Shown in pieces: positions 1-64,000 of a stretch of 64,000 bases of DNA (position 1 is the stretch's first letter; the number at the start of each line of letters is the position of its first letter). This DNA is from a virus, in the IMG/VR virus record IMGVR_UViG_3300042308_001049, positions 1 to 64,000 of that record; one strand, given 5' to 3'. The notes under the pieces were generated by a model. That model searched no databases, had not been told where the DNA came from, and saw only the letters and a program-made list of their open reading frames with translations. The translations under genes were made by a program, and so were the position numbers.

Positions 1-650
1 GTGTAACAATAACAAAAGATCAAACAACCATTATAGATGGAAGAGGAGAATCTGAATCAATACAAGCACGTATTGAAGAACTTCAACAACAAATCGAAAA
101 AGCAAAGACTCCTTTCGAACAAGAAAAGCTCCAAGAAAGGCTCGCGAAATTCGTGGGAGGAGTAGCTATCGTTTATGTTGGTGGAAACACTGAAACAGAA
201 ATTAAGGAAAAGAAAGATCGCGTAGAAGATGCCTTATACGCAACCAAAGCCGCTATTGAAGAAGGTATTGTACCAGGTGGGGGCTCAGCTTTGATTTACG
301 CTCGTGAAGCAATTGATCGCTCAAATATTGGAGCTGAGATTGTTTGGAAAGCATGTGGTAAACCATTTGAACAAATTCTTGTAAACGCTGGTTTCAGTTC
401 AACTGAAGCACAAATGGTAGGTCTACAACTTGATCCTTCAAATACTTGGATGGGTTATAATATCAAAGAGGAAACTATTGTCAACATGAAAGAAGCAGGT
501 ATTATTGATCCAGCTAAAGTAACTCGAACTGCACTTGAAAACGCAGCTTCAGTAGCAGGTACAGTATTGCTTACCGAGTGTGTTGTAGTTGATAATCCAG
601 AGGATAAGAAAGAATCTGATCCAATGGGTGGAATGGGAGGTATGTTCTAA
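1..650 (+). CDS. groEL: Chaperonin GroEL, 3' part
   Basis: Partial gene: the start lies before the window; the frame opens at base 3 and gives 215 C-terminal residues. Recognisable GroEL features in order are the apical/intermediate segment with QEKLQERLAK, the VEDALYATKAA block, EEGIVPGGGSAL, DPAKVTRTALENAASVAGT and a GGMGGMF tail, which in GroELs lies inside the cavity. GroEL forms the double-ring folding chamber and needs a GroES-type lid, which I do not see here. The segment between the GGG motif and the DPAKVTR block is slightly shorter than in bacterial GroEL. The next gene starts inside its stop codon (TAATG). Phage GroELs are known and usually fold virion proteins; that role is inferred here. 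Confidence 0.95.
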   Translation, partial: VTITKDQTTIIDGRGESESIQARIEELQQQIEKAKTPFEQEKLQERLAKFVGGVAIVYVGGNTETEIKEKKDRVEDALYATKAAIEEGIVPGGGSALIYAREAIDRSNIGAEIVWKACGKPFEQILVNAGFSSTEAQMVGLQLDPSNTWMGYNIKEETIVNMKEAGIIDPAKVTRTALENAASVAGTVLLTECVVVDNPEDKKESDPMGGMGGMF

Positions 651-910
651 TGGATACTCAACAAGTAGAAAAAAACATTCAAATCGCTGAGCGAGTTCCA
701 CCTGGTGACAGGTGGAAACTCCTCAACGGTGAGAAAGTTTATGAATCCCTAACTGAAGTGTTAAACGCTTGGTATCAACAAGCAACTACAAAACCCCAAG
801 CATTTAGGCTTGAGCCTCTAAAAGGAAAATTATATATTATTACTACTGAAGAAATAGAAATACCTAAACCTGAACCTAAGAAATACGATTTGTATGGTGA
901 CTTCGAATAA
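650..910 (+). CDS. Hypothetical protein, 86 aa
   Basis: Start overlaps the groEL stop (TAATG), and the end overlaps the clamp-loader gene by 17 bases, so it is translationally embedded in this operon. No family recognised. The protein is hydrophilic, with an N-terminal helix, a beta-rich centre and an acidic/Pro-Lys tail (IPKPEPKK). No signal peptide or membrane segment. The conserved context suggests a small replication or chaperone-operon accessory, but nothing in the sequence proves a role. Confidence 0.7.
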   Translation: MDTQQVEKNIQIAERVPPGDRWKLLNGEKVYESLTEVLNAWYQQATTKPQAFRLEPLKGKLYIITTEEIEIPKPEPKKYDLYGDFE

Positions 911-1811
911 AGAACATACTTTATTAGTTGAAAAATATCGTTCTAAAAACCTAAATGAATATGTAGGTAATGAGAATATTAAAGCCACTATAGCTAAATA
1001 TTTAGAACAGAACGATATACAAAATCTTATATTCTATGGAAGTCCGGGAACTGGTAAAACTACTTTGGCTAAGCTTATTGTTTCCAATTTGGATTGTGAT
1101 TATCTTTACATCAATGCTTCAGATGAAAGAGGGATTGAAACAATTAGGGACAAAGTATCCGGATTTGCTTCTTCTGCTTCGTTCAAAAGTATCAAAGTTG
1201 TTATCTTGGATGAAGCAGATTTTCTCACAATCCAAGCACAAGCATCATTAAGAAACGTAATCGAAACATTTTCACGTAGTACTCGTTTTATCTTAACTTG
1301 TAACTATGTTGAACGTATTATTGATCCTCTTCAATCACGTTGCCAGGTACTTAAGATTGTACCCCCGTCAATGAAAGAAGTAGCAGCTCATATAGCTGGT
1401 GTTTTAGAGAAAGAAGGAGTTGAATGGACTAAAGAAACATTAGGACCTATTGTTAAACAATACTACCCTGATATTCGTAAAATTCTAGGCACAGCTCAAT
1501 TATCTACCATTGATAATAAACTAATTCTAGACAAGTCAATACTTGTATCAAATAACTATATTGAGCAAGTAATAAACGAAATTAAAACCAATAAAAACTG
1601 GAAAAATATTCGCCAGATAATAGCTGATTCTAATATTAATGATTATGAAGAACTTTATAAGGAACTTTATTCGCGTATCTCAGACTATGCTGACGGGCGA
1701 GAAGGCCTGGTGGTAATTATTCTTGAAGAATATCAATACCATTCTAATTTTAGAATTGATAAAGAAATTAATATCATGGCTTGTATAGCTAAAATTATCT
1801 CAATTCTATGA
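894..1811 (+). CDS. 44: Sliding-clamp loader ATPase (T4 gp44-like)
   Basis: AAA+ ATPase of 305 aa, close to T4 gp44 (319 aa). Walker A GSPGTGKTT at residues 49-57, Walker B VVILDEAD at 102-109, sensor-1 region LTCNY at 134-138 and the clamp-loader SRC arginine-finger motif (QSRCQ) at 147-151, followed by a helical collar domain. It would load the phage sliding clamp onto primer-template junctions using ATP, together with the small subunit at 2385. Start chosen at the ATG overlapping the previous gene by 17 bases; the start of the next gene overlaps its stop (ATGA). Family assignment is firm; the specific pairing with the 2385 gene is from knowledge of T4-type phages. Confidence 0.93.
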   Translation: MVTSNKEHTLLVEKYRSKNLNEYVGNENIKATIAKYLEQNDIQNLIFYGSPGTGKTTLAKLIVSNLDCDYLYINASDERGIETIRDKVSGFASSASFKSIKVVILDEADFLTIQAQASLRNVIETFSRSTRFILTCNYVERIIDPLQSRCQVLKIVPPSMKEVAAHIAGVLEKEGVEWTKETLGPIVKQYYPDIRKILGTAQLSTIDNKLILDKSILVSNNYIEQVINEIKTNKNWKNIRQIIADSNINDYEELYKELYSRISDYADGREGLVVIILEEYQYHSNFRIDKEINIMACIAKIISIL

Positions 1812-1999
1812 TTAACATGGAGATAGTCCATATGGGGCCTCGATCATTTTATTTATATAGAACATTTAAAGAACGAGATAAACCTATTGACACAGATCTA
1901 CTTAAAGAACTTTGGCACTGCGACTCAGTACTTAAAAAAGATGGAGTATTTTATTTTTGTAGAGAAATAGAAGATGTCGAGTTTGAGAACATTCCTTAA
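1808..1999 (+). CDS. Hypothetical protein, 63 aa
   Basis: ATGA overlap with the clamp-loader gene and 26-base overlap with the next gene mark it as part of the same operon. A second ATG three codons in is an alternative start. Small soluble protein with aromatic and acidic residues, no recognised domain. Confidence 0.6.
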   Translation: MINMEIVHMGPRSFYLYRTFKERDKPIDTDLLKELWHCDSVLKKDGVFYFCREIEDVEFENIP

Positions 2000-2180
2000 A
2001 TATACTATAACTTGGATATCAGGGAATCTTTCCATACCTTTCTGGATGGTAGGACATGTTCACTTAACAATGAATATCTATGAAGACATTTATGAAATAT
2101 TAGCTTCATTTGGTATGAATATAATAGTGGCTATTGGTTTCTATATTGATTGGTTAAAACATAAAAAAGAAAATTCATGA
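1974..2180 (+). CDS. Small membrane protein, 68 aa
   Basis: Two hydrophobic segments (about residues 8-30 and 45-60) and a basic C-terminus (KHKKENS) predict a two-span inner-membrane protein. Overlaps its neighbours by 26 and 4 bases, so it is co-translated with clamp-loader genes. No family recognised. Confidence 0.6.
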   Translation: MSSLRTFLKYTITWISGNLSIPFWMVGHVHLTMNIYEDIYEILASFGMNIIVAIGFYIDWLKHKKENS

Positions 2181-2419
2181 ATCAAAATCAAGATCTTAAA
2201 CTAAACATTGATCTAAAAAACACAGAAAAAGTAGTTACCCCAGATGGTAACTATGTAGTAGCTGAAGGAATTATTTTGCGTAAAGCATCACGTTTTGCAG
2301 TTGGTACTGCACAAGATGCACTTATTCCTATTCCTGTATTTTATGATGTTAAAACAGGTGCTATTCTAAAAGAAACTCTACCAGGTGACATCAAAGACGA
2401 CTACGAAGACACTATTTGA
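2177..2419 (+). CDS. Hypothetical protein, 80 aa
   Basis: ATGA start on the preceding gene; end overlaps the gp62-like gene by 35 bases. Mostly beta-strand-like sequence (VVAEGIILRKASRF) with an acidic C-terminus. No recognised family; placed between the two clamp-loader subunits. Confidence 0.65.
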   Translation: MNQNQDLKLNIDLKNTEKVVTPDGNYVVAEGIILRKASRFAVGTAQDALIPIPVFYDVKTGAILKETLPGDIKDDYEDTI

Positions 2420-2822
2420 TTGGCTGGAAGAAATAACAGTCAAAAAGACTCCTCCTGGAGACTTTAGTGAAGAGTCATGGGACTCATTTAACTCTTATAT
2501 GGTTCATAGATATTTATCTATGGATATAAATTACGTAGACATTGTAAATTATGTTCAAAAGATAAGTCCACAGAATAAAAAACAAATTTACACCATTTAC
2601 AGAGAAATGATCCCAAAGAAAAAGGTTTGGTTAAAGTATATCAAACCGAGTAAAAAACAAAGGCCACAACATATAGCAGAATACATAGCAAAATATTATG
2701 AGTGTAGTTTAGGTGAAGCTGATCACTACATTGATATAATTAGAGAACCTGGTGTTCGAAATATTTTGTGGCAAATGGGGGTTGACCAAAAAGAACAAGA
2801 TAAATTAGTAAAAACTCTGTAA
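2385..2822 (+). CDS. 62: Clamp-loader small subunit (T4 gp62-like)
   Basis: 145 aa. The pattern SYMVHRYLSMD, then a helix, then KKVWLKYIKPSKK, followed by a helical C-terminus with YYECSLGEADHYIDII, matches the T4/cyanophage gp62 layout (NR.LS ... Q..yi...pk.kr..kW.K ... eA..yi.il). In that family the small subunit completes the pentameric clamp loader and contacts the clamp. T4 gp62 is somewhat longer (187 aa), but cyanophage versions are near this size. It overlaps the previous gene by 35 bases and sits three small genes downstream of the gp44-like ATPase instead of adjacent to it. Assignment is by motif recall, not by a search. Confidence 0.72.
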   Translation: MTSKTTTKTLFDWLEEITVKKTPPGDFSEESWDSFNSYMVHRYLSMDINYVDIVNYVQKISPQNKKQIYTIYREMIPKKKVWLKYIKPSKKQRPQHIAEYIAKYYECSLGEADHYIDIIREPGVRNILWQMGVDQKEQDKLVKTL

Positions 2823-2823
2823 A

Positions 2824-3192
2824 ATGAAAGAACAAGAAGGTTACGATCCACAACCATATTCAGCAATTAAAGATTTTGAACAAAAATATTCTGAACTAGC
2901 ATATGAATTTCAACAAATTCAGAAAGAACAATATGAGTTGTTTGCCGCTAAAATGATGGATTATGGTCTTCAAAATATTGCTTTAGGTTCTACTTTAGAA
3001 AAATCAGAAGACATTAACCTTTCAATTACAGGTATTTGGCTTCGTTGTAATGATAAGATCAATCGTTTAAAAAATATGCTCCAACGTAATGGAAAAAATT
3101 ATGTAGCTGGAGAAGCAATGATTGATAGTTTTATAGATATCTCTAACTATGGTATTATAGCCCAGTTAGTTATGAGAGGTAAATGGAAATAA
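2824..3192 (+). CDS. Nmad1/DUF1599-like protein
   Basis: 122 aa helical protein. The stretch AAKMMDYGLQNIALG followed by WLRCNDKINRLKNML and an IDSFIDISNYGIIAQL helix matches the DUF1599 (nucleotide modification associated domain 1) pattern: K..DYG, one R..DK..Rl helix, then D..DlanY. Families of this type occur in phages near DNA replication or nucleotide-metabolism genes; the biochemical role is not established. It starts one base after the stop of the gp62-like gene. Confidence 0.6.
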   Translation: MKEQEGYDPQPYSAIKDFEQKYSELAYEFQQIQKEQYELFAAKMMDYGLQNIALGSTLEKSEDINLSITGIWLRCNDKINRLKNMLQRNGKNYVAGEAMIDSFIDISNYGIIAQLVMRGKWK

Positions 3193-3195
3193 GTT

Positions 3196-4146
3196 TTGGC
3201 TAAAAAGAAATCACCTCTAATTGTTGAGGCTGTAAAAAAATTCACACCCCCAAATATAGACTATAGATACCAAAAAACAATATCTTTTAGTCAATATTCA
3301 GTATTTGAGAGTTGCCCACACAAATGGGCACTCCAATACCGGGACGGGCATTATACATCTGAAGTTTCAATTCACATGACATTTGGGACTGCTATGCATG
3401 AAACTATGCAGAACTATTTAGAAGTGATGTATAATGAAAGTGCAACTGCTGCTGATAGGATTAATATAGAAGAATACTTTGAAGAACGTTTAAGAGCAGT
3501 TTACAAAGAAGATTATAAAAAAAATAATAATACTCATTTTTCTAATTCATCTGAATTAAGTGAATTTTATGAAGATGGAATAGGTATTCTTCAATGGTTT
3601 AAAAAGAATAGAGGAAAATACTTTGGTAAAAAAAGTTGGTGGTTAGTAGGTATTGAAGTACCTATTTTACTTCCGCCTAATCCGGTCTATAATAACATAC
3701 TATATAAGGGATATATCGATGTTGTCTTATATAATGAAATGCTTAATAAAATAAAAATTATCGATATTAAAACTTCTACTCGTGGGTGGAAGGATAAAGA
3801 AAAAACAGATGAAGTTAAAAATTCTCAAGTTATTCTTTATAAAAAATTCTTTTCAGAACAATTTAATTTCCCAGTTGATAATATTGATGTAGAGTATTTT
3901 ATTGTAAAAAGAAAACTACATGGTAATCCTGACTTTCCTGATCCAAGAGTACAAATTCATGTGCCTGCTTCTGGTAAAATTAAATTAAATAAAGCCACTA
4001 AACATTTTGAAGAATTTATTGAAATGGCTTTTGATAAAGAAGGAAAACATAGAGAAGGTCCTATGTTAAAAAATCCTTCAAAACAAAACTGTCAATATTG
4101 TCCTTTCAAAGATAGAAAAGATTTATGTGACAGAAACGTATCTTAG
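3196..4146 (+). CDS. RecB/Cas4-like PD-(D/E)XK nuclease with Fe-S cysteines
   Basis: 316 aa. Begins with FSQYSVFESCPHKW (C40), then FGTAMHETM, then the nuclease core GYIDVVL (about 173-179) and IIDIKTS (about 188-194), followed by the QVILYKKF helix. C-terminal cysteines C299, C302 and C311 plus C40 form the four-cysteine pattern of AddB/Cas4-type 4Fe-4S nucleases. Likely a DNA-processing exonuclease for phage recombination or replication. The only upstream in-frame start is TTG at 3196; the next ATG lies past C40, so TTG is preferred. Starts 3 bases after the previous stop. Confidence 0.85.
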   Translation: MAKKKSPLIVEAVKKFTPPNIDYRYQKTISFSQYSVFESCPHKWALQYRDGHYTSEVSIHMTFGTAMHETMQNYLEVMYNESATAADRINIEEYFEERLRAVYKEDYKKNNNTHFSNSSELSEFYEDGIGILQWFKKNRGKYFGKKSWWLVGIEVPILLPPNPVYNNILYKGYIDVVLYNEMLNKIKIIDIKTSTRGWKDKEKTDEVKNSQVILYKKFFSEQFNFPVDNIDVEYFIVKRKLHGNPDFPDPRVQIHVPASGKIKLNKATKHFEEFIEMAFDKEGKHREGPMLKNPSKQNCQYCPFKDRKDLCDRNVS

Positions 4147-4158
4147 TATATTTTGAGA

Positions 4159-4166
4159 TATTTATA
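4159..4166 (+). promoter_or_regulatory. TATTTATA motif, possible late promoter
   Basis: TATTTATA in the 43-base gap before the ribbon-helix-helix gene. The same octamer precedes several late-type genes and the tRNA array. It is the reverse complement of the T4 late -10 box TATAAATA, so the direction is uncertain. Confidence 0.3.
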
Positions 4167-4189
4167 TATGACAATATAAAAACAATGTT

Positions 4190-4375
4190 ATGAGTAAAAA
4201 GGATATGACACTTACAAGTGTTAAAATACAAACAGAATTATTTGATGAATTTAAAGTATCTTGTGTAAGACATAAATTCTCGTTTCAAAAGCTTGCTGAT
4301 CGAGCAATTCATTTATATCTTACTGATGAAGGATTTAGAAAACAAATTCATAACCACAACGATTTAGATATTTAA
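4190..4375 (+). CDS. Ribbon-helix-helix DNA-binding protein
   Basis: 61 aa. TLTSVKIQTELFDEFK forms the beta strand and first helix, and FSFQKLADRAIHLYL the second helix of an Arc/MetJ-type ribbon-helix-helix fold. Members bind DNA as dimers and usually repress promoters. The leader ends in the GTTATG start context used throughout this genome. It opens the glycan block and could regulate it; that link is inference. Confidence 0.72.
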   Translation: MSKKDMTLTSVKIQTELFDEFKVSCVRHKFSFQKLADRAIHLYLTDEGFRKQIHNHNDLDI

Positions 4376-4382
4376 TTAGTTT

Positions 4383-5816
4383 ATGAAAGAAGGTTATTTG
4401 CCTAAAGATCAAAGGAAAAAAATTCTTTTGATCACCGATGATATTAGATTACCCTCAGGTGTAGGGAATATAGGAAAAGAAATAGTTATCCATACTGCTC
4501 ATCATTATAATTGGGTTTGTATAGGAGCTGCCATCAACCATCCAGATGCTGGAAAACGTTTTGATTTAAGCACTGACACAAATCAAAATGCTGAAATAGA
4601 GGATGCTAGTGTTTTTCTTTATCCTAATAATGGTTATGGAGATGCTAATCTTTTAAGAGCAATTCTTAAACTTGAAAAACCTGACGCTATAATGATGATT
4701 ACTGATCCTCGTTATTTCACTTGGTTATTCCAAATTGAGAATGAAATCAGAAAAAACATTCCTATTATTTATTTAAATATCTGGGATGATTTACCAGCAC
4801 CTTACTACAATAAATCATTTTATGAGTCATGTGATGCTTTGTTAGGTATTTCAAAACAAACAGTTAATATTAATAAACTTGTTTTAGATAACAAGACTAA
4901 AAACAAGATTATTGAGTATGTACCCCATGGATTAAATACTGAAATATTTTATCCTATCACTGATAAGGAAACTAATACAGAATATCAAAATTTTAAGAAA
5001 AATCTATTCCAAGGAAAAGATTATGAGTTTATGATATTTTTTAACTCAAGAAATATTCGCCGTAAACAAATTCCAGATACAATTTTAGCATATCGTCAAT
5101 TTGTAGAGTCTTTAACTCCTGAACAAAGAGAAAAAGTTGTATTAGTTCTTCATACTGAATTAGCTAATGAACATGGCACTGATTTAGGTGCTGTAATTGA
5201 AACACTTATACCTAAAGATCATAATATCATCTTTACTCCAGGTAAATTAGATGTTAAAGCATTAAATTATCTTTATAATCTAGCAGATGTTCAGATTCTA
5301 CTTACTTCAAATGAAGGTTGGGGTCTATCACTTACAGAAGCATTGCTAACAGGTACTCCTATTATTGCTAATGTAACAGGCGGAATGCAAGACCAAATGC
5401 GTTTTGAATTTGAAGATGGCACTTGGATTGATTTTGATGCTGATTTTCCTTCAAATCATAGAGGCACTTATAAAAAACATGGTAAATGGGCCTTCCCAGT
5501 CTACCCATCTAATTTATCAATGGTAGGTTCTATTCCAACACCTTATATTTTTGATGATCGTTGTCGTTGGGAAGATGCTGCTGAACGTTTAACTGAAGTA
5601 TATAATTTGTCTAAAGAAGAAAGACAAGAAAGAGGAATGGAAGGTTATAAATGGGCTACAAGTGATGAAGCAGGATTTACTTCTAAACATCAAGCAAATC
5701 GATTTATAACTTATACTGATAAACTATTTGATACTTGGGAACCAAGAGAAAAATATGAACTTATCAATGTTAATGAATTTGAAAAACCAGTCTTAAACCA
5801 TAAATTAGTATATTAA
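4383..5816 (+). CDS. GT-B glycosyltransferase (family 1/GT4-like)
   Basis: 477 aa. Two Rossmann-like halves: N-terminal ITDDIRLPSGVGNIGKE (acceptor side) and a C-terminal nucleotide-sugar domain with NSRNIRRKQIPD and the EX7E motif EGWGLSLTEAL (E311, E319), then GTPIIANVTGGMQDQM. This is the group-1 retaining glycosyltransferase layout; substrate unknown. Its stop overlaps the next start (TAATG). First enzyme gene of a block of about 16 glycan genes joined by overlaps of a few bases. Confidence 0.88.
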   Translation: MKEGYLPKDQRKKILLITDDIRLPSGVGNIGKEIVIHTAHHYNWVCIGAAINHPDAGKRFDLSTDTNQNAEIEDASVFLYPNNGYGDANLLRAILKLEKPDAIMMITDPRYFTWLFQIENEIRKNIPIIYLNIWDDLPAPYYNKSFYESCDALLGISKQTVNINKLVLDNKTKNKIIEYVPHGLNTEIFYPITDKETNTEYQNFKKNLFQGKDYEFMIFFNSRNIRRKQIPDTILAYRQFVESLTPEQREKVVLVLHTELANEHGTDLGAVIETLIPKDHNIIFTPGKLDVKALNYLYNLADVQILLTSNEGWGLSLTEALLTGTPIIANVTGGMQDQMRFEFEDGTWIDFDADFPSNHRGTYKKHGKWAFPVYPSNLSMVGSIPTPYIFDDRCRWEDAAERLTEVYNLSKEERQERGMEGYKWATSDEAGFTSKHQANRFITYTDKLFDTWEPREKYELINVNEFEKPVLNHKLVY

Positions 5817-7108
5817 TGAAACCAGTTTTTGTAATAAGTTGCCCAATTGACACTTATAGTGGATATGGAGCACGTTCTAGAGATATTGTTAAAGCAATTA
5901 TTAAGACTGATAAATATGATGTAAAAGTCTTACCACAACGTTGGGGAGCTACACCTTGGGGTTTTATTGAAGACCATAAAGATGAATGGGGATTTTTACA
6001 ATCACATATCTTAACTGAACCTAAGTTAAATCAAAAACCTGAAATTTGGGCTCAAATCACTATTCCAAATGAATTCCAACCAGTTGGAAAATATAATATT
6101 GGTATTACAGCAGGTATTGAAACTACAGCTGTAAAAGGTGAATGGATTGAAGGTTGTAACCGAATGAATCTTGTAATCACATCTTCAGAGTTTGCTAAAA
6201 AAACTTTTGAATCTATGAATTACGAGATTAAAAATCAACAAGGTCAGTTACAAGGTCATTTAAAACTTACAACACCTATTGAAGTTATTTTTGAAGGTGC
6301 TAATACAGATCTTTATAAAATAATTGAACAGAATCAAATTAAAACTATTAATTTAGATTCTATTAAAGAATCATTTGCTTATTTATTTGTAGGCCATTGG
6401 ACACAAGGAGATTTTGGTGAGGATAGAAAGAATGTTTCTTTACTAATTAAAGCTTTTTATGAAATATTTAAAAATAAAAAGAATAAACCTGCTTTAATTT
6501 TAAAAACTAGTGGTGCTGGTTCATCTTACATGGACCGTGATGTTATTTTAGATAAAATTAATAAAATTAAAAAATCAGTTAATTCTAAAGATCTTCCTAA
6601 TATCTACTTACTTCATGGTGATTTTAATGATTCTGAAGTAAATGAGTTATATAACCATTCTAAAGTAAAAGCTATGGTTAGTTTAACTAAAGGTGAAGGT
6701 TTTGGTCGCCCATTACTTGAATTTAGTTTAGTTAAAAAACCAATTATAGCTTCAGGGTGGTCGGCTCACACTGAGTTTTTAGATCCTAATTTTACAGTCA
6801 CTTTAAAAGGTGAAGTTAAACCAGTAGGCCCATCTGCTGTAAATGATTGGGTTATAGCTGAATCTCAATGGTTTAATGTTGATTATAGTCAAGTAGGACA
6901 TTATCTTAAAGATGTATTTGAAAATTATAAAAAATACACTGATGGAGCTAAACGTCAAGCATTTAAAAGTAAAAACGAATTTAGCTGGGATAAAATGTTT
7001 GAAAAAGTAAATCAAACATTATCTCAACACATCCCAGAATTTCCTAAAGAAATTCAACTTCAACTGCCTAAATTACAACTTCCTAAACTAGAAAAAATAA
7101 ATGGATAA
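5816..7108 (+). CDS. GT-B glycosyltransferase (family 1/GT4-like)
   Basis: 430 aa. N-terminal PIDTYSGYGARSRDIVKAI resembles the glycine-rich acceptor loop; the C-terminal half carries LFVGHWTQGD, GEDRKNVSLLIKAF and the EX7E motif EGFGRPLLE (E294, E302) followed by KKPIIASGWSAH. Probably adds sugars to a phage or host glycan. Overlaps both neighbours and shares layout with the preceding glycosyltransferase, but is not a close copy. Confidence 0.86.
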   Translation: MKPVFVISCPIDTYSGYGARSRDIVKAIIKTDKYDVKVLPQRWGATPWGFIEDHKDEWGFLQSHILTEPKLNQKPEIWAQITIPNEFQPVGKYNIGITAGIETTAVKGEWIEGCNRMNLVITSSEFAKKTFESMNYEIKNQQGQLQGHLKLTTPIEVIFEGANTDLYKIIEQNQIKTINLDSIKESFAYLFVGHWTQGDFGEDRKNVSLLIKAFYEIFKNKKNKPALILKTSGAGSSYMDRDVILDKINKIKKSVNSKDLPNIYLLHGDFNDSEVNELYNHSKVKAMVSLTKGEGFGRPLLEFSLVKKPIIASGWSAHTEFLDPNFTVTLKGEVKPVGPSAVNDWVIAESQWFNVDYSQVGHYLKDVFENYKKYTDGAKRQAFKSKNEFSWDKMFEKVNQTLSQHIPEFPKEIQLQLPKLQLPKLEKING

Positions 7109-7547
7109 TTTAACTATATGTAACCGTTGTGGTTCAGATGCTTGTTATGTTCAAGAAGTAAATGAACAAGTAAAACTACATTTTTGTTATGGCTGTGGTT
7201 TCCAAGCCAATTCAGTTATGACCCGTGACTCAGAATTTTTACAACAACAAATGGAAACACTTCCTGAATTGTATAAAGAATTAATGGGTGAAGATGAAAA
7301 TGGCCTTATTTGGATGCCTTCAGTAGTTAACATTCCTGATAAAGGAATGGTGTTTGCTGATGGAACTAACAGTCAAAATTGGAGATGGGCAGCTGTAAAA
7401 GCAACCCTTATGTCTGAAGAAGAAAAGACCAAGTTTAAAGAAAAAGGTAAAGAGTATGATTATAAAATGGATATGACTACTTTAACTCACTTCCCAGAAA
7501 ATGAATTTATGGAAGCTTTAACTTATATTAGTGTATTACCTGAGTAA
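7101..7547 (+). CDS. Zinc-ribbon hypothetical protein
   Basis: 148 aa. Two CxxC knuckles at the N-terminus (CNRCG and CYGCG, about 17 residues apart) predict a zinc ribbon. The rest contains WMPSVVNIPDKGMVFADG and a charged KEKGKEYDYKMD segment with no recognised fold. It overlaps the preceding glycosyltransferase by 8 bases. It may be a binding or adaptor protein; no function is evident. Confidence 0.7.
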   Translation: MDNLTICNRCGSDACYVQEVNEQVKLHFCYGCGFQANSVMTRDSEFLQQQMETLPELYKELMGEDENGLIWMPSVVNIPDKGMVFADGTNSQNWRWAAVKATLMSEEEKTKFKEKGKEYDYKMDMTTLTHFPENEFMEALTYISVLPE

Positions 7548-7548
7548 A

Positions 7549-8160
7549 ATGAAAATTAGTTATGCTATAACAGTTTGTAATGAACTGATAGAAATACAAC
7601 GTTTACTTTCTTTCTTAATTAAAAATAAAAGGAAACAAGATGAAATTGTTGTGTTTTATGATACAAATAATGGTACTCAAGAAGTAGAAGATTATCTTAA
7701 ATCTTTAAAAGATATAAGAAAAATAGGTTATCACTTTGATGGACATTTTGCTAACTTGAAAAATGCTCTAACAGATGCTTGTCTAGGAAATTATATCTTC
7801 CAGATTGATGCTGATGAAATGCCAAGTCTCTATCTTATACAATATCTTCCTATATTACTTGAAAATAATGATGTAGAAGTACTTAGAGTACCTAGAGTTA
7901 ATACAGTTAAAGGATTAACTCAAGAACATATTCAAAAATGGGGTTGGGTAGTAGATAGTAAGAGTAGAGTTAATTGGCCTGATCTACAATGGAGAATTTA
8001 TAAGAACACCCCAGAAATTAAATGGAAAAATAAGGTACATGAAATTTTGGATGGTTATAAAACTCATGCTATATTACCATTAGAGGAACATTTCGCTTTA
8101 GAACATCATAAAGATATTGAACGTCAAGAAAAACAAAATGCTTATTATGAAAACCTCTAA
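7549..8160 (+). CDS. GT2-type glycosyltransferase
   Basis: 203 aa. N-terminal ISYAITVCNELIEIQRLL is the typical nucleotide-binding start of GT-A enzymes, and FQIDADEMPS holds the DxD-like metal/nucleotide motif. A later ..YKNTPEIKWKNKVHE segment is common in these small enzymes. I chose the ATG one base after the previous stop over an upstream in-frame GTG, because it starts at MKISYAITV, the natural family start. Probably transfers a sugar from a nucleotide donor. Confidence 0.8.
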   Translation: MKISYAITVCNELIEIQRLLSFLIKNKRKQDEIVVFYDTNNGTQEVEDYLKSLKDIRKIGYHFDGHFANLKNALTDACLGNYIFQIDADEMPSLYLIQYLPILLENNDVEVLRVPRVNTVKGLTQEHIQKWGWVVDSKSRVNWPDLQWRIYKNTPEIKWKNKVHEILDGYKTHAILPLEEHFALEHHKDIERQEKQNAYYENL

Positions 8161-9184
8161 AACACCTTTGATCCATATATTAGCTGCTCGCCCTAACTTT
8201 ATTAAAGCAGCCCCGGTTATTAAAGCATTAGATGAGGCTAATTTTTACAATATAATTATTCATACTAATCAACATTACGACTATAAACTTTCTGAAGTAT
8301 TCTTCCAAGAGTTAGAAATCCCAGAACCTAATTATCATTTAGGGATTAAATCAGGCTCTCATGGTTACCAAACTGGTAGATCTTTAATAGATATTGAAGA
8401 CATACTTTCAAATATATCACCTAAAGGTGTAGTAGTTTATGGTGATGTTAATTCTACATTAGCTGGGGCTTTAGCCGCTGCTAAACTACATATTCCTATA
8501 TTCCATATAGAATCAGGTTGTAGAAGCTTTGATAAAAAAATGCCAGAGGAAATAAATAGATTAATTGTAGACCAAATCTCAGAATTATTATTCTGTACTG
8601 AGGAAAGTGCTAAAAATAATCTTTTAAATGAGGCTTATGATCCTAAGAAAATATTTGTTGTAGGTAATACTGCTATAGATAGTTTACAAAGTGTTATAAA
8701 CATAATTAAAAATAAACCTAATCCTTATAATTTTAGATATTACTTAGCTACATTACATAGACCATTTAATGTTGATAATTTTTTTATTTTAGATGAAATT
8801 TTAACAAAATTAAATAACTTCCCTCACCCAGTTATAATACCTACACATCCAAGACTTAAAAATAATCTAAAAAAAGAATATCCAAATCTAATTTTTATAG
8901 AACCTTTAGGATATTTAGATTTTTTAACTTATATGTTTTATTCTGAGGGTATATTATCAGACTCAGGAGGGGTTCAGTGTGAGGCTTCAGTTTTAAAAAA
9001 ATCATTACTTACAATTCGTCCTACAACTGAACATTTATTAACTTTAAATTATAGTAATAAATTAGTTTCTCCAGAAGAATTAGATTTTTCTTTATTTAAA
9101 TCTATTGAATATGATTGTCCTTTAGAATGGGATGGTAATGCTTCTAAAAGAATAGCTAATATTATAAAAGAATATTATGAATAA
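8147..9184 (+). CDS. UDP-N-acetylglucosamine 2-epimerase (WecB/NeuC family)
   Basis: 345 aa, normal family length. Motifs in order: ARPNFIKAAPVI, HTNQHYD, VVYGDVNST, HIESGCRSFDKKMPEE with NRLIVDQ, VGNTAIDSL, LHRPFNVDN, PTHPR, and SDSGGVQCEA. These are the UDP-binding and catalytic signatures. The non-hydrolysing form makes UDP-ManNAc; the hydrolysing NeuC form releases ManNAc for sialic-acid synthesis. The sequence alone does not decide, but NeuB- and NeuA-like genes downstream favour the NeuC role. Start at 8147 begins just before the conserved PLIHILAARPN; upstream Mets are possible. Confidence 0.9.
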   Translation: MKTSKTPLIHILAARPNFIKAAPVIKALDEANFYNIIIHTNQHYDYKLSEVFFQELEIPEPNYHLGIKSGSHGYQTGRSLIDIEDILSNISPKGVVVYGDVNSTLAGALAAAKLHIPIFHIESGCRSFDKKMPEEINRLIVDQISELLFCTEESAKNNLLNEAYDPKKIFVVGNTAIDSLQSVINIIKNKPNPYNFRYYLATLHRPFNVDNFFILDEILTKLNNFPHPVIIPTHPRLKNNLKKEYPNLIFIEPLGYLDFLTYMFYSEGILSDSGGVQCEASVLKKSLLTIRPTTEHLLTLNYSNKLVSPEELDFSLFKSIEYDCPLEWDGNASKRIANIIKEYYE

Positions 9185-10142
9185 AGATAATTTAATAATT
9201 TATGTTTCTTCTAGAAACAACTATGATATGTTAGAAGGAGAAGTCCTTAAAAACATAAATAGAGAAGGATTTGAGTTTATAAATGTTGATGATAAATCAT
9301 CTCCTGAAGAAATAGAAAAAGGTAAAAGTATATGTTTTAAACATGGTATTGTCTTTTTAGAAAACAAGTCTAGAGGAGTACAAATGGCTACTCAAACTCT
9401 TATAGATTTTATAAATGAGAACAGACCTAATTGTAAATGGGTATTTTGCTTCCAGCATGATAATTATCCTATCTCAAAAGATTTCTTTACTTCTATTTCT
9501 GAGCTTATTAAAGAAGATAAATTAGATCAATTTGGTATTTTAGGTTTTAATGTTTTAGACCATGGTGACTACACTGGAAATGCTTTAGACCAATTTGAAA
9601 AAGGTGGCTCACCATTAGGTATGATTGGTATGGCTCACTTATCTATTAAGAGTCAAACAGGTAGATGGTTATGCCCTAAACAACAAGACCATCTTCTTAA
9701 ATCAAATCCTTTATGGTCTAAACCTTTTATAGTAGAGTTCCCAATGTGGGCTGCTGTAGGTATTAATGTTAATTTATGGAATGAAAAAATTATCCCAACA
9801 GACCAATACCATTTTCATTTATGGTTACCTGATATTGCTATGCAGTTTAATTACCATAATTATGGGTGTTTAATTCTCCCTGATCATTATTGTTTAAACC
9901 ATCAACAATTAAAATCTAAATATGAAATTAACCCTAATTCAGCTGCTGGAGCTAAAAGTGGAGACGAGTACCATTTTGGAGAATATTCTAATTTCTCAGC
10001 CTGGCAAGAAAGATGGGGTTGGCATTATGAATCTATAACTGATGGGTTTGAAAATATAAAACATAATTATGAAAATACTCTTATAGGAGAATTTTATCAT
10101 CACGATATAACTAAAGGACCTCTTAAATCATTTATTCTATGA
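9177..10142 (+). CDS. Probable GT-A glycosyltransferase
   Basis: 321 aa. LIIYVSSRNNYDMLEGEV and NVDDKSSPEE look like a GT2 N-terminus, KWVFCFQHDNYPISKDFF may be the DxD equivalent, and later WLPDIAMQFNYHNYGC resembles an acceptor-side helix. Neighbouring glycan genes support this, but motifs are weak. Overlaps its neighbours by 8 and 4 bases. Confidence 0.6.
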   Translation: MNKDNLIIYVSSRNNYDMLEGEVLKNINREGFEFINVDDKSSPEEIEKGKSICFKHGIVFLENKSRGVQMATQTLIDFINENRPNCKWVFCFQHDNYPISKDFFTSISELIKEDKLDQFGILGFNVLDHGDYTGNALDQFEKGGSPLGMIGMAHLSIKSQTGRWLCPKQQDHLLKSNPLWSKPFIVEFPMWAAVGINVNLWNEKIIPTDQYHFHLWLPDIAMQFNYHNYGCLILPDHYCLNHQQLKSKYEINPNSAAGAKSGDEYHFGEYSNFSAWQERWGWHYESITDGFENIKHNYENTLIGEFYHHDITKGPLKSFIL

Positions 10143-11110
10143 AAATATTAGTTACAGGAGCAGCAGGATTGATAGGTAGCCATCTTGTAGATTTATTGCT
10201 TAAAGATGGACATTCTGTAGTAGGTATAGATGATTTATCATTTGGTAATAGATTAAATATTTTAGAAGCCTCTAAAAAAAATAATTATACTTTTATCAAA
10301 GCTAAACTTCAAACTATACCTTTACTAACACAAAAGTTTGATGTTATATATCATCTAGCATCAATGAAAAAACCTATTAAAGGCTCTCTTAAATCCTCTT
10401 ATGTTATGGAAGAAAATTATTCTATGACTAAAGTTATGGTTGAAGAAGCTTTAAGATATGGAAGTCATTTAATTTTTACTTCAACATCAGATGTATATGG
10501 TAATTCTTCTACATTTAGTGAAGATGAACCTATCACTATAGGTCCTCCTACTAATGAAAGATATTCATATGCTATGTCTAAATTATATAGCGAACAATAT
10601 ATTCTAAATGAAGTAGCTCAATCAGATTTAAATGCTACTATTGCAAGAGTGTTTGGATGTGCATCTTGGAGATCAAATAAAAGTTGGTCAGGAGGGCATA
10701 TACCAGTATTTGTACATAATGCTTTATTAGATAAAGATATTACAATACATGGTGATGGATTACAAACTCGTTCTATATGTCACGCCCTAGATATAGCTAA
10801 TGGTTTAAAATTAATGTTAAATAACTTACAAGAAGTAAATAACCAAATTATTAATTTAGGTACTGACCAACAAACAACTGTTAAAGAAGTAGCTGAATAT
10901 ATAGTTAAGCAGACTGATTCTAGATCTAAATTAAATTTTGAGACTAGAGAAGTTTCATTTGGTGATTATAAAGAAATTTTAACTCGATTTGCTAATACTA
11001 ATAAAGCTAAAAATTTACTTGGATTTGAAGTAAAACATTCTACTTTTGAAGTTATAGATGAAATGATAGAAAAATTTAATAATGAAAATAGCGGTTACTA
11101 CTCCTGTTAA
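10139..11110 (+). CDS. NAD-dependent nucleotide-sugar epimerase/dehydratase
   Basis: 323 aa extended short-chain dehydrogenase. NAD-binding GAAGLIGS at residues 7-14, GIDDLSFGNR after the second strand, a TSTSDVYG segment, catalytic Y144xxxK148 (YAMSK), and RVFGC plus ICHALDIANG in the C-terminal sugar-binding half. Closest in pattern to UDP-glucose/UDP-glucuronate 4-epimerases and dTDP-glucose dehydratases; exact substrate unclear. ATGA overlap with the previous gene. Confidence 0.86.
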   Translation: MKILVTGAAGLIGSHLVDLLLKDGHSVVGIDDLSFGNRLNILEASKKNNYTFIKAKLQTIPLLTQKFDVIYHLASMKKPIKGSLKSSYVMEENYSMTKVMVEEALRYGSHLIFTSTSDVYGNSSTFSEDEPITIGPPTNERYSYAMSKLYSEQYILNEVAQSDLNATIARVFGCASWRSNKSWSGGHIPVFVHNALLDKDITIHGDGLQTRSICHALDIANGLKLMLNNLQEVNNQIINLGTDQQTTVKEVAEYIVKQTDSRSKLNFETREVSFGDYKEILTRFANTNKAKNLLGFEVKHSTFEVIDEMIEKFNNENSGYYSC

Positions 11111-11999
11111 ACATTTACAAGGTATAGAGAGTCTTCTATCTACTAAAGGAGAAATCTTTTATTTAGAAGAAGGTACTAAATCTGAAGTTAGGGAATTACT
11201 TTTAAAAGAAAATATTGATGTTATAATTTGTAATCCAAACCAACAAACATACAAAATTGACCAGGAATTATTGGAGAATACCACTGTATCTTTAATTAAT
11301 ACATGCTCAACAGGTATGAATCATATTGATCAAGAATATTGTAAATTAAACGGGATTAAAATATATTCACTAACTAAAGACTATAAATTAATAAACAACC
11401 TCCCATCTACCTCAGAATTAGCATTTGGCTTACTCTTAGACTTAATGCGTAATATTACAATATCTAATAATGAAGTTAAACAAAATAAAACTTGGGATTA
11501 TTTACCTTTTGTAGGTCAACAAATGAAAGACTTTAAAGTAGGAATTGTTGGTTATGGTAGATTAGGTAAGATGATGGCTAAATATTGTAAAGCATTTGAT
11601 GCTGAAGTCTATATCTATGACCCATATTCAGATGAATCTAATGTAAAAGAATTAGAGGATTTATTTCAAATATGTGATGCAGTTTCACTTCATGTTCATG
11701 TTAATGACGAAACAAAATACATGATTGATTATGATTTACTCTCTCGTAATGTAAAATTCTTAATAAACACTTCTAGAGGTGAAATAGTAAAAGAATCTGA
11801 TGTTATTAGAGCATTAAAAGAATGTAAATTATGGGGATATGGAGCAGATGTTATAGAAGATGAATTTAATGATATTAAAGACTCCCCATTTTTTAGCTTG
11901 GAAAATTCAAAATTTAATTGTATATTCACCCCACATATAGGAGGAATGACTATACAAGGACAAACTAAAGCTTATACATGGGCAATAAACAAATTATGA
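11082..11999 (+). CDS. D-isomer-specific 2-hydroxyacid dehydrogenase
   Basis: 305 aa. Rossmann motif GIVGYGRLGKMMA (G157-G162), aspartate after the second strand (YIYDPY), and the family catalytic triad R232 (NTSRGEIV), E261 region (GADVIEDE) and H285 (TPHIGGM). Oxidises or reduces a 2-hydroxyacid with NAD(H). In a glycan block it could prepare an acidic precursor or sugar, but this is inference. Overlaps the epimerase gene by 29 bases. Confidence 0.85.
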   Translation: MKIAVTTPVKHLQGIESLLSTKGEIFYLEEGTKSEVRELLLKENIDVIICNPNQQTYKIDQELLENTTVSLINTCSTGMNHIDQEYCKLNGIKIYSLTKDYKLINNLPSTSELAFGLLLDLMRNITISNNEVKQNKTWDYLPFVGQQMKDFKVGIVGYGRLGKMMAKYCKAFDAEVYIYDPYSDESNVKELEDLFQICDAVSLHVHVNDETKYMIDYDLLSRNVKFLINTSRGEIVKESDVIRALKECKLWGYGADVIEDEFNDIKDSPFFSLENSKFNCIFTPHIGGMTIQGQTKAYTWAINKL

Positions 12000-12547
12000 G
12001 AATACTAGCAATTATACCAGCTAAATTAGACTCTACTAGATTAGAGAAAAAAAATCTACAATTAGTAAATGGAAAAACACTTGTAGAACATTCCATTGAT
12101 TATGCGCTTGCAAGTAAACATGACATTACTGTTATAGTTTCATCTGAAAGTCTAGAAGTGAAAGATGCGTTTTGGGGCAAGTATGATAATGTAATTTTCC
12201 ATTATCGTGATGAATCTTTATGTGGTGATACTGAAGTAGTAGATGTTTATATTTCTATAACTAAAACTACCTTTAATAGTTACGACTTAGTAGTAGGTCT
12301 ACAACCAGATAATCCTAATCGATCTTATACTCTTGATGAGTGTATTGATTACATGGTGGAAAACAATTATGACGATTTAATCACAGTGAACCCAAACTAT
12401 AAAAGAAGTGGTTCAGTTCGTATATTTAAATACAACTATTTAAAATCAGAACAAGTAAGTAAACGACTAGGTTGTATTAAAGACTCAGCTGTTGATATTC
12501 ATTATCAAGAAGACTTAGAATTAGTAAAACAAAATTTAAATAAATAA
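11996..12547 (+). CDS. NeuA/KdsB-like cytidylyltransferase
   Basis: 183 aa. N-terminal ILAIIPAKLDSTRLEKKN is the CTP-binding signature (IIPAR.gS.RlP.KN), followed by NGKTLVEHSIDYAL, SSESLEV, GLQPDNPNRS and a C-terminal AVDIHYQEDLELVKQ, matching the yvDI..peDl.lae ending of NeuA-type enzymes. It would activate a nonulosonic or Kdo-like sugar as CMP-sugar. Shorter than typical bacterial NeuA (about 220-230 aa), with a trimmed middle. Start 11996 gives the ATGA overlap and natural family N-terminus. Confidence 0.78.
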   Translation: MRILAIIPAKLDSTRLEKKNLQLVNGKTLVEHSIDYALASKHDITVIVSSESLEVKDAFWGKYDNVIFHYRDESLCGDTEVVDVYISITKTTFNSYDLVVGLQPDNPNRSYTLDECIDYMVENNYDDLITVNPNYKRSGSVRIFKYNYLKSEQVSKRLGCIKDSAVDIHYQEDLELVKQNLNK

Positions 12548-13134
12548 TGGCCCAATTTGGAAAAGACAGATTCCCAGCTAATTATCAATCAGCTGTTGGA
12601 ATGGGAGCAAGACAAATGCTTCATCAAAACTCTATTGAATTAGCTACTCTGCTTAAAGAAAATAATATTCTTCAAAACTCAAAAAATATATTTGAATTAG
12701 GCTCAGGACCAGCTCGTAACTTATATTACATTTGGTTAGAAAACCAAAATCTAAATTTATATTGTAGTGACTTATTTAAAGATGCTTCTTTAGAGAGTAT
12801 GCATTCTGAGATTAAAGATAAAGTAACCTTCTTTGAAGGTGACTCTGAAGATATAATTAGGACACAACTAATCCCAGACTTAGATATTTTCTTAGTCTCA
12901 GACCACTTTATGCATCTACAATATGATAAAGCTAAAAAAATTATTGATTGGGTTTGTGATAATTGGAAACCTAAACATATAATGTTAAGGGAATTAAAAA
13001 AAGAGTTTGAAACACCTAACCATCCTAGATTGTATCACAATTACCATCGTTTCTTAGATAATTATGAAATGGTATATGAAGGTGATAGTGCTCAAGATTC
13101 TTGTTATTTTATTTGGATATTAAAAAGAAAATGA
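12547..13134 (+). CDS. SAM-dependent methyltransferase-like protein
   Basis: 195 aa. FELGSGPARNLYYI (motif I, SAM-binding loop) at about residues 55-68, LYCSDLFKD as motif II acid, and FLVSDHFMHL as a motif IV-like segment fit a class I methyltransferase. It lies between the cytidylyltransferase and the NeuB-like synthase, with overlaps of 1 and 4 bases, so it may methylate the sugar or its carrier; substrate unproven. Confidence 0.7.
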   Translation: MAQFGKDRFPANYQSAVGMGARQMLHQNSIELATLLKENNILQNSKNIFELGSGPARNLYYIWLENQNLNLYCSDLFKDASLESMHSEIKDKVTFFEGDSEDIIRTQLIPDLDIFLVSDHFMHLQYDKAKKIIDWVCDNWKPKHIMLRELKKEFETPNHPRLYHNYHRFLDNYEMVYEGDSAQDSCYFIWILKRK

Positions 13135-13934
13135 TACAAATTATAGCTGAAATAGGATGGAACCATGGTGGTGACATGGACTTAGCCAAGAAAATGATTC
13201 TAGCCGCTAAAGAAAATGGAGCAACTTATGCTAAGTTCCAAAGTTGGTCTGTCTCTAGACTCAAACCAGGTGAATGGGATAATGATGGTCGTAGAGAAAT
13301 TTATGAAAAGGCAGAATTAACTAAAGAAAGACATATTGAATTAATTGATTATTGTAATCAAGTAGGTATTGAATTTTTATCAAGTGTGTTTAGTATTGAA
13401 GATGCTAAATTATTGATTGAATTAGGAGTTAAAAAAGTTAAAATACCTAGTTTTGAATCTCGTAACCATGAGTTAATTCAATACTGTACTCAAAATTTTG
13501 ACTTAGTTTTTATGTCAACCGGTACTTCTACCATACAAGAAATAGAATCAAGCTTGTACATTGAATCAATTACTACTGAAAATCTAATTTTAATGCATTG
13601 TGTTTCAAGTTATCCTTGTAAACCTAATATGGCTAATTTAATTAAAATGTGGACATTAATGGATCTTTGGCCTAATGTAGGATACTCAGATCACATTGAA
13701 GGAGTAGAATCAGCTAAAGTAGCAATTAGTGAAGGTGCGATTGTAATTGAAAAACATTTCACAATTGATAATGATCTCCCAGGTCGTGATAATAAATTTG
13801 CAATTTTACCTCACCAATTGAAAGATCTTTCAGATTATATTAAAATGAGAGAAGAAATGTTTACCCATCAAGATGATGTACAACAATCAGAATTAGACTC
13901 AAGAAAACATTATACTGGGAGATTTAATGGCTAG
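13131..13934 (+). CDS. neuB: NeuB-family sialic/nonulosonic acid synthase
   Basis: 267 aa. Clear NeuB TIM-barrel motifs: AEIGWNHGGDMDLAKKMI, ATYAKFQS, FLSSVFS, KIPSFESRNHELI, MSTGTST, LMHCVSSYPC, GYSDHIEG and EKHFTIDNDLPGRDNK. The family condenses phosphoenolpyruvate with ManNAc or a related sugar to form a 9-carbon acid. Bacterial NeuB is about 345 aa with a C-terminal SAF (antifreeze-like) domain; this protein ends just after the barrel, so that domain is missing. Start 13131 overlaps the previous stop (ATGA). Confidence 0.9.
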   Translation: MIQIIAEIGWNHGGDMDLAKKMILAAKENGATYAKFQSWSVSRLKPGEWDNDGRREIYEKAELTKERHIELIDYCNQVGIEFLSSVFSIEDAKLLIELGVKKVKIPSFESRNHELIQYCTQNFDLVFMSTGTSTIQEIESSLYIESITTENLILMHCVSSYPCKPNMANLIKMWTLMDLWPNVGYSDHIEGVESAKVAISEGAIVIEKHFTIDNDLPGRDNKFAILPHQLKDLSDYIKMREEMFTHQDDVQQSELDSRKHYTGRFNG

Positions 13935-14562
13935 TGTTATAATTAGGAATAAAAATGAAGGAGAATATATAGGTTTTGCCCTTCAATCAGTTATAGACCA
14001 TATCCCAGGAGCTGAAATTCTTGTAGTAGATAATAAATCAACTGATGATTCTATAGAAATAGTAAACCTATTTAAAAATATAGCTAATATAAGAGTAATT
14101 ACTATTGATAATTATAGTCCTGGATTATCTATAATGTTAGGGGCTAAAGAAGCAACTAATGATACTTTATTAGTCTTATCAGCTCATTCACAAATAACTC
14201 ATTTAAACCTAAATGAAGTAAAAGATAATCTAAAAGATTATGTAGCTGTATTTGGTAAACAAACTCCTATTTATAGAGGTAAAAAAATTACTCCACGTTA
14301 CATTTGGTCCCATTTTAAAGATGAATTTATAACTAATATGTACTCAGATATAGAAACTAGATATTTTTTACATAATGCATTTTGTTTCTATGATAAACAA
14401 TTTTTATTAAATCATCCTTTTGATTTATCCTTACCTGGTAAAGAAGATAGATATTGGGCTATTGATATGGTAAATCAGGGATACAAGTATTTATATAACC
14501 CACAACAAAAAGTAAATCACTATTATACTAAAAACGGCGCAACATGGAAAGGAATAGGTTAA
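13927..14562 (+). CDS. GT2-type glycosyltransferase
   Basis: 211 aa. ASVIIRNKNEGEYIGFAL and ILVVDNKSTDDSIEI are the classic GT2 N-terminal strands; LVLSAHSQI stands where DxD is expected. Later KEDRYWAIDMVNQG resembles the ED(D)-type catalytic helix. Donor and acceptor unknown. Overlaps the NeuB-like gene by 8 bases. Confidence 0.82.
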   Translation: MASVIIRNKNEGEYIGFALQSVIDHIPGAEILVVDNKSTDDSIEIVNLFKNIANIRVITIDNYSPGLSIMLGAKEATNDTLLVLSAHSQITHLNLNEVKDNLKDYVAVFGKQTPIYRGKKITPRYIWSHFKDEFITNMYSDIETRYFLHNAFCFYDKQFLLNHPFDLSLPGKEDRYWAIDMVNQGYKYLYNPQQKVNHYYTKNGATWKGIG

Positions 14563-15410
14563 AAATTTTAATAACAGGTGGGGCAGGTTTTGTAGGAACA
14601 AACCTAATTAAAACACTTCAAAAAGCTCATCCTAATAGTGAAATCCAAGTTATAGATAATTATGTGACTGGATTTATTAGAAATCATCAAGATGGGGTTA
14701 TTTACCATAATGTTGATATTACAACAGATCAAGCCACAGCATTAATGATTTCTTTTCAACCTGATGTAATTTATCATTTAGCAGCTTTAGCTCGTATACA
14801 ACCCTCATTTAAATATCCTACCCCAACATTTAATGCTAATGTTATAGGTACTCAACGAGTATTGGAATATGCTAGGATAAATAAAACCCCAGTTATATAC
14901 GCAGGTTCAAGCTCAACACATGGTGGGGTGCATAAAAATCCTTATACATTCTCTAAATGGTTAGGTGAAGAACTTTGTATTATGTATTCTAAAGTATATG
15001 ACACTCCTACCATTATAACTCGTTTTTATAACGTTTATGGTGAACATATGATACCAGGCGATCATGCTTACTCTACTGTAGTTCAAATATTTGATGAACA
15101 ACGGATTAAAAATATTCCTTTAACTATAACAGGAGATGGAGAGCAAAGAAGAGATTTTACTCATGTTCTAGACATTTGTGATGCCTTAACAGCTTGTATT
15201 AACCATCCAGAATTAAGAGCAGAATTTTTTGAATTGGGTAGAGGAGAAAATTTCTCTATTAATGAAATAGCTCAAATGTATTCTCACCCTATAACTTACA
15301 TTCCAGCTAGACCAGGTGAGGCTAAAACTACATTAGCTGATTTTTCTAAAGCAACTGAAATTTTAGGTTACAATCCTTCTAGAAATATTAAAGATTGGAT
15401 TCAAAAATGA
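14544..15410 (+). CDS. NAD-dependent nucleotide-sugar epimerase/dehydratase
   Basis: 288 aa extended SDR. TGGAGFVG at residues 11-18 binds NAD, VIDNYVTGF follows the second strand, GSSSTHGG is the Ser/Thr region and Y134xxxK138 (YTFSK) the catalytic pair. RRDFTHVLDICDA and the GRGENFSINEIA segment are typical of 4-epimerases. Second such enzyme in the block, so two different sugars may be built. Overlaps the previous gene by 19 bases. Confidence 0.87.
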   Translation: MERNRLKILITGGAGFVGTNLIKTLQKAHPNSEIQVIDNYVTGFIRNHQDGVIYHNVDITTDQATALMISFQPDVIYHLAALARIQPSFKYPTPTFNANVIGTQRVLEYARINKTPVIYAGSSSTHGGVHKNPYTFSKWLGEELCIMYSKVYDTPTIITRFYNVYGEHMIPGDHAYSTVVQIFDEQRIKNIPLTITGDGEQRRDFTHVLDICDALTACINHPELRAEFFELGRGENFSINEIAQMYSHPITYIPARPGEAKTTLADFSKATEILGYNPSRNIKDWIQK

Positions 15411-16120
15411 AATTAGCAGTTTACACAGCCCTATTCACTGATGATCCTGATTATCTATATGGGGATATAATCCCATATGAACATGATAAAGCAGGAATAG
15501 ATTATATATGTTTTACTAATAGTCCTTACCTTAAATCTGACTTTTGGGAGATTAGACAAATGGAAGTTTGGAGAGATGGGAGATGGACAGCTAGAAAATG
15601 TAAAACATCTCCTGAAGAACTACTCCCAGAATATGATGCTTGGTTATGGATGGATAATGAAATATATTTTACTTATGATCCTCATAGTTTATTTGAAACA
15701 CATTTAGGTGAATATGATTTAGCTGTTCATAAACATTGCGATCGTAATTGCCTATACCAGGAAATTCAAGCTGCAGCTGGGAGACAACCTCAAAGAGATC
15801 CTATTGAAAAATTAATAGGTCAAGGACAAACTTATAAAGAAGAAAATTATCCTGAAAATATAGGCCTATATGAAAATGGTATCCTATATAGAAAGAATAA
15901 TAAGCAAATTAGGTCTTTTAATAAATTATGGTTTGAAGAAACAGCCAAATGGAATACAGAAGATCAAGTATCAATGATGTACTCACTCTGGAAATACCCA
16001 GAAGTAAAAGTAAATGCTTTACATCAAACTTTTGTGATGCATAACTATCAAAATCGTTACTTACCTCTTACAGATCAGTTTAAATGTTTACCCCGTTCAA
16101 TGAGGTATGTCAAAGAATAA
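15407..16120 (+). CDS. DUF616/TOD1-like glycosyltransferase
   Basis: 237 aa. LAVYTALFTDD, a DYICFTNSP strand, RWTARKCK, AWLWMDNEIYF and the later LYENGILYRKNN match the DUF616 (TOD1/MUCI70 glycosyltransferase-like) pattern. WMDNE would be the metal-binding site. Start 15407 gives an ATGA overlap; an upstream in-frame TTG is ignored. Role: transfer of an unknown sugar. Confidence 0.68.
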   Translation: MKLAVYTALFTDDPDYLYGDIIPYEHDKAGIDYICFTNSPYLKSDFWEIRQMEVWRDGRWTARKCKTSPEELLPEYDAWLWMDNEIYFTYDPHSLFETHLGEYDLAVHKHCDRNCLYQEIQAAAGRQPQRDPIEKLIGQGQTYKEENYPENIGLYENGILYRKNNKQIRSFNKLWFEETAKWNTEDQVSMMYSLWKYPEVKVNALHQTFVMHNYQNRYLPLTDQFKCLPRSMRYVKE

Positions 16121-17186
16121 AATTCTTTTATTATTTACTAATCATAGGACAGCTGAAAAGTTATGGCCTATAATACCTGAGTTAGCTAAAACTTATACTT
16201 TAGATTTATTTTTAGTAGGTTTATTTAGCCCTAAAACACCTTGGGTAGGAGATATTGATGAACGTAAAGAATTTATTAATCTTTATTCTAAACATCTTAA
16301 TAAAATAATTGAAGGACCTGGGGTTAAATTCCATGGAGATAGAATAAATGAAGACTTATCTAACTATTTAGATATAGACTCTTATTCTTTAGTTATCTTT
16401 GATGATAATAGACCCATGCCTGAATTTTCTATCCCAGACCTATACCAAAAATTTAAATTAAAAGATATTTTAGTTGTAGGTAATTCTCATGGTAATGAAG
16501 AATATAGTAAAAATCATCTAGCAATAGGGCAAAGTTTTGATAAAGTTTTCACCTTTGGGTATAAAGAAAAATATATTATAGAAACTAATTTTGGAATAGA
16601 CTCAAGTAACTTACTTGAAGGTGGTATTCCTCAAAATGATTTACTAAAAAACTATATTAAGGATCCAAAACATATTCTAGTTATAACTAATTTTTTAGGT
16701 AATCGATCCTCTATATTTCCTATTAATTTTGACTCTAACTTCATTAAAAATAGTGGTTTAATTGAATTAAGTAAAGAATATAATTTACCTATAGTAATTA
16801 AACAAAAAACTAGATTAGACGACCCTAACTATCAGGATAATGTAGAATACATTAAAAGTCTCTTAGATTGTCAAATAATAACCAATAGTACAGACATAAA
16901 TCAAATTATAGCTGATTCTGCTTTTGTGATATCTTCCCCTTCAACTTTATCATTTAAACCTATCCAATTAGGCATCCCTACAGTTTTAATTAAAGGATCA
17001 GGTCAAATAGGTAATTTCTATAATTACCCAGGTCTAGTTGACTTAGATAGAGACCAAATTAGAGAATCTATAGAGTTACAAGCTAATTTTGGAAAGCAAG
17101 AAGACTTCATTAAATTCACTATAAAGGGAGGTGAAGAATTTAACTCAACAAAATACTATACAGACACTATTAAAAGTTTTATATGA
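16107..17186 (+). CDS. GT-B-like glycosyl/glycerophosphate transferase
   Basis: 359 aa. Two-domain pattern with HVITNFLGNR-like start of the second half (ILVITNFLGNRSS), PIVIKQKTRLDD, IIADSAFVISSPSTLSFKPI and GIPTVLIKGSGQ, reminiscent of the C-terminal halves of TagF-like and WecB-like GT-B enzymes. No EX7E motif. I cannot name the substrate. Overlaps neighbours by 14 and 4 bases inside the glycan block. Confidence 0.55.
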   Translation: MSKNKILLLFTNHRTAEKLWPIIPELAKTYTLDLFLVGLFSPKTPWVGDIDERKEFINLYSKHLNKIIEGPGVKFHGDRINEDLSNYLDIDSYSLVIFDDNRPMPEFSIPDLYQKFKLKDILVVGNSHGNEEYSKNHLAIGQSFDKVFTFGYKEKYIIETNFGIDSSNLLEGGIPQNDLLKNYIKDPKHILVITNFLGNRSSIFPINFDSNFIKNSGLIELSKEYNLPIVIKQKTRLDDPNYQDNVEYIKSLLDCQIITNSTDINQIIADSAFVISSPSTLSFKPIQLGIPTVLIKGSGQIGNFYNYPGLVDLDRDQIRESIELQANFGKQEDFIKFTIKGGEEFNSTKYYTDTIKSFI

Positions 17187-17878
17187 AAATAATTTATAGA
17201 ATCTCAGATGCTGGTTATAAAAAAGAAAAACCAGACTATATAAATAATGAAAATTGTTTAAAAAATTTTTGCAATATATTTTTTGATTATATATACGATA
17301 TTATAATTTTAGCAGATAATTGTAGTGATGATACTTTAACTATGATTAAAAAGTACATTGATCCTATTAATATAAGAAAAGTATCTGTAGGACATGGCGC
17401 CGGAACATTTAATTTAGCTTTAGATGAAGCTCTACGATGGCATGATAATGAAACTATTTATTTTATAGAAAATGATTATTTACATAAACCAAATAGTCAA
17501 AAAATATTAGAAGAAGGTTTTGAGTTAGGAGCTTCATTTGTAGCATTATATGATCATCCAGACAAATATCTTTCACCCTCTAAAGGTGGAAACCCATATT
17601 GTGAAGGAGGAGCTGAAGACACTAGAGTATATTTGACTAAATCTACCCATTGGAAAGTCACTAATTCTACAACAATGACATTTGCTGCTAAAGTTAGTAC
17701 TTTAAAAAGAATAGAACCTATCTTAAGAAAATACACTCAAGGATCTTATCCTGAAGACTTTAAAATGTTTCTAGAGCTTAGAGAACAAGGAGAATTACTA
17801 ATAACTCCAATCCCAGGTTATGCTACTCATGGTGAAACAGCTTGGTTATCTCCTTTAACAGATTGGTCACAAATATGA
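17183..17878 (+). CDS. GT-A glycosyltransferase-like protein
   Basis: 231 aa. DIIILADNCSDDTLTMI is a GT2 N-terminal signature and IYFIENDYLHKP holds an END motif in place of DxD. The C-terminal YPEDFKMFLELREQG may be the catalytic acid helix. Coupled by ATGA to both neighbours. Confidence 0.7.
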   Translation: MKIIYRISDAGYKKEKPDYINNENCLKNFCNIFFDYIYDIIILADNCSDDTLTMIKKYIDPINIRKVSVGHGAGTFNLALDEALRWHDNETIYFIENDYLHKPNSQKILEEGFELGASFVALYDHPDKYLSPSKGGNPYCEGGAEDTRVYLTKSTHWKVTNSTTMTFAAKVSTLKRIEPILRKYTQGSYPEDFKMFLELREQGELLITPIPGYATHGETAWLSPLTDWSQI

Positions 17879-18675
17879 TCTCAGTAATTATCCCAACTTA
17901 TAAAGAACCTGAAGTATTAGATTTATGTTTAAAATCTGCTATTGAGGGGCAAAAACATCATAACCAAATAATAGTAGTTATAGATGGATTTTATAATCTA
18001 AATAAAGAAGTATTAGAAAAATATAAAGATTATATTAGTATTCTTAATTTAGAAGAAAATGTTGGATTAAATAGAGCTACTAATTTAGGAGTGTATAATG
18101 CTTCTTATGATAAAATTCTTATTGTAAATGATGATAATTTATTCCCTCAAGAATGGGATATTAGATTATTAGAAACATACCAAGAAAACTCAGTGATTGC
18201 TCCTAACCAAATTGAACCTATTTCTTCTATGTTTAGGCAATTCCATATCAAAGATTTAGGTCGTGATCCTAAAACATTTGATTTAGAACAATTTTGGAGT
18301 TATGAAAAATCACTCTCAATTTCACCTAATGAAAAAACAGGCTCAACATTACCTATCTTTATGTCTAAAAAAGACTATATGAAGATAGGGGGTTGGGATG
18401 AAGCTTATCCTGGCGCTTGGGTTGTTGACTGGGACTTTTTCTTAAAATGTGAACTCTCAGGAATGAATATGATTCGTTCTTATAATTGCCATTTTTACCA
18501 TTTTGTATCTATAGGTACTGAGTTAAGTATTGAAGAAAAGATTCAAAAACAAGAAAAAGAACAAAGATGTCATGAATATTTTAAATATAAATGGGGAACT
18601 TATGCCCAACATAACCCTGAAAATAACTCTAAAATGTTAAATATTTATTCCCATGGAACAGAAGTTAAAGCTTGA
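17875..18675 (+). CDS. GT2-type glycosyltransferase
   Basis: 266 aa. SVIIPTYKEPEVLDLCLKSA, IIVVIDGF and LIVNDDNLFPQEW (NDD metal motif) are textbook GT2, and GGWDEAYPGAWVVDWDFFLK is the GGfDE..f...DwD acceptor-site pattern. Start 17875 overlaps the preceding stop (ATGA) and begins at the conserved MISVIIPTY. Last enzyme of the glycan block. Confidence 0.9.
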   Translation: MISVIIPTYKEPEVLDLCLKSAIEGQKHHNQIIVVIDGFYNLNKEVLEKYKDYISILNLEENVGLNRATNLGVYNASYDKILIVNDDNLFPQEWDIRLLETYQENSVIAPNQIEPISSMFRQFHIKDLGRDPKTFDLEQFWSYEKSLSISPNEKTGSTLPIFMSKKDYMKIGGWDEAYPGAWVVDWDFFLKCELSGMNMIRSYNCHFYHFVSIGTELSIEEKIQKQEKEQRCHEYFKYKWGTYAQHNPENNSKMLNIYSHGTEVKA

Positions 18676-18967
18676 ATTCCCCCTTGACCTGGAGATTAAA
18701 TATGATGACCCAGAAGAATTATTTGAATTGGCTACACAGGAAGAATTTGTTATATTCATGTTCAGTAGTGCATTAGCAGCTATAAAGCAATCTATTCGTA
18801 AAAATAAAAGTGAATGTGTAATATTTAGTATACAAAATTATAATGTAAAAGTAGCTATTAAAAAAGAACATTATAAGATATTTTTAAATAAAGCTATTAA
18901 ACATTATGAAACTTTAGAAGACTATTCTAAATGTAGTGAATTAGTAAGTTTAAAATCCAGATTATGA
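18653..18967 (+). CDS. Hypothetical protein, 104 aa
   Basis: Overlaps the last glycosyltransferase by 23 bases. Soluble, alpha/beta mix with a lysine-rich C-terminal helix. No family recognised. Begins a run of small overlapping genes. Confidence 0.65.
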   Translation: MEQKLKLEFPLDLEIKYDDPEELFELATQEEFVIFMFSSALAAIKQSIRKNKSECVIFSIQNYNVKVAIKKEHYKIFLNKAIKHYETLEDYSKCSELVSLKSRL

Positions 18968-19134
18968 GTTTTTGTTTTTACTATGTACGTCAAGATGAAT
19001 CTAAAGAAATTTTAGGTAAATCTCACTTCACACGTTCAAGATTAGAAGCTGCTAAAGAATTTGCTAAACAAAAACAATTACCCCTTAAAGAATTTCTTAA
19101 AATTTGGGCGGTAGGTAAAAAAGGAATGTTTTAA
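18964..19134 (+). CDS. Hypothetical protein, 56 aa
   Basis: Starts with ATGA on the previous stop and ends TAATG into the next gene, so it fits the operon exactly. Basic small protein (SHFTRSRLEAAKEFAKQ), no known domain. Confidence 0.6.
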   Translation: MSFCFYYVRQDESKEILGKSHFTRSRLEAAKEFAKQKQLPLKEFLKIWAVGKKGMF

Positions 19135-19529
19135 TGAATCCAAAAAAAGATTTTAAAAAATTTTTTCAAAAAATGTTTGATACTCCTGTTGAAATACAAG
19201 GAGAAATTCTTACACCTGAAGAAACAATTAAAAAAAATTTTATCACATTTGTAGATAGCTATAAAACAGCTACAACTCGTTCTCAAGAATTAAATGATAA
19301 ATTTGGTTTAGATCTTTGGGGTTGGGAAGATATATTTGCTAAATCACTTGAAGGTCTCATCAATTATTCTTTTACTCCAGAAGCAGTTGAAGTTATTCTT
19401 TGGTATGTTTATGAACATTCATTAGTTGAAGATGAAGGTGATTATGTTGTAACATATGGAGAAGATGAATATATTATAAAAACTTCCGATGATTTGTATA
19501 AGTTAGTTTTGCTATTGGAAAAAGAATAG
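19134..19529 (+). CDS. Hypothetical protein, 131 aa
   Basis: Mostly helical, acidic, with WGWEDIFAKSLEGLINYSF and a C-terminal beta segment EGDYVVTYGEDEYII. TAATG overlap with the previous gene. No recognised family. A promoter for the next gene lies in its last codons. Confidence 0.65.
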   Translation: MNPKKDFKKFFQKMFDTPVEIQGEILTPEETIKKNFITFVDSYKTATTRSQELNDKFGLDLWGWEDIFAKSLEGLINYSFTPEAVEVILWYVYEHSLVEDEGDYVVTYGEDEYIIKTSDDLYKLVLLLEKE

Positions 19530-19538
19530 TTATATTTA
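19508..19538 (+). promoter_or_regulatory. Bacteroidota-type promoter
   Basis: TTTGCT, 17 bp, TATATTTA (19531-19538). The -33 box lies inside the end of the preceding gene. The leader ends in AAAGGTTATATGT before the next ATG. Confidence 0.6.
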
Positions 19539-19563
19539 TACCTTGAAAATAAAGGTTATATGT

Positions 19564-19887
19564 ATGAATCAAACTGAAATAATGATTATAGAATGTCTTG
19601 GGTGTGGTGAACCTATTCACCCTAAACGTTTAGAAATTCTCCCCAATACTAAATACTGCGTTAAATGCTCAGATACAGGTCGTAAACGAGGTGTGACTGT
19701 GCAACGTGGTGAAGGAGATCATTCTTATACAGATGTAGTAATTTTAGAAGAAAAACAATTTATCAATTATATTATTGGTGAGGGAAAAATATCTAAAGGA
19801 GCTAAAAAAGCAGAATTACAAAATTTTGAAGAAGATGATTCCCCTCCTCAAATTAATCTAGATCAACTAGAAAGAGATATTGAGTAA
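19564..19887 (+). CDS. Zinc-finger (DksA/TraR-type) protein
   Basis: 107 aa. IIECLGCGEPIHPKRLEILPN with KYCVKC forms a Cys4 knuckle like the DksA/TraR C4 zinc finger (CxxCG..I...Rl...P....C..C). The C-terminal half is acidic and helical. DksA-type fingers in phages are often small transcription modulators. ATG at 19564 is preferred over an upstream in-frame TTG because it follows the common leader. Confidence 0.65.
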   Translation: MNQTEIMIIECLGCGEPIHPKRLEILPNTKYCVKCSDTGRKRGVTVQRGEGDHSYTDVVILEEKQFINYIIGEGKISKGAKKAELQNFEEDDSPPQINLDQLERDIE

Positions 19888-20525
19888 TGCCTTTACCTAA
19901 ACCACTCAGTAAGGAACAAATTTTATCAGCTATGGCAGTTACTAAAAGTAACCGTTCAGCTGCTCGTTACCTTAACTGCAGTTACCATCACTATAAACGA
20001 TACGCTAAACTTTATAAGGATGAGGCAACAGGTGAAACATTATTTAAAAAACATCTAAACCAATCAGGTAAGGGCATTCCTAAATTTTTACCTAACACAG
20101 GTAAAACCCCTCCACTTAAAGATCTAATTAACGGAATCATTCCTATGACTAATTTTAACCCTGATAAGGTTAAAAAGCGTCTATTTGATGAAGGGTACTT
20201 AACTGAGGAATGTGCTATATGTGGTTTTAATGAGCGTAGGATAACTGATTATAAAATACCACTCCTACTTCATTTTAAAGATAAAAACACTAAAAACTAT
20301 AGATTAGAAAATATTGAGGTACTTTGTTACAACCATTACTTTCTAACTGTAACTGATATCTTTAACCAAAATGATATCACCCAAATTGAAACTTCAGTTC
20401 CCAAAAACAACACAACTGAACACATTAACTGGGAATTAGATGATTATCAGCTTGAACGTCTAAAAGAATTAGGGTTATATGAGCCACCCAAAGATGATGA
20501 CTTAGACTTAATTTCAAGGATATGA
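19887..20525 (+). CDS. HNH endonuclease-like protein with N-terminal HTH
   Basis: 212 aa. An N-terminal helix-turn-helix-like segment (SNRSAARYLNCSYHHYKRYAKL) precedes an HNH-like core at about 107-152: CAICGF, LLLHFKDKNTKNYRLENIEVLCYNHY. The H..kd...N...eNi..LC.nHy pattern fits, but the first knuckle pairs with a single later cysteine, so metal binding may be altered. Could be a homing-type nuclease or a DNA-binding relative. Start overlaps the previous stop. Confidence 0.65.
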   Translation: MPLPKPLSKEQILSAMAVTKSNRSAARYLNCSYHHYKRYAKLYKDEATGETLFKKHLNQSGKGIPKFLPNTGKTPPLKDLINGIIPMTNFNPDKVKKRLFDEGYLTEECAICGFNERRITDYKIPLLLHFKDKNTKNYRLENIEVLCYNHYFLTVTDIFNQNDITQIETSVPKNNTTEHINWELDDYQLERLKELGLYEPPKDDDLDLISRI

Positions 20526-20677
20526 AAAATAAAAAGCATGATAAGATAGTTAAAAACTATCAAAAAGAAAAGGCTAAACACCTTGAAAAACTTGCTGATA
20601 ATCTTTTGGCTAACCAAGAAAAATTTGATAAATTTAGAGAGAAGAAAGGCACAGGTAAGTTTTTAGATTTATTTTAA
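20522..20677 (+). CDS. Small basic protein, 51 aa
   Basis: ATGA overlap with the HNH-like gene. Lysine-rich, single predicted helix, ending KGTGKFLDLF. No family recognised. Confidence 0.5.
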   Translation: MKNKKHDKIVKNYQKEKAKHLEKLADNLLANQEKFDKFREKKGTGKFLDLF

Positions 20678-20693
20678 CTTAAAATTAAAGGTT

Positions 20694-21251
20694 ATGTTTT
20701 ATAAATTCAACACTGAAAGTTTAGCTTTTGAAAAAATTAAACTCCATAAAATTTATTTCAATACTGGAGTTATTTTTGTTTTGACTTTGCTTTTAGCTTA
20801 TGGGATAGGTAGGATGACTAAGATTTATTCTTTAAGCCCATACGAAAAAGAAGTACTTCTAGTTAATATGGATCATCCCCCATTTAGTGAAGAAGAATTA
20901 ATTGAATTATTAAAAGAACTAAACATTAAATTCCCCCATATTGTTCTAGCTCAAGCACAACTTGAATCCAGTAACTATAACTCAAATATCTTTAAACATA
21001 ATCATAATTTATTTGGGATGCGAGAAGCTAAACAGCGTATAACTACAGCGTTAGGTACTAAACGTAAACATGCATATTATCAAGACTGGACTAAATCTGT
21101 TTATGATTATGGTTATTACCAAGCAACATTCTTAAGTAAAATTAAAACTGAAGAACAATATTTTAGATATTTAGGAAATAGTTATGCTGAAGATCCAAAT
21201 TATTTACTTAAAATTAAAAAACTATCAGCTAAATTAAAAAATAAATTTTAA
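20694..21251 (+). CDS. Membrane-anchored glucosaminidase-like lysin
   Basis: 185 aa. One N-terminal membrane segment (about residues 24-41), then a domain with FPHIVLAQAQLESSNYNS, NHNLFGMREAK, AYYQDW and SVYDYGYYQATFL, matching the FlgJ/endo-beta-N-acetylglucosaminidase family; the E of LESSNY is the expected catalytic glutamate. It would cut peptidoglycan glycan strands, for lysis or entry. The anchored topology resembles a signal-anchor lysin. Leader AATTAAAGGTTATG matches the genome-wide leader, though no -7 box with correct spacing was seen. Confidence 0.8.
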   Translation: MFYKFNTESLAFEKIKLHKIYFNTGVIFVLTLLLAYGIGRMTKIYSLSPYEKEVLLVNMDHPPFSEEELIELLKELNIKFPHIVLAQAQLESSNYNSNIFKHNHNLFGMREAKQRITTALGTKRKHAYYQDWTKSVYDYGYYQATFLSKIKTEEQYFRYLGNSYAEDPNYLLKIKKLSAKLKNKF

Positions 21252-21253
21252 TA

Positions 21254-21261
21254 TATTTATA
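21254..21261 (+). promoter_or_regulatory. TATTTATA motif, possible late promoter
   Basis: TATTTATA just after the lysin gene and 37 bases before the next start. No -33 box at the usual spacing. Confidence 0.3.
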
Positions 21262-21297
21262 GCAGTCCGTTATTATTAATTTAACATTTATGTTTAA

Positions 21298-21444
21298 ATG
21301 GCTGCTAAAATCAAATCACAAACAACAGCAACGTTCCAAGAAAAGCCAACAGTAAGTAGACCAGGTGTTCATTCTAAAACTAAAACATCTAAGCTTAAGT
21401 CAAGTAAACTTTATAAAAAAGCCTATAGAGGGCAAGGTAGATAA
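21298..21444 (+). CDS. Small basic protein, 48 aa
   Basis: Very basic, with KPTVSRPGVHSKTKTSKLKSS and a KKAYRGQGR ending. Similar RPGVH..TKTS...YRGQGR peptides are, as I recall, conserved among T4-like phages, without known function. Confidence 0.6.
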   Translation: MAAKIKSQTTATFQEKPTVSRPGVHSKTKTSKLKSSKLYKKAYRGQGR

Positions 21445-21445
21445 G

Positions 21446-21562
21446 ATGGCACGTTCAGGAAGAAAAAGAATAAATGGTAAAAGGCCAACTAGTAGAAAAT
21501 CACAAATTAAATTTGAAAAACGATTAAAAAATAACCATGAAATACTTTCTAGGTTAAAATGA
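21446..21562 (+). CDS. Small basic protein, 38 aa
   Basis: Starts one base after the previous stop: MARSGRKRINGKRPTSRK at the N-terminus, nearly half basic residues. Possibly nucleic-acid binding. The start at 21446 is preferred over longer upstream readings because these would overlap the preceding gene heavily. Confidence 0.5.
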   Translation: MARSGRKRINGKRPTSRKSQIKFEKRLKNNHEILSRLK

Positions 21563-21684
21563 ATATAATAGAAGCATTTTTAGTAATGTCCTCTTTAATT
21601 TGGGCTTGTTATACATTGTTTTCTTCATTATATTCACCATCAAATAAATGTAAAACTAAATGTAAATGTAATTGTTATGAGTAA
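21559..21684 (+). CDS. Small membrane protein with Cys-rich tail, 41 aa
   Basis: ATGA overlap. One membrane segment (about residues 3-24), then a CKTKCKCNC tail that could bind metal or form disulfides. No family recognised. Confidence 0.5.
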   Translation: MNIIEAFLVMSSLIWACYTLFSSLYSPSNKCKTKCKCNCYE

Positions 21685-21811
21685 AGTATCAGCTAAAGCA
21701 CGTTATGAGGCTTTTTCAGAATGGTTTAAATGGGCACAAAACAAGTATCCATCTATGAAGAAAAAGAAAAAAGCCCGCCCTGACTATATGATGGGGAATG
21801 AGGAATACTAA
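21677..21811 (+). CDS. Small basic protein, 44 aa
   Basis: Overlaps the previous gene by 8 bases in the GTTATGAG context. One helix with FSEWFKWAQNKYPSMKKKKK. Function unknown. Confidence 0.5.
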   Translation: MSKVSAKARYEAFSEWFKWAQNKYPSMKKKKKARPDYMMGNEEY

Positions 21812-21824
21812 GATAATTAACTCT

Positions 21825-21977
21825 ATGTTAGAATTGCTCTTTACATTACCTGATGAGCAATTAGCAGAGATTCTTATTGAACAGCCTGAATTAATGAGCA
21901 CAATCTGTATTGGGGCGTCTATAGAGCTTTATGAGATAGAAGAAAAATCTAAAGTAATAATAAATGGCCAAGCCTAA
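21825..21977 (+). CDS. Small acidic protein, 50 aa
   Basis: Leucine-rich helical peptide (LPDEQLAEILIEQPELM). It overlaps the next gene by 14 bases. No known family. Confidence 0.5.
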   Translation: MLELLFTLPDEQLAEILIEQPELMSTICIGASIELYEIEEKSKVIINGQA

Positions 21978-22191
21978 AGATTATATAGGACCGTTAGTTA
22001 TTGTTTGGAAAACATCTGAGAGATCTAACGCCCAAACTAAAATTAAAAAATCGGCCAACTACAACTTAGACTATTTTCTTAAAATAGATGCCACAATTCC
22101 AGGTATACCTAAAGACGCTATTATTTTAGAATTAGGCATTGGAAACAAATTATTTAATAGTTGGAAAGACAAATATAAGATTTCTGATTAA
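21964..22191 (+). CDS. Hypothetical protein, 75 aa
   Basis: Alpha/beta protein (GPLVIVWKTSER..., AIILELGIGNKL). Stop is followed almost at once by a promoter for the next gene. No recognised domain. Confidence 0.6.
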   Translation: MAKPKDYIGPLVIVWKTSERSNAQTKIKKSANYNLDYFLKIDATIPGIPKDAIILELGIGNKLFNSWKDKYKISD

Positions 22192-22194
22192 ATG

Positions 22195-22226
22195 TTTGGT
22201 TACACTAAAAATAGATGTTATATTTA
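22195..22226 (+). promoter_or_regulatory. Bacteroidota-type promoter
   Basis: TTGGTT, 17 bp, TATATTTA (22219-22226), directly after the preceding stop. Leader GTTAAATAAGAGTTATG. Confidence 0.75.
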
Positions 22227-22244
22227 GCATGTTAAATAAGAGTT

Positions 22245-22475
22245 ATGAAAAAAGAAAAAGGTATTTTAACCCGAACGTACAAGCAAGCTAAAACTGCTAT
22301 TGAAAATGGTCATATGGATAAAGCCCGTGACTTATTTGATTTTGGAATTATGCATGTTGCTGATAAACGTTACAAAGATGGGTTAGCAGTAGATGATAAA
22401 ATCGAGAAAGTTAAAGTAGGTGTTTGGCTTGAACGTTTTTGGTATGGTTTAGAAAATAACAATTTACTCCTTTAA
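22245..22475 (+). CDS. Hypothetical protein, 76 aa
   Basis: Basic helical protein (RTYKQAKTAIENGHMDKAR). First gene after the 22195 promoter. No family recognised. Confidence 0.65.
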   Translation: MKKEKGILTRTYKQAKTAIENGHMDKARDLFDFGIMHVADKRYKDGLAVDDKIEKVKVGVWLERFWYGLENNNLLL

Positions 22476-22477
22476 TT

Positions 22478-22747
22478 ATGAAATTTCTTGAATTAACTGC
22501 ATTTGGTAATAAACGCAAACACTTTATTGCCCTTAAATCAATCGCTGACATTGATTTTCAAGACAAATATTCTACAATTGTCTTAAGTAATGGCCATCAG
22601 CTTAATGTAACTGAAACTGAGTATGATATTAAAAATATGATCCAAAACTTAGATGGTATCATTATAGACCCATTTTACTATACAGATATAACTGGTAGTG
22701 ACACTTGGAGTATGTCATCTTATGATGAGGATAATTTACCTTTCTAA
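22478..22747 (+). CDS. Hypothetical protein, FlbD-like fold possible
   Basis: 89 aa. KFLELTAFGNKRKHFIAL, STIVLSNGHQLNVTET and YDIKNMIQ resemble the small FlbD-type pattern (strand, strand, ..G....V.E....i...i). A similar layout recurs at 33563. Acidic C-terminal tail. TAATG coupling to the next gene. Confidence 0.5.
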   Translation: MKFLELTAFGNKRKHFIALKSIADIDFQDKYSTIVLSNGHQLNVTETEYDIKNMIQNLDGIIIDPFYYTDITGSDTWSMSSYDEDNLPF

Positions 22748-23031
22748 TGGCTGAGAAAAGAGGTAACTTAGTTAAATTAAAATATGATTTCAAAGAAGCT
22801 TTATGCTGTGAAGTTAATTTTGATGGTGATAAATGGGCTCGAGTTACAGCCCGTGAGTTTAGAAGCTGGAATGGTAAAAGACGTATTTTAAATGTTGACA
22901 ATCCTAGTAAACCCTATTATGAAGAATATGTGGGTCCAGTTTATTATTTTGGGACCAATAATATTAATGAAAAACCTAAAAAACATGGTTTGGTTTTCTA
23001 CCAAGAACAAGATCCAAGAGCAAAAAAGTGA
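22747..23031 (+). CDS. Hypothetical protein, 94 aa
   Basis: Beta-rich protein with FDGDKWARVTAREFRSWNGK. Coupled to the previous gene by TAATG. A second frame carries a likely gene overlapping its end. Confidence 0.65.
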   Translation: MAEKRGNLVKLKYDFKEALCCEVNFDGDKWARVTAREFRSWNGKRRILNVDNPSKPYYEEYVGPVYYFGTNNINEKPKKHGLVFYQEQDPRAKK

Positions 23032-23146
23032 TTTAGATTTTACCCCTAAATTCAAAATTACTTACCCTGAAGGTTGGCATGAACGTCAAACAATGTCTGT
23101 AAAAGATAAATGTGATCATTTTAATAATTGGGCCTCTAAACTATAG
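22985..23146 (+). CDS. Hypothetical protein, 53 aa (overlapping start)
   Basis: Begins inside the previous gene and continues 115 bases past its stop. The non-overlapping part reads as a plausible protein (FKITYPEGWHERQTMSVKDK). Start is uncertain: several upstream in-frame ATGs exist. Confidence 0.45.
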   Translation: MVWFSTKNKIQEQKSDLDFTPKFKITYPEGWHERQTMSVKDKCDHFNNWASKL

Positions 23147-23148
23147 TT

Positions 23149-23262
23149 ATGGATACAGATTTTGAAGATTTTACAGACCATGAAAATGAAAATACCAAAC
23201 AAAAGGAGAGATACAGACGAGGGACATTTAGCGAGTCTGATTCGGAGGAAGATGATTACTAA
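23149..23262 (+). CDS. Small acidic protein, 37 aa
   Basis: GTTATG start context two bases after a stop. Strongly acidic with a basic centre (KERYRRGTF). A competing frame is longer but has no sensible start context. Confidence 0.45.
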   Translation: MDTDFEDFTDHENENTKQKERYRRGTFSESDSEEDDY

Positions 23263-23307
23263 GGTAAAATCTAGTAAGAAAGATTATAATAGAAAAAATA
23301 AAAATTG

Positions 23308-23337
23308 GAGGGGCGAGAGCCCCTCATTATATTTATT
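23308..23337 (+). terminator. Intrinsic terminator
   Basis: Perfect 7-bp stem GAGGGGC/GCCCCTC with a GAGA loop (23308-23325), followed by a U-rich ATTATATTTATT. Confidence 0.75.
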
Positions 23338-23339
23338 GC

Positions 23340-23537
23340 ATGTACATTAATTGGATATTAAATTACTTAATAGTAGGAATATTATTTCAATGGTTTATGT
23401 ATTGGGTTTCTACAAAACTAGATTCTGAATATTTATTTAATCACGCTGAAAGGATAATGTTAATATTTATTTGGCCAATTGGTATGGTGGGATTTATTAC
23501 TAATATTATAAAAGGATTTTTTAGTAAAAATGAGTAG
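23340..23537 (+). CDS. Small membrane protein, 65 aa
   Basis: Two hydrophobic segments (about residues 5-23 and 40-58), basic end. Lies directly behind a terminator; no promoter with correct spacing seen, so its expression is unclear. Confidence 0.55.
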   Translation: MYINWILNYLIVGILFQWFMYWVSTKLDSEYLFNHAERIMLIFIWPIGMVGFITNIIKGFFSKNE

Positions 23538-23703
23538 AATAGAAGAAGTTTTATATAAAGCTTATAAAAAAAATCTTTATTATGAGACTATGTCTTTAGC
23601 CCAAGAAATACAATCTATCAATCCTGTAATGACCCAGATAGATAGGTATGAAACAGCTTATAGACAAGCTAAACAACAACGTAAAACTAATAAAAAGAAA
23701 TGA
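23530..23703 (+). CDS. Hypothetical protein, 57 aa
   Basis: Overlaps its neighbours by 8 and 4 bases. Helical, with a basic C-terminus (RQAKQQRKTNKKK). No family recognised. Confidence 0.55.
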   Translation: MSRIEEVLYKAYKKNLYYETMSLAQEIQSINPVMTQIDRYETAYRQAKQQRKTNKKK

Positions 23704-23939
23704 CACTCACAGCATTTATCATAAGTGTACTTTGGATTTTAACCTTGATAATAGCGTTTTCTTTATTTTTACAAGTAATTGAGCTTAAAGCAGGTCAAAA
23801 ATCCTTGGACCAACAAATTAGTGATTTAAGAAAACAGGTACATAAAAACCAACACAACATCGAAAATATCCAAAAATCGGATTACATTCAAAACTTAAAC
23901 CAACAGGCATCTGTCTCAAAACACCTTATTAAAGGGTAA
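23700..23939 (+). CDS. Membrane-anchored coiled-coil protein, 79 aa
   Basis: One N-terminal membrane segment (about residues 3-26), then a coiled-coil-like region (LDQQISDLRKQVHKNQHNIENIQ). The shape resembles an inner-membrane spanin, but no outer-membrane partner was found, so no role is claimed. ATGA overlap. Confidence 0.55.
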   Translation: MTLTAFIISVLWILTLIIAFSLFLQVIELKAGQKSLDQQISDLRKQVHKNQHNIENIQKSDYIQNLNQQASVSKHLIKG

Positions 23940-23961
23940 AACTATAGAAAATATTTACCAA

Positions 23962-23993
23962 TTTGGCTTCCTAAGATTTCTTACGTATATTTA
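23962..23993 (+). promoter_or_regulatory. Bacteroidota-type promoter
   Basis: TTGGCT, 17 bp, TATATTTA (23986-23993), driving the DNA ligase gene. Confidence 0.8.
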
Positions 23994-24015
23994 AATGTAA
24001 GTAAAAATAAAAGTT

Positions 24016-25104
24016 ATGATGTTTAATTCGATTTACAAACGAGCAGTTAATGGTAAAATTAACCAATGGACTGTTGAGGTAGAGGATAACCAATACCGAA
24101 CAATTTCAGGTTACCATGATGGGGTTCAAACCACATCTGAATGGACTGTATGTGAAGGAAAAAATATCAGTAAGAAAAACGAGACCACACCAGCCCAACA
24201 AGCAATGGCTGAGGCTGAAGCTTTATATCGCAAACGTAAAGAGTTAGGTTATTTTGAAGATATAAATGACTGTGATAAACAAGTCTATTTCCAGCCCATG
24301 TTAGCCAAGGATTGGAATAATGAAAAAGGTAAAGTAAAATACCCTATCTTCACTCAGCCTAAATTAGATGGCATTCGTTGTATTGTAAAAAGTGATGGAA
24401 TGTGGAGTCGTAATGGTAAACCAATTGTATCCGCTCCTCATATTTTTGAGTCACTGAAGCCTTTATTTGAATCAAATCCTGATCTAATATTTGATGGTGA
24501 ATTATATGCTGATAAGTACTCTAATGATTTTAATGCTATCTGTTCAATAGTTAAAAAAACTAAACCAACACAACAAGATCTATTAGATAGTGCTAATGTA
24601 ATCCAATACCATATCTATGACTTGCCTAGTCATGATGATGTGTTTACATCACGTTATAAAGCGCTTATAAACTTGGAACTACCAAAAACATGCGTTGTGG
24701 TCGCAACTGAGCAGGTAGACCATATAAATGATGTATTTGGGTACTATGAGGACTACATCGCAGCAGGTTATGAAGGTCAAATGTTACGACTGGATAACCA
24801 TTATGAAAATAAACGTTCTAAATCATTATTGAAACATAAATCATTCATTGATGAAGAATATACCATCTTAGATATTGTTGAGGGTGTAGGTAATAAAACA
24901 GGAATGGTTGGTTCGTTTGTATTTAAAAATAAAGCAGGCAAAACATTTAACTCATCACCTAAATTCAACTGGGAGGTATGTACTGAAATGTGGAACAACC
25001 GTCACGAGTTGATCGGTAAAGAAGCAACAGTGAAATACTTTAACTTAACTCCAGATGGTGTTCCACGATTCCCTTATGTAATCGCTATTCGTAATTACGA
25101 GTGA
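24016..25104 (+). CDS. ATP-dependent DNA ligase with N-terminal WGR-like region
   Basis: 362 aa. Nucleotidyltransferase motif I KLDGIR with the adenylated lysine K116, motif III FDGELY, motif IV YEGQMLR, motif V SLLKHK and a C-terminal OB-fold segment ending in a PRFPYVIAIR motif. Seals nicks in phage DNA with ATP. The first 60 residues (QWTVEVEDNQYRTISGYHDG) look like a WGR domain, which is not part of the minimal phage ligase and may help bind DNA ends. Own promoter upstream. Confidence 0.92.
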   Translation: MMFNSIYKRAVNGKINQWTVEVEDNQYRTISGYHDGVQTTSEWTVCEGKNISKKNETTPAQQAMAEAEALYRKRKELGYFEDINDCDKQVYFQPMLAKDWNNEKGKVKYPIFTQPKLDGIRCIVKSDGMWSRNGKPIVSAPHIFESLKPLFESNPDLIFDGELYADKYSNDFNAICSIVKKTKPTQQDLLDSANVIQYHIYDLPSHDDVFTSRYKALINLELPKTCVVVATEQVDHINDVFGYYEDYIAAGYEGQMLRLDNHYENKRSKSLLKHKSFIDEEYTILDIVEGVGNKTGMVGSFVFKNKAGKTFNSSPKFNWEVCTEMWNNRHELIGKEATVKYFNLTPDGVPRFPYVIAIRNYE

Positions 25105-25136
25105 TTTGGCTACCCAAAATATCTTTTATATATTTA
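25105..25136 (+). promoter_or_regulatory. Bacteroidota-type promoter
   Basis: TTGGCT, 17 bp, TATATTTA (25129-25136), starting 2 bases after the ligase stop. Confidence 0.8.
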
Positions 25137-25157
25137 AACATAATTAAAAAATAAGTT

Positions 25158-25277
25158 ATGAAAGAAGTTTATGAAATGCTTAACCTGTATGAGTATTATC
25201 TCAATCAAGGGATGATTGTTTTGGCTATGGAATACAAGAACCAGGCCGATATGCTAATGTCTAAATTGGAAGCGTAA
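25158..25277 (+). CDS. Small helical protein, 39 aa
   Basis: GTTATG start behind a promoter. Methionine- and tyrosine-rich helix. Stop overlaps the next start (TAATG). Confidence 0.5.
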   Translation: MKEVYEMLNLYEYYLNQGMIVLAMEYKNQADMLMSKLEA

Positions 25278-25345
25278 TGTGGGTATTTGGTATTATTGTG
25301 GTTTGGATTTTGTTGGAAATTTTGGGTGAAATTAAACGGAAATGA
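25277..25345 (+). CDS. Membrane micro-protein, 22 aa
   Basis: MWVFGIIVVWILLEILGEIKRK: a single hydrophobic helix with a basic end. Coupled on both sides (TAATG in, ATGA out). It may be a real peptide or only a translational bridge to the phosphoesterase gene. Confidence 0.4.
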   Translation: MWVFGIIVVWILLEILGEIKRK

Positions 25346-26076
25346 AAACAGTTTTTCTTGGAGATACACACGGTCGTTCCATCTGGAAAGATATTATTAA
25401 AGCAGAAAACCCTGACCGGGTTATCTTCTGGGGAGATTACTTTGACTCATTTAATATTCCAGGTGTATCTCAGATTCGTAACTTCAAAGACATTATCGAG
25501 TTCAAAGAGAACACTGATAAAGAAGTTATCATGTTGATTGGTAATCACGATCACCATTACATGGATGCTGGTGAGGCTTATAGTGGTCACCAAGCAGCAT
25601 TGCATTGGGATATTCATGATGTGTTGAAGCAGAATAAACATCATTTGCAAGTTGCTTACCAACTCAATAACATAATCTGTACTCACGCAGGATTGAGTCC
25701 TGTATGGTTGAGCCATTGCTTGCCTGGTTGGCAACATGAAAATGTAGTTGAACTTGTAAACGATCTATTCAAATACCACCCAAAACGATTCAATTTTAGT
25801 CAAGCTGGTTGGGATCCTTACGGTGATGATGAATCACAAGGTCCATTTTGGATTCGCCCTAGAGCTTTAATGAGATCTAATAAGGGTGAGAAAGGATTTA
25901 AGAAGAAATATATTCAAATAGTAGGACATACTCAAGTAACCAATATCATAGATTCTTTTGAAACTACTAAAAAGTCAATGGGTGGTAAATACTATCTGAT
26001 TGATGCTCAAGAAACCAATGGTTATGTTGTTTATCAAGATGGACAATTGATACCCTCTATAATTGATATTATGTAA
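25342..26076 (+). CDS. Calcineurin-like metallophosphoesterase
   Basis: 244 aa. Motifs in family order: GDTHGR (7-12), WGDYFD, GNHDHH, THAGLS and VGHTQV, which bind the two catalytic metals. Hydrolyses phosphoester bonds; protein, nucleotide or RNA targets cannot be told apart. Phages carry such enzymes near nucleotide and repair genes. Confidence 0.9.
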   Translation: MKTVFLGDTHGRSIWKDIIKAENPDRVIFWGDYFDSFNIPGVSQIRNFKDIIEFKENTDKEVIMLIGNHDHHYMDAGEAYSGHQAALHWDIHDVLKQNKHHLQVAYQLNNIICTHAGLSPVWLSHCLPGWQHENVVELVNDLFKYHPKRFNFSQAGWDPYGDDESQGPFWIRPRALMRSNKGEKGFKKKYIQIVGHTQVTNIIDSFETTKKSMGGKYYLIDAQETNGYVVYQDGQLIPSIIDIM

Positions 26077-26079
26077 GTC

Positions 26080-26583
26080 ATGGATAGATTCATGTATTTA
26101 AAAGCATTTTGTTCGCCATTCAAGCGACCTTCCCTTAGATGGTACTTTGGGAAGGTTGCTATTGGTGTTCCTTATTTTTTACCTCGCAAATGGGTTAAGG
26201 ATCCTAATCAACCAGGGTATAGAATATCTGTACCTAGAAAGGTTGGATTCGATCATTGTAGTTTAGGATGGAAAACAAAATGGACTGAGACTGACTATCG
26301 CTATGAATACTCTCCAATCCTATCATTTGTATTCTTCAAGTGGCAGATTGCAGTAACAGTTTGGACTTCACACCCAGACCCTTACTGGACAGCGTTCTTG
26401 TTTTACTATTACAAGACCAAAGGAACTCGGCATGAACGAATTGAGCAATGTAAGAAAGAGTTCCCACTCATATTTACTAGCTACAAACCAGGTAAACCAA
26501 AGGAGAAAATAAACTATTATGATATTATCTTAAAAGAAAAGTATAATGGTAAAAAGATTAAATCGACAACAAAAGAAAGATAA
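26080..26583 (+). CDS. Hypothetical protein, 167 aa
   Basis: Aromatic-rich (SLRWYFGKVAIGVPYFLPRKW, SFVFFKWQIAVTVWTSHPD), basic C-terminus. No signal peptide. No recognised family; end overlaps the next gene by 38 bases. Confidence 0.65.
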   Translation: MDRFMYLKAFCSPFKRPSLRWYFGKVAIGVPYFLPRKWVKDPNQPGYRISVPRKVGFDHCSLGWKTKWTETDYRYEYSPILSFVFFKWQIAVTVWTSHPDPYWTAFLFYYYKTKGTRHERIEQCKKEFPLIFTSYKPGKPKEKINYYDIILKEKYNGKKIKSTTKER

Positions 26584-26851
26584 AGCAATTAAAGACCTTA
26601 TCAATCAAATGTTTATTATTGCGGGCCATAATGTTACCTATGATGATATTGTAGGGGTTGAGCAATGGTTCAACAAATACACTATGACTGTTGAACAAGG
26701 TGAAGAATTTAAGAAGTGGGGTAAGCAATACCTTATGAAAAATCTTCAAATGCGAGCAGCTGCTGCTGAAAAAGAAATGATGTGGTTTAATGTAATGTGG
26801 GGATTGACTTACAGTAACTGGGAAGAATATCATAAACTAGATAAAAAATGA
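26546..26851 (+). CDS. Hypothetical protein, 101 aa
   Basis: Helical, basic N-terminus (VKRLNRQQKKDKAIKDL), Met-rich middle. Coupled to the next gene by ATGA. Confidence 0.6.
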   Translation: MVKRLNRQQKKDKAIKDLINQMFIIAGHNVTYDDIVGVEQWFNKYTMTVEQGEEFKKWGKQYLMKNLQMRAAAAEKEMMWFNVMWGLTYSNWEEYHKLDKK

Positions 26852-26994
26852 GAATAGAACGTTACGAACAATCTTACGAGTTTGTTGTTTTACCTAGCAT
26901 CAAATTTGTCTATGATAAAATCCTATTTGGATATTACTGTGTGGATATTATTTGGGGTCGTTGGGGATTTTCATTATCTTGGGGACATAAATAA
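26848..26994 (+). CDS. Hypothetical protein, 48 aa
   Basis: ATGA start; Trp/Gly-rich ending (IIWGRWGFSLSWGHK). Function unknown. Confidence 0.5.
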   Translation: MRIERYEQSYEFVVLPSIKFVYDKILFGYYCVDIIWGRWGFSLSWGHK

Positions 26995-26996
26995 AA

Positions 26997-27245
26997 ATGC
27001 TAATGACTGAGGAAATTTTCAAAGAGCTCAACTTCGAACGCATCAAAGTATCGACTGAGGAGTCAGGTGCTGCTCCTTTCCACTACTACACCTTAGATAT
27101 TGGAGACATTTGCCTTATTAGTAATTCTAGTGATGAAGCCGAAAAGGAAGGATGGTATTGCTCCATCTTTGACTCAATGACTTTAAAAATTAAAGGTGAA
27201 GGTGATTTGAGAGCGTTAGTAGATATTCTAAAACTCAACTCATGA
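26997..27245 (+). CDS. Hypothetical protein, 82 aa
   Basis: Alpha/beta protein with a LDIGDICLISNSSDEAE segment. ATGA overlap into the next gene. No recognised family. Confidence 0.6.
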   Translation: MLMTEEIFKELNFERIKVSTEESGAAPFHYYTLDIGDICLISNSSDEAEKEGWYCSIFDSMTLKIKGEGDLRALVDILKLNS

Positions 27246-27394
27246 GACAGAATTTAAATGAGCAGCAAAACTGGGTTGTGGTAGAGATACCTAACCTGGT
27301 TCCTCATTATTTTAATACATTTGAAGAGGCTCTAAATAATGCAATTAAAGGTCACTTGATGACTGAAACATATTACAAGTACCATTATGAATAA
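27242..27394 (+). CDS. Hypothetical protein, 50 aa
   Basis: WVVVEIPNLVPHYFNTFEEAL looks like a small beta-alpha fold. Overlaps thyX by 8 bases. Confidence 0.5.
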   Translation: MRQNLNEQQNWVVVEIPNLVPHYFNTFEEALNNAIKGHLMTETYYKYHYE

Positions 27395-28016
27395 CAAAAC
27401 AAACATAGTAGAACTCATTGGTCACTACGGCAATGATTTAATCCATGCCAGTAGTGCTTGGACTAGCACCTCTCGAGACCTAACAGAAGAAAAGATTGCT
27501 CGAGTTCCTAAACTGCTTAAAATGCTAGCGACAGAAGGACACCACACTCCTTTTGAGAAATCGTCACTACACTTTTTAGTAACAGTAGATCAGGCAACAC
27601 ATATCCACTTACTGAAACATCGTATTGGAGTTTCTATCAACGGAGAGTCTGCTCGATATAAAGAACTTAAGGAGGATAAAATGTATTTACCTTACGATTG
27701 GAGCAATACTTGGTTAAATAAACTTGAAACTTATACTAATGAAGGTAATAAGTTATATCATGAAGCTCTTGAATACTTTACTCCAATCTTAGGACGTAAA
27801 CGTGCTAAAGAATCTGCTCGCTTCTTCAAAGCATTCAATAGTCAAATCACAATGGATATTATGTTCAACTGGAGGAGCTTCTATCACTTCCAGCAACTAA
27901 GAAATAGCGAACATGCCCAGGTAGAAGTTAAATTATTAGCCCAAGATATGCTTGACCAAGTAAAAGCTATTGAAGGTAATCCTTTTAAATATACAATAGA
28001 GGGTTTTGGATTATAA
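27387..28016 (+). CDS. thyX: Flavin-dependent thymidylate synthase ThyX
   Basis: 209 aa, normal ThyX length. The signature RHR..S.NE.S.RY appears as KHRIGVSINGESARY around residues 77-91; TPFEKSSLHFLV, the SARFFKAFNSQITMDIMFNWRS helix and the EHAQVEVK helix complete the FAD/dUMP site. Makes dTMP from dUMP using methylene-tetrahydrofolate and FAD. The E to G change in the NE position is unusual and could be checked. Supplies thymidylate for phage replication. Confidence 0.92.
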   Translation: MNNKTNIVELIGHYGNDLIHASSAWTSTSRDLTEEKIARVPKLLKMLATEGHHTPFEKSSLHFLVTVDQATHIHLLKHRIGVSINGESARYKELKEDKMYLPYDWSNTWLNKLETYTNEGNKLYHEALEYFTPILGRKRAKESARFFKAFNSQITMDIMFNWRSFYHFQQLRNSEHAQVEVKLLAQDMLDQVKAIEGNPFKYTIEGFGL

Positions 28017-28157
28017 ACAAATGAAACTAGAAGTAGTAATTAAACTTCCCTTATCAAACTAAAATAAAGAAACCTCTATTAATTAAGATAGAATCAATCT
28101 ATATAACAACCTCCTAACATATTTAAAGCCCTACATATTTTCTAATATTTATAATAT
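28017..28157 (+). other. AT-rich intergenic leader
   Basis: 141 bases between thyX and the adhesin genes. Holds only a 13-codon reading (28021-28062) and, at 28146-28153, the TATTTATA motif 5 bases before the next start. No host-type promoter. Confidence 0.4.
28146..28153 (+). promoter_or_regulatory. TATTTATA motif, possible late promoter
   Basis: TATTTATA 4 bases before the adhesin start. The position so close to the ATG means the transcript would be almost leaderless if this is a -10 box. Confidence 0.35.
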
Positions 28158-28892
28158 ATGGCAACATCATACGGAGGACCAGTTTATACAAGCGTATCCC
28201 AAGTTACAGGACCAACAGGATGGTATCCTATTAGATTATCTAATGGGACAGCTATGGTTTATATCAACCAAGACTATGATGGTGGTGGTTGGGTGTTAGT
28301 TGGAGCTAACCGTATTAATACTGGTGGTATGACCAATTTAGAGTATTATGATGCGGTTAACAGTTGTAATTATAGAAATTCTCAAAACCAAGTCCAGGTA
28401 ACTACTAGTACTAGTTTAAGTGATGTAAATGCTTTTGTTGGAGTTAATTATTGGCAAGAATTAGCAGGTAGATTAACTGCTAATAGAATTACAGTAGTTC
28501 AATATGTGTCTACTTCAGTTGTAGGTTTGAATGCTACAGGATCACATAATAAGCGTTATAGATGGAGAGGTTCATTTAGTAATGCAACCTATACTTTTAA
28601 TGCCTCAACTTTTACTTGGACTAATGTTGAAGGGCTGAGTGATGAAACTGGAACCGGAGCTCCTGGTTTCTTTAGTTATCACGCTGCTAATGGATTCCCA
28701 CTAACTACTTATGATAACTACGGGTATTGGAACGCTTGTGCTACCTATTACACTAACCAAGGATTCTGGTATGGAAGTTGCTGGTCAGGAAATATTTGGG
28801 GTGGTGGGCCTGGTAATTATTATCAAGATGCTTATTATTGGGATAGTTCAGGAGGTGATTATTGGAATTATGGAGCAGTTTATATTAAATAA
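28158..28892 (+). CDS. Fibrinogen/intelectin-like virion adhesin
   Basis: 244 aa. DYDGGGWVLVGANRIN resembles the GGGWTLV signature of fibrinogen-C-terminal and intelectin-like lectin domains; the C-terminal half is aromatic and glycine rich (FWYGSCWSGNIWGGGPG). No lysozyme or enzymatic motif. Probably a tail or capsid surface protein binding a host glycan. It lies with two LamG-like genes in a region lacking host-type promoters. Family call is by motif only. Confidence 0.55.
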   Translation: MATSYGGPVYTSVSQVTGPTGWYPIRLSNGTAMVYINQDYDGGGWVLVGANRINTGGMTNLEYYDAVNSCNYRNSQNQVQVTTSTSLSDVNAFVGVNYWQELAGRLTANRITVVQYVSTSVVGLNATGSHNKRYRWRGSFSNATYTFNASTFTWTNVEGLSDETGTGAPGFFSYHAANGFPLTTYDNYGYWNACATYYTNQGFWYGSCWSGNIWGGGPGNYYQDAYYWDSSGGDYWNYGAVYIK

Positions 28893-28898
28893 AAGATT

Positions 28899-29132
28899 AT
28901 GCCAAGAAATACTCAATTAAAACCCATGAAACTTGTAATGTCTCGTAGTAGTGAAACTACTTGGGATATGGTTGTAACTATTATTGAAGATGGAAGTTTA
29001 ATAGTTAGTGAACTTAATTTACTTTTACTCCCAGAAATGCTCAATAAAGAATATTTTGATAACTGGCAAAATCAATTAGAGCATTCCCCAGTTCTTAATA
29101 TTGTAGAAACAGAAAGAATTAATTTACCTTAA
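28899..29132 (+). CDS. Hypothetical protein, 77 aa
   Basis: Small alpha/beta protein between adhesin genes, 6 bases after the previous stop and 1 base before the next start. Perhaps a chaperone or cap for its neighbours; no motif supports this. Confidence 0.6.
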   Translation: MPRNTQLKPMKLVMSRSSETTWDMVVTIIEDGSLIVSELNLLLLPEMLNKEYFDNWQNQLEHSPVLNIVETERINLP

Positions 29133-29133
29133 A

Positions 29134-29784
29134 ATGGCATTTTTTCATTCACCTCGTATTGTAACAGATGGGTTAGTATTAGCTTTAGATGCTGCTAATT
29201 CTCTATCTTATCCAGGATCAGGTACTACATGGACTGATCTAAGTGGGAAAGGAAATAATGGTACATTAGTTAATGGGCCTACATTTGATCAAGCTAATGG
29301 AGGTTCAATTGTGTTTGATGGTACTGATGATTATGTTAACTTACCAGATGGGCTATTATCAGGAACTGGTGACTTTACGATAATTCAGTGGGTCCAATGT
29401 GATGGGGCTGGGATTGGAACTACTTTTGGTAATTTCGGTGCGGGTACTTTACAATTTGGGTGGTCTGCTTCCTATGTTTTTTTATGGCTAGGTAATAGTA
29501 GTGCATATGCTTCTCCTGCTAATTTTACAACTGCAATTACTATGATTGCAGGGAGAAGGATTGGAACTACAACCAATTATTTAAAAAATGGGACAGTATT
29601 AACTACCGGTAGTTCAGGTGCTTCGATAGGGAATTCGAGCGCAAACTTTAGGATTGGAACTAACACTTCAACTACCGAGCAGTATAATGGTAAAATTTAT
29701 ACGACAATGGTTTATAATAGAGGACTTTCTAATACTGAAATCCTACAAAATTATCAAGCTTTAAAAACACGATTTGGATTATGA
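29134..29784 (+). CDS. LamG/concanavalin-like virion protein
   Basis: 216 aa. GLVLALDAANSLSYPGSGTTW, DLSGKGNNGTLVNGP, IVFDGTDDYVNL and FTIIQWVQ form the LamG-3/concanavalin A-like jelly roll, ending YNRGLSNTEILQNYQALKTRFGL. This module is common on phage tails and binds sugars. Paralogue of the protein at 30073. Coupled to the next gene by ATGA. Confidence 0.8.
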   Translation: MAFFHSPRIVTDGLVLALDAANSLSYPGSGTTWTDLSGKGNNGTLVNGPTFDQANGGSIVFDGTDDYVNLPDGLLSGTGDFTIIQWVQCDGAGIGTTFGNFGAGTLQFGWSASYVFLWLGNSSAYASPANFTTAITMIAGRRIGTTTNYLKNGTVLTTGSSGASIGNSSANFRIGTNTSTTEQYNGKIYTTMVYNRGLSNTEILQNYQALKTRFGL

Positions 29785-30053
29785 TAGATCAAGAATACGA
29801 AAATAGACGTTTTGTAATATTTGAGGTAACAGAATTACCTCTTATAGATTTTAATCAAGTATATGAAACTGATATTGATACAGTACGTAAATCAGTAGAC
29901 GGAACAAAAACATTTGTTAAATATGATTTACCAGAACCTTCTTCGGTAACAGCTTTAACTACTAAGTCTCAAGAGTATACTTATGATGAAATATTACAAA
30001 TATTAAGCACACCTGAGTGGACTAAGGCGATGCCTCCTTATCCCCCAAATTAA
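29781..30053 (+). CDS. Hypothetical protein, 90 aa
   Basis: ATGA overlap. Contains VIFEVTELPLIDFNQVYET and a PEWTKAMPPYPPN ending. Sits between two LamG genes, so it may be a tail-associated accessory. Confidence 0.6.
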   Translation: MIDQEYENRRFVIFEVTELPLIDFNQVYETDIDTVRKSVDGTKTFVKYDLPEPSSVTALTTKSQEYTYDEILQILSTPEWTKAMPPYPPN

Positions 30054-30065
30054 TATTTATAAATA
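30054..30065 (+). promoter_or_regulatory. TATTTATA/TATAAATA motif, possible late promoter
   Basis: Overlapping TATTTATA (30054-30061) and TATAAATA (30058-30065); the latter equals the T4 late -10 box on the + strand. Seven bases before the next ATG. Confidence 0.45.
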
Positions 30066-30072
30066 AAAGATA

Positions 30073-30744
30073 ATGGCAGCTTTTGGGGGACCTGATATAG
30101 TAACAAATGGATTAATTCTAGCTTTAGATGCTGCTAATCCTTTATCTTACCCTGGAACTGGAACAACATGGTATGATTTAAGTGGGAATGGGAGAAATTC
30201 TACATTAGTTAATGGTCCTGTGTGGGATTCTAAAGGATGGATGGGATTTGACGGTGCAGACGATAGAAGTACAACTTCATTTGGATTTTTATCAAATAGT
30301 GAATCTCATGAAGCCTGGGTGTATTCTAAAGGGAATGTATCTACTTATAATATGTTTATGGGTATAATTTTACCTTATTATGGGTTTTTTAATGGAAATA
30401 CTTTTATAGTCCAAGATTATGTTGGTGGTGTTCAAGTTGGATATTATACTGGCACTTTATCTCTTAATAGATGGTATCATTTTTTAAGTACCCGTTCTTA
30501 TAATGGAACTAATACTACATTAACTACATACATAAATGGTACCTTATCAGCTCAAGCAACATACAGTGGAGCTCCTAGTATAGCTGGAGGAACTTGGGCT
30601 ATTGGAAACTGGGATGCACCATCAGCCGGAGCAAGCTACCCATTTTATGGTGATGTTTCAATAGTAAATTTTTATAATAGAGCACTATTATTAGAGGAAG
30701 TCCAACAAAATTACCAATCATTTAAAACACGATTTGGATTATAA
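30073..30744 (+). CDS. LamG/concanavalin-like virion protein (paralogue)
   Basis: 223 aa. Starts GLILALDAANPLSYPGTGTTW and DLSGNGRNSTLVNGP and ends QQNYQSFKTRFGL, near-identical at both ends to the 29134 protein but divergent in the centre. This is the pattern of a duplicated tail module whose binding face has changed. Role: carbohydrate binding on the virion, inferred. Confidence 0.8.
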   Translation: MAAFGGPDIVTNGLILALDAANPLSYPGTGTTWYDLSGNGRNSTLVNGPVWDSKGWMGFDGADDRSTTSFGFLSNSESHEAWVYSKGNVSTYNMFMGIILPYYGFFNGNTFIVQDYVGGVQVGYYTGTLSLNRWYHFLSTRSYNGTNTTLTTYINGTLSAQATYSGAPSIAGGTWAIGNWDAPSAGASYPFYGDVSIVNFYNRALLLEEVQQNYQSFKTRFGL

Positions 30745-30832
30745 AAAAGTACTATTAATGCTCTTCTCTATTTTAAATTGATATAATTACACCCCTAAAG
30801 CACCTCTATCAAATTAACACATATTTATTAAC

Positions 30833-31192
30833 ATGAAAAAATCAATACTACGAGAGATAATTAAAGAAGAAATCTTTAAAGCATTAAAAGAAGTCACTAT
30901 TAGTAAAGAATATGAAACCCTTTACCTTGATGTAGATGATATTATTGATAACCTACTTAAATTAGAAGGAGTCACTATAGATAATGTAGATGGCATTGCC
31001 ACTAAATTATTTGGAGTTGATCCACAAGAAAATCCAGAGGCTTACGATGTTAGGTTTGATTATAAAAATGGGACTATAGATTATAGACCATTAAAGCCTA
31101 CCCTAAAAGGTGAAACTTTTCTTGAGACCTTAATGGATACATACGAGAAAAAATATAAATCTGATTTATTCTCCCCAGAAAAACCATACTAA
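30833..31192 (+). CDS. Hypothetical protein, 119 aa
   Basis: N-terminus KSILREIIKEEIFKALKE is a charged helix often seen on phage structural proteins; then an acidic domain. The 88-base gap before it is AT-rich with no clear promoter. No family recognised. Confidence 0.65.
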   Translation: MKKSILREIIKEEIFKALKEVTISKEYETLYLDVDDIIDNLLKLEGVTIDNVDGIATKLFGVDPQENPEAYDVRFDYKNGTIDYRPLKPTLKGETFLETLMDTYEKKYKSDLFSPEKPY

Positions 31193-31196
31193 CGGG

Positions 31197-31228
31197 TTTG
31201 GCTACCTAAAATATCTATCATACATTTA
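31197..31228 (+). promoter_or_regulatory. Bacteroidota-type promoter
   Basis: TTGGCT, 17 bp, TACATTTA (31221-31228). Confidence 0.7.
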
Positions 31229-31251
31229 GATAAATAAAAAGTAAATAAGAT

Positions 31252-31326
31252 ATGAGTAATTCAAATGTACCCTTACATTATCTAATACTTAAAAAAATTC
31301 TATTCATTATATTTGGATGGAGATAA
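31252..31326 (+). CDS. Micro-protein, 24 aa
   Basis: First start after the 31197 promoter. Hydrophobic C-terminal half (LILKKILFIIFGW). Could be a membrane peptide or a leader peptide. Confidence 0.35.
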   Translation: MSNSNVPLHYLILKKILFIIFGWR

Positions 31327-31386
31327 AAAAAGTTCAAACTTTAAGCTTTTTATTAACACCTCCCCATCCCAATATCCGTATATACG

Positions 31387-31413
31387 ACCCTCCAATAGGA
31401 GGGTTGTTTTAAC
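31387..31413 (+). terminator. Intrinsic terminator
   Basis: Stem ACCCTCC/GGAGGGT with an AATA loop, then TGTTTTAA. Confidence 0.75.
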
Positions 31414-31427
31414 TCCATTTTAAAACC

Positions 31428-31640
31428 ATGGCTCGTAAAAAACGTCAACAGTGTCAAATTAACCAAAAACGTTATGATAAAACGATATTATACGAGAATA
31501 AAACATGGCATGTAGTACATGAGCAAGATGGTTTATCATTTGCTGTTCAAGAAATAAGGAAAGGAGTAGTTGGTGGTAGAGTATTTCCATTTGCCCCTAA
31601 AGGCTTGGCTACTCAAAGAACAGATGTTATATTCATATAA
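31428..31640 (+). CDS. Small basic protein, 70 aa
   Basis: Basic N-terminus (ARKKRQQCQINQKRYDK) followed by a beta-rich domain. Starts 15 bases after a terminator; promoter not evident. Confidence 0.55.
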   Translation: MARKKRQQCQINQKRYDKTILYENKTWHVVHEQDGLSFAVQEIRKGVVGGRVFPFAPKGLATQRTDVIFI

Positions 31641-31658
31641 ATTAAAAAACAAGTAGTT

Positions 31659-31817
31659 ATGTTTGAAGCTAAGGTAGGTTATGATGCGGGTAATGGTGAA
31701 ATGTTTGTAGACCAAACCCAGGTATTTGAAACCGAGACAGAAGCAGAAGATTGGCTTGAATTTATGATGAACATGAGTTCAGATTATGATGTGGTTGAAA
31801 TCAATAAAATCAATTAA
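31659..31817 (+). CDS. Small acidic protein, 52 aa
   Basis: Leader GTAGTTATG. Strands plus helix (ETEAEDWLEFMMNM). No recognised family. Confidence 0.5.
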   Translation: MFEAKVGYDAGNGEMFVDQTQVFETETEAEDWLEFMMNMSSDYDVVEINKIN

Positions 31818-31818
31818 A

Positions 31819-31911
31819 ATGCATACTCAAATAATTTTACTAACAATAGTAGGAATATTGGTGCTATTGGGAGTGTATGGAATCGATTGGAATAAAACAA
31901 AAACAAAATAA
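31819..31911 (+). CDS. Membrane micro-protein, 30 aa
   Basis: One hydrophobic helix (ILLTIVGILVLLGVYGI) and a KTKTK tail; one base after the previous stop. Confidence 0.45.
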   Translation: MHTQIILLTIVGILVLLGVYGIDWNKTKTK

Positions 31912-31915
31912 CAAT

Positions 31916-32140
31916 ATGAATAACAATAATAACAATACCCAGCAACTCGATTACACGTATGAGGAACTTCAGGGTAAAGTAGTAATACTCTCACTATTGG
32001 AGGACGACGGAGAAGGAGGATACGATGAGAATAAAGAGTTCATCGAGGTACTATCTAAAAACGATTATGAGGACCTAGAACAAACGGTAGCCGAGTATCG
32101 AGAACAGGGAGTATTGGATGAGTATTATGTTGTGAAATAA
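31916..32140 (+). CDS. Acidic protein with Asn-rich start, 74 aa
   Basis: Starts with a run of asparagines, then a strongly acidic domain (LEDDGEGGYDENKEF). ATG 31916 is preferred; a longer in-frame reading starts inside the previous gene. Confidence 0.55.
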   Translation: MNNNNNNTQQLDYTYEELQGKVVILSLLEDDGEGGYDENKEFIEVLSKNDYEDLEQTVAEYREQGVLDEYYVVK

Positions 32141-32214
32141 TAACACCGGAATTTAACGCGTACGTACGTAGTACGTACGTGGTACTGATGTACTGATGTG
32201 TGTAAAGTGTGTGT

Positions 32215-32239
32215 GGGGTGCTGGGAAAACTAGCACCCC
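32215..32239 (+). terminator. Hairpin, possible terminator
   Basis: 8-bp stem GGGGTGCT/AGCACCCC with a 9-base loop. No U-tract follows, so termination is uncertain. Confidence 0.45.
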
Positions 32240-32496
32240 ATATCTATGGATTTAAGTAGATAATGAGATATAAAGATAATTAGATAATAATATAGGAAGA
32301 TAATAATATAAGTAGATACAAATGTGGTCTGCTACATATAGATGTATATTGGGAGATAAGGAGATACGGATGTGTGTGGAAAACGGGCGGACGAGTGGGT
32401 GGGGTGAGGGGTGGGGGGAGTGAACCCCCTCAACATGCACAAGCCAAGCCTTAGTCTCGATAAGAGATATAAGGATATATCAAAAAATGATAAAAG

Positions 32497-32558
32497 TTTT
32501 GACAGGGTTTGTTTGGCTTCCCCATCTCTTTTGACATTCTTTTGACAGAGTTTTGACA
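32497..32558 (+). repeat. TTTTGACA iterons, group 1
   Basis: TTTTGACA at 32497, 32529, 32540 and 32551; the last three have an exact 11-base period separated by TTC and GAG. Confidence 0.75.
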
Positions 32559-32697
32559 AAGTTTTAAAAAAAGAACAAAAAAAGCTGACAAAGGGGTTTT
32601 ACCCCCGGGGGATCTTCTGGGGGAGGGGGAGATCTTTCCACGCGATAGGCAAACCCTGTCCACCCCTATGGTTAATAGGCAAGATCTATCACCATTT

Positions 32698-32727
32698 TTT
32701 TGACATTCTTTTGACAGAGTTTTGACA
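32698..32727 (+). repeat. TTTTGACA iterons, group 2
   Basis: A perfect 30-base copy of 32529-32558: three TTTTGACA units at 11-base spacing, ending 5 bases before a promoter. Confidence 0.8.
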
Positions 32728-32732
32728 TTTTG

Positions 32733-32764
32733 TTTGGCCCCCTAAGAAATCTTTATTATCTTTA
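32733..32764 (+). promoter_or_regulatory. Bacteroidota-type promoter behind iterons
   Basis: TTGGCC (32734-32739), 17 bp, TATCTTTA (32757-32764). Iteron group 2 lies directly upstream, as an activator or operator array would. Confidence 0.55.
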
Positions 32765-32805
32765 TATTGGGGAAACCTACCCCGGGGGGGGGAGAGGAAA
32801 GTAGG

Positions 32806-32837
32806 TTTGGCTTCGTAAGAGAGGGATGTTATATTTA
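32806..32837 (+). promoter_or_regulatory. Bacteroidota-type promoter
   Basis: TTGGCT, 17 bp, TATATTTA (32830-32837), followed by the common GGTGTAATTAAAA leader. Confidence 0.8.
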
Positions 32838-32860
32838 GGTGTAATTAAAAAATAAATGTT

Positions 32861-33040
32861 ATGAGTATTGAAAACAGTTTCTCAGGTATCACTTTCCAAA
32901 TGGCTAAGGCGTTAGGTAAGTATCAAGGCTTTGCTCAGTTCTTGAAAGAAGGAAATGACACAATGACTAAAGAACAGATCATTGCTCGTTTAATTGAGAT
33001 TGATGAGGAGTTTGAGGCCAATGTTAAGAAAAAATCATAG
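32861..33040 (+). CDS. Small helical protein, 59 aa (paralogue A)
   Basis: Shares TF..MA.ALGKY.G...FL.E....TKE.II..L.E with the next cassette gene, which is also 59 aa. First cassette of the promoter array. Function unknown. Confidence 0.6.
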   Translation: MSIENSFSGITFQMAKALGKYQGFAQFLKEGNDTMTKEQIIARLIEIDEEFEANVKKKS

Positions 33041-33041
33041 G

Positions 33042-33073
33042 CTTGGCTACCCAAAAGATAGATGTTATATTTA
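33042..33073 (+). promoter_or_regulatory. Bacteroidota-type promoter
   Basis: TTGGCT, 17 bp, TATATTTA (33066-33073), starting 2 bases after a stop codon. Confidence 0.8.
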
Positions 33074-33095
33074 GGTGTAATTAAAAATTAAGGTT

Positions 33096-33275
33096 ATGGG
33101 AAACGAATTCATCAACATGCTCCAAACAGCAATGCGTTTTGCAAGTGCATTAGGTAAGCACGAGGGTAATATCAAATTTATCCTAAATGAACAAGATAAT
33201 CTCTCCAAAGAAGATATTATTCGCTACTTACAGGAGACATATGATGAAGTAAATTCAATACTTTCTCAGGAATAA
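33096..33275 (+). CDS. Small helical protein, 59 aa (paralogue B)
   Basis: Tandem paralogue of the 32861 gene (MRFASALGKHEGN, LSKEDIIRYL). Own promoter and leader. Confidence 0.6.
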   Translation: MGNEFINMLQTAMRFASALGKHEGNIKFILNEQDNLSKEDIIRYLQETYDEVNSILSQE

Positions 33276-33276
33276 G

Positions 33277-33308
33277 TTTGGCTACCCAAAAGATAGATGT
33301 TATATTTA
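33277..33308 (+). promoter_or_regulatory. Bacteroidota-type promoter
   Basis: TTGGCT, 17 bp, TATATTTA (33301-33308), identical to the preceding promoter over its whole core. Confidence 0.8.
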
Positions 33309-33337
33309 GGTGTAATTAAAAATTAAAAATAAAGGTT

Positions 33338-33502
33338 ATGGCAAACATGAGTTATTGCAGGTTCGAAAACACTTACCACGATTTGGTAGATTGTTTTGAC
33401 AACATTTGGAGTGAAGCTGAGAATGAAAGAGATGAGCGTTACCGTCAACGAATGATTGAGTTTTTGAAAGAACGGATTGATGATATTGAAGAAATGGAGT
33501 GA
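33338..33502 (+). CDS. MSYCRFENT-type small phage protein, 54 aa
   Basis: N-terminus MSYCRFENTYHDLVDCFD matches, from memory, a widespread small protein family of phages and bacteria of unknown function. Acidic/basic helical C-terminus. Confidence 0.6.
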   Translation: MANMSYCRFENTYHDLVDCFDNIWSEAENERDERYRQRMIEFLKERIDDIEEME

Positions 33503-33526
33503 GGGGCTTGGCCCCCCACTTTTTTC
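33503..33526 (+). terminator. Terminator overlapping a promoter
   Basis: GGGGC-TTG-GCCCC (33503-33515) followed by CCACTTTTTT. The loop and right arm supply the -33 box of the next promoter. Confidence 0.65.
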
Positions 33527-33538
33527 TTATTATATTTA
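33507..33538 (+). promoter_or_regulatory. Bacteroidota-type promoter inside terminator
   Basis: TTGGCC, 17 bp, TATATTTA (33531-33538); the spacer is the terminator right arm and T-tract. Confidence 0.7.
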
Positions 33539-33562
33539 GACGTAATTAAAAATTAAATGGTT

Positions 33563-33793
33563 ATGAAGATTATTAAAGTTACAAGTCTTAAAGACAAATC
33601 ATCAATATACATAAATGTTGAACAAATAGGGCATTTTTTTAGAGTTCCTAAAAGAATGAATTACGGTCGTGTTGAGGAAGAAGAAAATACCAGAGTAGGA
33701 GTTACAACTCATAATAATGGTGGATTTTCAATAGTTGAAACTCCTGAAACATTGTTAAAGTTAATTGATAAGGTTTTGGCTCCTCAAAAGTAG
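33563..33793 (+). CDS. Small FlbD-like protein, 76 aa
   Basis: KIIKVTSLKDKSSIYINVEQI, RVGVTTHNNGGFSIVETPETLLKLI: same strand-strand-helix plan as the 22478 protein. The second of two ATGs (ATGGTTATG) is preferred because every leader ends GGTTATG. The next promoter -33 box lies in its last codons. Confidence 0.6.
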   Translation: MKIIKVTSLKDKSSIYINVEQIGHFFRVPKRMNYGRVEEEENTRVGVTTHNNGGFSIVETPETLLKLIDKVLAPQK

Positions 33794-33806
33794 TTTGTTA
33801 TATTTA
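33775..33806 (+). promoter_or_regulatory. Bacteroidota-type promoter within a gene end
   Basis: TTGGCT, 17 bp, TATATTTA (33799-33806). The -33 box encodes the last residues of the upstream protein. Confidence 0.75.
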
Positions 33807-33829
33807 GACGTAATTAAAAATTAAAGGTT

Positions 33830-33901
33830 ATGAAAAAGCAAGCATTTGTTATCGCGGTGATCACATTTATCTCAACTGCTATTGTGTTGTACGCAAAATA
33901 A
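33830..33901 (+). CDS. Membrane micro-protein, 23 aa
   Basis: Own promoter and full leader; a single hydrophobic helix (AFVIAVITFISTAIVLYA). The dedicated cassette argues that it is translated. Confidence 0.5.
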   Translation: MKKQAFVIAVITFISTAIVLYAK

Positions 33902-33903
33902 GG

Positions 33904-33935
33904 TTTGGCTACATTAAAAATAGATGTTATATTTA
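33904..33935 (+). promoter_or_regulatory. Bacteroidota-type promoter
   Basis: TTGGCT, 17 bp, TATATTTA (33928-33935). Confidence 0.8.
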
Positions 33936-33958
33936 GGTGTAATTAAAAATTAAAGGTT

Positions 33959-34126
33959 ATGAAACATCCAGAGTATTCAAGAGCAAATAATGAGTATCAA
34001 GGTCGTAGTGAAGCGCCCCGTATTCCAAGAGAAGCAAGATTAGCTTTGAAACAGAGAATGATTGATTTTGGAGTGCATTTGAAGGCACTTGAAGAGAAGA
34101 TTAAGAGAGAGAAGCCAGTGTATTAA
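33959..34126 (+). CDS. Small basic protein, 55 aa
   Basis: Charged, helical C-terminus (QRMIDFGVHLKALEEKIKRE). A minus-strand promoter at 34222 points towards it, so it may meet antisense RNA. No family recognised. Confidence 0.55.
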   Translation: MKHPEYSRANNEYQGRSEAPRIPREARLALKQRMIDFGVHLKALEEKIKREKPVY

Positions 34127-34151
34127 GGTCACTTAAGAGGTAAGTGATACA

Positions 34152-34176
34152 GGGGGGCGGGGGCCCCCCTTTTATA
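34152..34176 (+). terminator. Intrinsic terminator
   Basis: GGGGGG (152-157)/CCCCCC (164-169) stem followed by TTTTATATT. Confidence 0.7.
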
Positions 34177-34221
34177 TTCTCCCTGGGGCTACTTACAGAC
34201 TCCTGCCTAGGGTTCCCCACC

Positions 34222-34252
34222 TAAATATACGTAAATTTTTCCGGCAAGCCAA
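34222..34252 (-). promoter_or_regulatory. Minus-strand Bacteroidota-type promoter
   Basis: On the minus strand TTGGCT (34252-34247), 17 bp, TATATTTA (34229-34222). Same spacing as the + strand set. No minus-strand gene follows within about 100 bases, so the product may be a short RNA or antisense RNA. Confidence 0.65.
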
Positions 34253-34260
34253 GCTTGGCT
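34247..34260. repeat. Palindrome AGCCAAGCTTGGCT joining divergent promoters
   Basis: Perfect 14-bp palindrome made of the two -33 boxes of the divergent promoters. Confidence 0.7.
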
Positions 34261-34285
34261 AACAGGGGGATTATTCGTATATTTA
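34255..34285 (+). promoter_or_regulatory. Bacteroidota-type promoter (divergent pair)
   Basis: TTGGCT (34255-34260), 17 bp, TATATTTA (34278-34285). Confidence 0.75.
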
Positions 34286-34309
34286 AATGTAATTAAAAAC
34301 GAAACGGTT

Positions 34310-34465
34310 ATGTATCATTTAAATTGCCCTTACTACAAAAAGAAGTTTGAGACCATTTATGAGTTGTTAGATGATATTGTGTTGTCAGGAATGGACCCTA
34401 ACTATACAGTATACAAAGATGGTAAGAGTGTAGGGACTAAAGCTATTCACTTAATTCAGTTTTGA
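34310..34465 (+). CDS. Hypothetical protein, 51 aa
   Basis: YHLNCPYYKKKFETIYELLDD start, then a strand-turn with YTVYKDGKSVG. Cassette gene with its own promoter. Confidence 0.55.
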   Translation: MYHLNCPYYKKKFETIYELLDDIVLSGMDPNYTVYKDGKSVGTKAIHLIQF

Positions 34466-34497
34466 TTTGGTTACCCAAAATATATTTTGTATATTTA
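34466..34497 (+). promoter_or_regulatory. Bacteroidota-type promoter
   Basis: TTGGTT, 17 bp, TATATTTA (34490-34497), beginning right after the stop codon. Confidence 0.75.
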
Positions 34498-34521
34498 AAT
34501 GTAATTAAAAATTAAATGGTT

Positions 34522-34713
34522 ATGGAAGATAATAAAGTTGTAGTAGACACAGTAATTGATTTGCTAAACAATATGGATTGTGATGGTGAAACAATGCAAT
34601 TTATACTTAAAAAAGTAGGAATGGAATGGCAGATGTTAAGGCAGTTGATGTTAACTATGCCTATAGAACAGGTAGAATATCTGATAGACGAACGGAAGGA
34701 TTTGGGTATTTAA
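34522..34713 (+). CDS. Small acidic helical protein, 63 aa
   Basis: Helical (VVDTVIDLLNNMD, EWQMLRQLML). GGTTATG start preferred over an ATG six bases upstream. Next promoter begins in its last codons. Confidence 0.55.
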   Translation: MEDNKVVVDTVIDLLNNMDCDGETMQFILKKVGMEWQMLRQLMLTMPIEQVEYLIDERKDLGI

Positions 34714-34732
34714 GAGAACGTTCGTATATTTA
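34701..34732 (+). promoter_or_regulatory. Bacteroidota-type promoter within a gene end
   Basis: TTGGGT, 17 bp, TATATTTA (34725-34732); the -33 box codes for the last residues of the upstream protein. Confidence 0.65.
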
Positions 34733-34752
34733 ATCAAATAAAAATAATGGTT

Positions 34753-34920
34753 ATGAAAATAGGAGACAAAGTAAAGTATGATGGTGAAGCTCACCTAATT
34801 GTAAACATTGTAGATGGTTACCCAGTAGTGGTACCTATGAGTGTAATTGATGATGAGTGTTTTATCATTGAGTATGAAGGTGATGGGTGTCACGAATTTG
34901 ATTTGATCCCGATAAAATAA
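34753..34920 (+). CDS. Small acidic protein, 55 aa
   Basis: SH3-like opening (KIGDKVKYDGEAHLIVNIVDG), then an acidic strand region. Two-gene cassette with the next gene. Confidence 0.55.
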   Translation: MKIGDKVKYDGEAHLIVNIVDGYPVVVPMSVIDDECFIIEYEGDGCHEFDLIPIK

Positions 34921-34926
34921 ATGGTT

Positions 34927-35145
34927 ATGAGTAAAATTAAGTTTTTAAAAGAAATGTTTATTGAATGTTGTATTGGATTTGATGATTTTGGAGATCCAAT
35001 AATGGAAGAGGAAAAAGTATTAAAAGGTGAGGAATTTGAAGTAGATATTGTTAGTGATGAAGTTGATGAAGATATTATCCAAATTCAATTTGGGAATGGT
35101 TCTGTTAGTTTTATTGATAGAAATGATATTGAAATAGAGGACTAA
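34927..35145 (+). CDS. Acidic beta-rich protein, 72 aa
   Basis: Starts 6 bases after the previous stop without its own promoter. Strongly acidic (EVDIVSDEVDEDIIQI). Confidence 0.55.
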   Translation: MSKIKFLKEMFIECCIGFDDFGDPIMEEEKVLKGEEFEVDIVSDEVDEDIIQIQFGNGSVSFIDRNDIEIED

Positions 35146-35167
35146 TAAAATAAGGGTGGGGAGCAGG

Positions 35168-35199
35168 TTTGGCTTCGCCAGAGAGGGATGTTATATTTA
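35168..35199 (+). promoter_or_regulatory. Bacteroidota-type promoter
   Basis: TTGGCT, 17 bp, TATATTTA (35192-35199). Confidence 0.8.
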
Positions 35200-35222
35200 G
35201 ACGTAATTAAAAATTAAAGGTT

Positions 35223-35714
35223 ATGAAAGCAAAAGAAATGTCAGAAGAGGTTTATGATGAGTTGATCCGTTTGGATTACCACCGCAAAGTGAATTCAGTG
35301 TATGAAGTTAACACCTCAGTAGATTTTAGTAGTTTTGATAAAGAAACTCAAAAGGCAATTAGTACGTTTCCTGTTCTTATGTTTAATCCAGATACTGACT
35401 TAATGGATATTGAGAATCTAGATGGGGAACAGCAGTTTTATATTTTGTTTACTCGAAATAGAAACTATTTGATTGATACTCAAGGTTATACTTACCCACG
35501 TTATATTATTGGGTTGAATAACTTGAAGTTCGAAGAAGATGAAGACGACATCTACGAACGTATGGAAGGCTTGGTTCGTATTGCCGACAGTAAGATTTTT
35601 GATGAGGTAACAAAGAGTTTGGCTTTCGAATTAAATAAAGAAGACTTTGACCACGAAGATATTGTAAACTATTTGTTTATGAAGGTTCAATTAGCGCTTG
35701 GCTCACACCGATAA
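35223..35714 (+). CDS. Hypothetical acidic protein, 163 aa
   Basis: Larger cassette protein: helix (MSEEVYDELIRLDYHRKV), strand region (FYILFTRNRNYLIDTQGYTYPRY), acidic C-terminal half. The last codons (LGSHR) contain the next promoter -33 box. No family recognised. Confidence 0.65.
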   Translation: MKAKEMSEEVYDELIRLDYHRKVNSVYEVNTSVDFSSFDKETQKAISTFPVLMFNPDTDLMDIENLDGEQQFYILFTRNRNYLIDTQGYTYPRYIIGLNNLKFEEDEDDIYERMEGLVRIADSKIFDEVTKSLAFELNKEDFDHEDIVNYLFMKVQLALGSHR

Positions 35715-35728
35715 TTTTATTATATTTA
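35697..35728 (+). promoter_or_regulatory. Bacteroidota-type promoter within a gene end
   Basis: TTGGCT, 17 bp, TATATTTA (35721-35728), -33 box inside the preceding gene. Confidence 0.75.
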
Positions 35729-35752
35729 GGTGTAATTAAAAAATAAATGGTT

Positions 35753-35917
35753 ATGAATGGAATGTTTTATGTAGTGGTTGAACAAGATGTGGCCTCAGTT
35801 GTAAATGCTAGTTTGGCTTTGACTCTCGAAATGGATCCATATTTTGATGGTGAATTGTATGGTGCTTATTCAAGTTATGAACAGGCTGCTGATCATGCCA
35901 ACCAGGTCAATCTCTAA
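35753..35917 (+). CDS. Small acidic protein, 54 aa
   Basis: FYVVVEQDVASVV start and a YSSYEQAADHANQV helix. Cassette gene, no family recognised. Confidence 0.55.
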   Translation: MNGMFYVVVEQDVASVVNASLALTLEMDPYFDGELYGAYSSYEQAADHANQVNL

Positions 35918-35924
35918 AGATTGA

Positions 35925-35956
35925 TTTGGCTACCCAGAATATTTTTGTTATATTTA
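35925..35956 (+). promoter_or_regulatory. Bacteroidota-type promoter
   Basis: TTGGCT, 17 bp, TATATTTA (35949-35956). Confidence 0.8.
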
Positions 35957-35980
35957 AATGTAATTAAAAATTAAAAGGTT

Positions 35981-36676
35981 ATGAAAGAGCAACTGATTGA
36001 GCAAATTGAAGGTTTAAAAGCCATCAAAGAAGAAGCACGCAATAACAAGGCTATGAAAATTAGTTCTTTGTTTCATGAGGTGTTTGATTTGAAAGATGTA
36101 GAATATTCAAATCTGAATATTGGTTCTGAACGGGCTGAGTTTAGCTTCAATAATGAATATTCTGGTCAGTTTACAGTTTTGTATTACGAGACATATGGTG
36201 ATGATGAGACCAAATTAGAAGTAAGTGTACCATCATCTTACAGTGAAGATGTTTCACGTTTGATTCAGTGGGGTAAGATTGCAGAACAAATTGAATTGAA
36301 GGGTAGTGAGTTTTTAACTAAACTAAAAGTACTCCGAAACGAATATAAAGCAGGAATTGAGGTCACTAACAACATGTTGTATGAGGCTGAAACTAGATTG
36401 AAGTTTATTCAAAATAAAGAAAATGCAGTTGATTTAGAATTGACTAAAACGGCTTTGAGAACTGTAGGTCATCAATTTGAAACAGGTCATTGGGTGCAAG
36501 TAGGAGCAATGGATAGTGTTTATACTGACAGTATCCGGATTGAACAAACACCAGGTAAGAAAACATATAAAGTTCATTATGTAAACTTAGGCCGCCCGGC
36601 TACATATGAACGAGTACGAGAAATGTATATCAATAAATTGGCTCAAGAATTGGTAAATAACTCTAAAAACGCCTAA
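35981..36676 (+). CDS. Hypothetical protein, 231 aa
   Basis: Largest cassette protein. N-terminal helix, a beta-domain (ERAEFSFNNEYSGQFTVLYYET), a long helical segment and a C-terminal beta part. Followed 2 bases later by a small gene. Confidence 0.65.
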   Translation: MKEQLIEQIEGLKAIKEEARNNKAMKISSLFHEVFDLKDVEYSNLNIGSERAEFSFNNEYSGQFTVLYYETYGDDETKLEVSVPSSYSEDVSRLIQWGKIAEQIELKGSEFLTKLKVLRNEYKAGIEVTNNMLYEAETRLKFIQNKENAVDLELTKTALRTVGHQFETGHWVQVGAMDSVYTDSIRIEQTPGKKTYKVHYVNLGRPATYERVREMYINKLAQELVNNSKNA

Positions 36677-36678
36677 CC

Positions 36679-36810
36679 ATGAACCAGCAAGAATTAACCA
36701 CCAAGTTGATTGAATTGAAATCACAGGTAACAGGCACAACACCTTACGCATACGGTTTGTTAGACGGTTTAACAATGGCAATAGAAGAAATAGAGAGTCC
36801 CCGATCATAA
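36679..36810 (+). CDS. Small protein, 43 aa
   Basis: Two short helices (QQELTTKLIELKSQV, GLLDGLTMAIEEI). Same transcript as the previous gene. Its stop abuts an inverted copy of the leader. Confidence 0.5.
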   Translation: MNQQELTTKLIELKSQVTGTTPYAYGLLDGLTMAIEEIESPRS

Positions 36811-36827
36811 CCATTTTTAATTACACC
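36806..36827 (-). repeat. Inverted copy of the common leader
   Basis: The minus strand reads GGTGTAATTAAAAATGGTTATG here, the same as the + strand cassette leaders with a start codon. No -7 box precedes it. Confidence 0.6.
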
Positions 36828-36843
36828 CGCGTTATGGGGACTA

Positions 36844-36876
36844 GGGGAGCCAGGTTTGGCTCCCCACTCTTTTATT
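36844..36876 (+). terminator. Terminator fused to promoter
   Basis: GGGGAGCC (36844-36851), loop AGGTTT, GGCTCCCC (36858-36865), then ACTCTTTTATT. Confidence 0.75.
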
Positions 36877-36886
36877 GTTATATTTA
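36855..36886 (+). promoter_or_regulatory. Bacteroidota-type promoter inside terminator
   Basis: TTGGCT (36856-36861) is in the loop and right arm; 17 bp; TATATTTA (36879-36886). Confidence 0.8.
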
Positions 36887-36909
36887 GACGTAATTAAAAA
36901 TTAAAGGTT

Positions 36910-37176
36910 ATGCTGTTAGTAGAGTTTAAAGAAATGGTTAACGACGGTAAAATATTCTCCGTTGTATTTACTAAGAAGGATGGTACGATCCGAAAAATGG
37001 TAGCGCGGTTAGGGGTGCGTAAGCATCTTAAGGGAGGCGAATTGAAATACGACGCCGCTGCCCGCAATTTATTGCCTGTATTTGATATGGAGAAAGAAGA
37101 ATATCGTATGATTAATGTTTCAACCATACAAGAAATTAAAGTGGGTGGTGCTAAGATTGATTTGGCTACGCTATAA
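36910..37176 (+). CDS. SH3-like small phage protein, 88 aa
   Basis: SVVFTKKDGTIRKMVARLGV, a KGGELKYD segment and YRMINVSTIQEIK resemble the SH3 beta-barrel small proteins often annotated in Bacteroidota phages. Binding partner unknown. Its last codons contain the next -33 box. Confidence 0.6.
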   Translation: MLLVEFKEMVNDGKIFSVVFTKKDGTIRKMVARLGVRKHLKGGELKYDAAARNLLPVFDMEKEEYRMINVSTIQEIKVGGAKIDLATL

Positions 37177-37192
37177 TTTGATGTTATATTTA
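37161..37192 (+). promoter_or_regulatory. Bacteroidota-type promoter within a gene end
   Basis: TTGGCT, 17 bp, TATATTTA (37185-37192). Confidence 0.75.
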
Positions 37193-37215
37193 GACGTAAT
37201 TAAAAATTAAGTGTT

Positions 37216-37461
37216 ATGAAAAAAGTGCAGTTTAAAAGTGACGTTTATGGTTTCGTTTACGATTCAGTTTATGGCGAAGTTAGTAAAGTGTTTAATACAC
37301 CTTTAAATGAATCAGAATTAGAATTAATTGAGAGTGTATTAAGTGAAGATGATTGTATTTTCACAGATATTGATTCAGTAAATGCAGTGTTTGAATTTGA
37401 TGAGAATAGTTTGGAGTGTGATGTTGAGGGTTTGAATACAGTATTAGAGTACGCAGAATAA
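37216..37461 (+). CDS. Acidic protein, 81 aa
   Basis: Strand start (VQFKSDVYGFVYDSV) then acidic repeats of helix and strand. Cassette gene, unknown function. Confidence 0.55.
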   Translation: MKKVQFKSDVYGFVYDSVYGEVSKVFNTPLNESELELIESVLSEDDCIFTDIDSVNAVFEFDENSLECDVEGLNTVLEYAE

Positions 37462-37473
37462 AATAAAAACAAA

Positions 37474-37507
37474 GGTGGTGATGAGCTTGGCTCACGCCAC
37501 CTTTTTT
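37474..37507 (+). terminator. Terminator fused to promoter
   Basis: GGTGG ... GAGC-TTG-GCTC ... CCACC stem (37474-37501, one bulge) followed by TTTTTTATT. Confidence 0.8.
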
Positions 37508-37517
37508 ATTATATTTA
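37486..37517 (+). promoter_or_regulatory. Bacteroidota-type promoter inside terminator
   Basis: TTGGCT (37487-37492), 17 bp made of the terminator right arm and T-tract, TATATTTA (37510-37517). Confidence 0.8.
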
Positions 37518-37542
37518 AACGTAATTAAAAAATTAAAAGGTT

Positions 37543-37812
37543 ATGAAAATGATTGATTTAAATGTTGCTTTTAGAGAGGCGATGGATGTAGCATCTTATG
37601 AAGATGTATTGGGTATTATAGAGAGTTATGAGGATGAAAGTATATTAGATGACTTTAAACTTGAGTTTGTTGAAGGTGAAGATATTAGTAAAGATGACTA
37701 TAGTTACTTCTCTATTAGTTTGATAGATGATATAAGTGAAGTTGGTTATATACAGGCCAATTGGATTTATATTTGGGATAAGGATATTTTTGAAAAGACT
37801 GAGTTACTTTAA
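37543..37812 (+). CDS. Acidic protein, 89 aa
   Basis: Helical N-terminus then acidic beta region (FVEGEDISKDDYSYFSISL). Flanked by two near-identical terminator-promoter modules, so the cassette may be a duplication or exchange unit. Confidence 0.55.
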   Translation: MKMIDLNVAFREAMDVASYEDVLGIIESYEDESILDDFKLEFVEGEDISKDDYSYFSISLIDDISEVGYIQANWIYIWDKDIFEKTELL

Positions 37813-37824
37813 AATAAAAACAAA

Positions 37825-37858
37825 GGTGGCGATGGGCTTGGCTCACGCCACCTTTTTT
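37825..37858 (+). terminator. Terminator fused to promoter
   Basis: Near copy of the 37474 module: GGTGG (37825-37829) / CCACC (37848-37852) with TTTTTTATT. Confidence 0.8.
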
Positions 37859-37868
37859 ATTATATTTA
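37837..37868 (+). promoter_or_regulatory. Bacteroidota-type promoter inside terminator
   Basis: TTGGCT (37838-37843), 17 bp, TATATTTA (37861-37868). Confidence 0.8.
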
Positions 37869-37891
37869 ACCGTAATTAAAAATTAATGGTT

Positions 37892-38152
37892 ATGAAAGCA
37901 AAAGGAATTAAAGCAATGATGACGTTGCTGGAGAAGAAGGGTTGCAAGGTGTGTGGCACCACAGAGGATTTTTACGGCCGCCATAACAGCACACCAGGCG
38001 TTTGGATCGCAGCAGACCACACACCTGAATTGTTCAACTACTGGAGTTCAAATGGAGTATTGATTAGTGGTAAGTTGAATAGGGCAGTTCAGAAAGCCGG
38101 ATGGTGGTTTGAGTGGCACGATCCAGGAACGATTATGGTATGGCCACACTAA
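37892..38152 (+). CDS. Hypothetical protein, 86 aa
   Basis: Contains KKGCKVCGTTEDFYGRHNSTP with a CxxC and later WWFEWHDPGTIMVWPH. Codon use is GC-richer than its neighbours, hinting at separate origin. Function unknown. Confidence 0.55.
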   Translation: MKAKGIKAMMTLLEKKGCKVCGTTEDFYGRHNSTPGVWIAADHTPELFNYWSSNGVLISGKLNRAVQKAGWWFEWHDPGTIMVWPH

Positions 38153-38159
38153 CCAGGGT

Positions 38160-38192
38160 GGGGAGCCGGTTTGGCTCCCCGCTTATTTTTTG
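38160..38192 (+). terminator. Terminator fused to promoter
   Basis: GGGGAGCC (38160-38167), loop GGTTT, GGCTCCCC (38173-38180), then GCTTATTTTTT. Confidence 0.8.
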
Positions 38193-38201
38193 TTATATTT
38201 A
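38170..38201 (+). promoter_or_regulatory. Bacteroidota-type promoter inside terminator
   Basis: TTGGCT (38171-38176), 17 bp, TATATTTA (38194-38201). Confidence 0.8.
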
Positions 38202-38231
38202 GATGTAATTAAAAATTAAAAACAAAAGGTT

Positions 38232-38426
38232 ATGACAGTTCAAGAATTGATTGATAAGTTGAGTCAGGTTAAAAACAAAAACTTAGAAGTAGTAGTTCAG
38301 GTTACTGACCCAACAGATTGGGAGTACAACAACTCAATTGAATTTACTGAGGTTCAAAGTGTATTATTGGTTGAGGATGATGATGATGAGACTGAAGTAT
38401 TTGTAATTAATGGGGGTGATGTTTGA
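38232..38426 (+). CDS. Small phage protein, 64 aa
   Basis: TVQELIDKLSQVKNKNLEVVV then an acidic strand (LLVEDDDDETEVFVI) is a common small phage protein plan. Its end overlaps a terminator stem. Confidence 0.6.
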   Translation: MTVQELIDKLSQVKNKNLEVVVQVTDPTDWEYNNSIEFTEVQSVLLVEDDDDETEVFVINGGDV

Positions 38427-38443
38427 TCACCCCTTATTTTTTT
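38413..38443 (+). terminator. Intrinsic terminator overlapping a gene end
   Basis: GGGGTGAT / ATCACCCC stem (38413-38433, loop GTTTG) then TTATTTTTTT. Confidence 0.8.
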
Positions 38444-38468
38444 ACCCCAAAAAGGGATGTTATATTTA
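38437..38468 (+). promoter_or_regulatory. Weak Bacteroidota-type promoter
   Basis: TATATTTA (38461-38468) with the expected 17-bp spacer, but the -33 position is only TTTTTT. Confidence 0.45.
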
Positions 38469-38490
38469 GACGTAATTAAAAATAATGGTT

Positions 38491-38823
38491 ATGAAAAACG
38501 AAAAAATGATCGTGAATGAAGAGTTGATCGGTAAATACATCAACCAGGTATTGTGGAGCGATGTTAATCCGGTAGGCAAAATTATCGCAATCAAAGGCAA
38601 AACCAAAGTATTGATTCAACCGGTTTGTGCCAGCAAAAATAAAGCCAAAATGGAATTCGTACCGGGTGGTTTTTCAGCGGTGTGTTTGAATCAAAATGAA
38701 CAACATTACGATTTCATGGAGGTGGGAGAGGTATTTGAAACGACTCTGAGCCATGCCAAGATGAAAAAAGCGTTCTGGAATATTGACGACGCACCATATA
38801 AGCAATATGATTATAACTTCTAA
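38491..38823 (+). CDS. Hypothetical protein, 110 aa
   Basis: Beta-rich middle (GKIIAIKGKTKVLIQPVCASK) and a C-terminal helix. Last cassette gene of the array. Confidence 0.6.
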   Translation: MKNEKMIVNEELIGKYINQVLWSDVNPVGKIIAIKGKTKVLIQPVCASKNKAKMEFVPGGFSAVCLNQNEQHYDFMEVGEVFETTLSHAKMKKAFWNIDDAPYKQYDYNF

Positions 38824-38842
38824 ATAGAAGATACGGAGAGGG

Positions 38843-38873
38843 GAAAGGGCCGAAAGGCTCTTTCTTCTTTTTT
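38843..38873 (+). terminator. Intrinsic terminator
   Basis: 9-bp stem GAAAGGGCC/GGCTCTTTC with GAAA loop, then TTCTTTTTT. Confidence 0.8.
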
Positions 38874-39165
38874 GGAAAAGAGGGGTGTACGTGGTACGTG
38901 ATATATACTTTATATGTGGTATATCCCCCCGCGCGCTGTTATCCATACATGCTTGGATACTGGGAAAGAATTTTTTTGATGTAAGGATGAAATAAAGGTA
39001 ACTTCCACCATCGGATAGTATATACTTATATATTTGCACCGCCCACCATACCCCCATACCACACCATCCTATACCATGCCCATCCCCCACACCCACACCC
39101 CAATTTCCGGATTTGCCCTTTTACCCATTTTTTCCAGCTCCCTAAATCCTTCTTTCTTAAAAAAG
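38874..39165. other. Non-coding region with C-rich tract
   Basis: No gene seen. Holds GTACGTGGTAC, an 11-mer also in the 32.1-kb region, alternating TA/TG runs, and a C-rich tract at 39079-39101 whose minus strand can form a G-quadruplex. Confidence 0.4.
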
Positions 39166-39197
39166 TTTGGCTACCATAAGGTATATACATATATTCA
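39166..39197 (+). promoter_or_regulatory. Bacteroidota-type promoter
   Basis: TTGGCT, 17 bp, TATATTCA (39190-39197). Confidence 0.65.
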
Positions 39198-39227
39198 GGT
39201 ATTAATGAAAACAAAGTAAATAAGTTT

Positions 39228-39446
39228 ATGTGGGCATTTGCAGTTGTAGGAGCATTATTACTATTCGCGTTTATTAACGGTTTAATTCACTTATTTAAAC
39301 CAGACAAACCCACTATCATTAGATGTATCGCCTTTATGGTCGGGTTGGTATTATCCAATATTTTATTTGATTGGGGAATTGAACGTATGGAATGGTTTTT
39401 AGGACTGTCTATTACTATGGTGGGTCTTTGGAAATGGTATGAGTAA
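39228..39446 (+). CDS. Membrane protein, 72 aa
   Basis: Three hydrophobic segments (about 2-21, 30-48, 54-70). Small inner-membrane protein of unknown role behind its own promoter. Confidence 0.6.
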   Translation: MWAFAVVGALLLFAFINGLIHLFKPDKPTIIRCIAFMVGLVLSNILFDWGIERMEWFLGLSITMVGLWKWYE

Positions 39447-39505
39447 GGAGCGTATATACGGATATGTGGATGTGGGTGGGATGCAAGGAAACTTTCGAGC
39501 TGAGG

Positions 39506-39537
39506 CTTGGCTTCCCAAGATTTTTTCCATAACTTCA
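39506..39537 (+). promoter_or_regulatory. Weak Bacteroidota-type promoter
   Basis: TTGGCT, 17 bp, TAACTTCA (39530-39537). Confidence 0.45.
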
Positions 39538-39564
39538 CCCCACTGGAGTTAATAAATTAAGGTT

Positions 39565-39723
39565 ATGAAGATTCGCTTTAATGATACATTTCTATTTATT
39601 ATTGGAATTATATTTTTCATAGGAGGATATTTTACTGAGACTATAGGTTCATATTTTGTATTTGGTTTATGTCTTGGTACTTTAATTAATCACGCTGTCC
39701 AAGATTTTAAGAATAAAAAATAA
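39565..39723 (+). CDS. Membrane protein, 52 aa
   Basis: Two hydrophobic segments (LFIIGIIFFIGGYF and SYFVFGLCLGTLI). GGTTATG start; TAATG coupling to the next gene. Confidence 0.55.
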   Translation: MKIRFNDTFLFIIGIIFFIGGYFTETIGSYFVFGLCLGTLINHAVQDFKNKK

Positions 39724-40226
39724 TGAGTTACTATTCAGAAACATCTATTAAACATCCTATTCAAAAGATTACTTATGAAGAGGCTAAACAATATATTCCC
39801 TTAAAAGAAGATTATACTGGTGTAACAGTAGATAAATGTCCATACTACACCATGACTGAAGGTGAGGACGGGTGGACTCTGGTGACATATTACACTGGGA
39901 GAAAACGAGCGAGGTATGTTAACCTAGATAAAGAATATGATTCATGGGTTTATGTTATATCTAACCCTAGCATTCCTGGTCAAATAAAAATTGGTTATAC
40001 TGATCTTACTCCTGAGAAACGAGCTCAACAATTGTCTCGATCAACAGGTGTTCCAACTCCATTTATTGTTGAATGGGCATTCCATTGTTTTAATGGGGCT
40101 CAATTGGAAGGTGAGGTTCATCGTTACTTAGAGGCATCACGTGTGTCTGGTAATAGAGAATTTTTTGATACTTCTATTAGTGAAGCTAGAGACACTATTG
40201 TTAGGTTCGGACAAAATTATCTTTAG
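39723..40226 (+). CDS. T5orf172/GIY-YIG-like protein
   Basis: 167 aa. C-terminal domain WVYVISNPSIPGQIKIGYTD, RAQQLSRSTGVPTPF, AQLEGEVHRYLEASRV and NREFFD match the T5orf172/Mug113 family, relatives of GIY-YIG nucleases (Y..is...ikIG.t......R...ls..tg.p.pf). Could be a nuclease or a DNA-binding relative. The N-terminal half is unassigned. Confidence 0.75.
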   Translation: MSYYSETSIKHPIQKITYEEAKQYIPLKEDYTGVTVDKCPYYTMTEGEDGWTLVTYYTGRKRARYVNLDKEYDSWVYVISNPSIPGQIKIGYTDLTPEKRAQQLSRSTGVPTPFIVEWAFHCFNGAQLEGEVHRYLEASRVSGNREFFDTSISEARDTIVRFGQNYL

Positions 40227-40227
40227 G

Positions 40228-40259
40228 TTTGGCTACCCAAGAATATATACATATATTTA
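40228..40259 (+). promoter_or_regulatory. Bacteroidota-type promoter
   Basis: TTGGCT, 17 bp, TATATTTA (40252-40259), driving the MoxR-like gene. Confidence 0.8.
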
Positions 40260-40282
40260 GGTGTTAATTAAAAATTAAAGTT

Positions 40283-41467
40283 ATGAGTAAAACAAAGAAA
40301 CATGATCTGGTATCGGTAAACGTGAATGAGCTCAAAGAGTTCCTTACCCATATCATCAACAACAACCGTTACCTGCAAGAGAATGGTAAGCCATCAGTTT
40401 CAATTGAAGTTGTAGGTGAATCAGGTATTGGTAAAACATCTTCAATCATCCAGCTAGCTAATGAGTTGGATTTGCATTTTGTTAAATTGAACCTCGCACA
40501 AATTGAAGAAATTGGTGACTTGGTTGGTTTTCCAATCCGTCAATTTGAACTTACAAAAGGTTCTGATAAAGTATGGGTTGATGAGAATTTGATTAAAGAA
40601 TATCAAGATCAAGGTTTTAAATCAACTGGTTTGAACCGAATGAGTTACTGCGCACCTGAATGGATTAGTGGTAAAGAAAAAGGAGGTATTTTGCTTCTGG
40701 ATGACTGGAACCGCGCTGATATTCGTTTCATTCAAGCTGTAATGGAGCTGATTGATCGTCAACAATATATTAGCTGGACATTACCTAAAGATTGGCATAT
40801 CATTTTGACTGCTAATCCTGACACAGGTGAATATTTGGTTAATAGTATTGATAACGCACAAAAAACACGATTTATTTCAGTTAATCTAAAGTATGATGTT
40901 GACTGTTGGGGTAAATGGGCTGAAGAAAATGAAATGGATGGTCGTTGTATCAACTTCATGCTTATGCATCCTGAATTGGTTACTAAAGAGATAAACAGCC
41001 GAAGTGTTAGTATGTTCTTTAATTCTATTTCTTCACTTAAGAATTTTGAAGAGTCATTGCCTCTAATTCAAATGGTTGGAGAAGGATCAGTTGGTTCTGA
41101 GTTTAGTACTATGTTCACTATGTTTATTAATAACAAGTTGGACCGTATGATTACTCCTGAGAATATCTTGAACCAAGATGAAAAGTATGTTATGAATACT
41201 TTAAAAAGTTTAGTTGGTAAGGAAGATAAATATCGAGCAGATATTGCCTCAACACTCTCAACTCGATTGGCTAACTATTTGGATATTAAAGCTAAAACTG
41301 AGAAAATCTCAAATGAAATTATTAACCGTATCTCGGCACTGGTAAAGGAGGAAATTTTTACCACTGATATCTGTTACAATATGGTTAAGAATATCTACAA
41401 TAGTAATCCGACACAGTTCAAGATGATGATGGTAGATAAGAATTTGGTTAAATATATTATGAAATAA
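40283..41467 (+). CDS. MoxR-like AAA+ ATPase
   Basis: 394 aa. Walker A GESGIGKTS at residues 45-53, Walker B GILLLDDWNRA around 134-144, sensor-1 region ILTANPDTGEY, and the RFISVNLKYD strand after it. The layout is that of MoxR/AAA_5 ATPases, which remodel partner proteins and usually pair with VWA-domain proteins. A VWA metallopeptidase lies two genes downstream. Target unknown. Confidence 0.82.
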   Translation: MSKTKKHDLVSVNVNELKEFLTHIINNNRYLQENGKPSVSIEVVGESGIGKTSSIIQLANELDLHFVKLNLAQIEEIGDLVGFPIRQFELTKGSDKVWVDENLIKEYQDQGFKSTGLNRMSYCAPEWISGKEKGGILLLDDWNRADIRFIQAVMELIDRQQYISWTLPKDWHIILTANPDTGEYLVNSIDNAQKTRFISVNLKYDVDCWGKWAEENEMDGRCINFMLMHPELVTKEINSRSVSMFFNSISSLKNFEESLPLIQMVGEGSVGSEFSTMFTMFINNKLDRMITPENILNQDEKYVMNTLKSLVGKEDKYRADIASTLSTRLANYLDIKAKTEKISNEIINRISALVKEEIFTTDICYNMVKNIYNSNPTQFKMMMVDKNLVKYIMK

Positions 41468-41470
41468 GTT

Positions 41471-42532
41471 ATGAGTAAGAATACATACGCTATATATTCA
41501 ATAAGAAATTACAACAATGATATCATTATATATGATTCAAGTAGCCAGACAAAAGACCCATATAAATTTAAAAGTAATTTTGCCCCACTTGTAGAGTTCG
41601 CTGGAGAGCTTCTTAAAGATAAATCACAAAAGCCTCATGGGAATGTTTATACAGCCACTACTTGCAAGATTCCACGTGATAAAATGAAGGTTTATTTTCA
41701 AGAAAATAATCTTAAGAAAACTACTCGTACTTATTTAGCTGATACTGTATTGATTGATCTAGAATCTCTTGATAAGGTTCTTAGAATATTTCCAAAACAA
41801 CATAGTTGGACTAAAGGATTTATGATCCCTTCAGAGGATGTTGTAAAGAATAGCCATCTTTTTGATATTGATCATAATAGAAACAATTCATGGTCTCAAC
41901 CATATTTTACAATACATGATCAAGTACTTAAAGGAGAACATGATGTTTTTATTAAAACATATGATGATAGAGCTACTCAAATTGTCAAATCGTCATTTCC
42001 AGAGGCTGAGAAAATTGAAATTTTAAGTTATCCAACTGGAGATCTTCTTAAAACACTTGAACTTCTAACTTTCCTTAAAAGTCACCCAAATATTACAGTA
42101 GTATTTGATACTACTTTAAATGAGGGGATGACTAATGAAGGTATTGAGATGGATGACGAGATTGAGAAACAAGTAATGCAAATGCTTAAATCTACAGATA
42201 TTAATGACACTAAAATGGCGATTGAGATTTGTAGTAACTTTGATTTAGAAAAATCATTGTTTCGTATTGCTTTTATGTTTAACAAACATAAGAATTGTTT
42301 TATTGGTAAGCAAAGTATGCTAACTAAAACTAGTTACAAACAAATTGATGCTTATATTCGTAGTAAAGGTATTGGTTGGATGAGTGATCGAGATACATTC
42401 TTAAGTGATATGTTTGTACTTTATAAGGATGATGAAAAAATTACTCCAATTATTAAACGACACATCCAGGACTATCTTCAATCTCAACTTAAACATACTA
42501 AAATTAAACTAACTGACATTAGTTTGGCTTAA
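41471..42532 (+). CDS. Hypothetical protein, 353 aa
   Basis: Between the MoxR ATPase and the VWA peptidase, 3 bases after the first. Alpha/beta protein; no motif recognised. Segments include KIEILSYPTGDLLKTLELL and DTKMAIEICSNFDLEKSLF. It may be the substrate adaptor of the system. Its last codons hold the next promoter. Confidence 0.65.
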   Translation: MSKNTYAIYSIRNYNNDIIIYDSSSQTKDPYKFKSNFAPLVEFAGELLKDKSQKPHGNVYTATTCKIPRDKMKVYFQENNLKKTTRTYLADTVLIDLESLDKVLRIFPKQHSWTKGFMIPSEDVVKNSHLFDIDHNRNNSWSQPYFTIHDQVLKGEHDVFIKTYDDRATQIVKSSFPEAEKIEILSYPTGDLLKTLELLTFLKSHPNITVVFDTTLNEGMTNEGIEMDDEIEKQVMQMLKSTDINDTKMAIEICSNFDLEKSLFRIAFMFNKHKNCFIGKQSMLTKTSYKQIDAYIRSKGIGWMSDRDTFLSDMFVLYKDDEKITPIIKRHIQDYLQSQLKHTKIKLTDISLA

Positions 42533-42554
42533 CCCAATATCTTACTTATATTTA
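42523..42554 (+). promoter_or_regulatory. Bacteroidota-type promoter within a gene end
   Basis: TTGGCT, 17 bp, TATATTTA (42547-42554). Confidence 0.75.
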
Positions 42555-42571
42555 GGTAAAAGAAATAAGTT

Positions 42572-43741
42572 ATGAATGTATATGAAGAAGTAGTTAAACA
42601 CTCAAAGAAGTTAATGTTTGACGAACCATTCTATGGGTTGATGCTCATAGCGATGAATAAGGAACTTAGTGAGCGAATTGACACTGCATGTGTTACTCGA
42701 GATAATATCAACACTAAGTTGATGGTCAATCCTGAGTTTTGGGCTACATTGGATGAGAGTACTAAAACAGGTGTTCTTAAACATGAGTTGCTCCATATCG
42801 CGTTCTTTCACCTACTTAATATGGATGGTTTTCCAGATCGTAAACTACACAACGTAGCCGCGGATTTGGAAATTAACCAGTATATTGAGGATAATTATAA
42901 AGGAGAAAAATGGGATGGTTTAGAGATTCATAAGGAACCATTTGCTAAACTTAATCTTGAACCTAAACAAGGTACTAAGTATTACTACTCAATGCTCCAG
43001 GAGGAAATTCAAAACAATCCTGAAGGTGATGTAGCCAAGTTTATGGAAGGAATGGATCCGATGCATGAGTTATGGGAAGCATTTGATGGTTTGTCTGATG
43101 CTGAAAAGAAGCTTATTGCTAAACAAATCGACCACCAACTCAAAGAAATTGCTGATCAGGTTCAAAAGAGCTGTGGTACTATACCAGGTGAGTTGAAAGA
43201 TTATGTTTTAGGTTTGTTTGAGATGGAAGAACCAGTATTGGACTGGAAAGCTTACCTACGACGTTTTAATGGTATGTCTCAAAAGATTCTTACTAAAAAG
43301 ACTCGTCGTAAACCATCTCGACGTTACCCATCTAATCCCGCCCTTAAAGTAAAGCCTAAGAAACGTACACTTGTTGCCATAGACACATCAGGTAGCGTAA
43401 ATAACGATGAATTAAAGGAGTTCTTTAATGAAATCTATCACATGTATAAAACCGGAACTGAGATTACAGTGGTTGAATGTGACGCTAAAATTCAACGAGA
43501 GTATGAATATAAAGGTAAGTTAGAAGAAATTAAGGTAGCAGGACGTGGTGGTACTGATTTTGAACCAGTGATGGTTTACCTAAAAGAACATCAAAACAAG
43601 TTTCAAAACCTAATTTATTTTACTGATGGTGAATGTAGTGCTCCTGAAACAAAACCGATGAAACCTATTTTGTGGGTTCATAGTTCACGTTCACCTATCA
43701 ATGAAGAACTCCCAGGAGCTAAAATTAAAATTACCCGATAA
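42572..43741 (+). CDS. VWA-domain metallopeptidase-like protein (DUF2201)
   Basis: 389 aa. N-terminal peptidase-like domain with H71ELLH75 (HExxH zinc site) and a downstream NVAADLEINQ helix that could give the third ligand. C-terminal VWA domain with MIDAS D271TSGS275, the threonine of GRGGTDF, and YFTDG. Matches the DUF2201 two-domain architecture, which pairs with MoxR ATPases. Possibly a regulated protease. TAATG coupling to the next gene. Confidence 0.82.
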   Translation: MNVYEEVVKHSKKLMFDEPFYGLMLIAMNKELSERIDTACVTRDNINTKLMVNPEFWATLDESTKTGVLKHELLHIAFFHLLNMDGFPDRKLHNVAADLEINQYIEDNYKGEKWDGLEIHKEPFAKLNLEPKQGTKYYYSMLQEEIQNNPEGDVAKFMEGMDPMHELWEAFDGLSDAEKKLIAKQIDHQLKEIADQVQKSCGTIPGELKDYVLGLFEMEEPVLDWKAYLRRFNGMSQKILTKKTRRKPSRRYPSNPALKVKPKKRTLVAIDTSGSVNNDELKEFFNEIYHMYKTGTEITVVECDAKIQREYEYKGKLEEIKVAGRGGTDFEPVMVYLKEHQNKFQNLIYFTDGECSAPETKPMKPILWVHSSRSPINEELPGAKIKITR

Positions 43742-44526
43742 TGGCATCGAAAATTTCATTAAATAATCCTAATCCATGGAAACAACCTCTAGATGTGATT
43801 CCACTACCCTCTAATATTGAGGAAATTGTATATCCACTATTGGGTATGTGTAATAAGTTGGTTTTAGGTGGTAGTTTAGGGCTGTATGTTATGGACATTA
43901 TGGAATACAATTTTAATAAGCGTAAACCTGATATTGACTTTTCCTTAACTGAGCCTTTAACAGTTGAAGAACTTAATACTATTAAGGATTTCTTCCAGTT
44001 GGGGTTTGTATTAGGAAATAATGACTATGATTTTGAATCAGTTCAGGCTAGTCCTACTGGAGATAAAATAATAAAAACAAAATCAGCAGAACACTTCTTA
44101 ACTAAAGAACTTATCCAACTTTCGAAGTTGGATGAGAAGGGAAATGTTCTATATACTATTGACTTCTTTAATTCACAATATATGAAGTCAAAAGATGTAG
44201 TTGAGGTGAGAATACCATTTCAAGATAACCCATCTTCTAAATTCCCACTTCGAGTAAATCACCCAGCTATCACAATCTCATACAAGGCACGATACGCTTA
44301 TGATACTCGAGTAGGTAAACAGTTTAAACACTGGGAAGATATTGAAAAGATTGATAAGAAGAAGTACTTTCAAATCATTAAAAAGATTAAAACTAAACAA
44401 GTTAAGTCTACAACAACAGATACTTCTTCTAAAGACTCTTACAAGACCAAATCATACTTTGATCCATACGATAATATGGAAACAGCTTCCTCAAGTAGTA
44501 TGAGCTGGGGTAACTTACCATTCTAA
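43741..44526 (+). CDS. Nucleotidyltransferase-fold protein
   Basis: 261 aa. GGS at residues 43-45 (VLGGSLGLYVMDI) and D64IDF67 fit the helix-turn and DxD of minimal or AbiEii-like nucleotidyltransferases; the GGS..L.l...R..DiDf spacing is right. The C-terminal part is Lys/Ser/Thr-rich. May transfer a nucleotide to RNA or protein; target unknown. Confidence 0.5.
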   Translation: MASKISLNNPNPWKQPLDVIPLPSNIEEIVYPLLGMCNKLVLGGSLGLYVMDIMEYNFNKRKPDIDFSLTEPLTVEELNTIKDFFQLGFVLGNNDYDFESVQASPTGDKIIKTKSAEHFLTKELIQLSKLDEKGNVLYTIDFFNSQYMKSKDVVEVRIPFQDNPSSKFPLRVNHPAITISYKARYAYDTRVGKQFKHWEDIEKIDKKKYFQIIKKIKTKQVKSTTTDTSSKDSYKTKSYFDPYDNMETASSSSMSWGNLPF

Positions 44527-44528
44527 AG

Positions 44529-44560
44529 TTTGGCTACAGCGTAAATAGATGTTATATTTA
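44529..44560 (+). promoter_or_regulatory. Bacteroidota-type promoter
   Basis: TTGGCT, 17 bp, TATATTTA (44553-44560); it may also transcribe the first tRNA block. Confidence 0.8.
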
Positions 44561-44583
44561 TATCATAGAAAAAAATAAATGTT

Positions 44584-44781
44584 ATGGATAAGTTTAAGCA
44601 AACGTTAGTTGAAGCAATTGAGGAGAATAAAGAAGAAATGATTTCTCCATCACGCGAATATACAGATAATGAAATCATCTGGATGCGTGGTTACACTCAG
44701 GCGCTTCAAGACATGTTAAATGACTTCACTGAGGACTATAACAAGTTCATTGAAGATCTTATTAAAGTTCAACTTAACTAA
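44584..44781 (+). CDS. Small acidic helical protein, 65 aa
   Basis: Helical protein (FKQTLVEAIEENKEEM, QALQDMLNDFTEDY). Immediately upstream of the tRNA array. No family recognised. Confidence 0.55.
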   Translation: MDKFKQTLVEAIEENKEEMISPSREYTDNEIIWMRGYTQALQDMLNDFTEDYNKFIEDLIKVQLN

Positions 44782-44789
44782 TATTTATA
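44782..44789 (+). promoter_or_regulatory. TATTTATA motif before tRNA array
   Basis: TATTTATA 7 bases before the first tRNA. Could be a late promoter; uncertain. Confidence 0.3.
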
Positions 44790-44796
44790 TTTTATT

Positions 44797-44876
44797 GCAC
44801 CCGTGGTGAAACAGGTAGACACAAGGGACTTAAAATCCCTCGCGCAAGCATGCCGGTTCGATTCCGGCCGGGTGTA
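44797..44876 (+). tRNA. tRNA-Leu (UAA)
   Basis: Acceptor GCACCCG/CGGGTGT, anticodon loop CTTAAAA, long variable arm, T-loop TTCGATT. No encoded CCA. Confidence 0.92.
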
Positions 44877-44880
44877 CAAA

Positions 44881-44944
44881 GAAGGGGAGACTAAGGTTTC
44901 CGGCTACAAGTTGTTCGCGACAATAAGGTAGGTAGCCCCTTAAA
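44881..44944 (+). ncRNA. Candidate structured RNA, about 64 nt
   Basis: Nested helices: AAGGGG/CCCCTT closing, GGCTAC/GTAGCC inside, and a TTGT/ACAA hairpin with TTCGCGA-like loop. Not a normal tRNA. Lies between Leu and Arg tRNAs. Confidence 0.4.
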
Positions 44945-44948
44945 ACAT

Positions 44949-45022
44949 GGTCCGGTAGCTCAGTTGGATAGAGCATCGCACTTCTAATGCGACGGTCGAA
45001 GGTTCGAATCCTTCTCGGATCA
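44949..45022 (+). tRNA. tRNA-Arg (UCU)
   Basis: 74 nt; anticodon stem TCGCA/TGCGA with loop CTTCTAA; normal D- and T-arms. Confidence 0.92.
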
Positions 45023-45030
45023 CTAAATAC

Positions 45031-45107
45031 TGGCAAGTATCTCCTCAAGCTTATACCTTGTAGAAAGAGTAACTGGTCACATGAGGGTTCGAGTCCCTTC
45101 TTGCCAA
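45031..45107 (+). tRNA. Aberrant tRNA-like gene, no normal D-arm
   Basis: Perfect acceptor TGGCAAG/CTTGCCA and T-arm (GAGGG, TTCGAGT), 77 nt. Between them the usual D-arm cannot be drawn; a CAAG-CTTATAC-CTTG hairpin near the 5' side could be an anticodon arm reading UAU (Ile). A degenerate or non-canonical tRNA. Confidence 0.45.
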
Positions 45108-45110
45108 CAG

Positions 45111-45231
45111 AGAGAGGTAGTGAAGCTGTAGTTGGGAGGTAGAGTGTATTAGTTACTGAAAAAGGGTTTATAGTAGGTAGGCGTCACTTATTGCACTCAA
45201 CCAGAAACCCTGAAAGACCCGAAACCTCTCT
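45111..45231 (+). ncRNA. Candidate structured RNA, about 121 nt
   Basis: Closed by a perfect AGAGAGGT/ACCTCTCT helix. Inside, GAGTG (45142)/CACTC (45194) and GGGTTT (45164)/AAACCC (45205) would cross, giving a pseudoknot. No T-arm, so not a tRNA. Confidence 0.5.
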
Positions 45232-45236
45232 TTAAA

Positions 45237-45322
45237 GGAAGGTTACTCAAGTGGCCTAAGAGGATGGTTTGCTAAACCATTAGGGTGTAACAGCCGCGAG
45301 GGTTCGAATCCCTCACCTTCCG
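45237..45322 (+). tRNA. tRNA-Ser (GCU)
   Basis: Acceptor GGAAGGT/ACCTTCC, anticodon loop with GCT between GGTTT and AAACC, long variable arm. Confidence 0.92.
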
Positions 45323-45339
45323 CATAATACCACGTTATA

Positions 45340-45801
45340 ATGAACTCAATATTCCGAAGCGGCACAACTCATAAACCAATACAGTTAGTACCTTATCTAC
45401 TGGATTACATACGAAATAATCCAGAGACAAAAATATATGTTGGTTCTGACTCTCAAAACCGTGGTCCTGAAACTGTTTACTGCACAGCAGTAGTACTCCG
45501 ATATAGAAGCAGAGGTTGTCATGTTTTGTACCACAAAACAAAAGTACCAATTGTTAGAGATTTTTGGTCGCGTTTATGGAAAGAAACAGAATTGTCAATC
45601 GAAGCTGCTCTATTCATTACAGAAAATAGCCCACTTAAAATCGAATCAATCGATCTGGATTTTAACGACGATGAATATAAAGCATCTAACAAACTTGTAG
45701 CAGCATCAAAGGGTTGGGTGCAAGCAACTGGCTTTAGAAGTACTACAAAACCAGCTCTTCAAATCGCGACAAGAGCTGCCGACCATATTATACGGACTTA
45801 A
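45340..45801 (+). CDS. YkuK-like (DUF458) RNase H-fold protein
   Basis: 153 aa. KIYVGSDSQNRG, TAVVLRYRSRGCHVLYHKT, SIEAALFI, IESIDLDFN and SNKLVAASKGWVQATGF, followed by KPALQIATRAADH match the YkuK/DUF458 family, an RNase H-like fold with acidic residues in SDSQ and DLDF. Function in bacteria is unclear. Here it sits alone between tRNA genes, so a role in tRNA or RNA metabolism is a fair guess only. Confidence 0.8.
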   Translation: MNSIFRSGTTHKPIQLVPYLLDYIRNNPETKIYVGSDSQNRGPETVYCTAVVLRYRSRGCHVLYHKTKVPIVRDFWSRLWKETELSIEAALFITENSPLKIESIDLDFNDDEYKASNKLVAASKGWVQATGFRSTTKPALQIATRAADHIIRT

Positions 45802-45809
45802 CAAACAAA

Positions 45810-45841
45810 TTTGGTTATCCAAAATATTGTTCGTATATTTA
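45810..45841 (+). promoter_or_regulatory. Bacteroidota-type promoter for tRNA block 2
   Basis: TTGGTT, 17 bp, TATATTTA (45834-45841), 44 bases before tRNA-Leu. Confidence 0.75.
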
Positions 45842-45885
45842 TATAGTTGAAAAAGCAACATGTTATTTGACATATTGGTAAAAAT

Positions 45886-45965
45886 GCCGAAGTGGTGGAA
45901 TGGTAGACACGCTGGTCTTAGGAACCAGTGCCTAGTGTGTGTGGGTTCGAGTCCCACCTTCGGTA
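45886..45965 (+). tRNA. tRNA-Leu (UAG)
   Basis: 80 nt; anticodon stem CTGGT/ACCAG, loop CTTAGGA; acceptor GCCGAAG/CTTCGGT. Confidence 0.92.
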
Positions 45966-45973
45966 CATAAATT

Positions 45974-46045
45974 GCTCTTGTAGCGCAGCGGTAGCGCAGT
46001 TGACTGTTAATCAATTGGTCGTTGGTTCGAATCCAGCCAGGAGCG
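45974..46045 (+). tRNA. tRNA-Asn (GUU)
   Basis: 72 nt; loop CTGTTAA; acceptor GCTCTTG/CAGGAGC. Confidence 0.92.
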
Positions 46046-46052
46046 CAAATAT

Positions 46053-46124
46053 TGTGGGATAGAGCAGAGGTAGCTCGCAAGGCTCATAACCTTGAGGTCG
46101 GGGGTTCGATTCCCTCTCCCGCTA
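46053..46124 (+). tRNA. tRNA with CAU anticodon (Met or Ile2)
   Basis: Anticodon stem CAAGG/CCTTG, loop CTCATAA. The first acceptor pair is mismatched (U-U), a feature of initiator tRNAs, though the anticodon stem lacks three G-C pairs. Confidence 0.85.
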
Positions 46125-46129
46125 CAAAT

Positions 46130-46206
46130 AGTCAGGTGGGCGTAATGAGGCATTGGTGGCCGAATCCTATATGGTTGCTTCCCCGGTTCGAGTCCGGCCC
46201 TGACTA
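46130..46206 (+). tRNA. Aberrant tRNA-like gene
   Basis: Perfect acceptor AGTCAGG/CCTGACT and a T-arm with TTCGAGT, 77 nt, but the D-region is unusually long and no stable anticodon stem forms (best loop CTATATG). Probably degenerate or non-canonical. Confidence 0.45.
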
Positions 46207-46218
46207 CAATAATTACAA

Positions 46219-46306
46219 GGAGGTTTGGCAGAGCGGTCGAATGCGGCAGTCTTGAAAACTGTTGACTGTAACAGGTCCCGGGGTTCGAATCCCTGAGCCT
46301 CCGCCA
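46219..46306 (+). tRNA. tRNA-Ser (UGA)
   Basis: Anticodon loop CTTGAAA, long variable arm, acceptor GGAGGTT/AGCCTCC; a CCA follows the discriminator base and may be encoded. Confidence 0.92.
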
Positions 46307-46379
46307 CGAGATGTAGCGCAGTTGGTAGCGCACCTGGTTTGGGACCAGGGGGTCGCAGGTTCGAACCCTGTCATCTCGA
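46307..46379 (+). tRNA. tRNA-Pro (UGG)
   Basis: Anticodon stem CCTGG/CCAGG, loop TTTGGGA; acceptor CGAGATG/CATCTCG. Directly abuts tRNA-Ser. Confidence 0.92.
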
Positions 46380-46385
46380 CTATAT

Positions 46386-46456
46386 TACCCTCTCGTCTAA
46401 TGGCAGGACAATTGGTTTTGGTCCAATTAATTGGGGTTCGAGTCCCTGGGGGGTAA
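46386..46456 (+). tRNA. tRNA-Gln (UUG)
   Basis: Anticodon stem ATTGG/CCAAT, loop TTTTGGT; acceptor TACCCTC/GGGGGTA. Confidence 0.9.
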
Positions 46457-46462
46457 CAAAAT

Positions 46463-46544
46463 TGGAAGGTGGGTGAGTGGTTAAAACCGGCAGACTGTAA
46501 ATCTGCTCCCATTGGGTACGGCGGTTCGAATCCGTCCCTTCCAA
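46463..46544 (+). tRNA. tRNA-Tyr (GUA)
   Basis: Anticodon stem GCAGA/TCTGC, loop CTGTAAA, long variable arm; acceptor TGGAAGG/CCTTCCA. Confidence 0.92.
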
Positions 46545-46549
46545 CAACT

Positions 46550-46623
46550 GGACCTTTAGCTCAGTCGGTTAGAGCAGTTGACTCATAATCAATTGGTCGG
46601 GGGTTCGAGCCCCTCAAGGTCCA
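46550..46623 (+). tRNA. tRNA with CAU anticodon (Met or Ile2)
   Basis: Anticodon stem GTTGA/TCAAT, loop CTCATAA; acceptor GGACCTT/AAGGTCC. Elongator Met or, if lysidine-modified, Ile. Confidence 0.9.
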
Positions 46624-46633
46624 CAAAATAAAG

Positions 46634-46665
46634 TTTGGCCCAGTCAGATTTTATTTATATATTTA
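46634..46665 (+). promoter_or_regulatory. Bacteroidota-type promoter
   Basis: TTGGCC, 17 bp, TATATTTA (46658-46665), before the lipoprotein gene. Confidence 0.75.
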
Positions 46666-46696
46666 TATCATTAAATAATTAATTAACAAAAACAAA

Positions 46697-46843
46697 ATGA
46701 AAAAAGCATTTTTCGCAATCGCAATCGCTGCTGTAGCTGTAGCTTGTTCCAACGAAGCAGCAACTACTGAATCAACCACAGTAGACACTCTTGTAGTATC
46801 TACCGATACCACAGTTACAGCTGACACTACAGTAGCAGAATAA
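46697..46843 (+). CDS. Small lipoprotein, 48 aa
   Basis: KK start, hydrophobic Ala-rich segment, then lipobox VAVAC (Cys17), giving a 32-residue Thr/Ala/Asp-rich mature lipopeptide after signal peptidase II. GC content and codon choice differ from nearby genes (many GCA/GCT alanines). Phage lipoproteins such as T5 Llp block the receptor against superinfection; that function here is inference. Own promoter, inside the tRNA array. Confidence 0.8.
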   Translation: MKKAFFAIAIAAVAVACSNEAATTESTTVDTLVVSTDTTVTADTTVAE

Positions 46844-46919
46844 TACTGAGTCTAGCCTGAAAAACGACCTCCTCCAGGTTCTTTGAGAACGTATGCTTGA
46901 AGTTTTGTAAGGGAGATTT

Positions 46920-46992
46920 GCCTCAATAGCTCAGTTGGTAGAGCCACTGATTTGTAATCAGTAGGTCGCTGGTTCAAGTCCGGCTTGAGGCT
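46920..46992 (+). tRNA. tRNA-Thr (UGU)
   Basis: Anticodon stem CTGAT/ATCAG, loop TTGTA within TTTGTAA; acceptor GCCTCAA/TTGAGGC. Confidence 0.92.
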
Positions 46993-46994
46993 CA

Positions 46995-47289
46995 AAAGTA
47001 ATGTGGCTGAATAAAGGGTTGAGAGCTCTTAAGGCACTGGTTGAACTGCTGAAAAGCAGGAATATTGGGTCATACAGACATGTGAGGTAAAACCACCTAA
47101 ACTACAGGGTAGAATGCGCAACCTGGTAGCCTCTAGGGTCCCGTCAAGGTTATATTCATGATCTCTGCCGCGGGTGTTGGTAAGCAATCCAACCAATCGT
47201 TAACAGCAGAATTAGCTACTCTGTTGGGTTGTGGGTGAAAGGGGGCATGTCCAGGACGTATGGGTAGTCAGGATTCCCATCATTACTTT
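46995..47289 (+). ncRNA. Candidate large structured RNA, about 295 nt
   Basis: Closed by a perfect 9-bp helix AAAGTAATG (46995-47003)/CATTACTTT (47281-47289). Interior hairpins visible: CTGCT-GAAA-AGCAG, CTACAGG/CCTGGTAG, GTTGG/CCAAC, CAGCAGA/TCTGTTG. No reading frame spans it. I see no tmRNA, RNase P or group I intron signature. Lies 2 bases after tRNA-Thr and 2 bases before tRNA-Gly, so it is probably excised with the tRNAs. Confidence 0.6.
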
Positions 47290-47291
47290 AT

Positions 47292-47364
47292 GCGAAAGTA
47301 GCTCAGTTGGTAGAGCATGACCTTGCCAAGGTCAGGGTCGCCGGTTCGAATCCGGTCTTTCGCT
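47292..47364 (+). tRNA. tRNA-Gly (GCC)
   Basis: Anticodon stem GACCT/AGGTC, loop TGCCA; acceptor GCGAAAG/CTTTCGC. Confidence 0.92.
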
Positions 47365-47400
47365 CTAATTTTACCTATATGTTTCTTGATCTACGCATAT

Positions 47401-47850
47401 ATGTATATGCAAATGGATATAAATAAAATATTTAATCTATTCGATTCAACAGAATTTGATACTCCCTTAGAGCAAAAAGCTAAGGCAGCTGATGAACTTA
47501 TTTTAATTCAAGAAACCCCTATATTTTGGGTAGGGATGCTTAAAAAAATTATATTAAATAATAAAGCTTTCTACCATCAACTTAAACATCATCTTCCTGA
47601 ACAATTAATTAAAGAAATAGCTGGTTTAGATGATATAGCCGATTTAGTCACTTATTCAAGGGTGTGGTTTTATGCTTCTAAATTAAATTTAAAACGTAAA
47701 ATAGATATAGATGCTATAAAAACTTTTGCTGATGATAATTTAGTATTTGCCTTAGTTATGGCTATTAAATTCTTTGAATGTAAAGAAGAGTATGAGAAAT
47801 GTGCTCATTTAAAACAAATCCAAGATATAGTTGAGAAATTTATCAAGTAA
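47401..47850 (+). CDS. Hypothetical protein, about 149 aa
   Basis: Helical protein ending FFECKEEYEKCAHLKQIQDI, similar in spacing to a UVR (UvrB/C-binding) motif. Three in-frame ATGs at 47401, 47407 and 47413; earlier in-frame starts lie in the tRNA and are rejected. Function unknown. Confidence 0.6.
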   Translation: MYMQMDINKIFNLFDSTEFDTPLEQKAKAADELILIQETPIFWVGMLKKIILNNKAFYHQLKHHLPEQLIKEIAGLDDIADLVTYSRVWFYASKLNLKRKIDIDAIKTFADDNLVFALVMAIKFFECKEEYEKCAHLKQIQDIVEKFIK

Positions 47851-47904
47851 ACTTGATTCCAACATATATCTACATTACATTATAACCCAACAAAAATATT
47901 AAAC

Positions 47905-48078
47905 ATGAGAAATCCAGATCTAGCAGTTCAAAAACTAGAGAAACTTGAAGGCAAGTTAACCTCTATGGGTGTTTTAATTACACGCCCAACCACAACTAAA
48001 GAACAATACCAAAAACTTATTGCAGAGGCACATGATATTATCAGTGACCTTAAAATGATGGTACAACGTCAAAACTAA
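47905..48078 (+). CDS. Small helical protein, 57 aa
   Basis: Two helices separated by GVLITRPTTT (LAVQKLEKLEGKL, YQKLIAEAHDIISDL). No family recognised. Confidence 0.55.
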   Translation: MRNPDLAVQKLEKLEGKLTSMGVLITRPTTTKEQYQKLIAEAHDIISDLKMMVQRQN

Positions 48079-48093
48079 TTTTAAATAAAAGTT

Positions 48094-48864
48094 ATGAATC
48101 TTACAGCAGAACAAATCCAAAACAATTGGGAAGTATTTTTAGGACTTATTGAAGAACATATCTCTTCACCTCGTAAAGAAAAACTCCTAGACTTCTATAA
48201 TCAGTACGCTGATCGCTTAATGCTAATGCCTGCTGCCCATAAAAAAGAATACCATAATGCTTTCCCAGGTGGTTATGTAGAACATGTTATTCGTGTTGTA
48301 CGTTGTGCTCTTAAACAACATCAACTATGGGCTGATGAAGGAGTAGATACAAGTACATACACTATGGAAGAACTTGTTTTTGCTGCAATCAACCATGACC
48401 TAGGTAAGATGGGTGATGAAGAAAATGAAGCTTATATTCCCCAAACTGATGAATGGAGACGAAATAAGCTAGGTGAAGATTATATGCATAATGATAAAAT
48501 TGCATTTGCCTCAGTTCCTGACCGTGGTCTTTATCTTCTTCAATCTCATGGCATTCAATATACCTTTAATGAGATGATAGGTATTCAAACTCATGATGGT
48601 TTATATGATGAAGCAAATAAGAAGTACTTTATGGGATTCACTCCTGAGGTTAAACCGCGTACTTCACTTCCTTATATTCTCCATTTTGCTGATATGATGG
48701 CTGCTCGTATTGAGTTTGAACGTGAATGGTTACCTAAGTTTAAAAATGGAACTGCTAAAACAGCCCCAGTTAAAAAAACAACTAACACTCCTTCAGTCAC
48801 CAAGCAAAAAGCACTTAGTGGAGTTAGAAGTGAAGGATTAAAAAATCTATTAGATAGTATATGA
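48094..48864 (+). CDS. HD-domain phosphohydrolase
   Basis: 256 aa. AFPGGYVEHVIRVVRCAL and INHDLGKMG form the HD metal site (H...HD), with a later THDGLYDE and ILHFADMMAA. Fits the metal-dependent HD family also found in T4-like phages; probably hydrolyses a nucleotide or cyclic nucleotide. C-terminal tail basic and Thr-rich. ATGA coupling to the next gene. Confidence 0.85.
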   Translation: MNLTAEQIQNNWEVFLGLIEEHISSPRKEKLLDFYNQYADRLMLMPAAHKKEYHNAFPGGYVEHVIRVVRCALKQHQLWADEGVDTSTYTMEELVFAAINHDLGKMGDEENEAYIPQTDEWRRNKLGEDYMHNDKIAFASVPDRGLYLLQSHGIQYTFNEMIGIQTHDGLYDEANKKYFMGFTPEVKPRTSLPYILHFADMMAARIEFEREWLPKFKNGTAKTAPVKKTTNTPSVTKQKALSGVRSEGLKNLLDSI

Positions 48865-49154
48865 TAATTACCATTATTATACTTTTGGTTGCGGTCGTGA
48901 TCTTAGGATTCACGACCTTTAACCTTCTTAAGAAAGTTGAACGATACGAAGACGAACTTAACAAAAGACAAGAAGCTATTATCTCATACCAAGACTATAT
49001 TAATGGTTTAGGTAGTACTGTAGAATTTATGATTAAGCGGATTGATGAAGTTGATGCTAAAGGTACTTTTAAAAGTGATGATGAAGTAGGATTTTTCTTT
49101 GATCGACTTAAAATGTTAAACGATATGTTAAGACCCTATAACATAAAATTATGA
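48861..49154 (+). CDS. Membrane-anchored coiled-coil protein, 97 aa
   Basis: One N-terminal membrane helix (residues 2-24) followed by a charged coiled coil (LLKKVERYEDELNKRQ) and a small domain. Coupled to both neighbours. Function unknown. Confidence 0.65.
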   Translation: MIITIIILLVAVVILGFTTFNLLKKVERYEDELNKRQEAIISYQDYINGLGSTVEFMIKRIDEVDAKGTFKSDDEVGFFFDRLKMLNDMLRPYNIKL

Positions 49155-49873
49155 GTGAAGAAATAATCCCTAAAAAGAAAAAAGGTGTACAATACTTCAC
49201 TCAGGAAACAGAGGATGCTATTGTAAGATATAATAAAGCAACTAATACATTAGAAAAAGAAAGAATATATCATAGATATATTCATTACCCATTTTTTAAA
49301 CTTACTGAGAATATTATTCATACCTTTAAATTCTATTATACAGAAGTAGAAAATATTGAAGATCTTCAGCATGAGGTAATTACCTTTCTTCTCTCTAAAA
49401 TACATCTATACGATCAGACTAAAGGATCTAAAGCATACTCTTACTTTGGTACAATTGCAAAACGTTATTTAATTATATCCAACACACGAAACTACAAGCG
49501 TAGAATCGATAAGGCACCTGTTGAAGGATTAGATGAGAATGAAAAATTTTCTTATCAAATTGAAGAAACATTACAAGATGCTCATGATGATAAACTATCA
49601 TATTATATAGATGAGTTTACAGTGTATTGTACTGAGAATATTTTTGAGTTGTTTCCTAAAGATGAAGATGCTCAAATTGCTGATGCTATTTTAGAACTAT
49701 TCCGTAAACGTGACAGTATAGACGTTTTTAATAAGAAAGCATTATATATCTACATTAGGGAACAGATAGACGCTAAAACCCCAAAAATAACTAAAATAGC
49801 AGGACAATTATACAGTATATTTAGATCCAACTATATACATTATTTAGAACACGGTTATGTAGAGTTTAAATAA
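49151..49873 (+). CDS. 55: Late-transcription sigma factor (T4 gp55-like)
   Basis: 240 aa. ENIEDLQHEVITFLLSKI, then YDQTKGSKAYSYFGTIAKRYLI is the region-2 pattern of gp55-type sigma factors (DL.qe....l..i..fD...g.kaf.Yf..i.kr.). There is no full region 4, as in gp55. In T4 it directs host RNA polymerase to late promoters with a sliding clamp, and structural genes begin right after it here. Confidence 0.85.
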   Translation: MSEEIIPKKKKGVQYFTQETEDAIVRYNKATNTLEKERIYHRYIHYPFFKLTENIIHTFKFYYTEVENIEDLQHEVITFLLSKIHLYDQTKGSKAYSYFGTIAKRYLIISNTRNYKRRIDKAPVEGLDENEKFSYQIEETLQDAHDDKLSYYIDEFTVYCTENIFELFPKDEDAQIADAILELFRKRDSIDVFNKKALYIYIREQIDAKTPKITKIAGQLYSIFRSNYIHYLEHGYVEFK

Positions 49874-49876
49874 ATA

Positions 49877-49884
49877 TATTTATA
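49877..49884 (+). promoter_or_regulatory. TATTTATA motif, possible late promoter
   Basis: TATTTATA between the sigma gene and the first baseplate-region gene, 3 bases before the ATG. Confidence 0.35.
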
Positions 49885-49887
49885 ACC

Positions 49888-50223
49888 ATGAGCCAGTTTG
49901 ATAAAACCGTATTTGGTAAAAAGAAATTCTCTGATTTATTAGAGGAAATCTATGACAATCAAAAGAAAAAAGATAAGCAAATAAATGCTCTTATCAATGA
50001 ACTAAAACCTATGATTGAAGAAATAGGTGACGCTACTCTCTTAGTTCCCTTAATTAAAGAATACCTAGAAATGGGCATCAAAAATGATGACCTATTAATT
50101 AAAATGGCTGCCCTAGCACAACGTGCAATGAATAGTGAAGCAACTGATGCTGGCTTAGGAATTTCAGACGAAGAAAAACAACAATTACTTGATGAGATAA
50201 GTAAGTTTAAATCTGAGGAGTAA
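49888..50223 (+). CDS. Hypothetical protein, 111 aa
   Basis: Acidic helical protein starting MSQFDKTVFGKKKFSDLLEEI. Between the sigma factor and the baseplate genes; TAATG into the next gene. No family recognised. Confidence 0.65.
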   Translation: MSQFDKTVFGKKKFSDLLEEIYDNQKKKDKQINALINELKPMIEEIGDATLLVPLIKEYLEMGIKNDDLLIKMAALAQRAMNSEATDAGLGISDEEKQQLLDEISKFKSEE

Positions 50224-51422
50224 TGGCTAAAACAAATAGGTCAGGTGGTGTTTTAGGGGCTTTACTTGATAAGTCTAGATTTTCTATAGCTTTTCCTGTT
50301 CAAAATGTAGGTAGAGTAGTTAGCATAGTATTAGATGAGACTCATCCGCGTTGGAAAGAACTTGGTGAATGGAATGGTTTAGGTACAATTGAATATGTTT
50401 TAGTTGACCAACCTGTATCTCCAAACCAATCTTATCCTACAGCTAAACCCTATGATCCTTCTACTAGGAATTTACCTTTAATAAATGAGATAGTATTTAT
50501 CTCTTCTTTCCCAAATACTGATATAGGTGAATTTGCTTCATCTAAGACAGCTTATTATATGAGTGTTGTGGGTATTTGGAATCATCCCCACCATAATGCT
50601 TTTCCTCAAAACTCTAATATATTACCTCCCTCACAACAAAAAGATTATGTTGAGACAGAGTTAGGTAGTGTAAGAAGAGTAACAGATCAATCTACTGAGA
50701 TATTTTTAGGAAGAACATTTGTTGAAAGAGGGAATATACATCCACTCTTACCATTTGAAGGAGATAGAATTTTTGAGGGTAGGTGGGGTAATTCAATCCG
50801 TTTAGGATCTACTGTTAAAAATACTCCTAATACATGGTCTTCTATAGGAACTAATGGCGACCCTATTACTATTATTCGTAATGGTCAAGGTAATCAAACA
50901 GATGAAGGATGGATTCCAACTATAGAAGATATTAATAATGATGATACTTCTATATATTTTACTAGTACTCAAAAAATACCTTTAAAAGCCTCTAGTACTT
51001 CTTACTCTAGTTATACTTCTAATCCACCAACCCAACCTAATGAGTACTCTGGTAAACAGCTTATTCTAAACTCAGGCCGTTTAGTATTTAATACTACAGA
51101 AGATCATTTACTTTTATCATCAACTAAAACTGTAAATATCAATGCTTTAAACAGTTTCAATGTTGACTCACCACAGTCAGTGATTCAATCCAATAGCGTG
51201 TTATTAGGTGGGGCTAATGCGGTACAACCATTACTTTACGGTGATACTACTATAACTCTTTTAACTCAATTAGTAGACCAATTATCTCTTTTAAGTGCAA
51301 CTTTAACAAATATCCCAGTTTCTACAGTTGCATCAGCAGCTGGTCAGTTTATAACTTATTTAACTACCTTAAAGGTTCAATTAGAGACTACAACTAAATC
51401 GAATATAAGTAAAACTCTGTAA
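50223..51422 (+). CDS. Gp5-like baseplate hub structural protein
   Basis: 399 aa. VGRVVSIVLDETHPRWKELG is an OB-fold opening, and FEGDRIFEGRWGNSIRLGST is the sequence typical of phage gp5/VgrG-type proteins. The C-terminal part shows short beta repeats (LVFNTTEDHLLLSSTKTVNI) like the gp5 needle. No lysozyme domain is seen, unlike T4 gp5. Likely part of the tail tip. Confidence 0.75.
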   Translation: MAKTNRSGGVLGALLDKSRFSIAFPVQNVGRVVSIVLDETHPRWKELGEWNGLGTIEYVLVDQPVSPNQSYPTAKPYDPSTRNLPLINEIVFISSFPNTDIGEFASSKTAYYMSVVGIWNHPHHNAFPQNSNILPPSQQKDYVETELGSVRRVTDQSTEIFLGRTFVERGNIHPLLPFEGDRIFEGRWGNSIRLGSTVKNTPNTWSSIGTNGDPITIIRNGQGNQTDEGWIPTIEDINNDDTSIYFTSTQKIPLKASSTSYSSYTSNPPTQPNEYSGKQLILNSGRLVFNTTEDHLLLSSTKTVNINALNSFNVDSPQSVIQSNSVLLGGANAVQPLLYGDTTITLLTQLVDQLSLLSATLTNIPVSTVASAAGQFITYLTTLKVQLETTTKSNISKTL

Positions 51423-52264
51423 TGGCTGGGATTGATATAACTTCTATACAAAATGCTATCTCTGATCCTAAATCAGCTTTAGTAAAATTGTCTTTACTAT
51501 TAATTAAAAAAACATCAGATAACGAGAATTTAATTAAATTACCTTTAGAAAATTTACTAAAACAAATCCCAACAGACGGCACTTGCCCAGATCCTCAAAC
51601 ACTACAAAATATTATAGACAAACGAAACAATATTGTAGAGTTTCTAAATAAATTTAGTACATTTTTAGATACTGTAATTTTTACATATACTGGAGTTAGT
51701 GTTGCTTTTGATGTTGCTTTATCTACTATAACTGGGTTGAAATTAACTAAAACCACAGCTTCAGGTGGAGTAAAAATTTTACCCACAGCACCCGGTTTTG
51801 TTACTGCTCTTTTAAGTGATTTAGGTGATTTAACAGATAATTTAACTTATAATTCTTTAGGTGAATCTAAATTAGTTAAAAGAAAACAAGACCTAGATAC
51901 TTTAGCAATTGCTTTAAATATAGTATCTTCTTTTGTAAAAAATGTAGTGACTATTTTAAATTCTTTAGACGCGGCACTTTCATTATGTTTACAACCAAAC
52001 CAAACTCTAAATCCTGTAAGTGATAATCTTCAAAAAATATTAACAGATAATCAACAATCTGTAGATAATTCAACTTATCAAGGTTTTATATTCAAAATAG
52101 AAGAAGTACCTTTCAGCTCTACTGTTACTCGTAGAAAAGCAGTTGCATTTAATCAATCCGGTATTCCTTTAATAGAGACACCTCTATCGTTTACAACTAA
52201 CGATCGAACATTAATTGATGAACTTAAATTAATTATTGACAGAGACAATTTAAAAGCCTACTAA
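51422..52264 (+). CDS. Probable baseplate structural protein, 280 aa
   Basis: Helical N-terminus (ALVKLSLLLIKKTSDNENL) and a Thr-rich middle, then FIFKIEEVPFSSTVTRRKAVAF resembling structural beta domains. TAATG coupling to the gp5-like gene. No specific family. Confidence 0.6.
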   Translation: MAGIDITSIQNAISDPKSALVKLSLLLIKKTSDNENLIKLPLENLLKQIPTDGTCPDPQTLQNIIDKRNNIVEFLNKFSTFLDTVIFTYTGVSVAFDVALSTITGLKLTKTTASGGVKILPTAPGFVTALLSDLGDLTDNLTYNSLGESKLVKRKQDLDTLAIALNIVSSFVKNVVTILNSLDAALSLCLQPNQTLNPVSDNLQKILTDNQQSVDNSTYQGFIFKIEEVPFSSTVTRRKAVAFNQSGIPLIETPLSFTTNDRTLIDELKLIIDRDNLKAY

Positions 52265-52270
52265 ATTCAA

Positions 52271-52278
52271 TATTTATA
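52271..52278 (+). promoter_or_regulatory. TATTTATA motif, possible late promoter
   Basis: TATTTATA 4 bases before the ATG of the 52283 gene. Confidence 0.35.
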
Positions 52279-52282
52279 ACAG

Positions 52283-52651
52283 ATGAAACCAAGTGAATTA
52301 AAATCATTTATCAAAGACGCAGTTAGAGAAGCTATCCAAGAGGAACTAAAAGATATCCTTTTGGAAGCAGTTCGTGCACCTAAAACACAAGTGGTTGAAT
52401 CATATACTCAACCAATTCAACCTCAACCAAGTACTACATCAGCAACTGATAAAAGAGCTATGATGGAAAGTATTATGGGCGATATGAGAAGAGGACAAGA
52501 TACTCTTTCATTTAACTCAATGGATGCTAGAGGAATGGGTATGAATCAAACTACAATGCAAGTACCTTCAGGTGCTATGCCTGGTAGTGATTTACCAGCA
52601 GGTAATGTTGGTTTAGATATGATTATGGGATTAATGAAAGGAGGTAAGTAA
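52283..52651 (+). CDS. Hypothetical structural-region protein, 122 aa
   Basis: N-terminal charged helix (LKSFIKDAVREAIQEELKDI), Pro/Gln linker and a Met/Gly-rich C-terminus (MGDMRRGQ, GLDMIMGLMKGG). TAATG into the gp25-like gene. Possibly a baseplate accessory. Confidence 0.6.
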   Translation: MKPSELKSFIKDAVREAIQEELKDILLEAVRAPKTQVVESYTQPIQPQPSTTSATDKRAMMESIMGDMRRGQDTLSFNSMDARGMGMNQTTMQVPSGAMPGSDLPAGNVGLDMIMGLMKGGK

Positions 52652-53058
52652 TGGCATTTGGAGCACAAAAGATATTTCCAATTGATACCAAACCAGGAAC
52701 AGCTGTTGGTGTTGCTATTCCTTTTAATGCTCCAGGTGTTTTTTATTCTACCTATACCACAAAAGACGCTATAAGAAATAATCTTATAAATTTTTTTCTA
52801 ACTAACCCACCCGAAAGATATCTTAACCCTACATTTGGCTCAGGTTTAAGAGCTTTTATTTTTGAACAAATTACTACTGGTAATTTAGATGGTCTTAAAG
52901 AGAATATTCAATCACAACTATCTCGTTTTTTTCCTAATGTACTTGTAGCTAGTTTAGATATATTTCAAGACCCAGACACTAATACTATAACAGTATCCTT
53001 AACTTACAATGTTATAGATACCGCTATATCAGACGAAATTCAAATAGCATTCAACTAA
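52651..53058 (+). CDS. 25: Baseplate wedge protein gp25
   Basis: 135 aa, typical for gp25/GpW. YTTKDAIRNNLINFFLTNPPERYLNPTFG is the GPW_gp25 signature (..R.ni..iLlT.pGeR...P.fG), followed by LRAFIFEQIT and an LSRFFPNV helix. In T4 it joins the wedge to the tail sheath. Confidence 0.92.
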   Translation: MAFGAQKIFPIDTKPGTAVGVAIPFNAPGVFYSTYTTKDAIRNNLINFFLTNPPERYLNPTFGSGLRAFIFEQITTGNLDGLKENIQSQLSRFFPNVLVASLDIFQDPDTNTITVSLTYNVIDTAISDEIQIAFN

Positions 53059-54923
53059 TGGCCGTAAGACGTAACATACAGTATATAAACAAGGATTTTA
53101 CCGAGTTAAGAGCGAGTTTAATTAACTACGCTCGTACTTATTTCCCTACAACCTACAATGACTTTTCTCCAGCATCACCAGGTATGATGTTTATGGAAAT
53201 GGCAGCTTATGTAGGTGATATTATGTCTTTCTATTTGGATAACCAAATCCAAGAGACATACTTACAGTATGCCCGTCAAACAAATAATTTATATGAGTTA
53301 GCTTATATGTTTGGTTATAAACCAAATGTAACTCAAGTTGCTACAGTTGATATTGAATTTTACCAACAAGTCCCAGCAACAGGATTTATAGGATCTCAAT
53401 CTCCAGACTTTAGCTATGCTTTATCAATACCAGCTAATACTGTAATATCTTCTACACCTCCTAATAGTGTCTCTTTTATTATAGAAGACCCAGTTGATTT
53501 TAGTGTTTCATCTTCAGGTGACCCTACAGAAGTAACAGTTTATCAAGTATCAAGTGGAGGTTTAGTAGTGGACTATTTCTTATTAAGAAAAGTTCGTAAA
53601 GCTATATCCTCTACTATTAATACTACCTCATTCTCATTTGGGGCTCCTCAACAGTTTGCTACAGTAGAAATAAATTCACCTAACATAGTAGGTATTTTAG
53701 ATATAGTAGATAGTAATGGAAATGTCTGGTATGAAGTAGATTATTTAGCTCAAGATACTGTTTTTGACTCTATCAAGAATACTAATGTAAATGATCCTAA
53801 CCTATCACAGTACCAAGGTGATACCCCATTCCTTTTACAATTAAAACAAGTACAAAGAAGATTTACAACTCGTTTCTTAAACAGTACTACTCTCCAACTA
53901 CAATTCGGAGCTGGAACCTCAGCTGATACTGATGAGGAAATTTTACCTAACCCAGATAATGTTGGTTTAGGTTTACCGTTTGAGATTGATAAATTAACAA
54001 CAGCATTTGCTCCTTCAAACTTTGTATTTACTAAAACATATGGTATAGCCCCATCAAATACCACTTTAACTGTTAGATACTTAACAGGTGGAGGAGTCTC
54101 AGCCAATGTACCAGCTAATACAATTACGTCAATTACAAGCGGTACTCCCCAATTTTTAAATAATAATTTAAATACTAATACAGCCAATTATATATTTGGA
54201 ACTTTAGCTGTTAACAATTTAGCAGCAGCTGATGGGGGTGGTGATGGAGACACAGCTGAAGAGATTAGACAAAATGCTTCAGCAAACTTTGCAACTCAAT
54301 TGCGTAACGTAACTCAAGATGATTATTTAGTAAGAGCACTTTCAATACCTTCTAAATTTGGAGTAATAGCTAAAGCCTATATAGAACCTACAAAAGCTCA
54401 ATCAGTACAATCCGGAGCTGCAGCTTCTGTACTTGATTTGTATGTTCTTTCTTTTGATATTAATAGTAAACTAAGAACAGCCTCAGTAGCTCTTAAACAA
54501 AATCTATCTACTTACCTTTCTCAATATAGAATGGTAAATGATTCAATCAATATTAAAGACGCATTTATTATTAATATCGGGGTTAATTTTGATATTATAG
54601 TACTTCCAAACTTCAACTCAAATGAAGTACTAACTAGATGTATTTTGGCTATGCAAGATTTTTTTGCTATTAAGAACTGGCAGATTAATGAACCTATTAT
54701 TCTAAGAGATTTATATGTTATCTTAGATGAAATTGAAGGAGTGCAAACTGTTAAAAATATTACAATATCAAATAAAGTAGGTGTTAATTTAGGATACTCT
54801 GAGTTTGCTTATGACATTCCCGGAGCTACAGTTAATAATGTAGTTTATCCATCAATAGATCCTATGATTTTTGAAGTAAAATATCCTAATACTGATATTC
54901 AAGGTAGAGTAGTAAACTTATAA
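53058..54923 (+). CDS. 6: Baseplate wedge protein gp6
   Basis: 621 aa, close to T4 gp6 (660 aa). INKDFTELRASLINYARTYFP, SPASPGMMFMEMAAYVGDI and YLDNQIQETYLQYARQTNN are the N-terminal gp6 hallmarks. The C-terminal half holds the gpJ-like segment (EEIRQNASANFATQLRNVTQ; ILDEIEGVQTV). It forms the core ring of the baseplate. Overlaps the gp25 gene by TAATG. Confidence 0.92.
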   Translation: MAVRRNIQYINKDFTELRASLINYARTYFPTTYNDFSPASPGMMFMEMAAYVGDIMSFYLDNQIQETYLQYARQTNNLYELAYMFGYKPNVTQVATVDIEFYQQVPATGFIGSQSPDFSYALSIPANTVISSTPPNSVSFIIEDPVDFSVSSSGDPTEVTVYQVSSGGLVVDYFLLRKVRKAISSTINTTSFSFGAPQQFATVEINSPNIVGILDIVDSNGNVWYEVDYLAQDTVFDSIKNTNVNDPNLSQYQGDTPFLLQLKQVQRRFTTRFLNSTTLQLQFGAGTSADTDEEILPNPDNVGLGLPFEIDKLTTAFAPSNFVFTKTYGIAPSNTTLTVRYLTGGGVSANVPANTITSITSGTPQFLNNNLNTNTANYIFGTLAVNNLAAADGGGDGDTAEEIRQNASANFATQLRNVTQDDYLVRALSIPSKFGVIAKAYIEPTKAQSVQSGAAASVLDLYVLSFDINSKLRTASVALKQNLSTYLSQYRMVNDSINIKDAFIINIGVNFDIIVLPNFNSNEVLTRCILAMQDFFAIKNWQINEPIILRDLYVILDEIEGVQTVKNITISNKVGVNLGYSEFAYDIPGATVNNVVYPSIDPMIFEVKYPNTDIQGRVVNL

Positions 54924-54927
54924 GACA

Positions 54928-56031
54928 ATGGCTGTATATAAAATTTTCCCAGAAAAAGACGCTACTATATATTCGTTGTTCCCAACAATGAATACTGGTA
55001 TTGATGAAATCTTAGATATTTCAAATTTAAATTTTTCAATTAGTAGTAACGCTCAAGTAGCTAGATATTTAATTAAATTTAATCAAGAACAACTTAATAA
55101 TGCTGTTAATAATTTAGCAGATGGGGCTCAATGGGATGCTGATTTAAGATGTTTCATAGCTACTGCTCAAGGTATCAATATAGACTCTTATTTAGAAGTT
55201 TACCCAGTCTCTGGATCTTGGGGTATGGGTACTGGGAAATATTTGGACCAACCTATAGTAACTAATGGTACAAGCTGGCAGTGGAGAACTTTTGAAGGTG
55301 GGATAGCATGGGCTACATCATCTGCAAATCCCAATGTTACAGCTTCATACTCTGGGTCTAATTATGGAGGAGGTAACTGGTATGGCACCCCATCAGCAAA
55401 TCAAGAATTTACTTATAATTCAGATAAAGACTTAAAAGTATCTGTCACTGATTTTATTGACACTTGGTATAGTGGTACTATATCTAATGATGGATTTATA
55501 GTAAAGTGGGAAGATATTATAGAATTTAATCAAAATTTAAATGTACAACCTGTCCTACAGTACTACTCAATGGACACTCATACAATCTATCCTCCATGTA
55601 TAGATTTTAAATGGAATGATTTTACTTATAATACTTCATCTAATATACCATTATTAACAACCCCTCAAGCTTATCTTTCTATAGCAAATAATAATGGATT
55701 TTTCTATAGCCAAAGTGTTCAAGAATTTAGAGTAGATTGTCGTCCTCAATATCCACCTATTGTTTTTCAAACAGCCTCTATCTATACTCAAAACTATTAC
55801 TTACCTACAGCCTCATATTGGGCTATTAAGGATTTAGATACAAATGAGTATGTTATAGATTTTGATTCAACTTATACTAAATTAAGTGCTGATACTACTT
55901 CTAGTCTTTTCACAGTGTATATGAATGGTCTACAACCTGAGAGATATTATACAATCCTAATTCAAACTACTATTGGAGGAACAACTCAGGTGATAGATAG
56001 TAATTATAACTTTAAGGTTATTAATGGATAA
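54928..56031 (+). CDS. DNRLRE/CBM-like baseplate-associated protein
   Basis: 367 aa. KDATIYSLFPTMNTGIDEILDI is the KDA.i.s..p..N.g....l.i strand pattern of DNRLRE-type carbohydrate-binding modules; the C-terminal third looks like a fibronectin-type beta domain. Between gp6 and a large wedge protein, so it is probably on the baseplate. Ligand unknown. Confidence 0.55.
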   Translation: MAVYKIFPEKDATIYSLFPTMNTGIDEILDISNLNFSISSNAQVARYLIKFNQEQLNNAVNNLADGAQWDADLRCFIATAQGINIDSYLEVYPVSGSWGMGTGKYLDQPIVTNGTSWQWRTFEGGIAWATSSANPNVTASYSGSNYGGGNWYGTPSANQEFTYNSDKDLKVSVTDFIDTWYSGTISNDGFIVKWEDIIEFNQNLNVQPVLQYYSMDTHTIYPPCIDFKWNDFTYNTSSNIPLLTTPQAYLSIANNNGFFYSQSVQEFRVDCRPQYPPIVFQTASIYTQNYYLPTASYWAIKDLDTNEYVIDFDSTYTKLSADTTSSLFTVYMNGLQPERYYTILIQTTIGGTTQVIDSNYNFKVING

Positions 56032-56387
56032 TGGCTCAACAGGTAACTTTAACTAAACAAGTCTATGATAAGAATCAATACCAAAAGGTAATTGATACTT
56101 CATTTACCCAACTTGTTCAACCTACTACAACTACTACTGATTCTGCTTTACCTTCAGTAGACCAATTCTTTGATTATTATAATCAATTATTTTTTGATAT
56201 ACCTAAATTTGGAGAAATAAATTCTCATGAGTATCTTATCAAGACTAGCCAAGAATACATTGGTACTTCAAATATAGTAAATGATGAAATTCAAGCGCTA
56301 ATTAATGAAATAACAGAGTTAAGACAAGAAAATTTAGAATTACAACAACAATTGTTTACCACAGTCCAAAATACAAGTAATGGCTAA
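56031..56387 (+). CDS. Small coiled-coil structural protein, 118 aa
   Basis: Thr-rich N-terminal half and a C-terminal coiled coil (IQALINEITELRQENLELQ). Overlaps neighbours by 1 and 8 bases. Perhaps a baseplate assembly factor. Confidence 0.6.
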   Translation: MAQQVTLTKQVYDKNQYQKVIDTSFTQLVQPTTTTTDSALPSVDQFFDYYNQLFFDIPKFGEINSHEYLIKTSQEYIGTSNIVNDEIQALINEITELRQENLELQQQLFTTVQNTSNG

Positions 56388-59300
56388 TACAGTAACTATA
56401 AATAATATTCCAAGTAACTTTTTTGAATTGCAGGACTACTCAATTCAAGATGATAATCTTATAACTAATAGTACTGTACAATCTACTTTTGATCCTTTAC
56501 AAAATTATGTTTCATATTTTATTTATAATTTAAATAATGAAATAATTTACTCTAATGAAGCTGGGTTTAGTGGATGGAGTTTTATAAATGGTCAGGTTTA
56601 TCTTGATCCTCAAAGAGATCTTGAGCGAGTAGGATTTACTATAGGTGAGTATAATACTTTATATACATTCCTCAATAATGAGGCTTCTAGTTCTATCTTT
56701 AACCAATACTACATTGAGACTATCTCCCCAGATAGAACTGAAATTAGGCTTAATACTACTCAGATTCTTAATGCTAATGTAATAAATGGGGTTAATGCTT
56801 TAGCTACTAAAATCCAAAATAGCCCACTTACATATTTTGACTTTTACCTTAACTTTGGAGAAAATCAATTAGTAATTGCTAACAATATTCTGTTAGATAC
56901 TACCAACCCAAATGACCCAACTGTTCTAATTAAGTTATATGAACCTCTTCCTATAAACTTTACTTTAAAGGATGAATGTTGGATTGTCACTCAAGTAGCT
57001 CAACCTATTGCTTATAACATTAATATTGTTGAGATATTTGAACCACTAAGTGATTTAACTTATTTAAAAGGTCCTAACTTAAACCTTAATGTTAAAGACC
57101 AGATAAATAACTCCACAGCGTATACTAATTATGATACTTTATCATCTTCAACTTATGCTGCAGGCCCTAACAATCTACAATATCAAGTTAACAGTATTTT
57201 AGCTGAACGTGGGGTTGAAATTAATATTGATTACTCTGATTATAGTAATTTTATATATTTTTCTTCAGCGTTAACTCGTTTAGAAAATTTCTATTATAAA
57301 CTCCAATTAATTGAAGAATACAGTTACAGTGCTAGTTTATCTAACTTAGCGGGTTCTAGTGCTCAGGTTGTTACTAGTAAAAATATTTGGGAGGAAAAAA
57401 TTAATGAAATTATAACTACATTTGATGGTTATGATTATTATCTTTACTATTCTTCAGGTTCAACAGCATGGCCTAAAACCAATTCAGTTTACCCCTACAA
57501 CAATGCTACTACTGACTCGGTTGCAGGATTAACGTTTATACAAAGTCAATCTTTAGTAGCGGCCGATTACGACGAAAATAATAACAATGCGTTAATCAAC
57601 GCTATCCCAGCGTATTTAAGGGAAGATGAAGCGAATGCTCAATACGAATTGTTTATTGAGATGTTAGGTGAAATGTTTGATAACATTTGGATCTATTATC
57701 AAGATGTAACTGAAAAATGGAATGCTGATAACCGTTTACAATATGGTGTTTCTAAAGATATTGTAGCAGACGTCTTAAGAGATCTCGGTTTAAAAATCTA
57801 CCAAAGTAGTTTTGGTTCAGCTGATTTATATACTGCTCTATTAGGGGTTACTCCTTCAGGAAGTGATTTTCCATTCCCTTACATGACAGGTTCCTTACCT
57901 ACCCCAACAGGATTTGAGTACATTAATTCATCTATCTCTGCTTCAAATGGGGCCGTTCCTTTAGAAGACATTGAAAAAGGAACATATAAGAGATTATACC
58001 ACAACCTACCACTTCTTCTAAAGAAAAAAGGTACAACAGTTGGTATTCAAGATCTTATTACAGTTTATGGTATTCCAAGTACAATTTTAAGAGTAGCTGA
58101 ATTTGGTGGTAAAGATAAAGATGAATCAAACGATTGGGATTACTATAAGCAGAGATATAACTATAAGTTTGACACTAGAACTAATGGTTGGATCCAAACC
58201 GAATGGGCTTTAAATAGTGATTGGGGGGTAACTCCTGCTAAATCACTCGAATTTAGATTCAAAACCCCAGGATTAAATTCAGCTTTATCATTTGTTAATC
58301 AATCATTATGGAGTTTAGATGATGGCAGCCTAACTAAAATAGTATTAGAATATACAGGATCAGGATATGCTTCAGGTTCATATAGTGGATCAATAGCTAA
58401 TCCTTATAACGAATATGCTAATCTAAAACTTATTATAGGATCAGATTCAGCAAGTGTTTATTTACCATTCTTTGATGGAGATTGGTGGTCAGTTGGTGTA
58501 ACAGTAGATCATTCAAATGGTTCTGCTAATTTTACACTTTATGCAGCTAATAACATTTACAATGGTAATGATGGTTCTACTATAGGATTTATAGCTTCAT
58601 CTTCAGTAAACACTAGTAATTCAACTTGGAACGCTGGTACTACTTCATATTTCCCATCTGACTCTAGAAATAATATAGGTAAATATAGACCATTTACAGG
58701 ATCTTATCAAGAAATAAGATACTATACAGAAGTTATTACAGATTCTCTATTTAGAGACTATACAATGAACCCAGATTCAGTTGAGAGTACTTCAACTGAT
58801 CCTGAGTTAACTAAATTAGCATTTAGAGCTTCTTTAGGAGGTGAACTATATACTGGGTCAGTTTCAATACATCCTAAAGTAACTGGTTCTTGGGTTGCTA
58901 CTTCATCATTTGCTTCAGATAGTAACTTTACAGTTACAGGAGGTGATTATACTTCAAATACTGAAACAGTATACCTAGATCAACCAGCAGCTGGTATTAA
59001 AAATATTGTATCGAATAAGATACAAGTTGTAGATATGAACCTACCTTCAGGTAGTACTTTATCTCAATACCGCTCAATTCAACAACAACCTCCTGGTGGT
59101 AGTACTTATACTGAGAACTTAGCATATACTGAGGTAGCTTTCTCTCCACAAAACGAAATCAACGATGATATTATGGATCAACTTGGTTTCTTTAATATGG
59201 GAGACTATATAGGTGATCCAAGACAACGCTTTAATCAAGATACTTCATATCCTGATTTGGATAAGTTAAGAAATGCTTACTTTGAAAAATATATAGGTAA

Positions 59301-61866
59301 CTATGACTTAAACGACTATATCCGTCTTATCAAATTCTTTGATAATTCGTTATTTAAGATGATTAAGGACTTTACTCCTGCTAGAGCATCTTTAGCTTCA
59401 GGAGTAGTTGTTAAGCAAACTCTTTTAGAAAGAAACAAATACCCACAACCAGAGGTAGAATGGGCTAAGTATGATTATTCTGGTTCTATAAATACAGCTT
59501 TTATCTCAGGTGGTGCAGGAGGTTCAGTAAATAAATTAAACGGTTTAAACACTAACCCATATTACTTAGCTAATGGTTTATCTAATAATTACGGTTTAAC
59601 TCAAAGTTGGGTTGAAGGAGTTGTAAACACCTATGGCTTAGCTTATGTTTCTCGTTCAACCCAAGAAGAATTTTATAACGGTGAGTATAGTGGTTCAAGT
59701 TTTGTAGTTGAAAATGGTGAGTTAAATGAGGCTAACCCTTATAAACAACCTGTTACTCAACCTCTATTTTATGATGTAACTGTATACGATTCAAGAGCTA
59801 TCTCAGCGGGAACATACTTAAGCACATATTTTACCACCCCAGGCCAAATAAATATTTGGTTTGAAGAGGGACCACCTCCTAGTCCTGTTGATGATCCTAT
59901 TTTTATCCCACCCGGCCTTCAATATGGTCCAACTTATGCTAAAATAAGTTATGAGGATAAAAACTCAGTATATTCTAAGACTGAGATTCTTAATATGTCG
60001 GAATTTACTTTAATTGTTCCTAATACTTCTGTTCCTAGAACTTTTAAAGTTATAAATGCTATAGATGAAGCTGATATAAGAGCAGTTTTAACTTTACTAC
60101 CAGATGGAGGTACAGTTACAAATAATGCCTCATCTACTGATGTTTTGGTTTCAATTGAACCTTATTTACCTGAAGTATTTGTTAACTCAGATTATAATGT
60201 ATTAATTAATAATAGTGAATTAAACAGACCAAGTCAATTCATTCAACAAGTTGATTACACAACAGATCAATTAGTTCCTGTTAATTTTGCCCAGATCATT
60301 TCAGGTTCTGCTTTCCTAGCATCTATTCCTGATTCAAACTATACTATGAGAAAGCATATCTATCCAAGATATGTTGGTAGTAAAAACACAACAGATGATT
60401 TTAATATAGCATCAGTAAACACTGCTAATGATATAGAAATTAGTCAAAATGTTGATTTAGGAAACACACAACTTGGTTTACCATCTGTAGATCTAAACAG
60501 AACATATTTTGCCTACTTTAACTGGGCAGGTGGTACTGCACCAGAATGGGGTAATATCTACGAGGATAAAACTACGTATAATTTACGTTATATAATCGAT
60601 GAAAATGGAAATATTATACGCCCACTAAATGACTCGACAGGCATTAACTTAGGTATAATTAACCAGAATTTCACCGAAAATACTACAGCAGTATCAGCTT
60701 TAACTAATACTAATATATTTGGAACTAATCTTTCAATATTAAATGGATCATATAATATTTTTAAGAGTGGTAAAACAATCCAACCTATCCTTTACAGTCA
60801 AACTCAAAGCTATGATGGAAATGGAAATGTGTTAGGATATGGTTTTACTAGTTCAATCAATTTTAATATTCAGTTAGGTACAACAGGGGTCACAAATTTT
60901 GCATTTAATGCTTATAAAACTAGTGCTCAAAGTTATACCTCAACATCTGATACTCTTATAACATTCCCTAACGAATCATTTGATTATACAAGTGCGTATA
61001 ATACAGGAACTTCAATATATACTTTCACCCAAGATACTAATACAGCTGTTTCATTTATAGCTAATTTAAGAACTTCAGTATCATATGTTTATGATCCCGA
61101 AACCTCCCGACCTCAAAAAGTTAGTGTAACATTTGCTATTCAAAGATCAACTGATGGGGGTACTACATGGAATAGTTTAACAACTGGTGGAGCTACATTT
61201 AGTCAGGATTCTGGTGGAGTTAAAACTATTACTATGGTTACCCCATTCCGAAATTTTAATATAAATGATCAAATTAGAGTAGTATCCACAGGATATATTA
61301 TTAGACCTAATGACCCTGACAACCCCACAGCTACAATTAATATAAGTGCAACTAACACTTACTTTACAAATAAACAAGCACAAGGTGGATTTACAGTCCC
61401 AACAGCTTCAGTTACACCAACTCAAAATTATTGGGAGACAGGATCTGTAACTAGTACAGTTTTAACAGCATCTCTTGAATTAACAAATCTATATGGTTAC
61501 TATGCTTCTGGTATAGAAGATAGTGGATTCAGCTCTATAAACTATCCATTTACAATCCAACCATACGACGAGATAAGATTTGAAGCAATTGAACCAAACG
61601 CTTATACAATAATTTCAGCATCTCTTGATGACAAATTATATTTATATCTTGATAAGGCTATATCACCAACAGGTAGTAATGCTAATTTCTTCCTAATTAG
61701 AAGATATGTTGATGATCCTGCTTTTATTGTCCTAGATGTGGATAAACCTGCTGGTGATTCTGGTGAAGGAATTTTAAAACCAGAATATATAGCGGGTCGC
61801 GTTGAAGGTAAAATAGATCAAATATTAGAGAATCTACAAGAAAGAGGATTAATATCTCCTCAATAA
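56380..61866 (+). CDS. Large baseplate/tail protein (gp7-like) with LamG insert
   Basis: 1828 aa, the largest gene here. Residues about 400-590 contain AIPAYLREDEANAQYELFIEMLGEMFDNIWIY and the KGTYKRLYHNLPLLLKKKG segment typical of large baseplate-wedge proteins of T4-like phages. Residues about 610-800 form a LamG/concanavalin-like insert (SLEFRFKTPGL, WWSVGVTVDHSNGSANFTLY). C-terminal beta-rich domains and an extended tail ending GRVEGKIDQILENLQERG. Position after gp6 fits gp7, though it is much longer than T4 gp7 (1032 aa). Confidence 0.7.
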   Translation: MANTVTINNIPSNFFELQDYSIQDDNLITNSTVQSTFDPLQNYVSYFIYNLNNEIIYSNEAGFSGWSFINGQVYLDPQRDLERVGFTIGEYNTLYTFLNNEASSSIFNQYYIETISPDRTEIRLNTTQILNANVINGVNALATKIQNSPLTYFDFYLNFGENQLVIANNILLDTTNPNDPTVLIKLYEPLPINFTLKDECWIVTQVAQPIAYNINIVEIFEPLSDLTYLKGPNLNLNVKDQINNSTAYTNYDTLSSSTYAAGPNNLQYQVNSILAERGVEINIDYSDYSNFIYFSSALTRLENFYYKLQLIEEYSYSASLSNLAGSSAQVVTSKNIWEEKINEIITTFDGYDYYLYYSSGSTAWPKTNSVYPYNNATTDSVAGLTFIQSQSLVAADYDENNNNALINAIPAYLREDEANAQYELFIEMLGEMFDNIWIYYQDVTEKWNADNRLQYGVSKDIVADVLRDLGLKIYQSSFGSADLYTALLGVTPSGSDFPFPYMTGSLPTPTGFEYINSSISASNGAVPLEDIEKGTYKRLYHNLPLLLKKKGTTVGIQDLITVYGIPSTILRVAEFGGKDKDESNDWDYYKQRYNYKFDTRTNGWIQTEWALNSDWGVTPAKSLEFRFKTPGLNSALSFVNQSLWSLDDGSLTKIVLEYTGSGYASGSYSGSIANPYNEYANLKLIIGSDSASVYLPFFDGDWWSVGVTVDHSNGSANFTLYAANNIYNGNDGSTIGFIASSSVNTSNSTWNAGTTSYFPSDSRNNIGKYRPFTGSYQEIRYYTEVITDSLFRDYTMNPDSVESTSTDPELTKLAFRASLGGELYTGSVSIHPKVTGSWVATSSFASDSNFTVTGGDYTSNTETVYLDQPAAGIKNIVSNKIQVVDMNLPSGSTLSQYRSIQQQPPGGSTYTENLAYTEVAFSPQNEINDDIMDQLGFFNMGDYIGDPRQRFNQDTSYPDLDKLRNAYFEKYIGNYDLNDYIRLIKFFDNSLFKMIKDFTPARASLASGVVVKQTLLERNKYPQPEVEWAKYDYSGSINTAFISGGAGGSVNKLNGLNTNPYYLANGLSNNYGLTQSWVEGVVNTYGLAYVSRSTQEEFYNGEYSGSSFVVENGELNEANPYKQPVTQPLFYDVTVYDSRAISAGTYLSTYFTTPGQINIWFEEGPPPSPVDDPIFIPPGLQYGPTYAKISYEDKNSVYSKTEILNMSEFTLIVPNTSVPRTFKVINAIDEADIRAVLTLLPDGGTVTNNASSTDVLVSIEPYLPEVFVNSDYNVLINNSELNRPSQFIQQVDYTTDQLVPVNFAQIISGSAFLASIPDSNYTMRKHIYPRYVGSKNTTDDFNIASVNTANDIEISQNVDLGNTQLGLPSVDLNRTYFAYFNWAGGTAPEWGNIYEDKTTYNLRYIIDENGNIIRPLNDSTGINLGIINQNFTENTTAVSALTNTNIFGTNLSILNGSYNIFKSGKTIQPILYSQTQSYDGNGNVLGYGFTSSINFNIQLGTTGVTNFAFNAYKTSAQSYTSTSDTLITFPNESFDYTSAYNTGTSIYTFTQDTNTAVSFIANLRTSVSYVYDPETSRPQKVSVTFAIQRSTDGGTTWNSLTTGGATFSQDSGGVKTITMVTPFRNFNINDQIRVVSTGYIIRPNDPDNPTATINISATNTYFTNKQAQGGFTVPTASVTPTQNYWETGSVTSTVLTASLELTNLYGYYASGIEDSGFSSINYPFTIQPYDEIRFEAIEPNAYTIISASLDDKLYLYLDKAISPTGSNANFFLIRRYVDDPAFIVLDVDKPAGDSGEGILKPEYIAGRVEGKIDQILENLQERGLISPQ

Positions 61867-61869
61867 TAT

Positions 61870-64000
61870 ATGGGTGAACAAAGAATAGTAAATAAACGTC
61901 TTGACACTGATGGAGGTGCTTGGATTGATAGACGTTTGGCTTTCAATAAGGAAAACCTTTCAGTCTTAGATCAAGGTTGGAATGATTATGCTTTAACTAT
62001 TGATGAGTTTGGGGTTACTTCTTTAACTCCTTTAAGTAATCAGTTTTTTTGTATTCAATATGAGTATACTTCTAGTATTGATACTTTACTTAACCCATCA
62101 AGTAGCCACTTTTCTTTAAATAGTTTAACTTCATCATTAGTAACCACAGCTTCCTTTAACTATACTAGTTCAGCAGGATTACCTATGCTGTCATATTTTC
62201 AAATGACAGACCCAGTTTATAGTGGATCTTTAACTATTGTTAATAAAACTGATGCAAGTAAATTTGTAATTTTTGAATTTGATGGTTTTGTTAATAAAAC
62301 ATCATTTGGAGAATTTCATTTTGTTTCATCTTCAAATAATACTAGACTCTCCTCTTCAGCTTTTATAACTGATATATTTACAGATGATACTCCTGTTTGT
62401 ATAAGTTTAGATTTTTTTGGAGCTGGGGCAGGTGGGGGAGGTAGTGTAGGTCCACAAGGAGCACAGGGTGCACAGGGTGCCCAAGGTTCCCAAGGTACTC
62501 AGGGTGCCCAAGGTCTACAAGGCGCCCAAGGCGCTCAAGGACTACAAGGTGCTCAAGGAGCACAAGGCGCAAATGGTTCACAAGGTGCACAAGGAGGAAC
62601 AGGTGCCCAAGGCTCTCAAGGTCTACAAGGAGCACAAGGTGCTCAAGGAGATATAGGAGCCCAAGGTGCCCAAGGAACACAAGGTCTACAAGGAGCACAA
62701 GGCGCTCAAGGAGACACAGGTGCTCAAGGAGCACAGGGTGCAACTGGTTCACAAGGTGCAACTGGTTCACAAGGCGCACAAGGAGACACAGGAGCTCAAG
62801 GTGCACAAGGTGCTCAAGGAGATACAGGTGCCCAAGGCGCTCAAGGAGATATAGGAGCACAAGGTGCCCAAGGCGCTACAGGTGCCCAAGGAGGAACAGG
62901 AGCACAAGGTGCAACAGGCGCTCAAGGCGCACAGGGTGCTATAGGTGCCCAAGGTACTCAGGGTTTACAAGGCGCTCAAGGTGCGCAGGGAGACATAGGA
63001 GCTCAAGGTGCACAAGGTAATACAGGTGCACAAGGTGCTCAAGGCGCTCAAGGTGCGCAGGGAGACATAGGAGCTCAAGGTGCACAAGGTAATACAGGTG
63101 CACAAGGTGCTCAAGGCGTGCAAGGTGCCCAAGGAGGAACAGGTGCACAAGGTGCTCAAGGTCTACAAGGCGCTCAAGGTGCTCAAGGCGCCCAAGGAGA
63201 CATAGGAGCTCAAGGCGCCCAAGGTGCTACAGGTGCTCAAGGTTTACAAGGCGCCCAAGGCGCCCAAGGAGACACAGGAGCACAAGGTGCTCAAGGTGCT
63301 CAAGGAGATACAGGTGCTCAAGGTTTACAAGGCGCCCAAGGAGACACAGGAGCACAAGGCGCACAAGGTTTACAAGGCGCTCAAGGCGCACAAGGTTTAC
63401 AAGGCGCTCAAGGCGCCCAAGGAGACATAGGAGCTCAAGGTGCTCAAGGTTTACAAGGCGCCCAAGGCGCCCAAGGAGACATAGGAGCTCAAGGCGCCCA
63501 AGGAGACATAGGAGCTCAAGGTGCTCAAGGTTTACAAGGCGCCCAAGGCGCCCAAGGAGACATAGGAGCTCAAGGCGCCCAAGGTTTACAAGGCGCTCAA
63601 GGTGCACAAGGTTTACAAGGTGCTCAAGGTGCTCAGGGAGCACAAGGTCTACAAGGAGCACAGGGCGCCCAAGGTGCACAAGGAGGAACAGGTGCTCAAG
63701 GTGCGCAGGGAGCACAAGGTCTACAAGGAGCACAGGGCGCCCAAGGTGCACAAGGAGGAACAGGTGCCCAAGGTGCTCAGGGAGCACAAGGAGCACAAGG
63801 TTTACAAGGAGCTCAAGGCGCTCAAGGAGCCACTGGTGCTCAAGGTGCACAGGGAGCTCAAGGTGCTCAAGGAGGAACAGGAGCTCAAGGTGCTCAAGGT
63901 TTACAAGGAGCACAGGGTGCACAGGGTGCGACAGGCTCCCAAGGTGCTCAGGGTGCTCAAGGTGCTCAAGGAGGAACAGGAGCACAAGGAGCACAAGGTT
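61870..64000 (+). CDS. Collagen-like fibre protein, 5' part
   Basis: Open to the window end (at least 710 aa). The first 193 residues are a globular head. From 62449 onward every codon triplet reads Gly-X-Gln or Gly-X-(Thr/Ile)-like: [24 protein letters not shown]. That gives about 170 triplets with almost no proline. Collagen-like phage fibres trimerise through such Gly-X-Y repeats; here Gln in the Y position probably replaces hydroxyproline stabilisation. Likely a tail or capsid fibre. DNA is highly repetitive, so assembly length is uncertain. Confidence 0.88.
62449..64000 (+). repeat. Collagen-type 9-base tandem repeat
   Basis: Degenerate repeats of GGN GCN CAA/CAG units, often in larger identical blocks (for example 62993-63050 resembles 63059-63110). 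Prone to slippage and length variation. Confidence 0.85.

Follow-up and report, generated by a model that had tools for sequence, protein, structure and literature searches.

Genomic setting

The stretch of DNA analysed here, referred to as the window (64,000 nt), makes up half of the 130.6-kb genome (whole record 130,563 bp) of a T4-related phage, the T4-like genes of which include those for TerL, a gp20-like portal and a gp23-like head protein. Among cultured phages, Flavobacterium phage immuto is its nearest relative. In the region of small, variable genes lies an array of 17 promoter modules (32802..38500, forward strand; repeat family D1, 17 copies of 68 nt), each with the layout TTTGGCT-N17-TATATTTA, a TAATTAAAAATTAAA leader and GGTTATG, and there is essentially one module per small gene. 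Among the array proteins tested, eight of ten had no PHROG match and nine of ten belonged to no Pfam family. Comparison of the array with GenBank phages matched no homologous phage DNA, and tblastn with proteins behind fused terminator-promoter modules reached no cultured phage with a mapped transcriptome.

In five of the 17 modules a terminator hairpin is fused with the promoter, the two sharing bases. The remaining 12 possess no such structure, so that the array does not, as a rule, insulate each gene. Unfused terminators are located at 31385, 34151, 38413 and 38839, with several more outside the window. The last D1 copy (38412..38468, forward strand) is a contrast case: it contains a complete terminator, GGGGTGATGTTTGATCACCCC followed by T7, upstream of the -7 box region, with the T-tract at the -33 position and no TTGG box. 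Elsewhere in the window, a hairpin (GAGGGGC-GAGA-GCCCCTC; 23308..23335, forward strand) fills the spacer of a TTGGAG-N17-TATATTTA promoter and has no long T-tract.

The promoter

The TTGGCT-N17-TATATTTA pattern occurs 20 times on the forward and once on the reverse strand of the 130,563-bp record, while the same pattern read backwards, as a control, has no occurrences in it. The -33 part of the Bacteroidota sigma-A promoter consensus is TTG/TTTG. For sigma-A of Flavobacterium psychrophilum a -7 consensus of TAnnTTTG has been mapped (PMC9723704), which TATATTTA resembles. As TTG-N20-TATATTTA, the modules fit the Bacteroidota arrangement (-33 TTG/TTTG, -7 TAnnTTTG, 19–21 bp), and judged by sequence the module promoter is of the host type. 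In immuto the promoters read TTGG-N19-TATATTTA; some are accompanied by hairpins (69567), and clear fusions are few. In the window, start codons follow directly downstream of the module promoters. The -7 box of the modules ends in A and the sigma-A consensus in G.

Anatomy of the fused modules

All five fused modules lie on the forward strand. In the first (33498..33538) the hairpin AGTGAGGGGC-TTG-GCCCCCCACT (33498–33520) overlaps the box TTGGCC (33508–33513), and a spacer with a T6 tract (33514–33530) leads to TATATTTA (33531–33538). The second (36844..36886) consists of the hairpin GGGGAGCCA-GGTT-TGGCTCCCC (36844–36865), TTGGCT (36856–36861), the spacer (36862–36878) and the -7 box (36879–36886). 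The third (37474..37517) has the hairpin GGTGGTGATGAGC-TTG-GCTCACGCCACC (37474–37501), with its -33 box at 37487–37492, a T6-containing spacer at 37493–37509 and the -7 box at 37510–37517. The fourth (37825..37868) is built in the same way from GGTGGCGATGGGC-TTG-GCTCACGCCACC (37825–37852), with box, T6-containing spacer and -7 box at 37838–37843, 37844–37860 and 37861–37868. In the fifth (38156..38201) the hairpin GTGGGGAGCC-GGTTT-GGCTCCCCGC (38158–38182) is combined with TTGGCT (38171–38176), a spacer with T6 (38177–38193) and the -7 box (38194–38201). Downstream of TATATTTA, each of the five continues nnGTAATTAAAAATTAAA..GGTTATG.

The first-pass annotation had described five overlaps of hairpin and promoter, and all were found where it placed them, with the T-rich tract in a fixed register relative to the promoter. 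The spacer is exactly 17 bp in every case, as claimed. The proposed TTGGCT box is present in four modules and is replaced by TTGGCC at 33508; the placement of the T-tract within the spacer holds as geometry, the tract at 36866 (ACTCTTTTATTGT) being a weak one. With this qualification for the second module, the layout is that of an intrinsic terminator, i.e. a GC-rich hairpin followed by a U-tract.

The predicted RNA folds of the five, in order, have energies of -18.5 (z -2.8), -20.0 (z -2.3), -21.8 (z -5.5), -22.8 (z -5.5) and -23.9 kcal/mol (z -4.0), compared with -2.6 to -8.4 kcal/mol (z +1.3 to -2.0) for five neighbouring promoters without terminators. A one-base bulge hid the full length of the third and fourth hairpins from the hairpin detector, and RNA folding recovered both. 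These two modules (37474 and 37825) are paralogous copies, 96% identical over 73 nt, and at both stem substitutions between them (T/C and A/G) pairing is kept. The modules at 36844 and 38160 look, from their sequences, like a second paralogous pair; with two such pairs, the window holds three independent hairpin types. No structured RNA family was matched by Rfam at positions 31000–41000 up to E = 1, and a known RNA family was rejected as the identity of the modules.

Gene order in a relative

One diverged relative (L015) was compared with the window. The core of the two genomes is collinear at 90–98%, and the genes of the array follow a different order in the relative (35223, 34310, 37216, 38232, 33096, 39723), the permuted genes being joined intergenically at promoter modules. 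L015 also carries its own fused module (GGGGGGGTA-TTG-TACCCCCCC), whose loop is TTG and whose stem differs from those of the window. One rearranged gene pair is joined at a module without a hairpin, which indicates that the hairpin itself is dispensable for shuffling.

Recurrence in other genomes

Sought in other phages, as the annotation had proposed, the same module recurs far beyond the genome of the window, and the Bacteroidota-type fused design is present in many phages that are not otherwise related. The first scans of viral contigs, which were biased to hairpins, gave 50 stretches when the spacer was set to 17 bp and none when it was set to 19 bp, i.e. with the -7 box moved by 2 bp. Extended hairpins were present at 26 of 30 non-redundant viral sites (independent clusters), against expected numbers of 3.1 for type A and 1.6 for type B. 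These clusters combine many different stem sequences with one fixed promoter register. Across 16 type-A clusters, in which the promoter boxes are constant because the search fixed them, stem columns vary among GC, AT, TA, GT, TG and CG with pairing mostly kept.

Promoters were also sampled with hairpins ignored, which yielded at least 261 among the matches listed, so that frequencies are estimates. A fused terminator scoring ≥13 was found at 19 of these 261 unselected promoters, against 0.22 ± 0.45 in shuffled sequences; among the same listed matches, eight scored ≥16, against 0.08 when upstream flanks were swapped between sites. Of the strong terminators at unselected promoters among the matches listed, 29 of 45 end ≤20 nt from the -7 box, a distance test whose octamer controls, ATATTTAT and TATTTATA, share positions with the real box and do not provide an independent comparison. 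In L174, L195 and L170 the fused hairpins have no TTG at -33, from which it follows that the box is dispensable there or that these elements are terminators only. In cellular genomes a looser pattern gave mostly stemless chance matches in coding regions; single fused examples were seen in the cellular Bacteroidota Runella limosa (L237) and a Bacteroidaceae MAG (L239).

Function of the modules

It is quite probable that the modules, placed where one single-gene cassette meets the next, each combine a terminator with a promoter, and that they also serve as short homologies for shuffling. Judged by its sequence, the likeliest role of a module is to terminate one transcript and initiate the following one. 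The RNA of the upstream gene would fold into the hairpin, and host RNA polymerase would dissociate at the U-tract. At the DNA level, the primary sigma factor of the Bacteroidota host would recognise TTG/TTTG at -33 and TATATTTA at -7. Since some 20 bp between the boxes are free in sequence, there is room for the 3' arm of the hairpin and the T-tract. The loop (RGC-TTG-GCY) would be supplied by the -33 TTG, or else TTGGC would belong to the 5' arm, and with the box doubling in this way about 45 bp could do both jobs. Hairpins with a GC triloop may give only partial termination. Because nearly the same module starts every cassette, these short stretches of homology could be the places where cassettes are added, removed or reordered, an idea that has reportedly been put forward for the PeSLs (promoter-early stem-loops) of T4-like phages.

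The overlap might do more than save space, if it placed a just-released polymerase on the next promoter for re-initiation in cis. The release point does fall within the promoter, the register was strict in the spacer comparison, and in E. coli a polymerase that has terminated at an intrinsic site is usually retained on the DNA, slides along it and can start again at a nearby promoter (PMC6978380, PMC11347151). That evidence, however, concerns E. coli polymerase and not that of the Bacteroidota. Sliding spans hundreds of base pairs, which makes an exact overlap unnecessary for recycling, and fused terminators elsewhere occur in several registers (loop at -18, -23 or -26), which argues that space rather than a handover geometry is fixed. 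We consider such a relay rather unlikely; if it were true, polymerase would stay on the phage DNA and be handed along a row of modules, one gene after another, and phage genes would compete better for a limited polymerase pool.

Short or interrupted T-tracts in some fused hairpins (36866; L013, L202) would suit an mRNA 3'-end stabiliser or processing site that is a terminator only incidentally and lies beside an independent promoter. Most fused hairpins, however, show the classical layout of an intrinsic terminator, with 4–9 T straight after the stem, and this explanation appears improbable. Still less credible is a reading of the inverted repeat as an operator in the DNA, to which a phage regulator would bind around the -33 box. 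The type-A repeat is centred on or beside that box, but it is pairing that is kept rather than sequence, and the stems differ wholly between sites even in one genome (33503, 36844, 37474), leaving no common operator; a protein-binding site was rejected on this ground. Least probable of all is that GC-rich arms in the short, AT-rich intergenic gaps, where a terminator must be near the next promoter anyway, overlap promoters by chance, an idea refuted for the whole set (single weak sites could still be coincidental) by the shuffle, flank-swap and register-shift controls and by the mostly stemless coding-region matches of the cellular scan.

As composite terminator-promoters, the modules suggest that a promoter spacer free in sequence can hold a terminator, and that phages of Bacteroidota reached the fused design many times, with different stems. 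As parts for ending and starting transcription they would be compact, at 45 bp, and open to testing, and they would offer a natural context in which to examine the recycling of polymerase from a terminator to the promoter that overlaps it. In annotating such phages, terminators should be looked for inside promoters.

Comparison with known systems

Designed terminator-promoter bifunctional elements exist in yeast (PMC10298055); there, too, one DNA stretch ends and starts units with shared bases, but these elements are synthetic and eukaryotic, without a hairpin or a sigma promoter. Post-termination recycling likewise involves a terminator near the next promoter and possible re-initiation in cis, but is a behaviour of E. 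coli polymerase and no overlapping sequence element (PMC6978380, PMC11347151). An ordinary Bacteroidota terminator followed by a promoter has the same promoter class and intrinsic terminators (PMC9723704), but by default the two have no bases in common.

The first-pass annotation knew of no described element of such a design. This does not stand, since the PeSLs of T4-like phages were already reported as composite promoter-terminator cassettes (Arbiol et al. 2010, GBE 2:140; Comeau et al. 2014, GBE 6:1611), at least as these papers are cited in PMC4503421. As in PeSLs, a host-type promoter and a stem-loop share one small intergenic cassette, the cassettes are concentrated in the variable small-gene region of a T4-related phage, and gene order changes between relatives at the cassettes (here L015 and the window, one relative). 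A scan of RB49 found no homology to the PeSLs of E. coli T4-like phages; promoter class and hairpin placement differ. Three RB49 promoters have a 17-bp spacer that is exactly a 7-bp hairpin, resembling the spacer-filling hairpin at 23308..23335; these lack a T-tract and keep the -35 hexamer outside the stem, whereas the window modules build the -33 box into the loop or the stem. In RB49 the T-tract terminators precede the -35 hexamer by about 16 nt, while the modules hold the 3' arm and T-tract inside the spacer. The modules also use the Bacteroidota promoter type (TTG, TATATTTA), and the fused design extends to marine and freshwater contigs without a demonstrated T4 relation. By their sequences the modules are thus the same kind of element as PeSLs, without being homologous members, and would carry the concept of shuffled cassettes beyond the T4-like phages of enterobacteria to phages of another phylum. 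What sets them apart is a promoter of the Bacteroidota type, a -33 box that doubles as loop or stem, and a T-tract fitted within the spacer.

Promoter array

Outside the window, the full virus record (130,563 bp, of which the window covers 1–64000) encodes, among others, a large terminase of T4 type together with a portal resembling gp20 and a head protein resembling gp23; among cultured phages, the terminase comes closest to that of Flavobacterium phage vB_FspM_immuto_2-6A (60.6% identity). Seventeen copies of a single promoter module, TTTGGCT-N17-TATATTTA-nnGTAATTAAAAATTAAA-GGTTATG, extend across approximately 32.8–38.5 kb, essentially one per small gene. Over the whole record, TTGGCT-N17-TATATTTA has 20 forward matches against a single reverse one, and the backwards control has none. 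The module region recurs in contigs of other metagenomes as stretches of 99.8–100% identity.

Among ten array proteins tested, only that encoded at 36910–37173 had a Pfam match (WYL_2; E 2.5e-10). Back-to-back divergent promoters are found at 34222–34285, where two -33 boxes make up the palindrome AGCCAAGCTTGGCT; the leftward promoter, whose TATATTTA lies at 34229 on the minus strand, would read a short gene-less stretch toward a terminator-like repeat (34151–34170). Directly before the array, a gene-poor region (32529–32727) contains repeated TTTTGACATTCTTTTGACAGAGTTTTGACA motifs in two blocks about 158 bp apart, possibly iterons or regulator sites.

Predicted fused terminators

A terminator-like hairpin is present in five of the 17 array copies (33503, 36844, 37474, 37825 and 38160), and in each, as the first-pass annotation had claimed, it shares bases with the promoter that follows. 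At 33503, 37474 and 37825 the TTG of the -33 box is the hairpin loop and the GCY of the box starts the right arm; at 36844 and 38160 the loop is immediately 5' and TGGCT or GGCT lies inside the right arm. The related proposal, that what is left of the right arm takes up the 17-bp spacer together with the T-tract, was borne out in all five. RNA folding gave -18.5 to -23.9 kcal/mol for these modules, versus -2.6 to -8.4 kcal/mol for five adjacent terminator-less ones.

With 96% identity over 73 nt, 37474 and 37825 are copies of one module, and their stem differences, T to C opposite G and A to G opposite T, both preserve pairing. Modules 36844 and 38160 have GGGGAGCC..GGCTCCCC in common and probably derive from one origin, so that the five represent three independent hairpins. 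A further fused terminator is located at 126318 of the record (GAGCTTGGCTTTGCCAAGCTC, T7, ATATTA; TTGGC within the 5' arm), and strong stand-alone terminators at 31385, 34151, 38839, 88383, 99848 and 102907.

Occurrence in other genomes

A viral sample was picked by promoter only, percentages from it being approximate. Among the matches listed, 261 promoters had a downstream reading frame, and 19 of these carried a fused terminator scoring at least 13 (0.22 in shuffles); at a score of at least 16 there were eight among the matches listed, versus 0.08 with upstream flanks exchanged among sites. Strong terminators before TATATTTA ended within 20 nt of the box in 29 of 45 cases among the matches listed.

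Two further scans of viral contigs used patterns demanding part of the hairpin. Together they matched many phages with differing stems, for example ATGGGGAAGC-TTG-GCTTCCCCAT-T8-CG-TATATTTA (contig L073), AAGGCTTGG-CTCT-CCAAGCCTT-TTTTGT-TATATTTA (L070) and TTTGGCC-TTCG-GGCCATTTTTTAT-TATATTTA (L066). The hairpin pattern was found in 50 stretches with the -7 box at its real position and in none when it was shifted by 2 bp. Among 30 non-redundant clusters drawn from that search, 13 had an extended hairpin with TTG as part of the loop (type A) and 13 one with TTGG as part of the 5' arm (type B), where swapped flanks and shuffled spacers predicted 3.1 and 1.6, this extension being the proper test of type-A pairing. 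In 16 type-A clusters pairing was kept in 13–16 at stem positions 3 to 8, with several pair types per column, counts which describe this set only, a minimum of 4 of 5 such pairs being demanded by selection. In contigs L067, L071, L057, L076 and L090 a common fused module, AAGGGRATAGC-TTG-GCTAYYACCCTTTTTT, precedes the same 57–63 amino acid gene (MGHYED...), and one stem position reads A-T, G-T or G-C.

A looser pattern gave 47 stretches in 84,980 bacterial and archaeal genomes, chiefly chance matches within genes. Real-looking cases were Runella limosa, a Bacteroidaceae MAG, a Prevotella MAG and a Flavobacteriaceae contig which may be phage. The chromosomal, non-phage Runella limosa site (L237, near 2449–2482), AAAAAGGCTTTGGC-TTGGCT-GCCAAAGCCTTTTT-ATT-TATATTTG, has a 14-bp hairpin with TTGGCT as loop and TATATTTG at 17 bp; its flanking genes, named by eye from sequence, are DUF1573-like and serine-hydrolase-like. 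The fused arrangement is therefore possible in the host phylum, yet phages have far more.

Gene shuffling

In L015, a diverged relative, the tRNA and core region is collinear with the window at 90–98% identity; a cluster of 13 tRNA genes (44797–47365) largely keeps this identity and order, while the adjoining gene array is scrambled. Homologs of window genes there run in the order 35223, 34310, 37216, 38232, 33096, 39723, with junctions between genes, at promoter modules. Since the neighboring 37216 and 38232 homologs are separated by a short hairpin-less promoter, the hairpin is not required for rearrangement. A fused module of its own is also present in L015; its stem differs and its box is TTGTAC, with TTG once more in the loop.

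Proposed function and comparison with known cassettes

The Bacteroidota promoter would demand little between -33 and -7, so that the right arm and T-tract of a terminator could fit its spacer, and the -33 TTG could double as loop. One 45-bp stretch would thus stop one transcript and begin the next; judging from its layout, the fused module is most likely the end of one and the start of the other. The stronger idea of a relay, in which polymerase would load exactly where the terminator released it, is consistent with E. coli single-molecule studies (PMC6978380, PMC11347151), but several registers were found (loop at -18, -23 and -26), which suggests that space saving suffices as explanation.

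The initial view that no such element had been described has to be abandoned. The nearest is PeSL, the promoter-early stem-loop of T4-like phages; titles cited in PMC4503421 describe composite promoter-terminator motifs mediating modular shuffling. In the part of T4-like phage RB49 that was scanned, three promoters have a 17-bp spacer exactly filled by a 7-bp hairpin without T-tract (for example TTGACA-GGGGATCGGTGATCCCC-TATACT), and in two a classical terminator precedes the -35 by about 16 nt. Hairpin-in-promoter cassettes therefore pre-exist in T4-like phages. What distinguishes the Bacteroidota form is the different promoter, the inclusion of the -33 box in the hairpin, the T-tract fitted into the spacer, and its presence across many phages.
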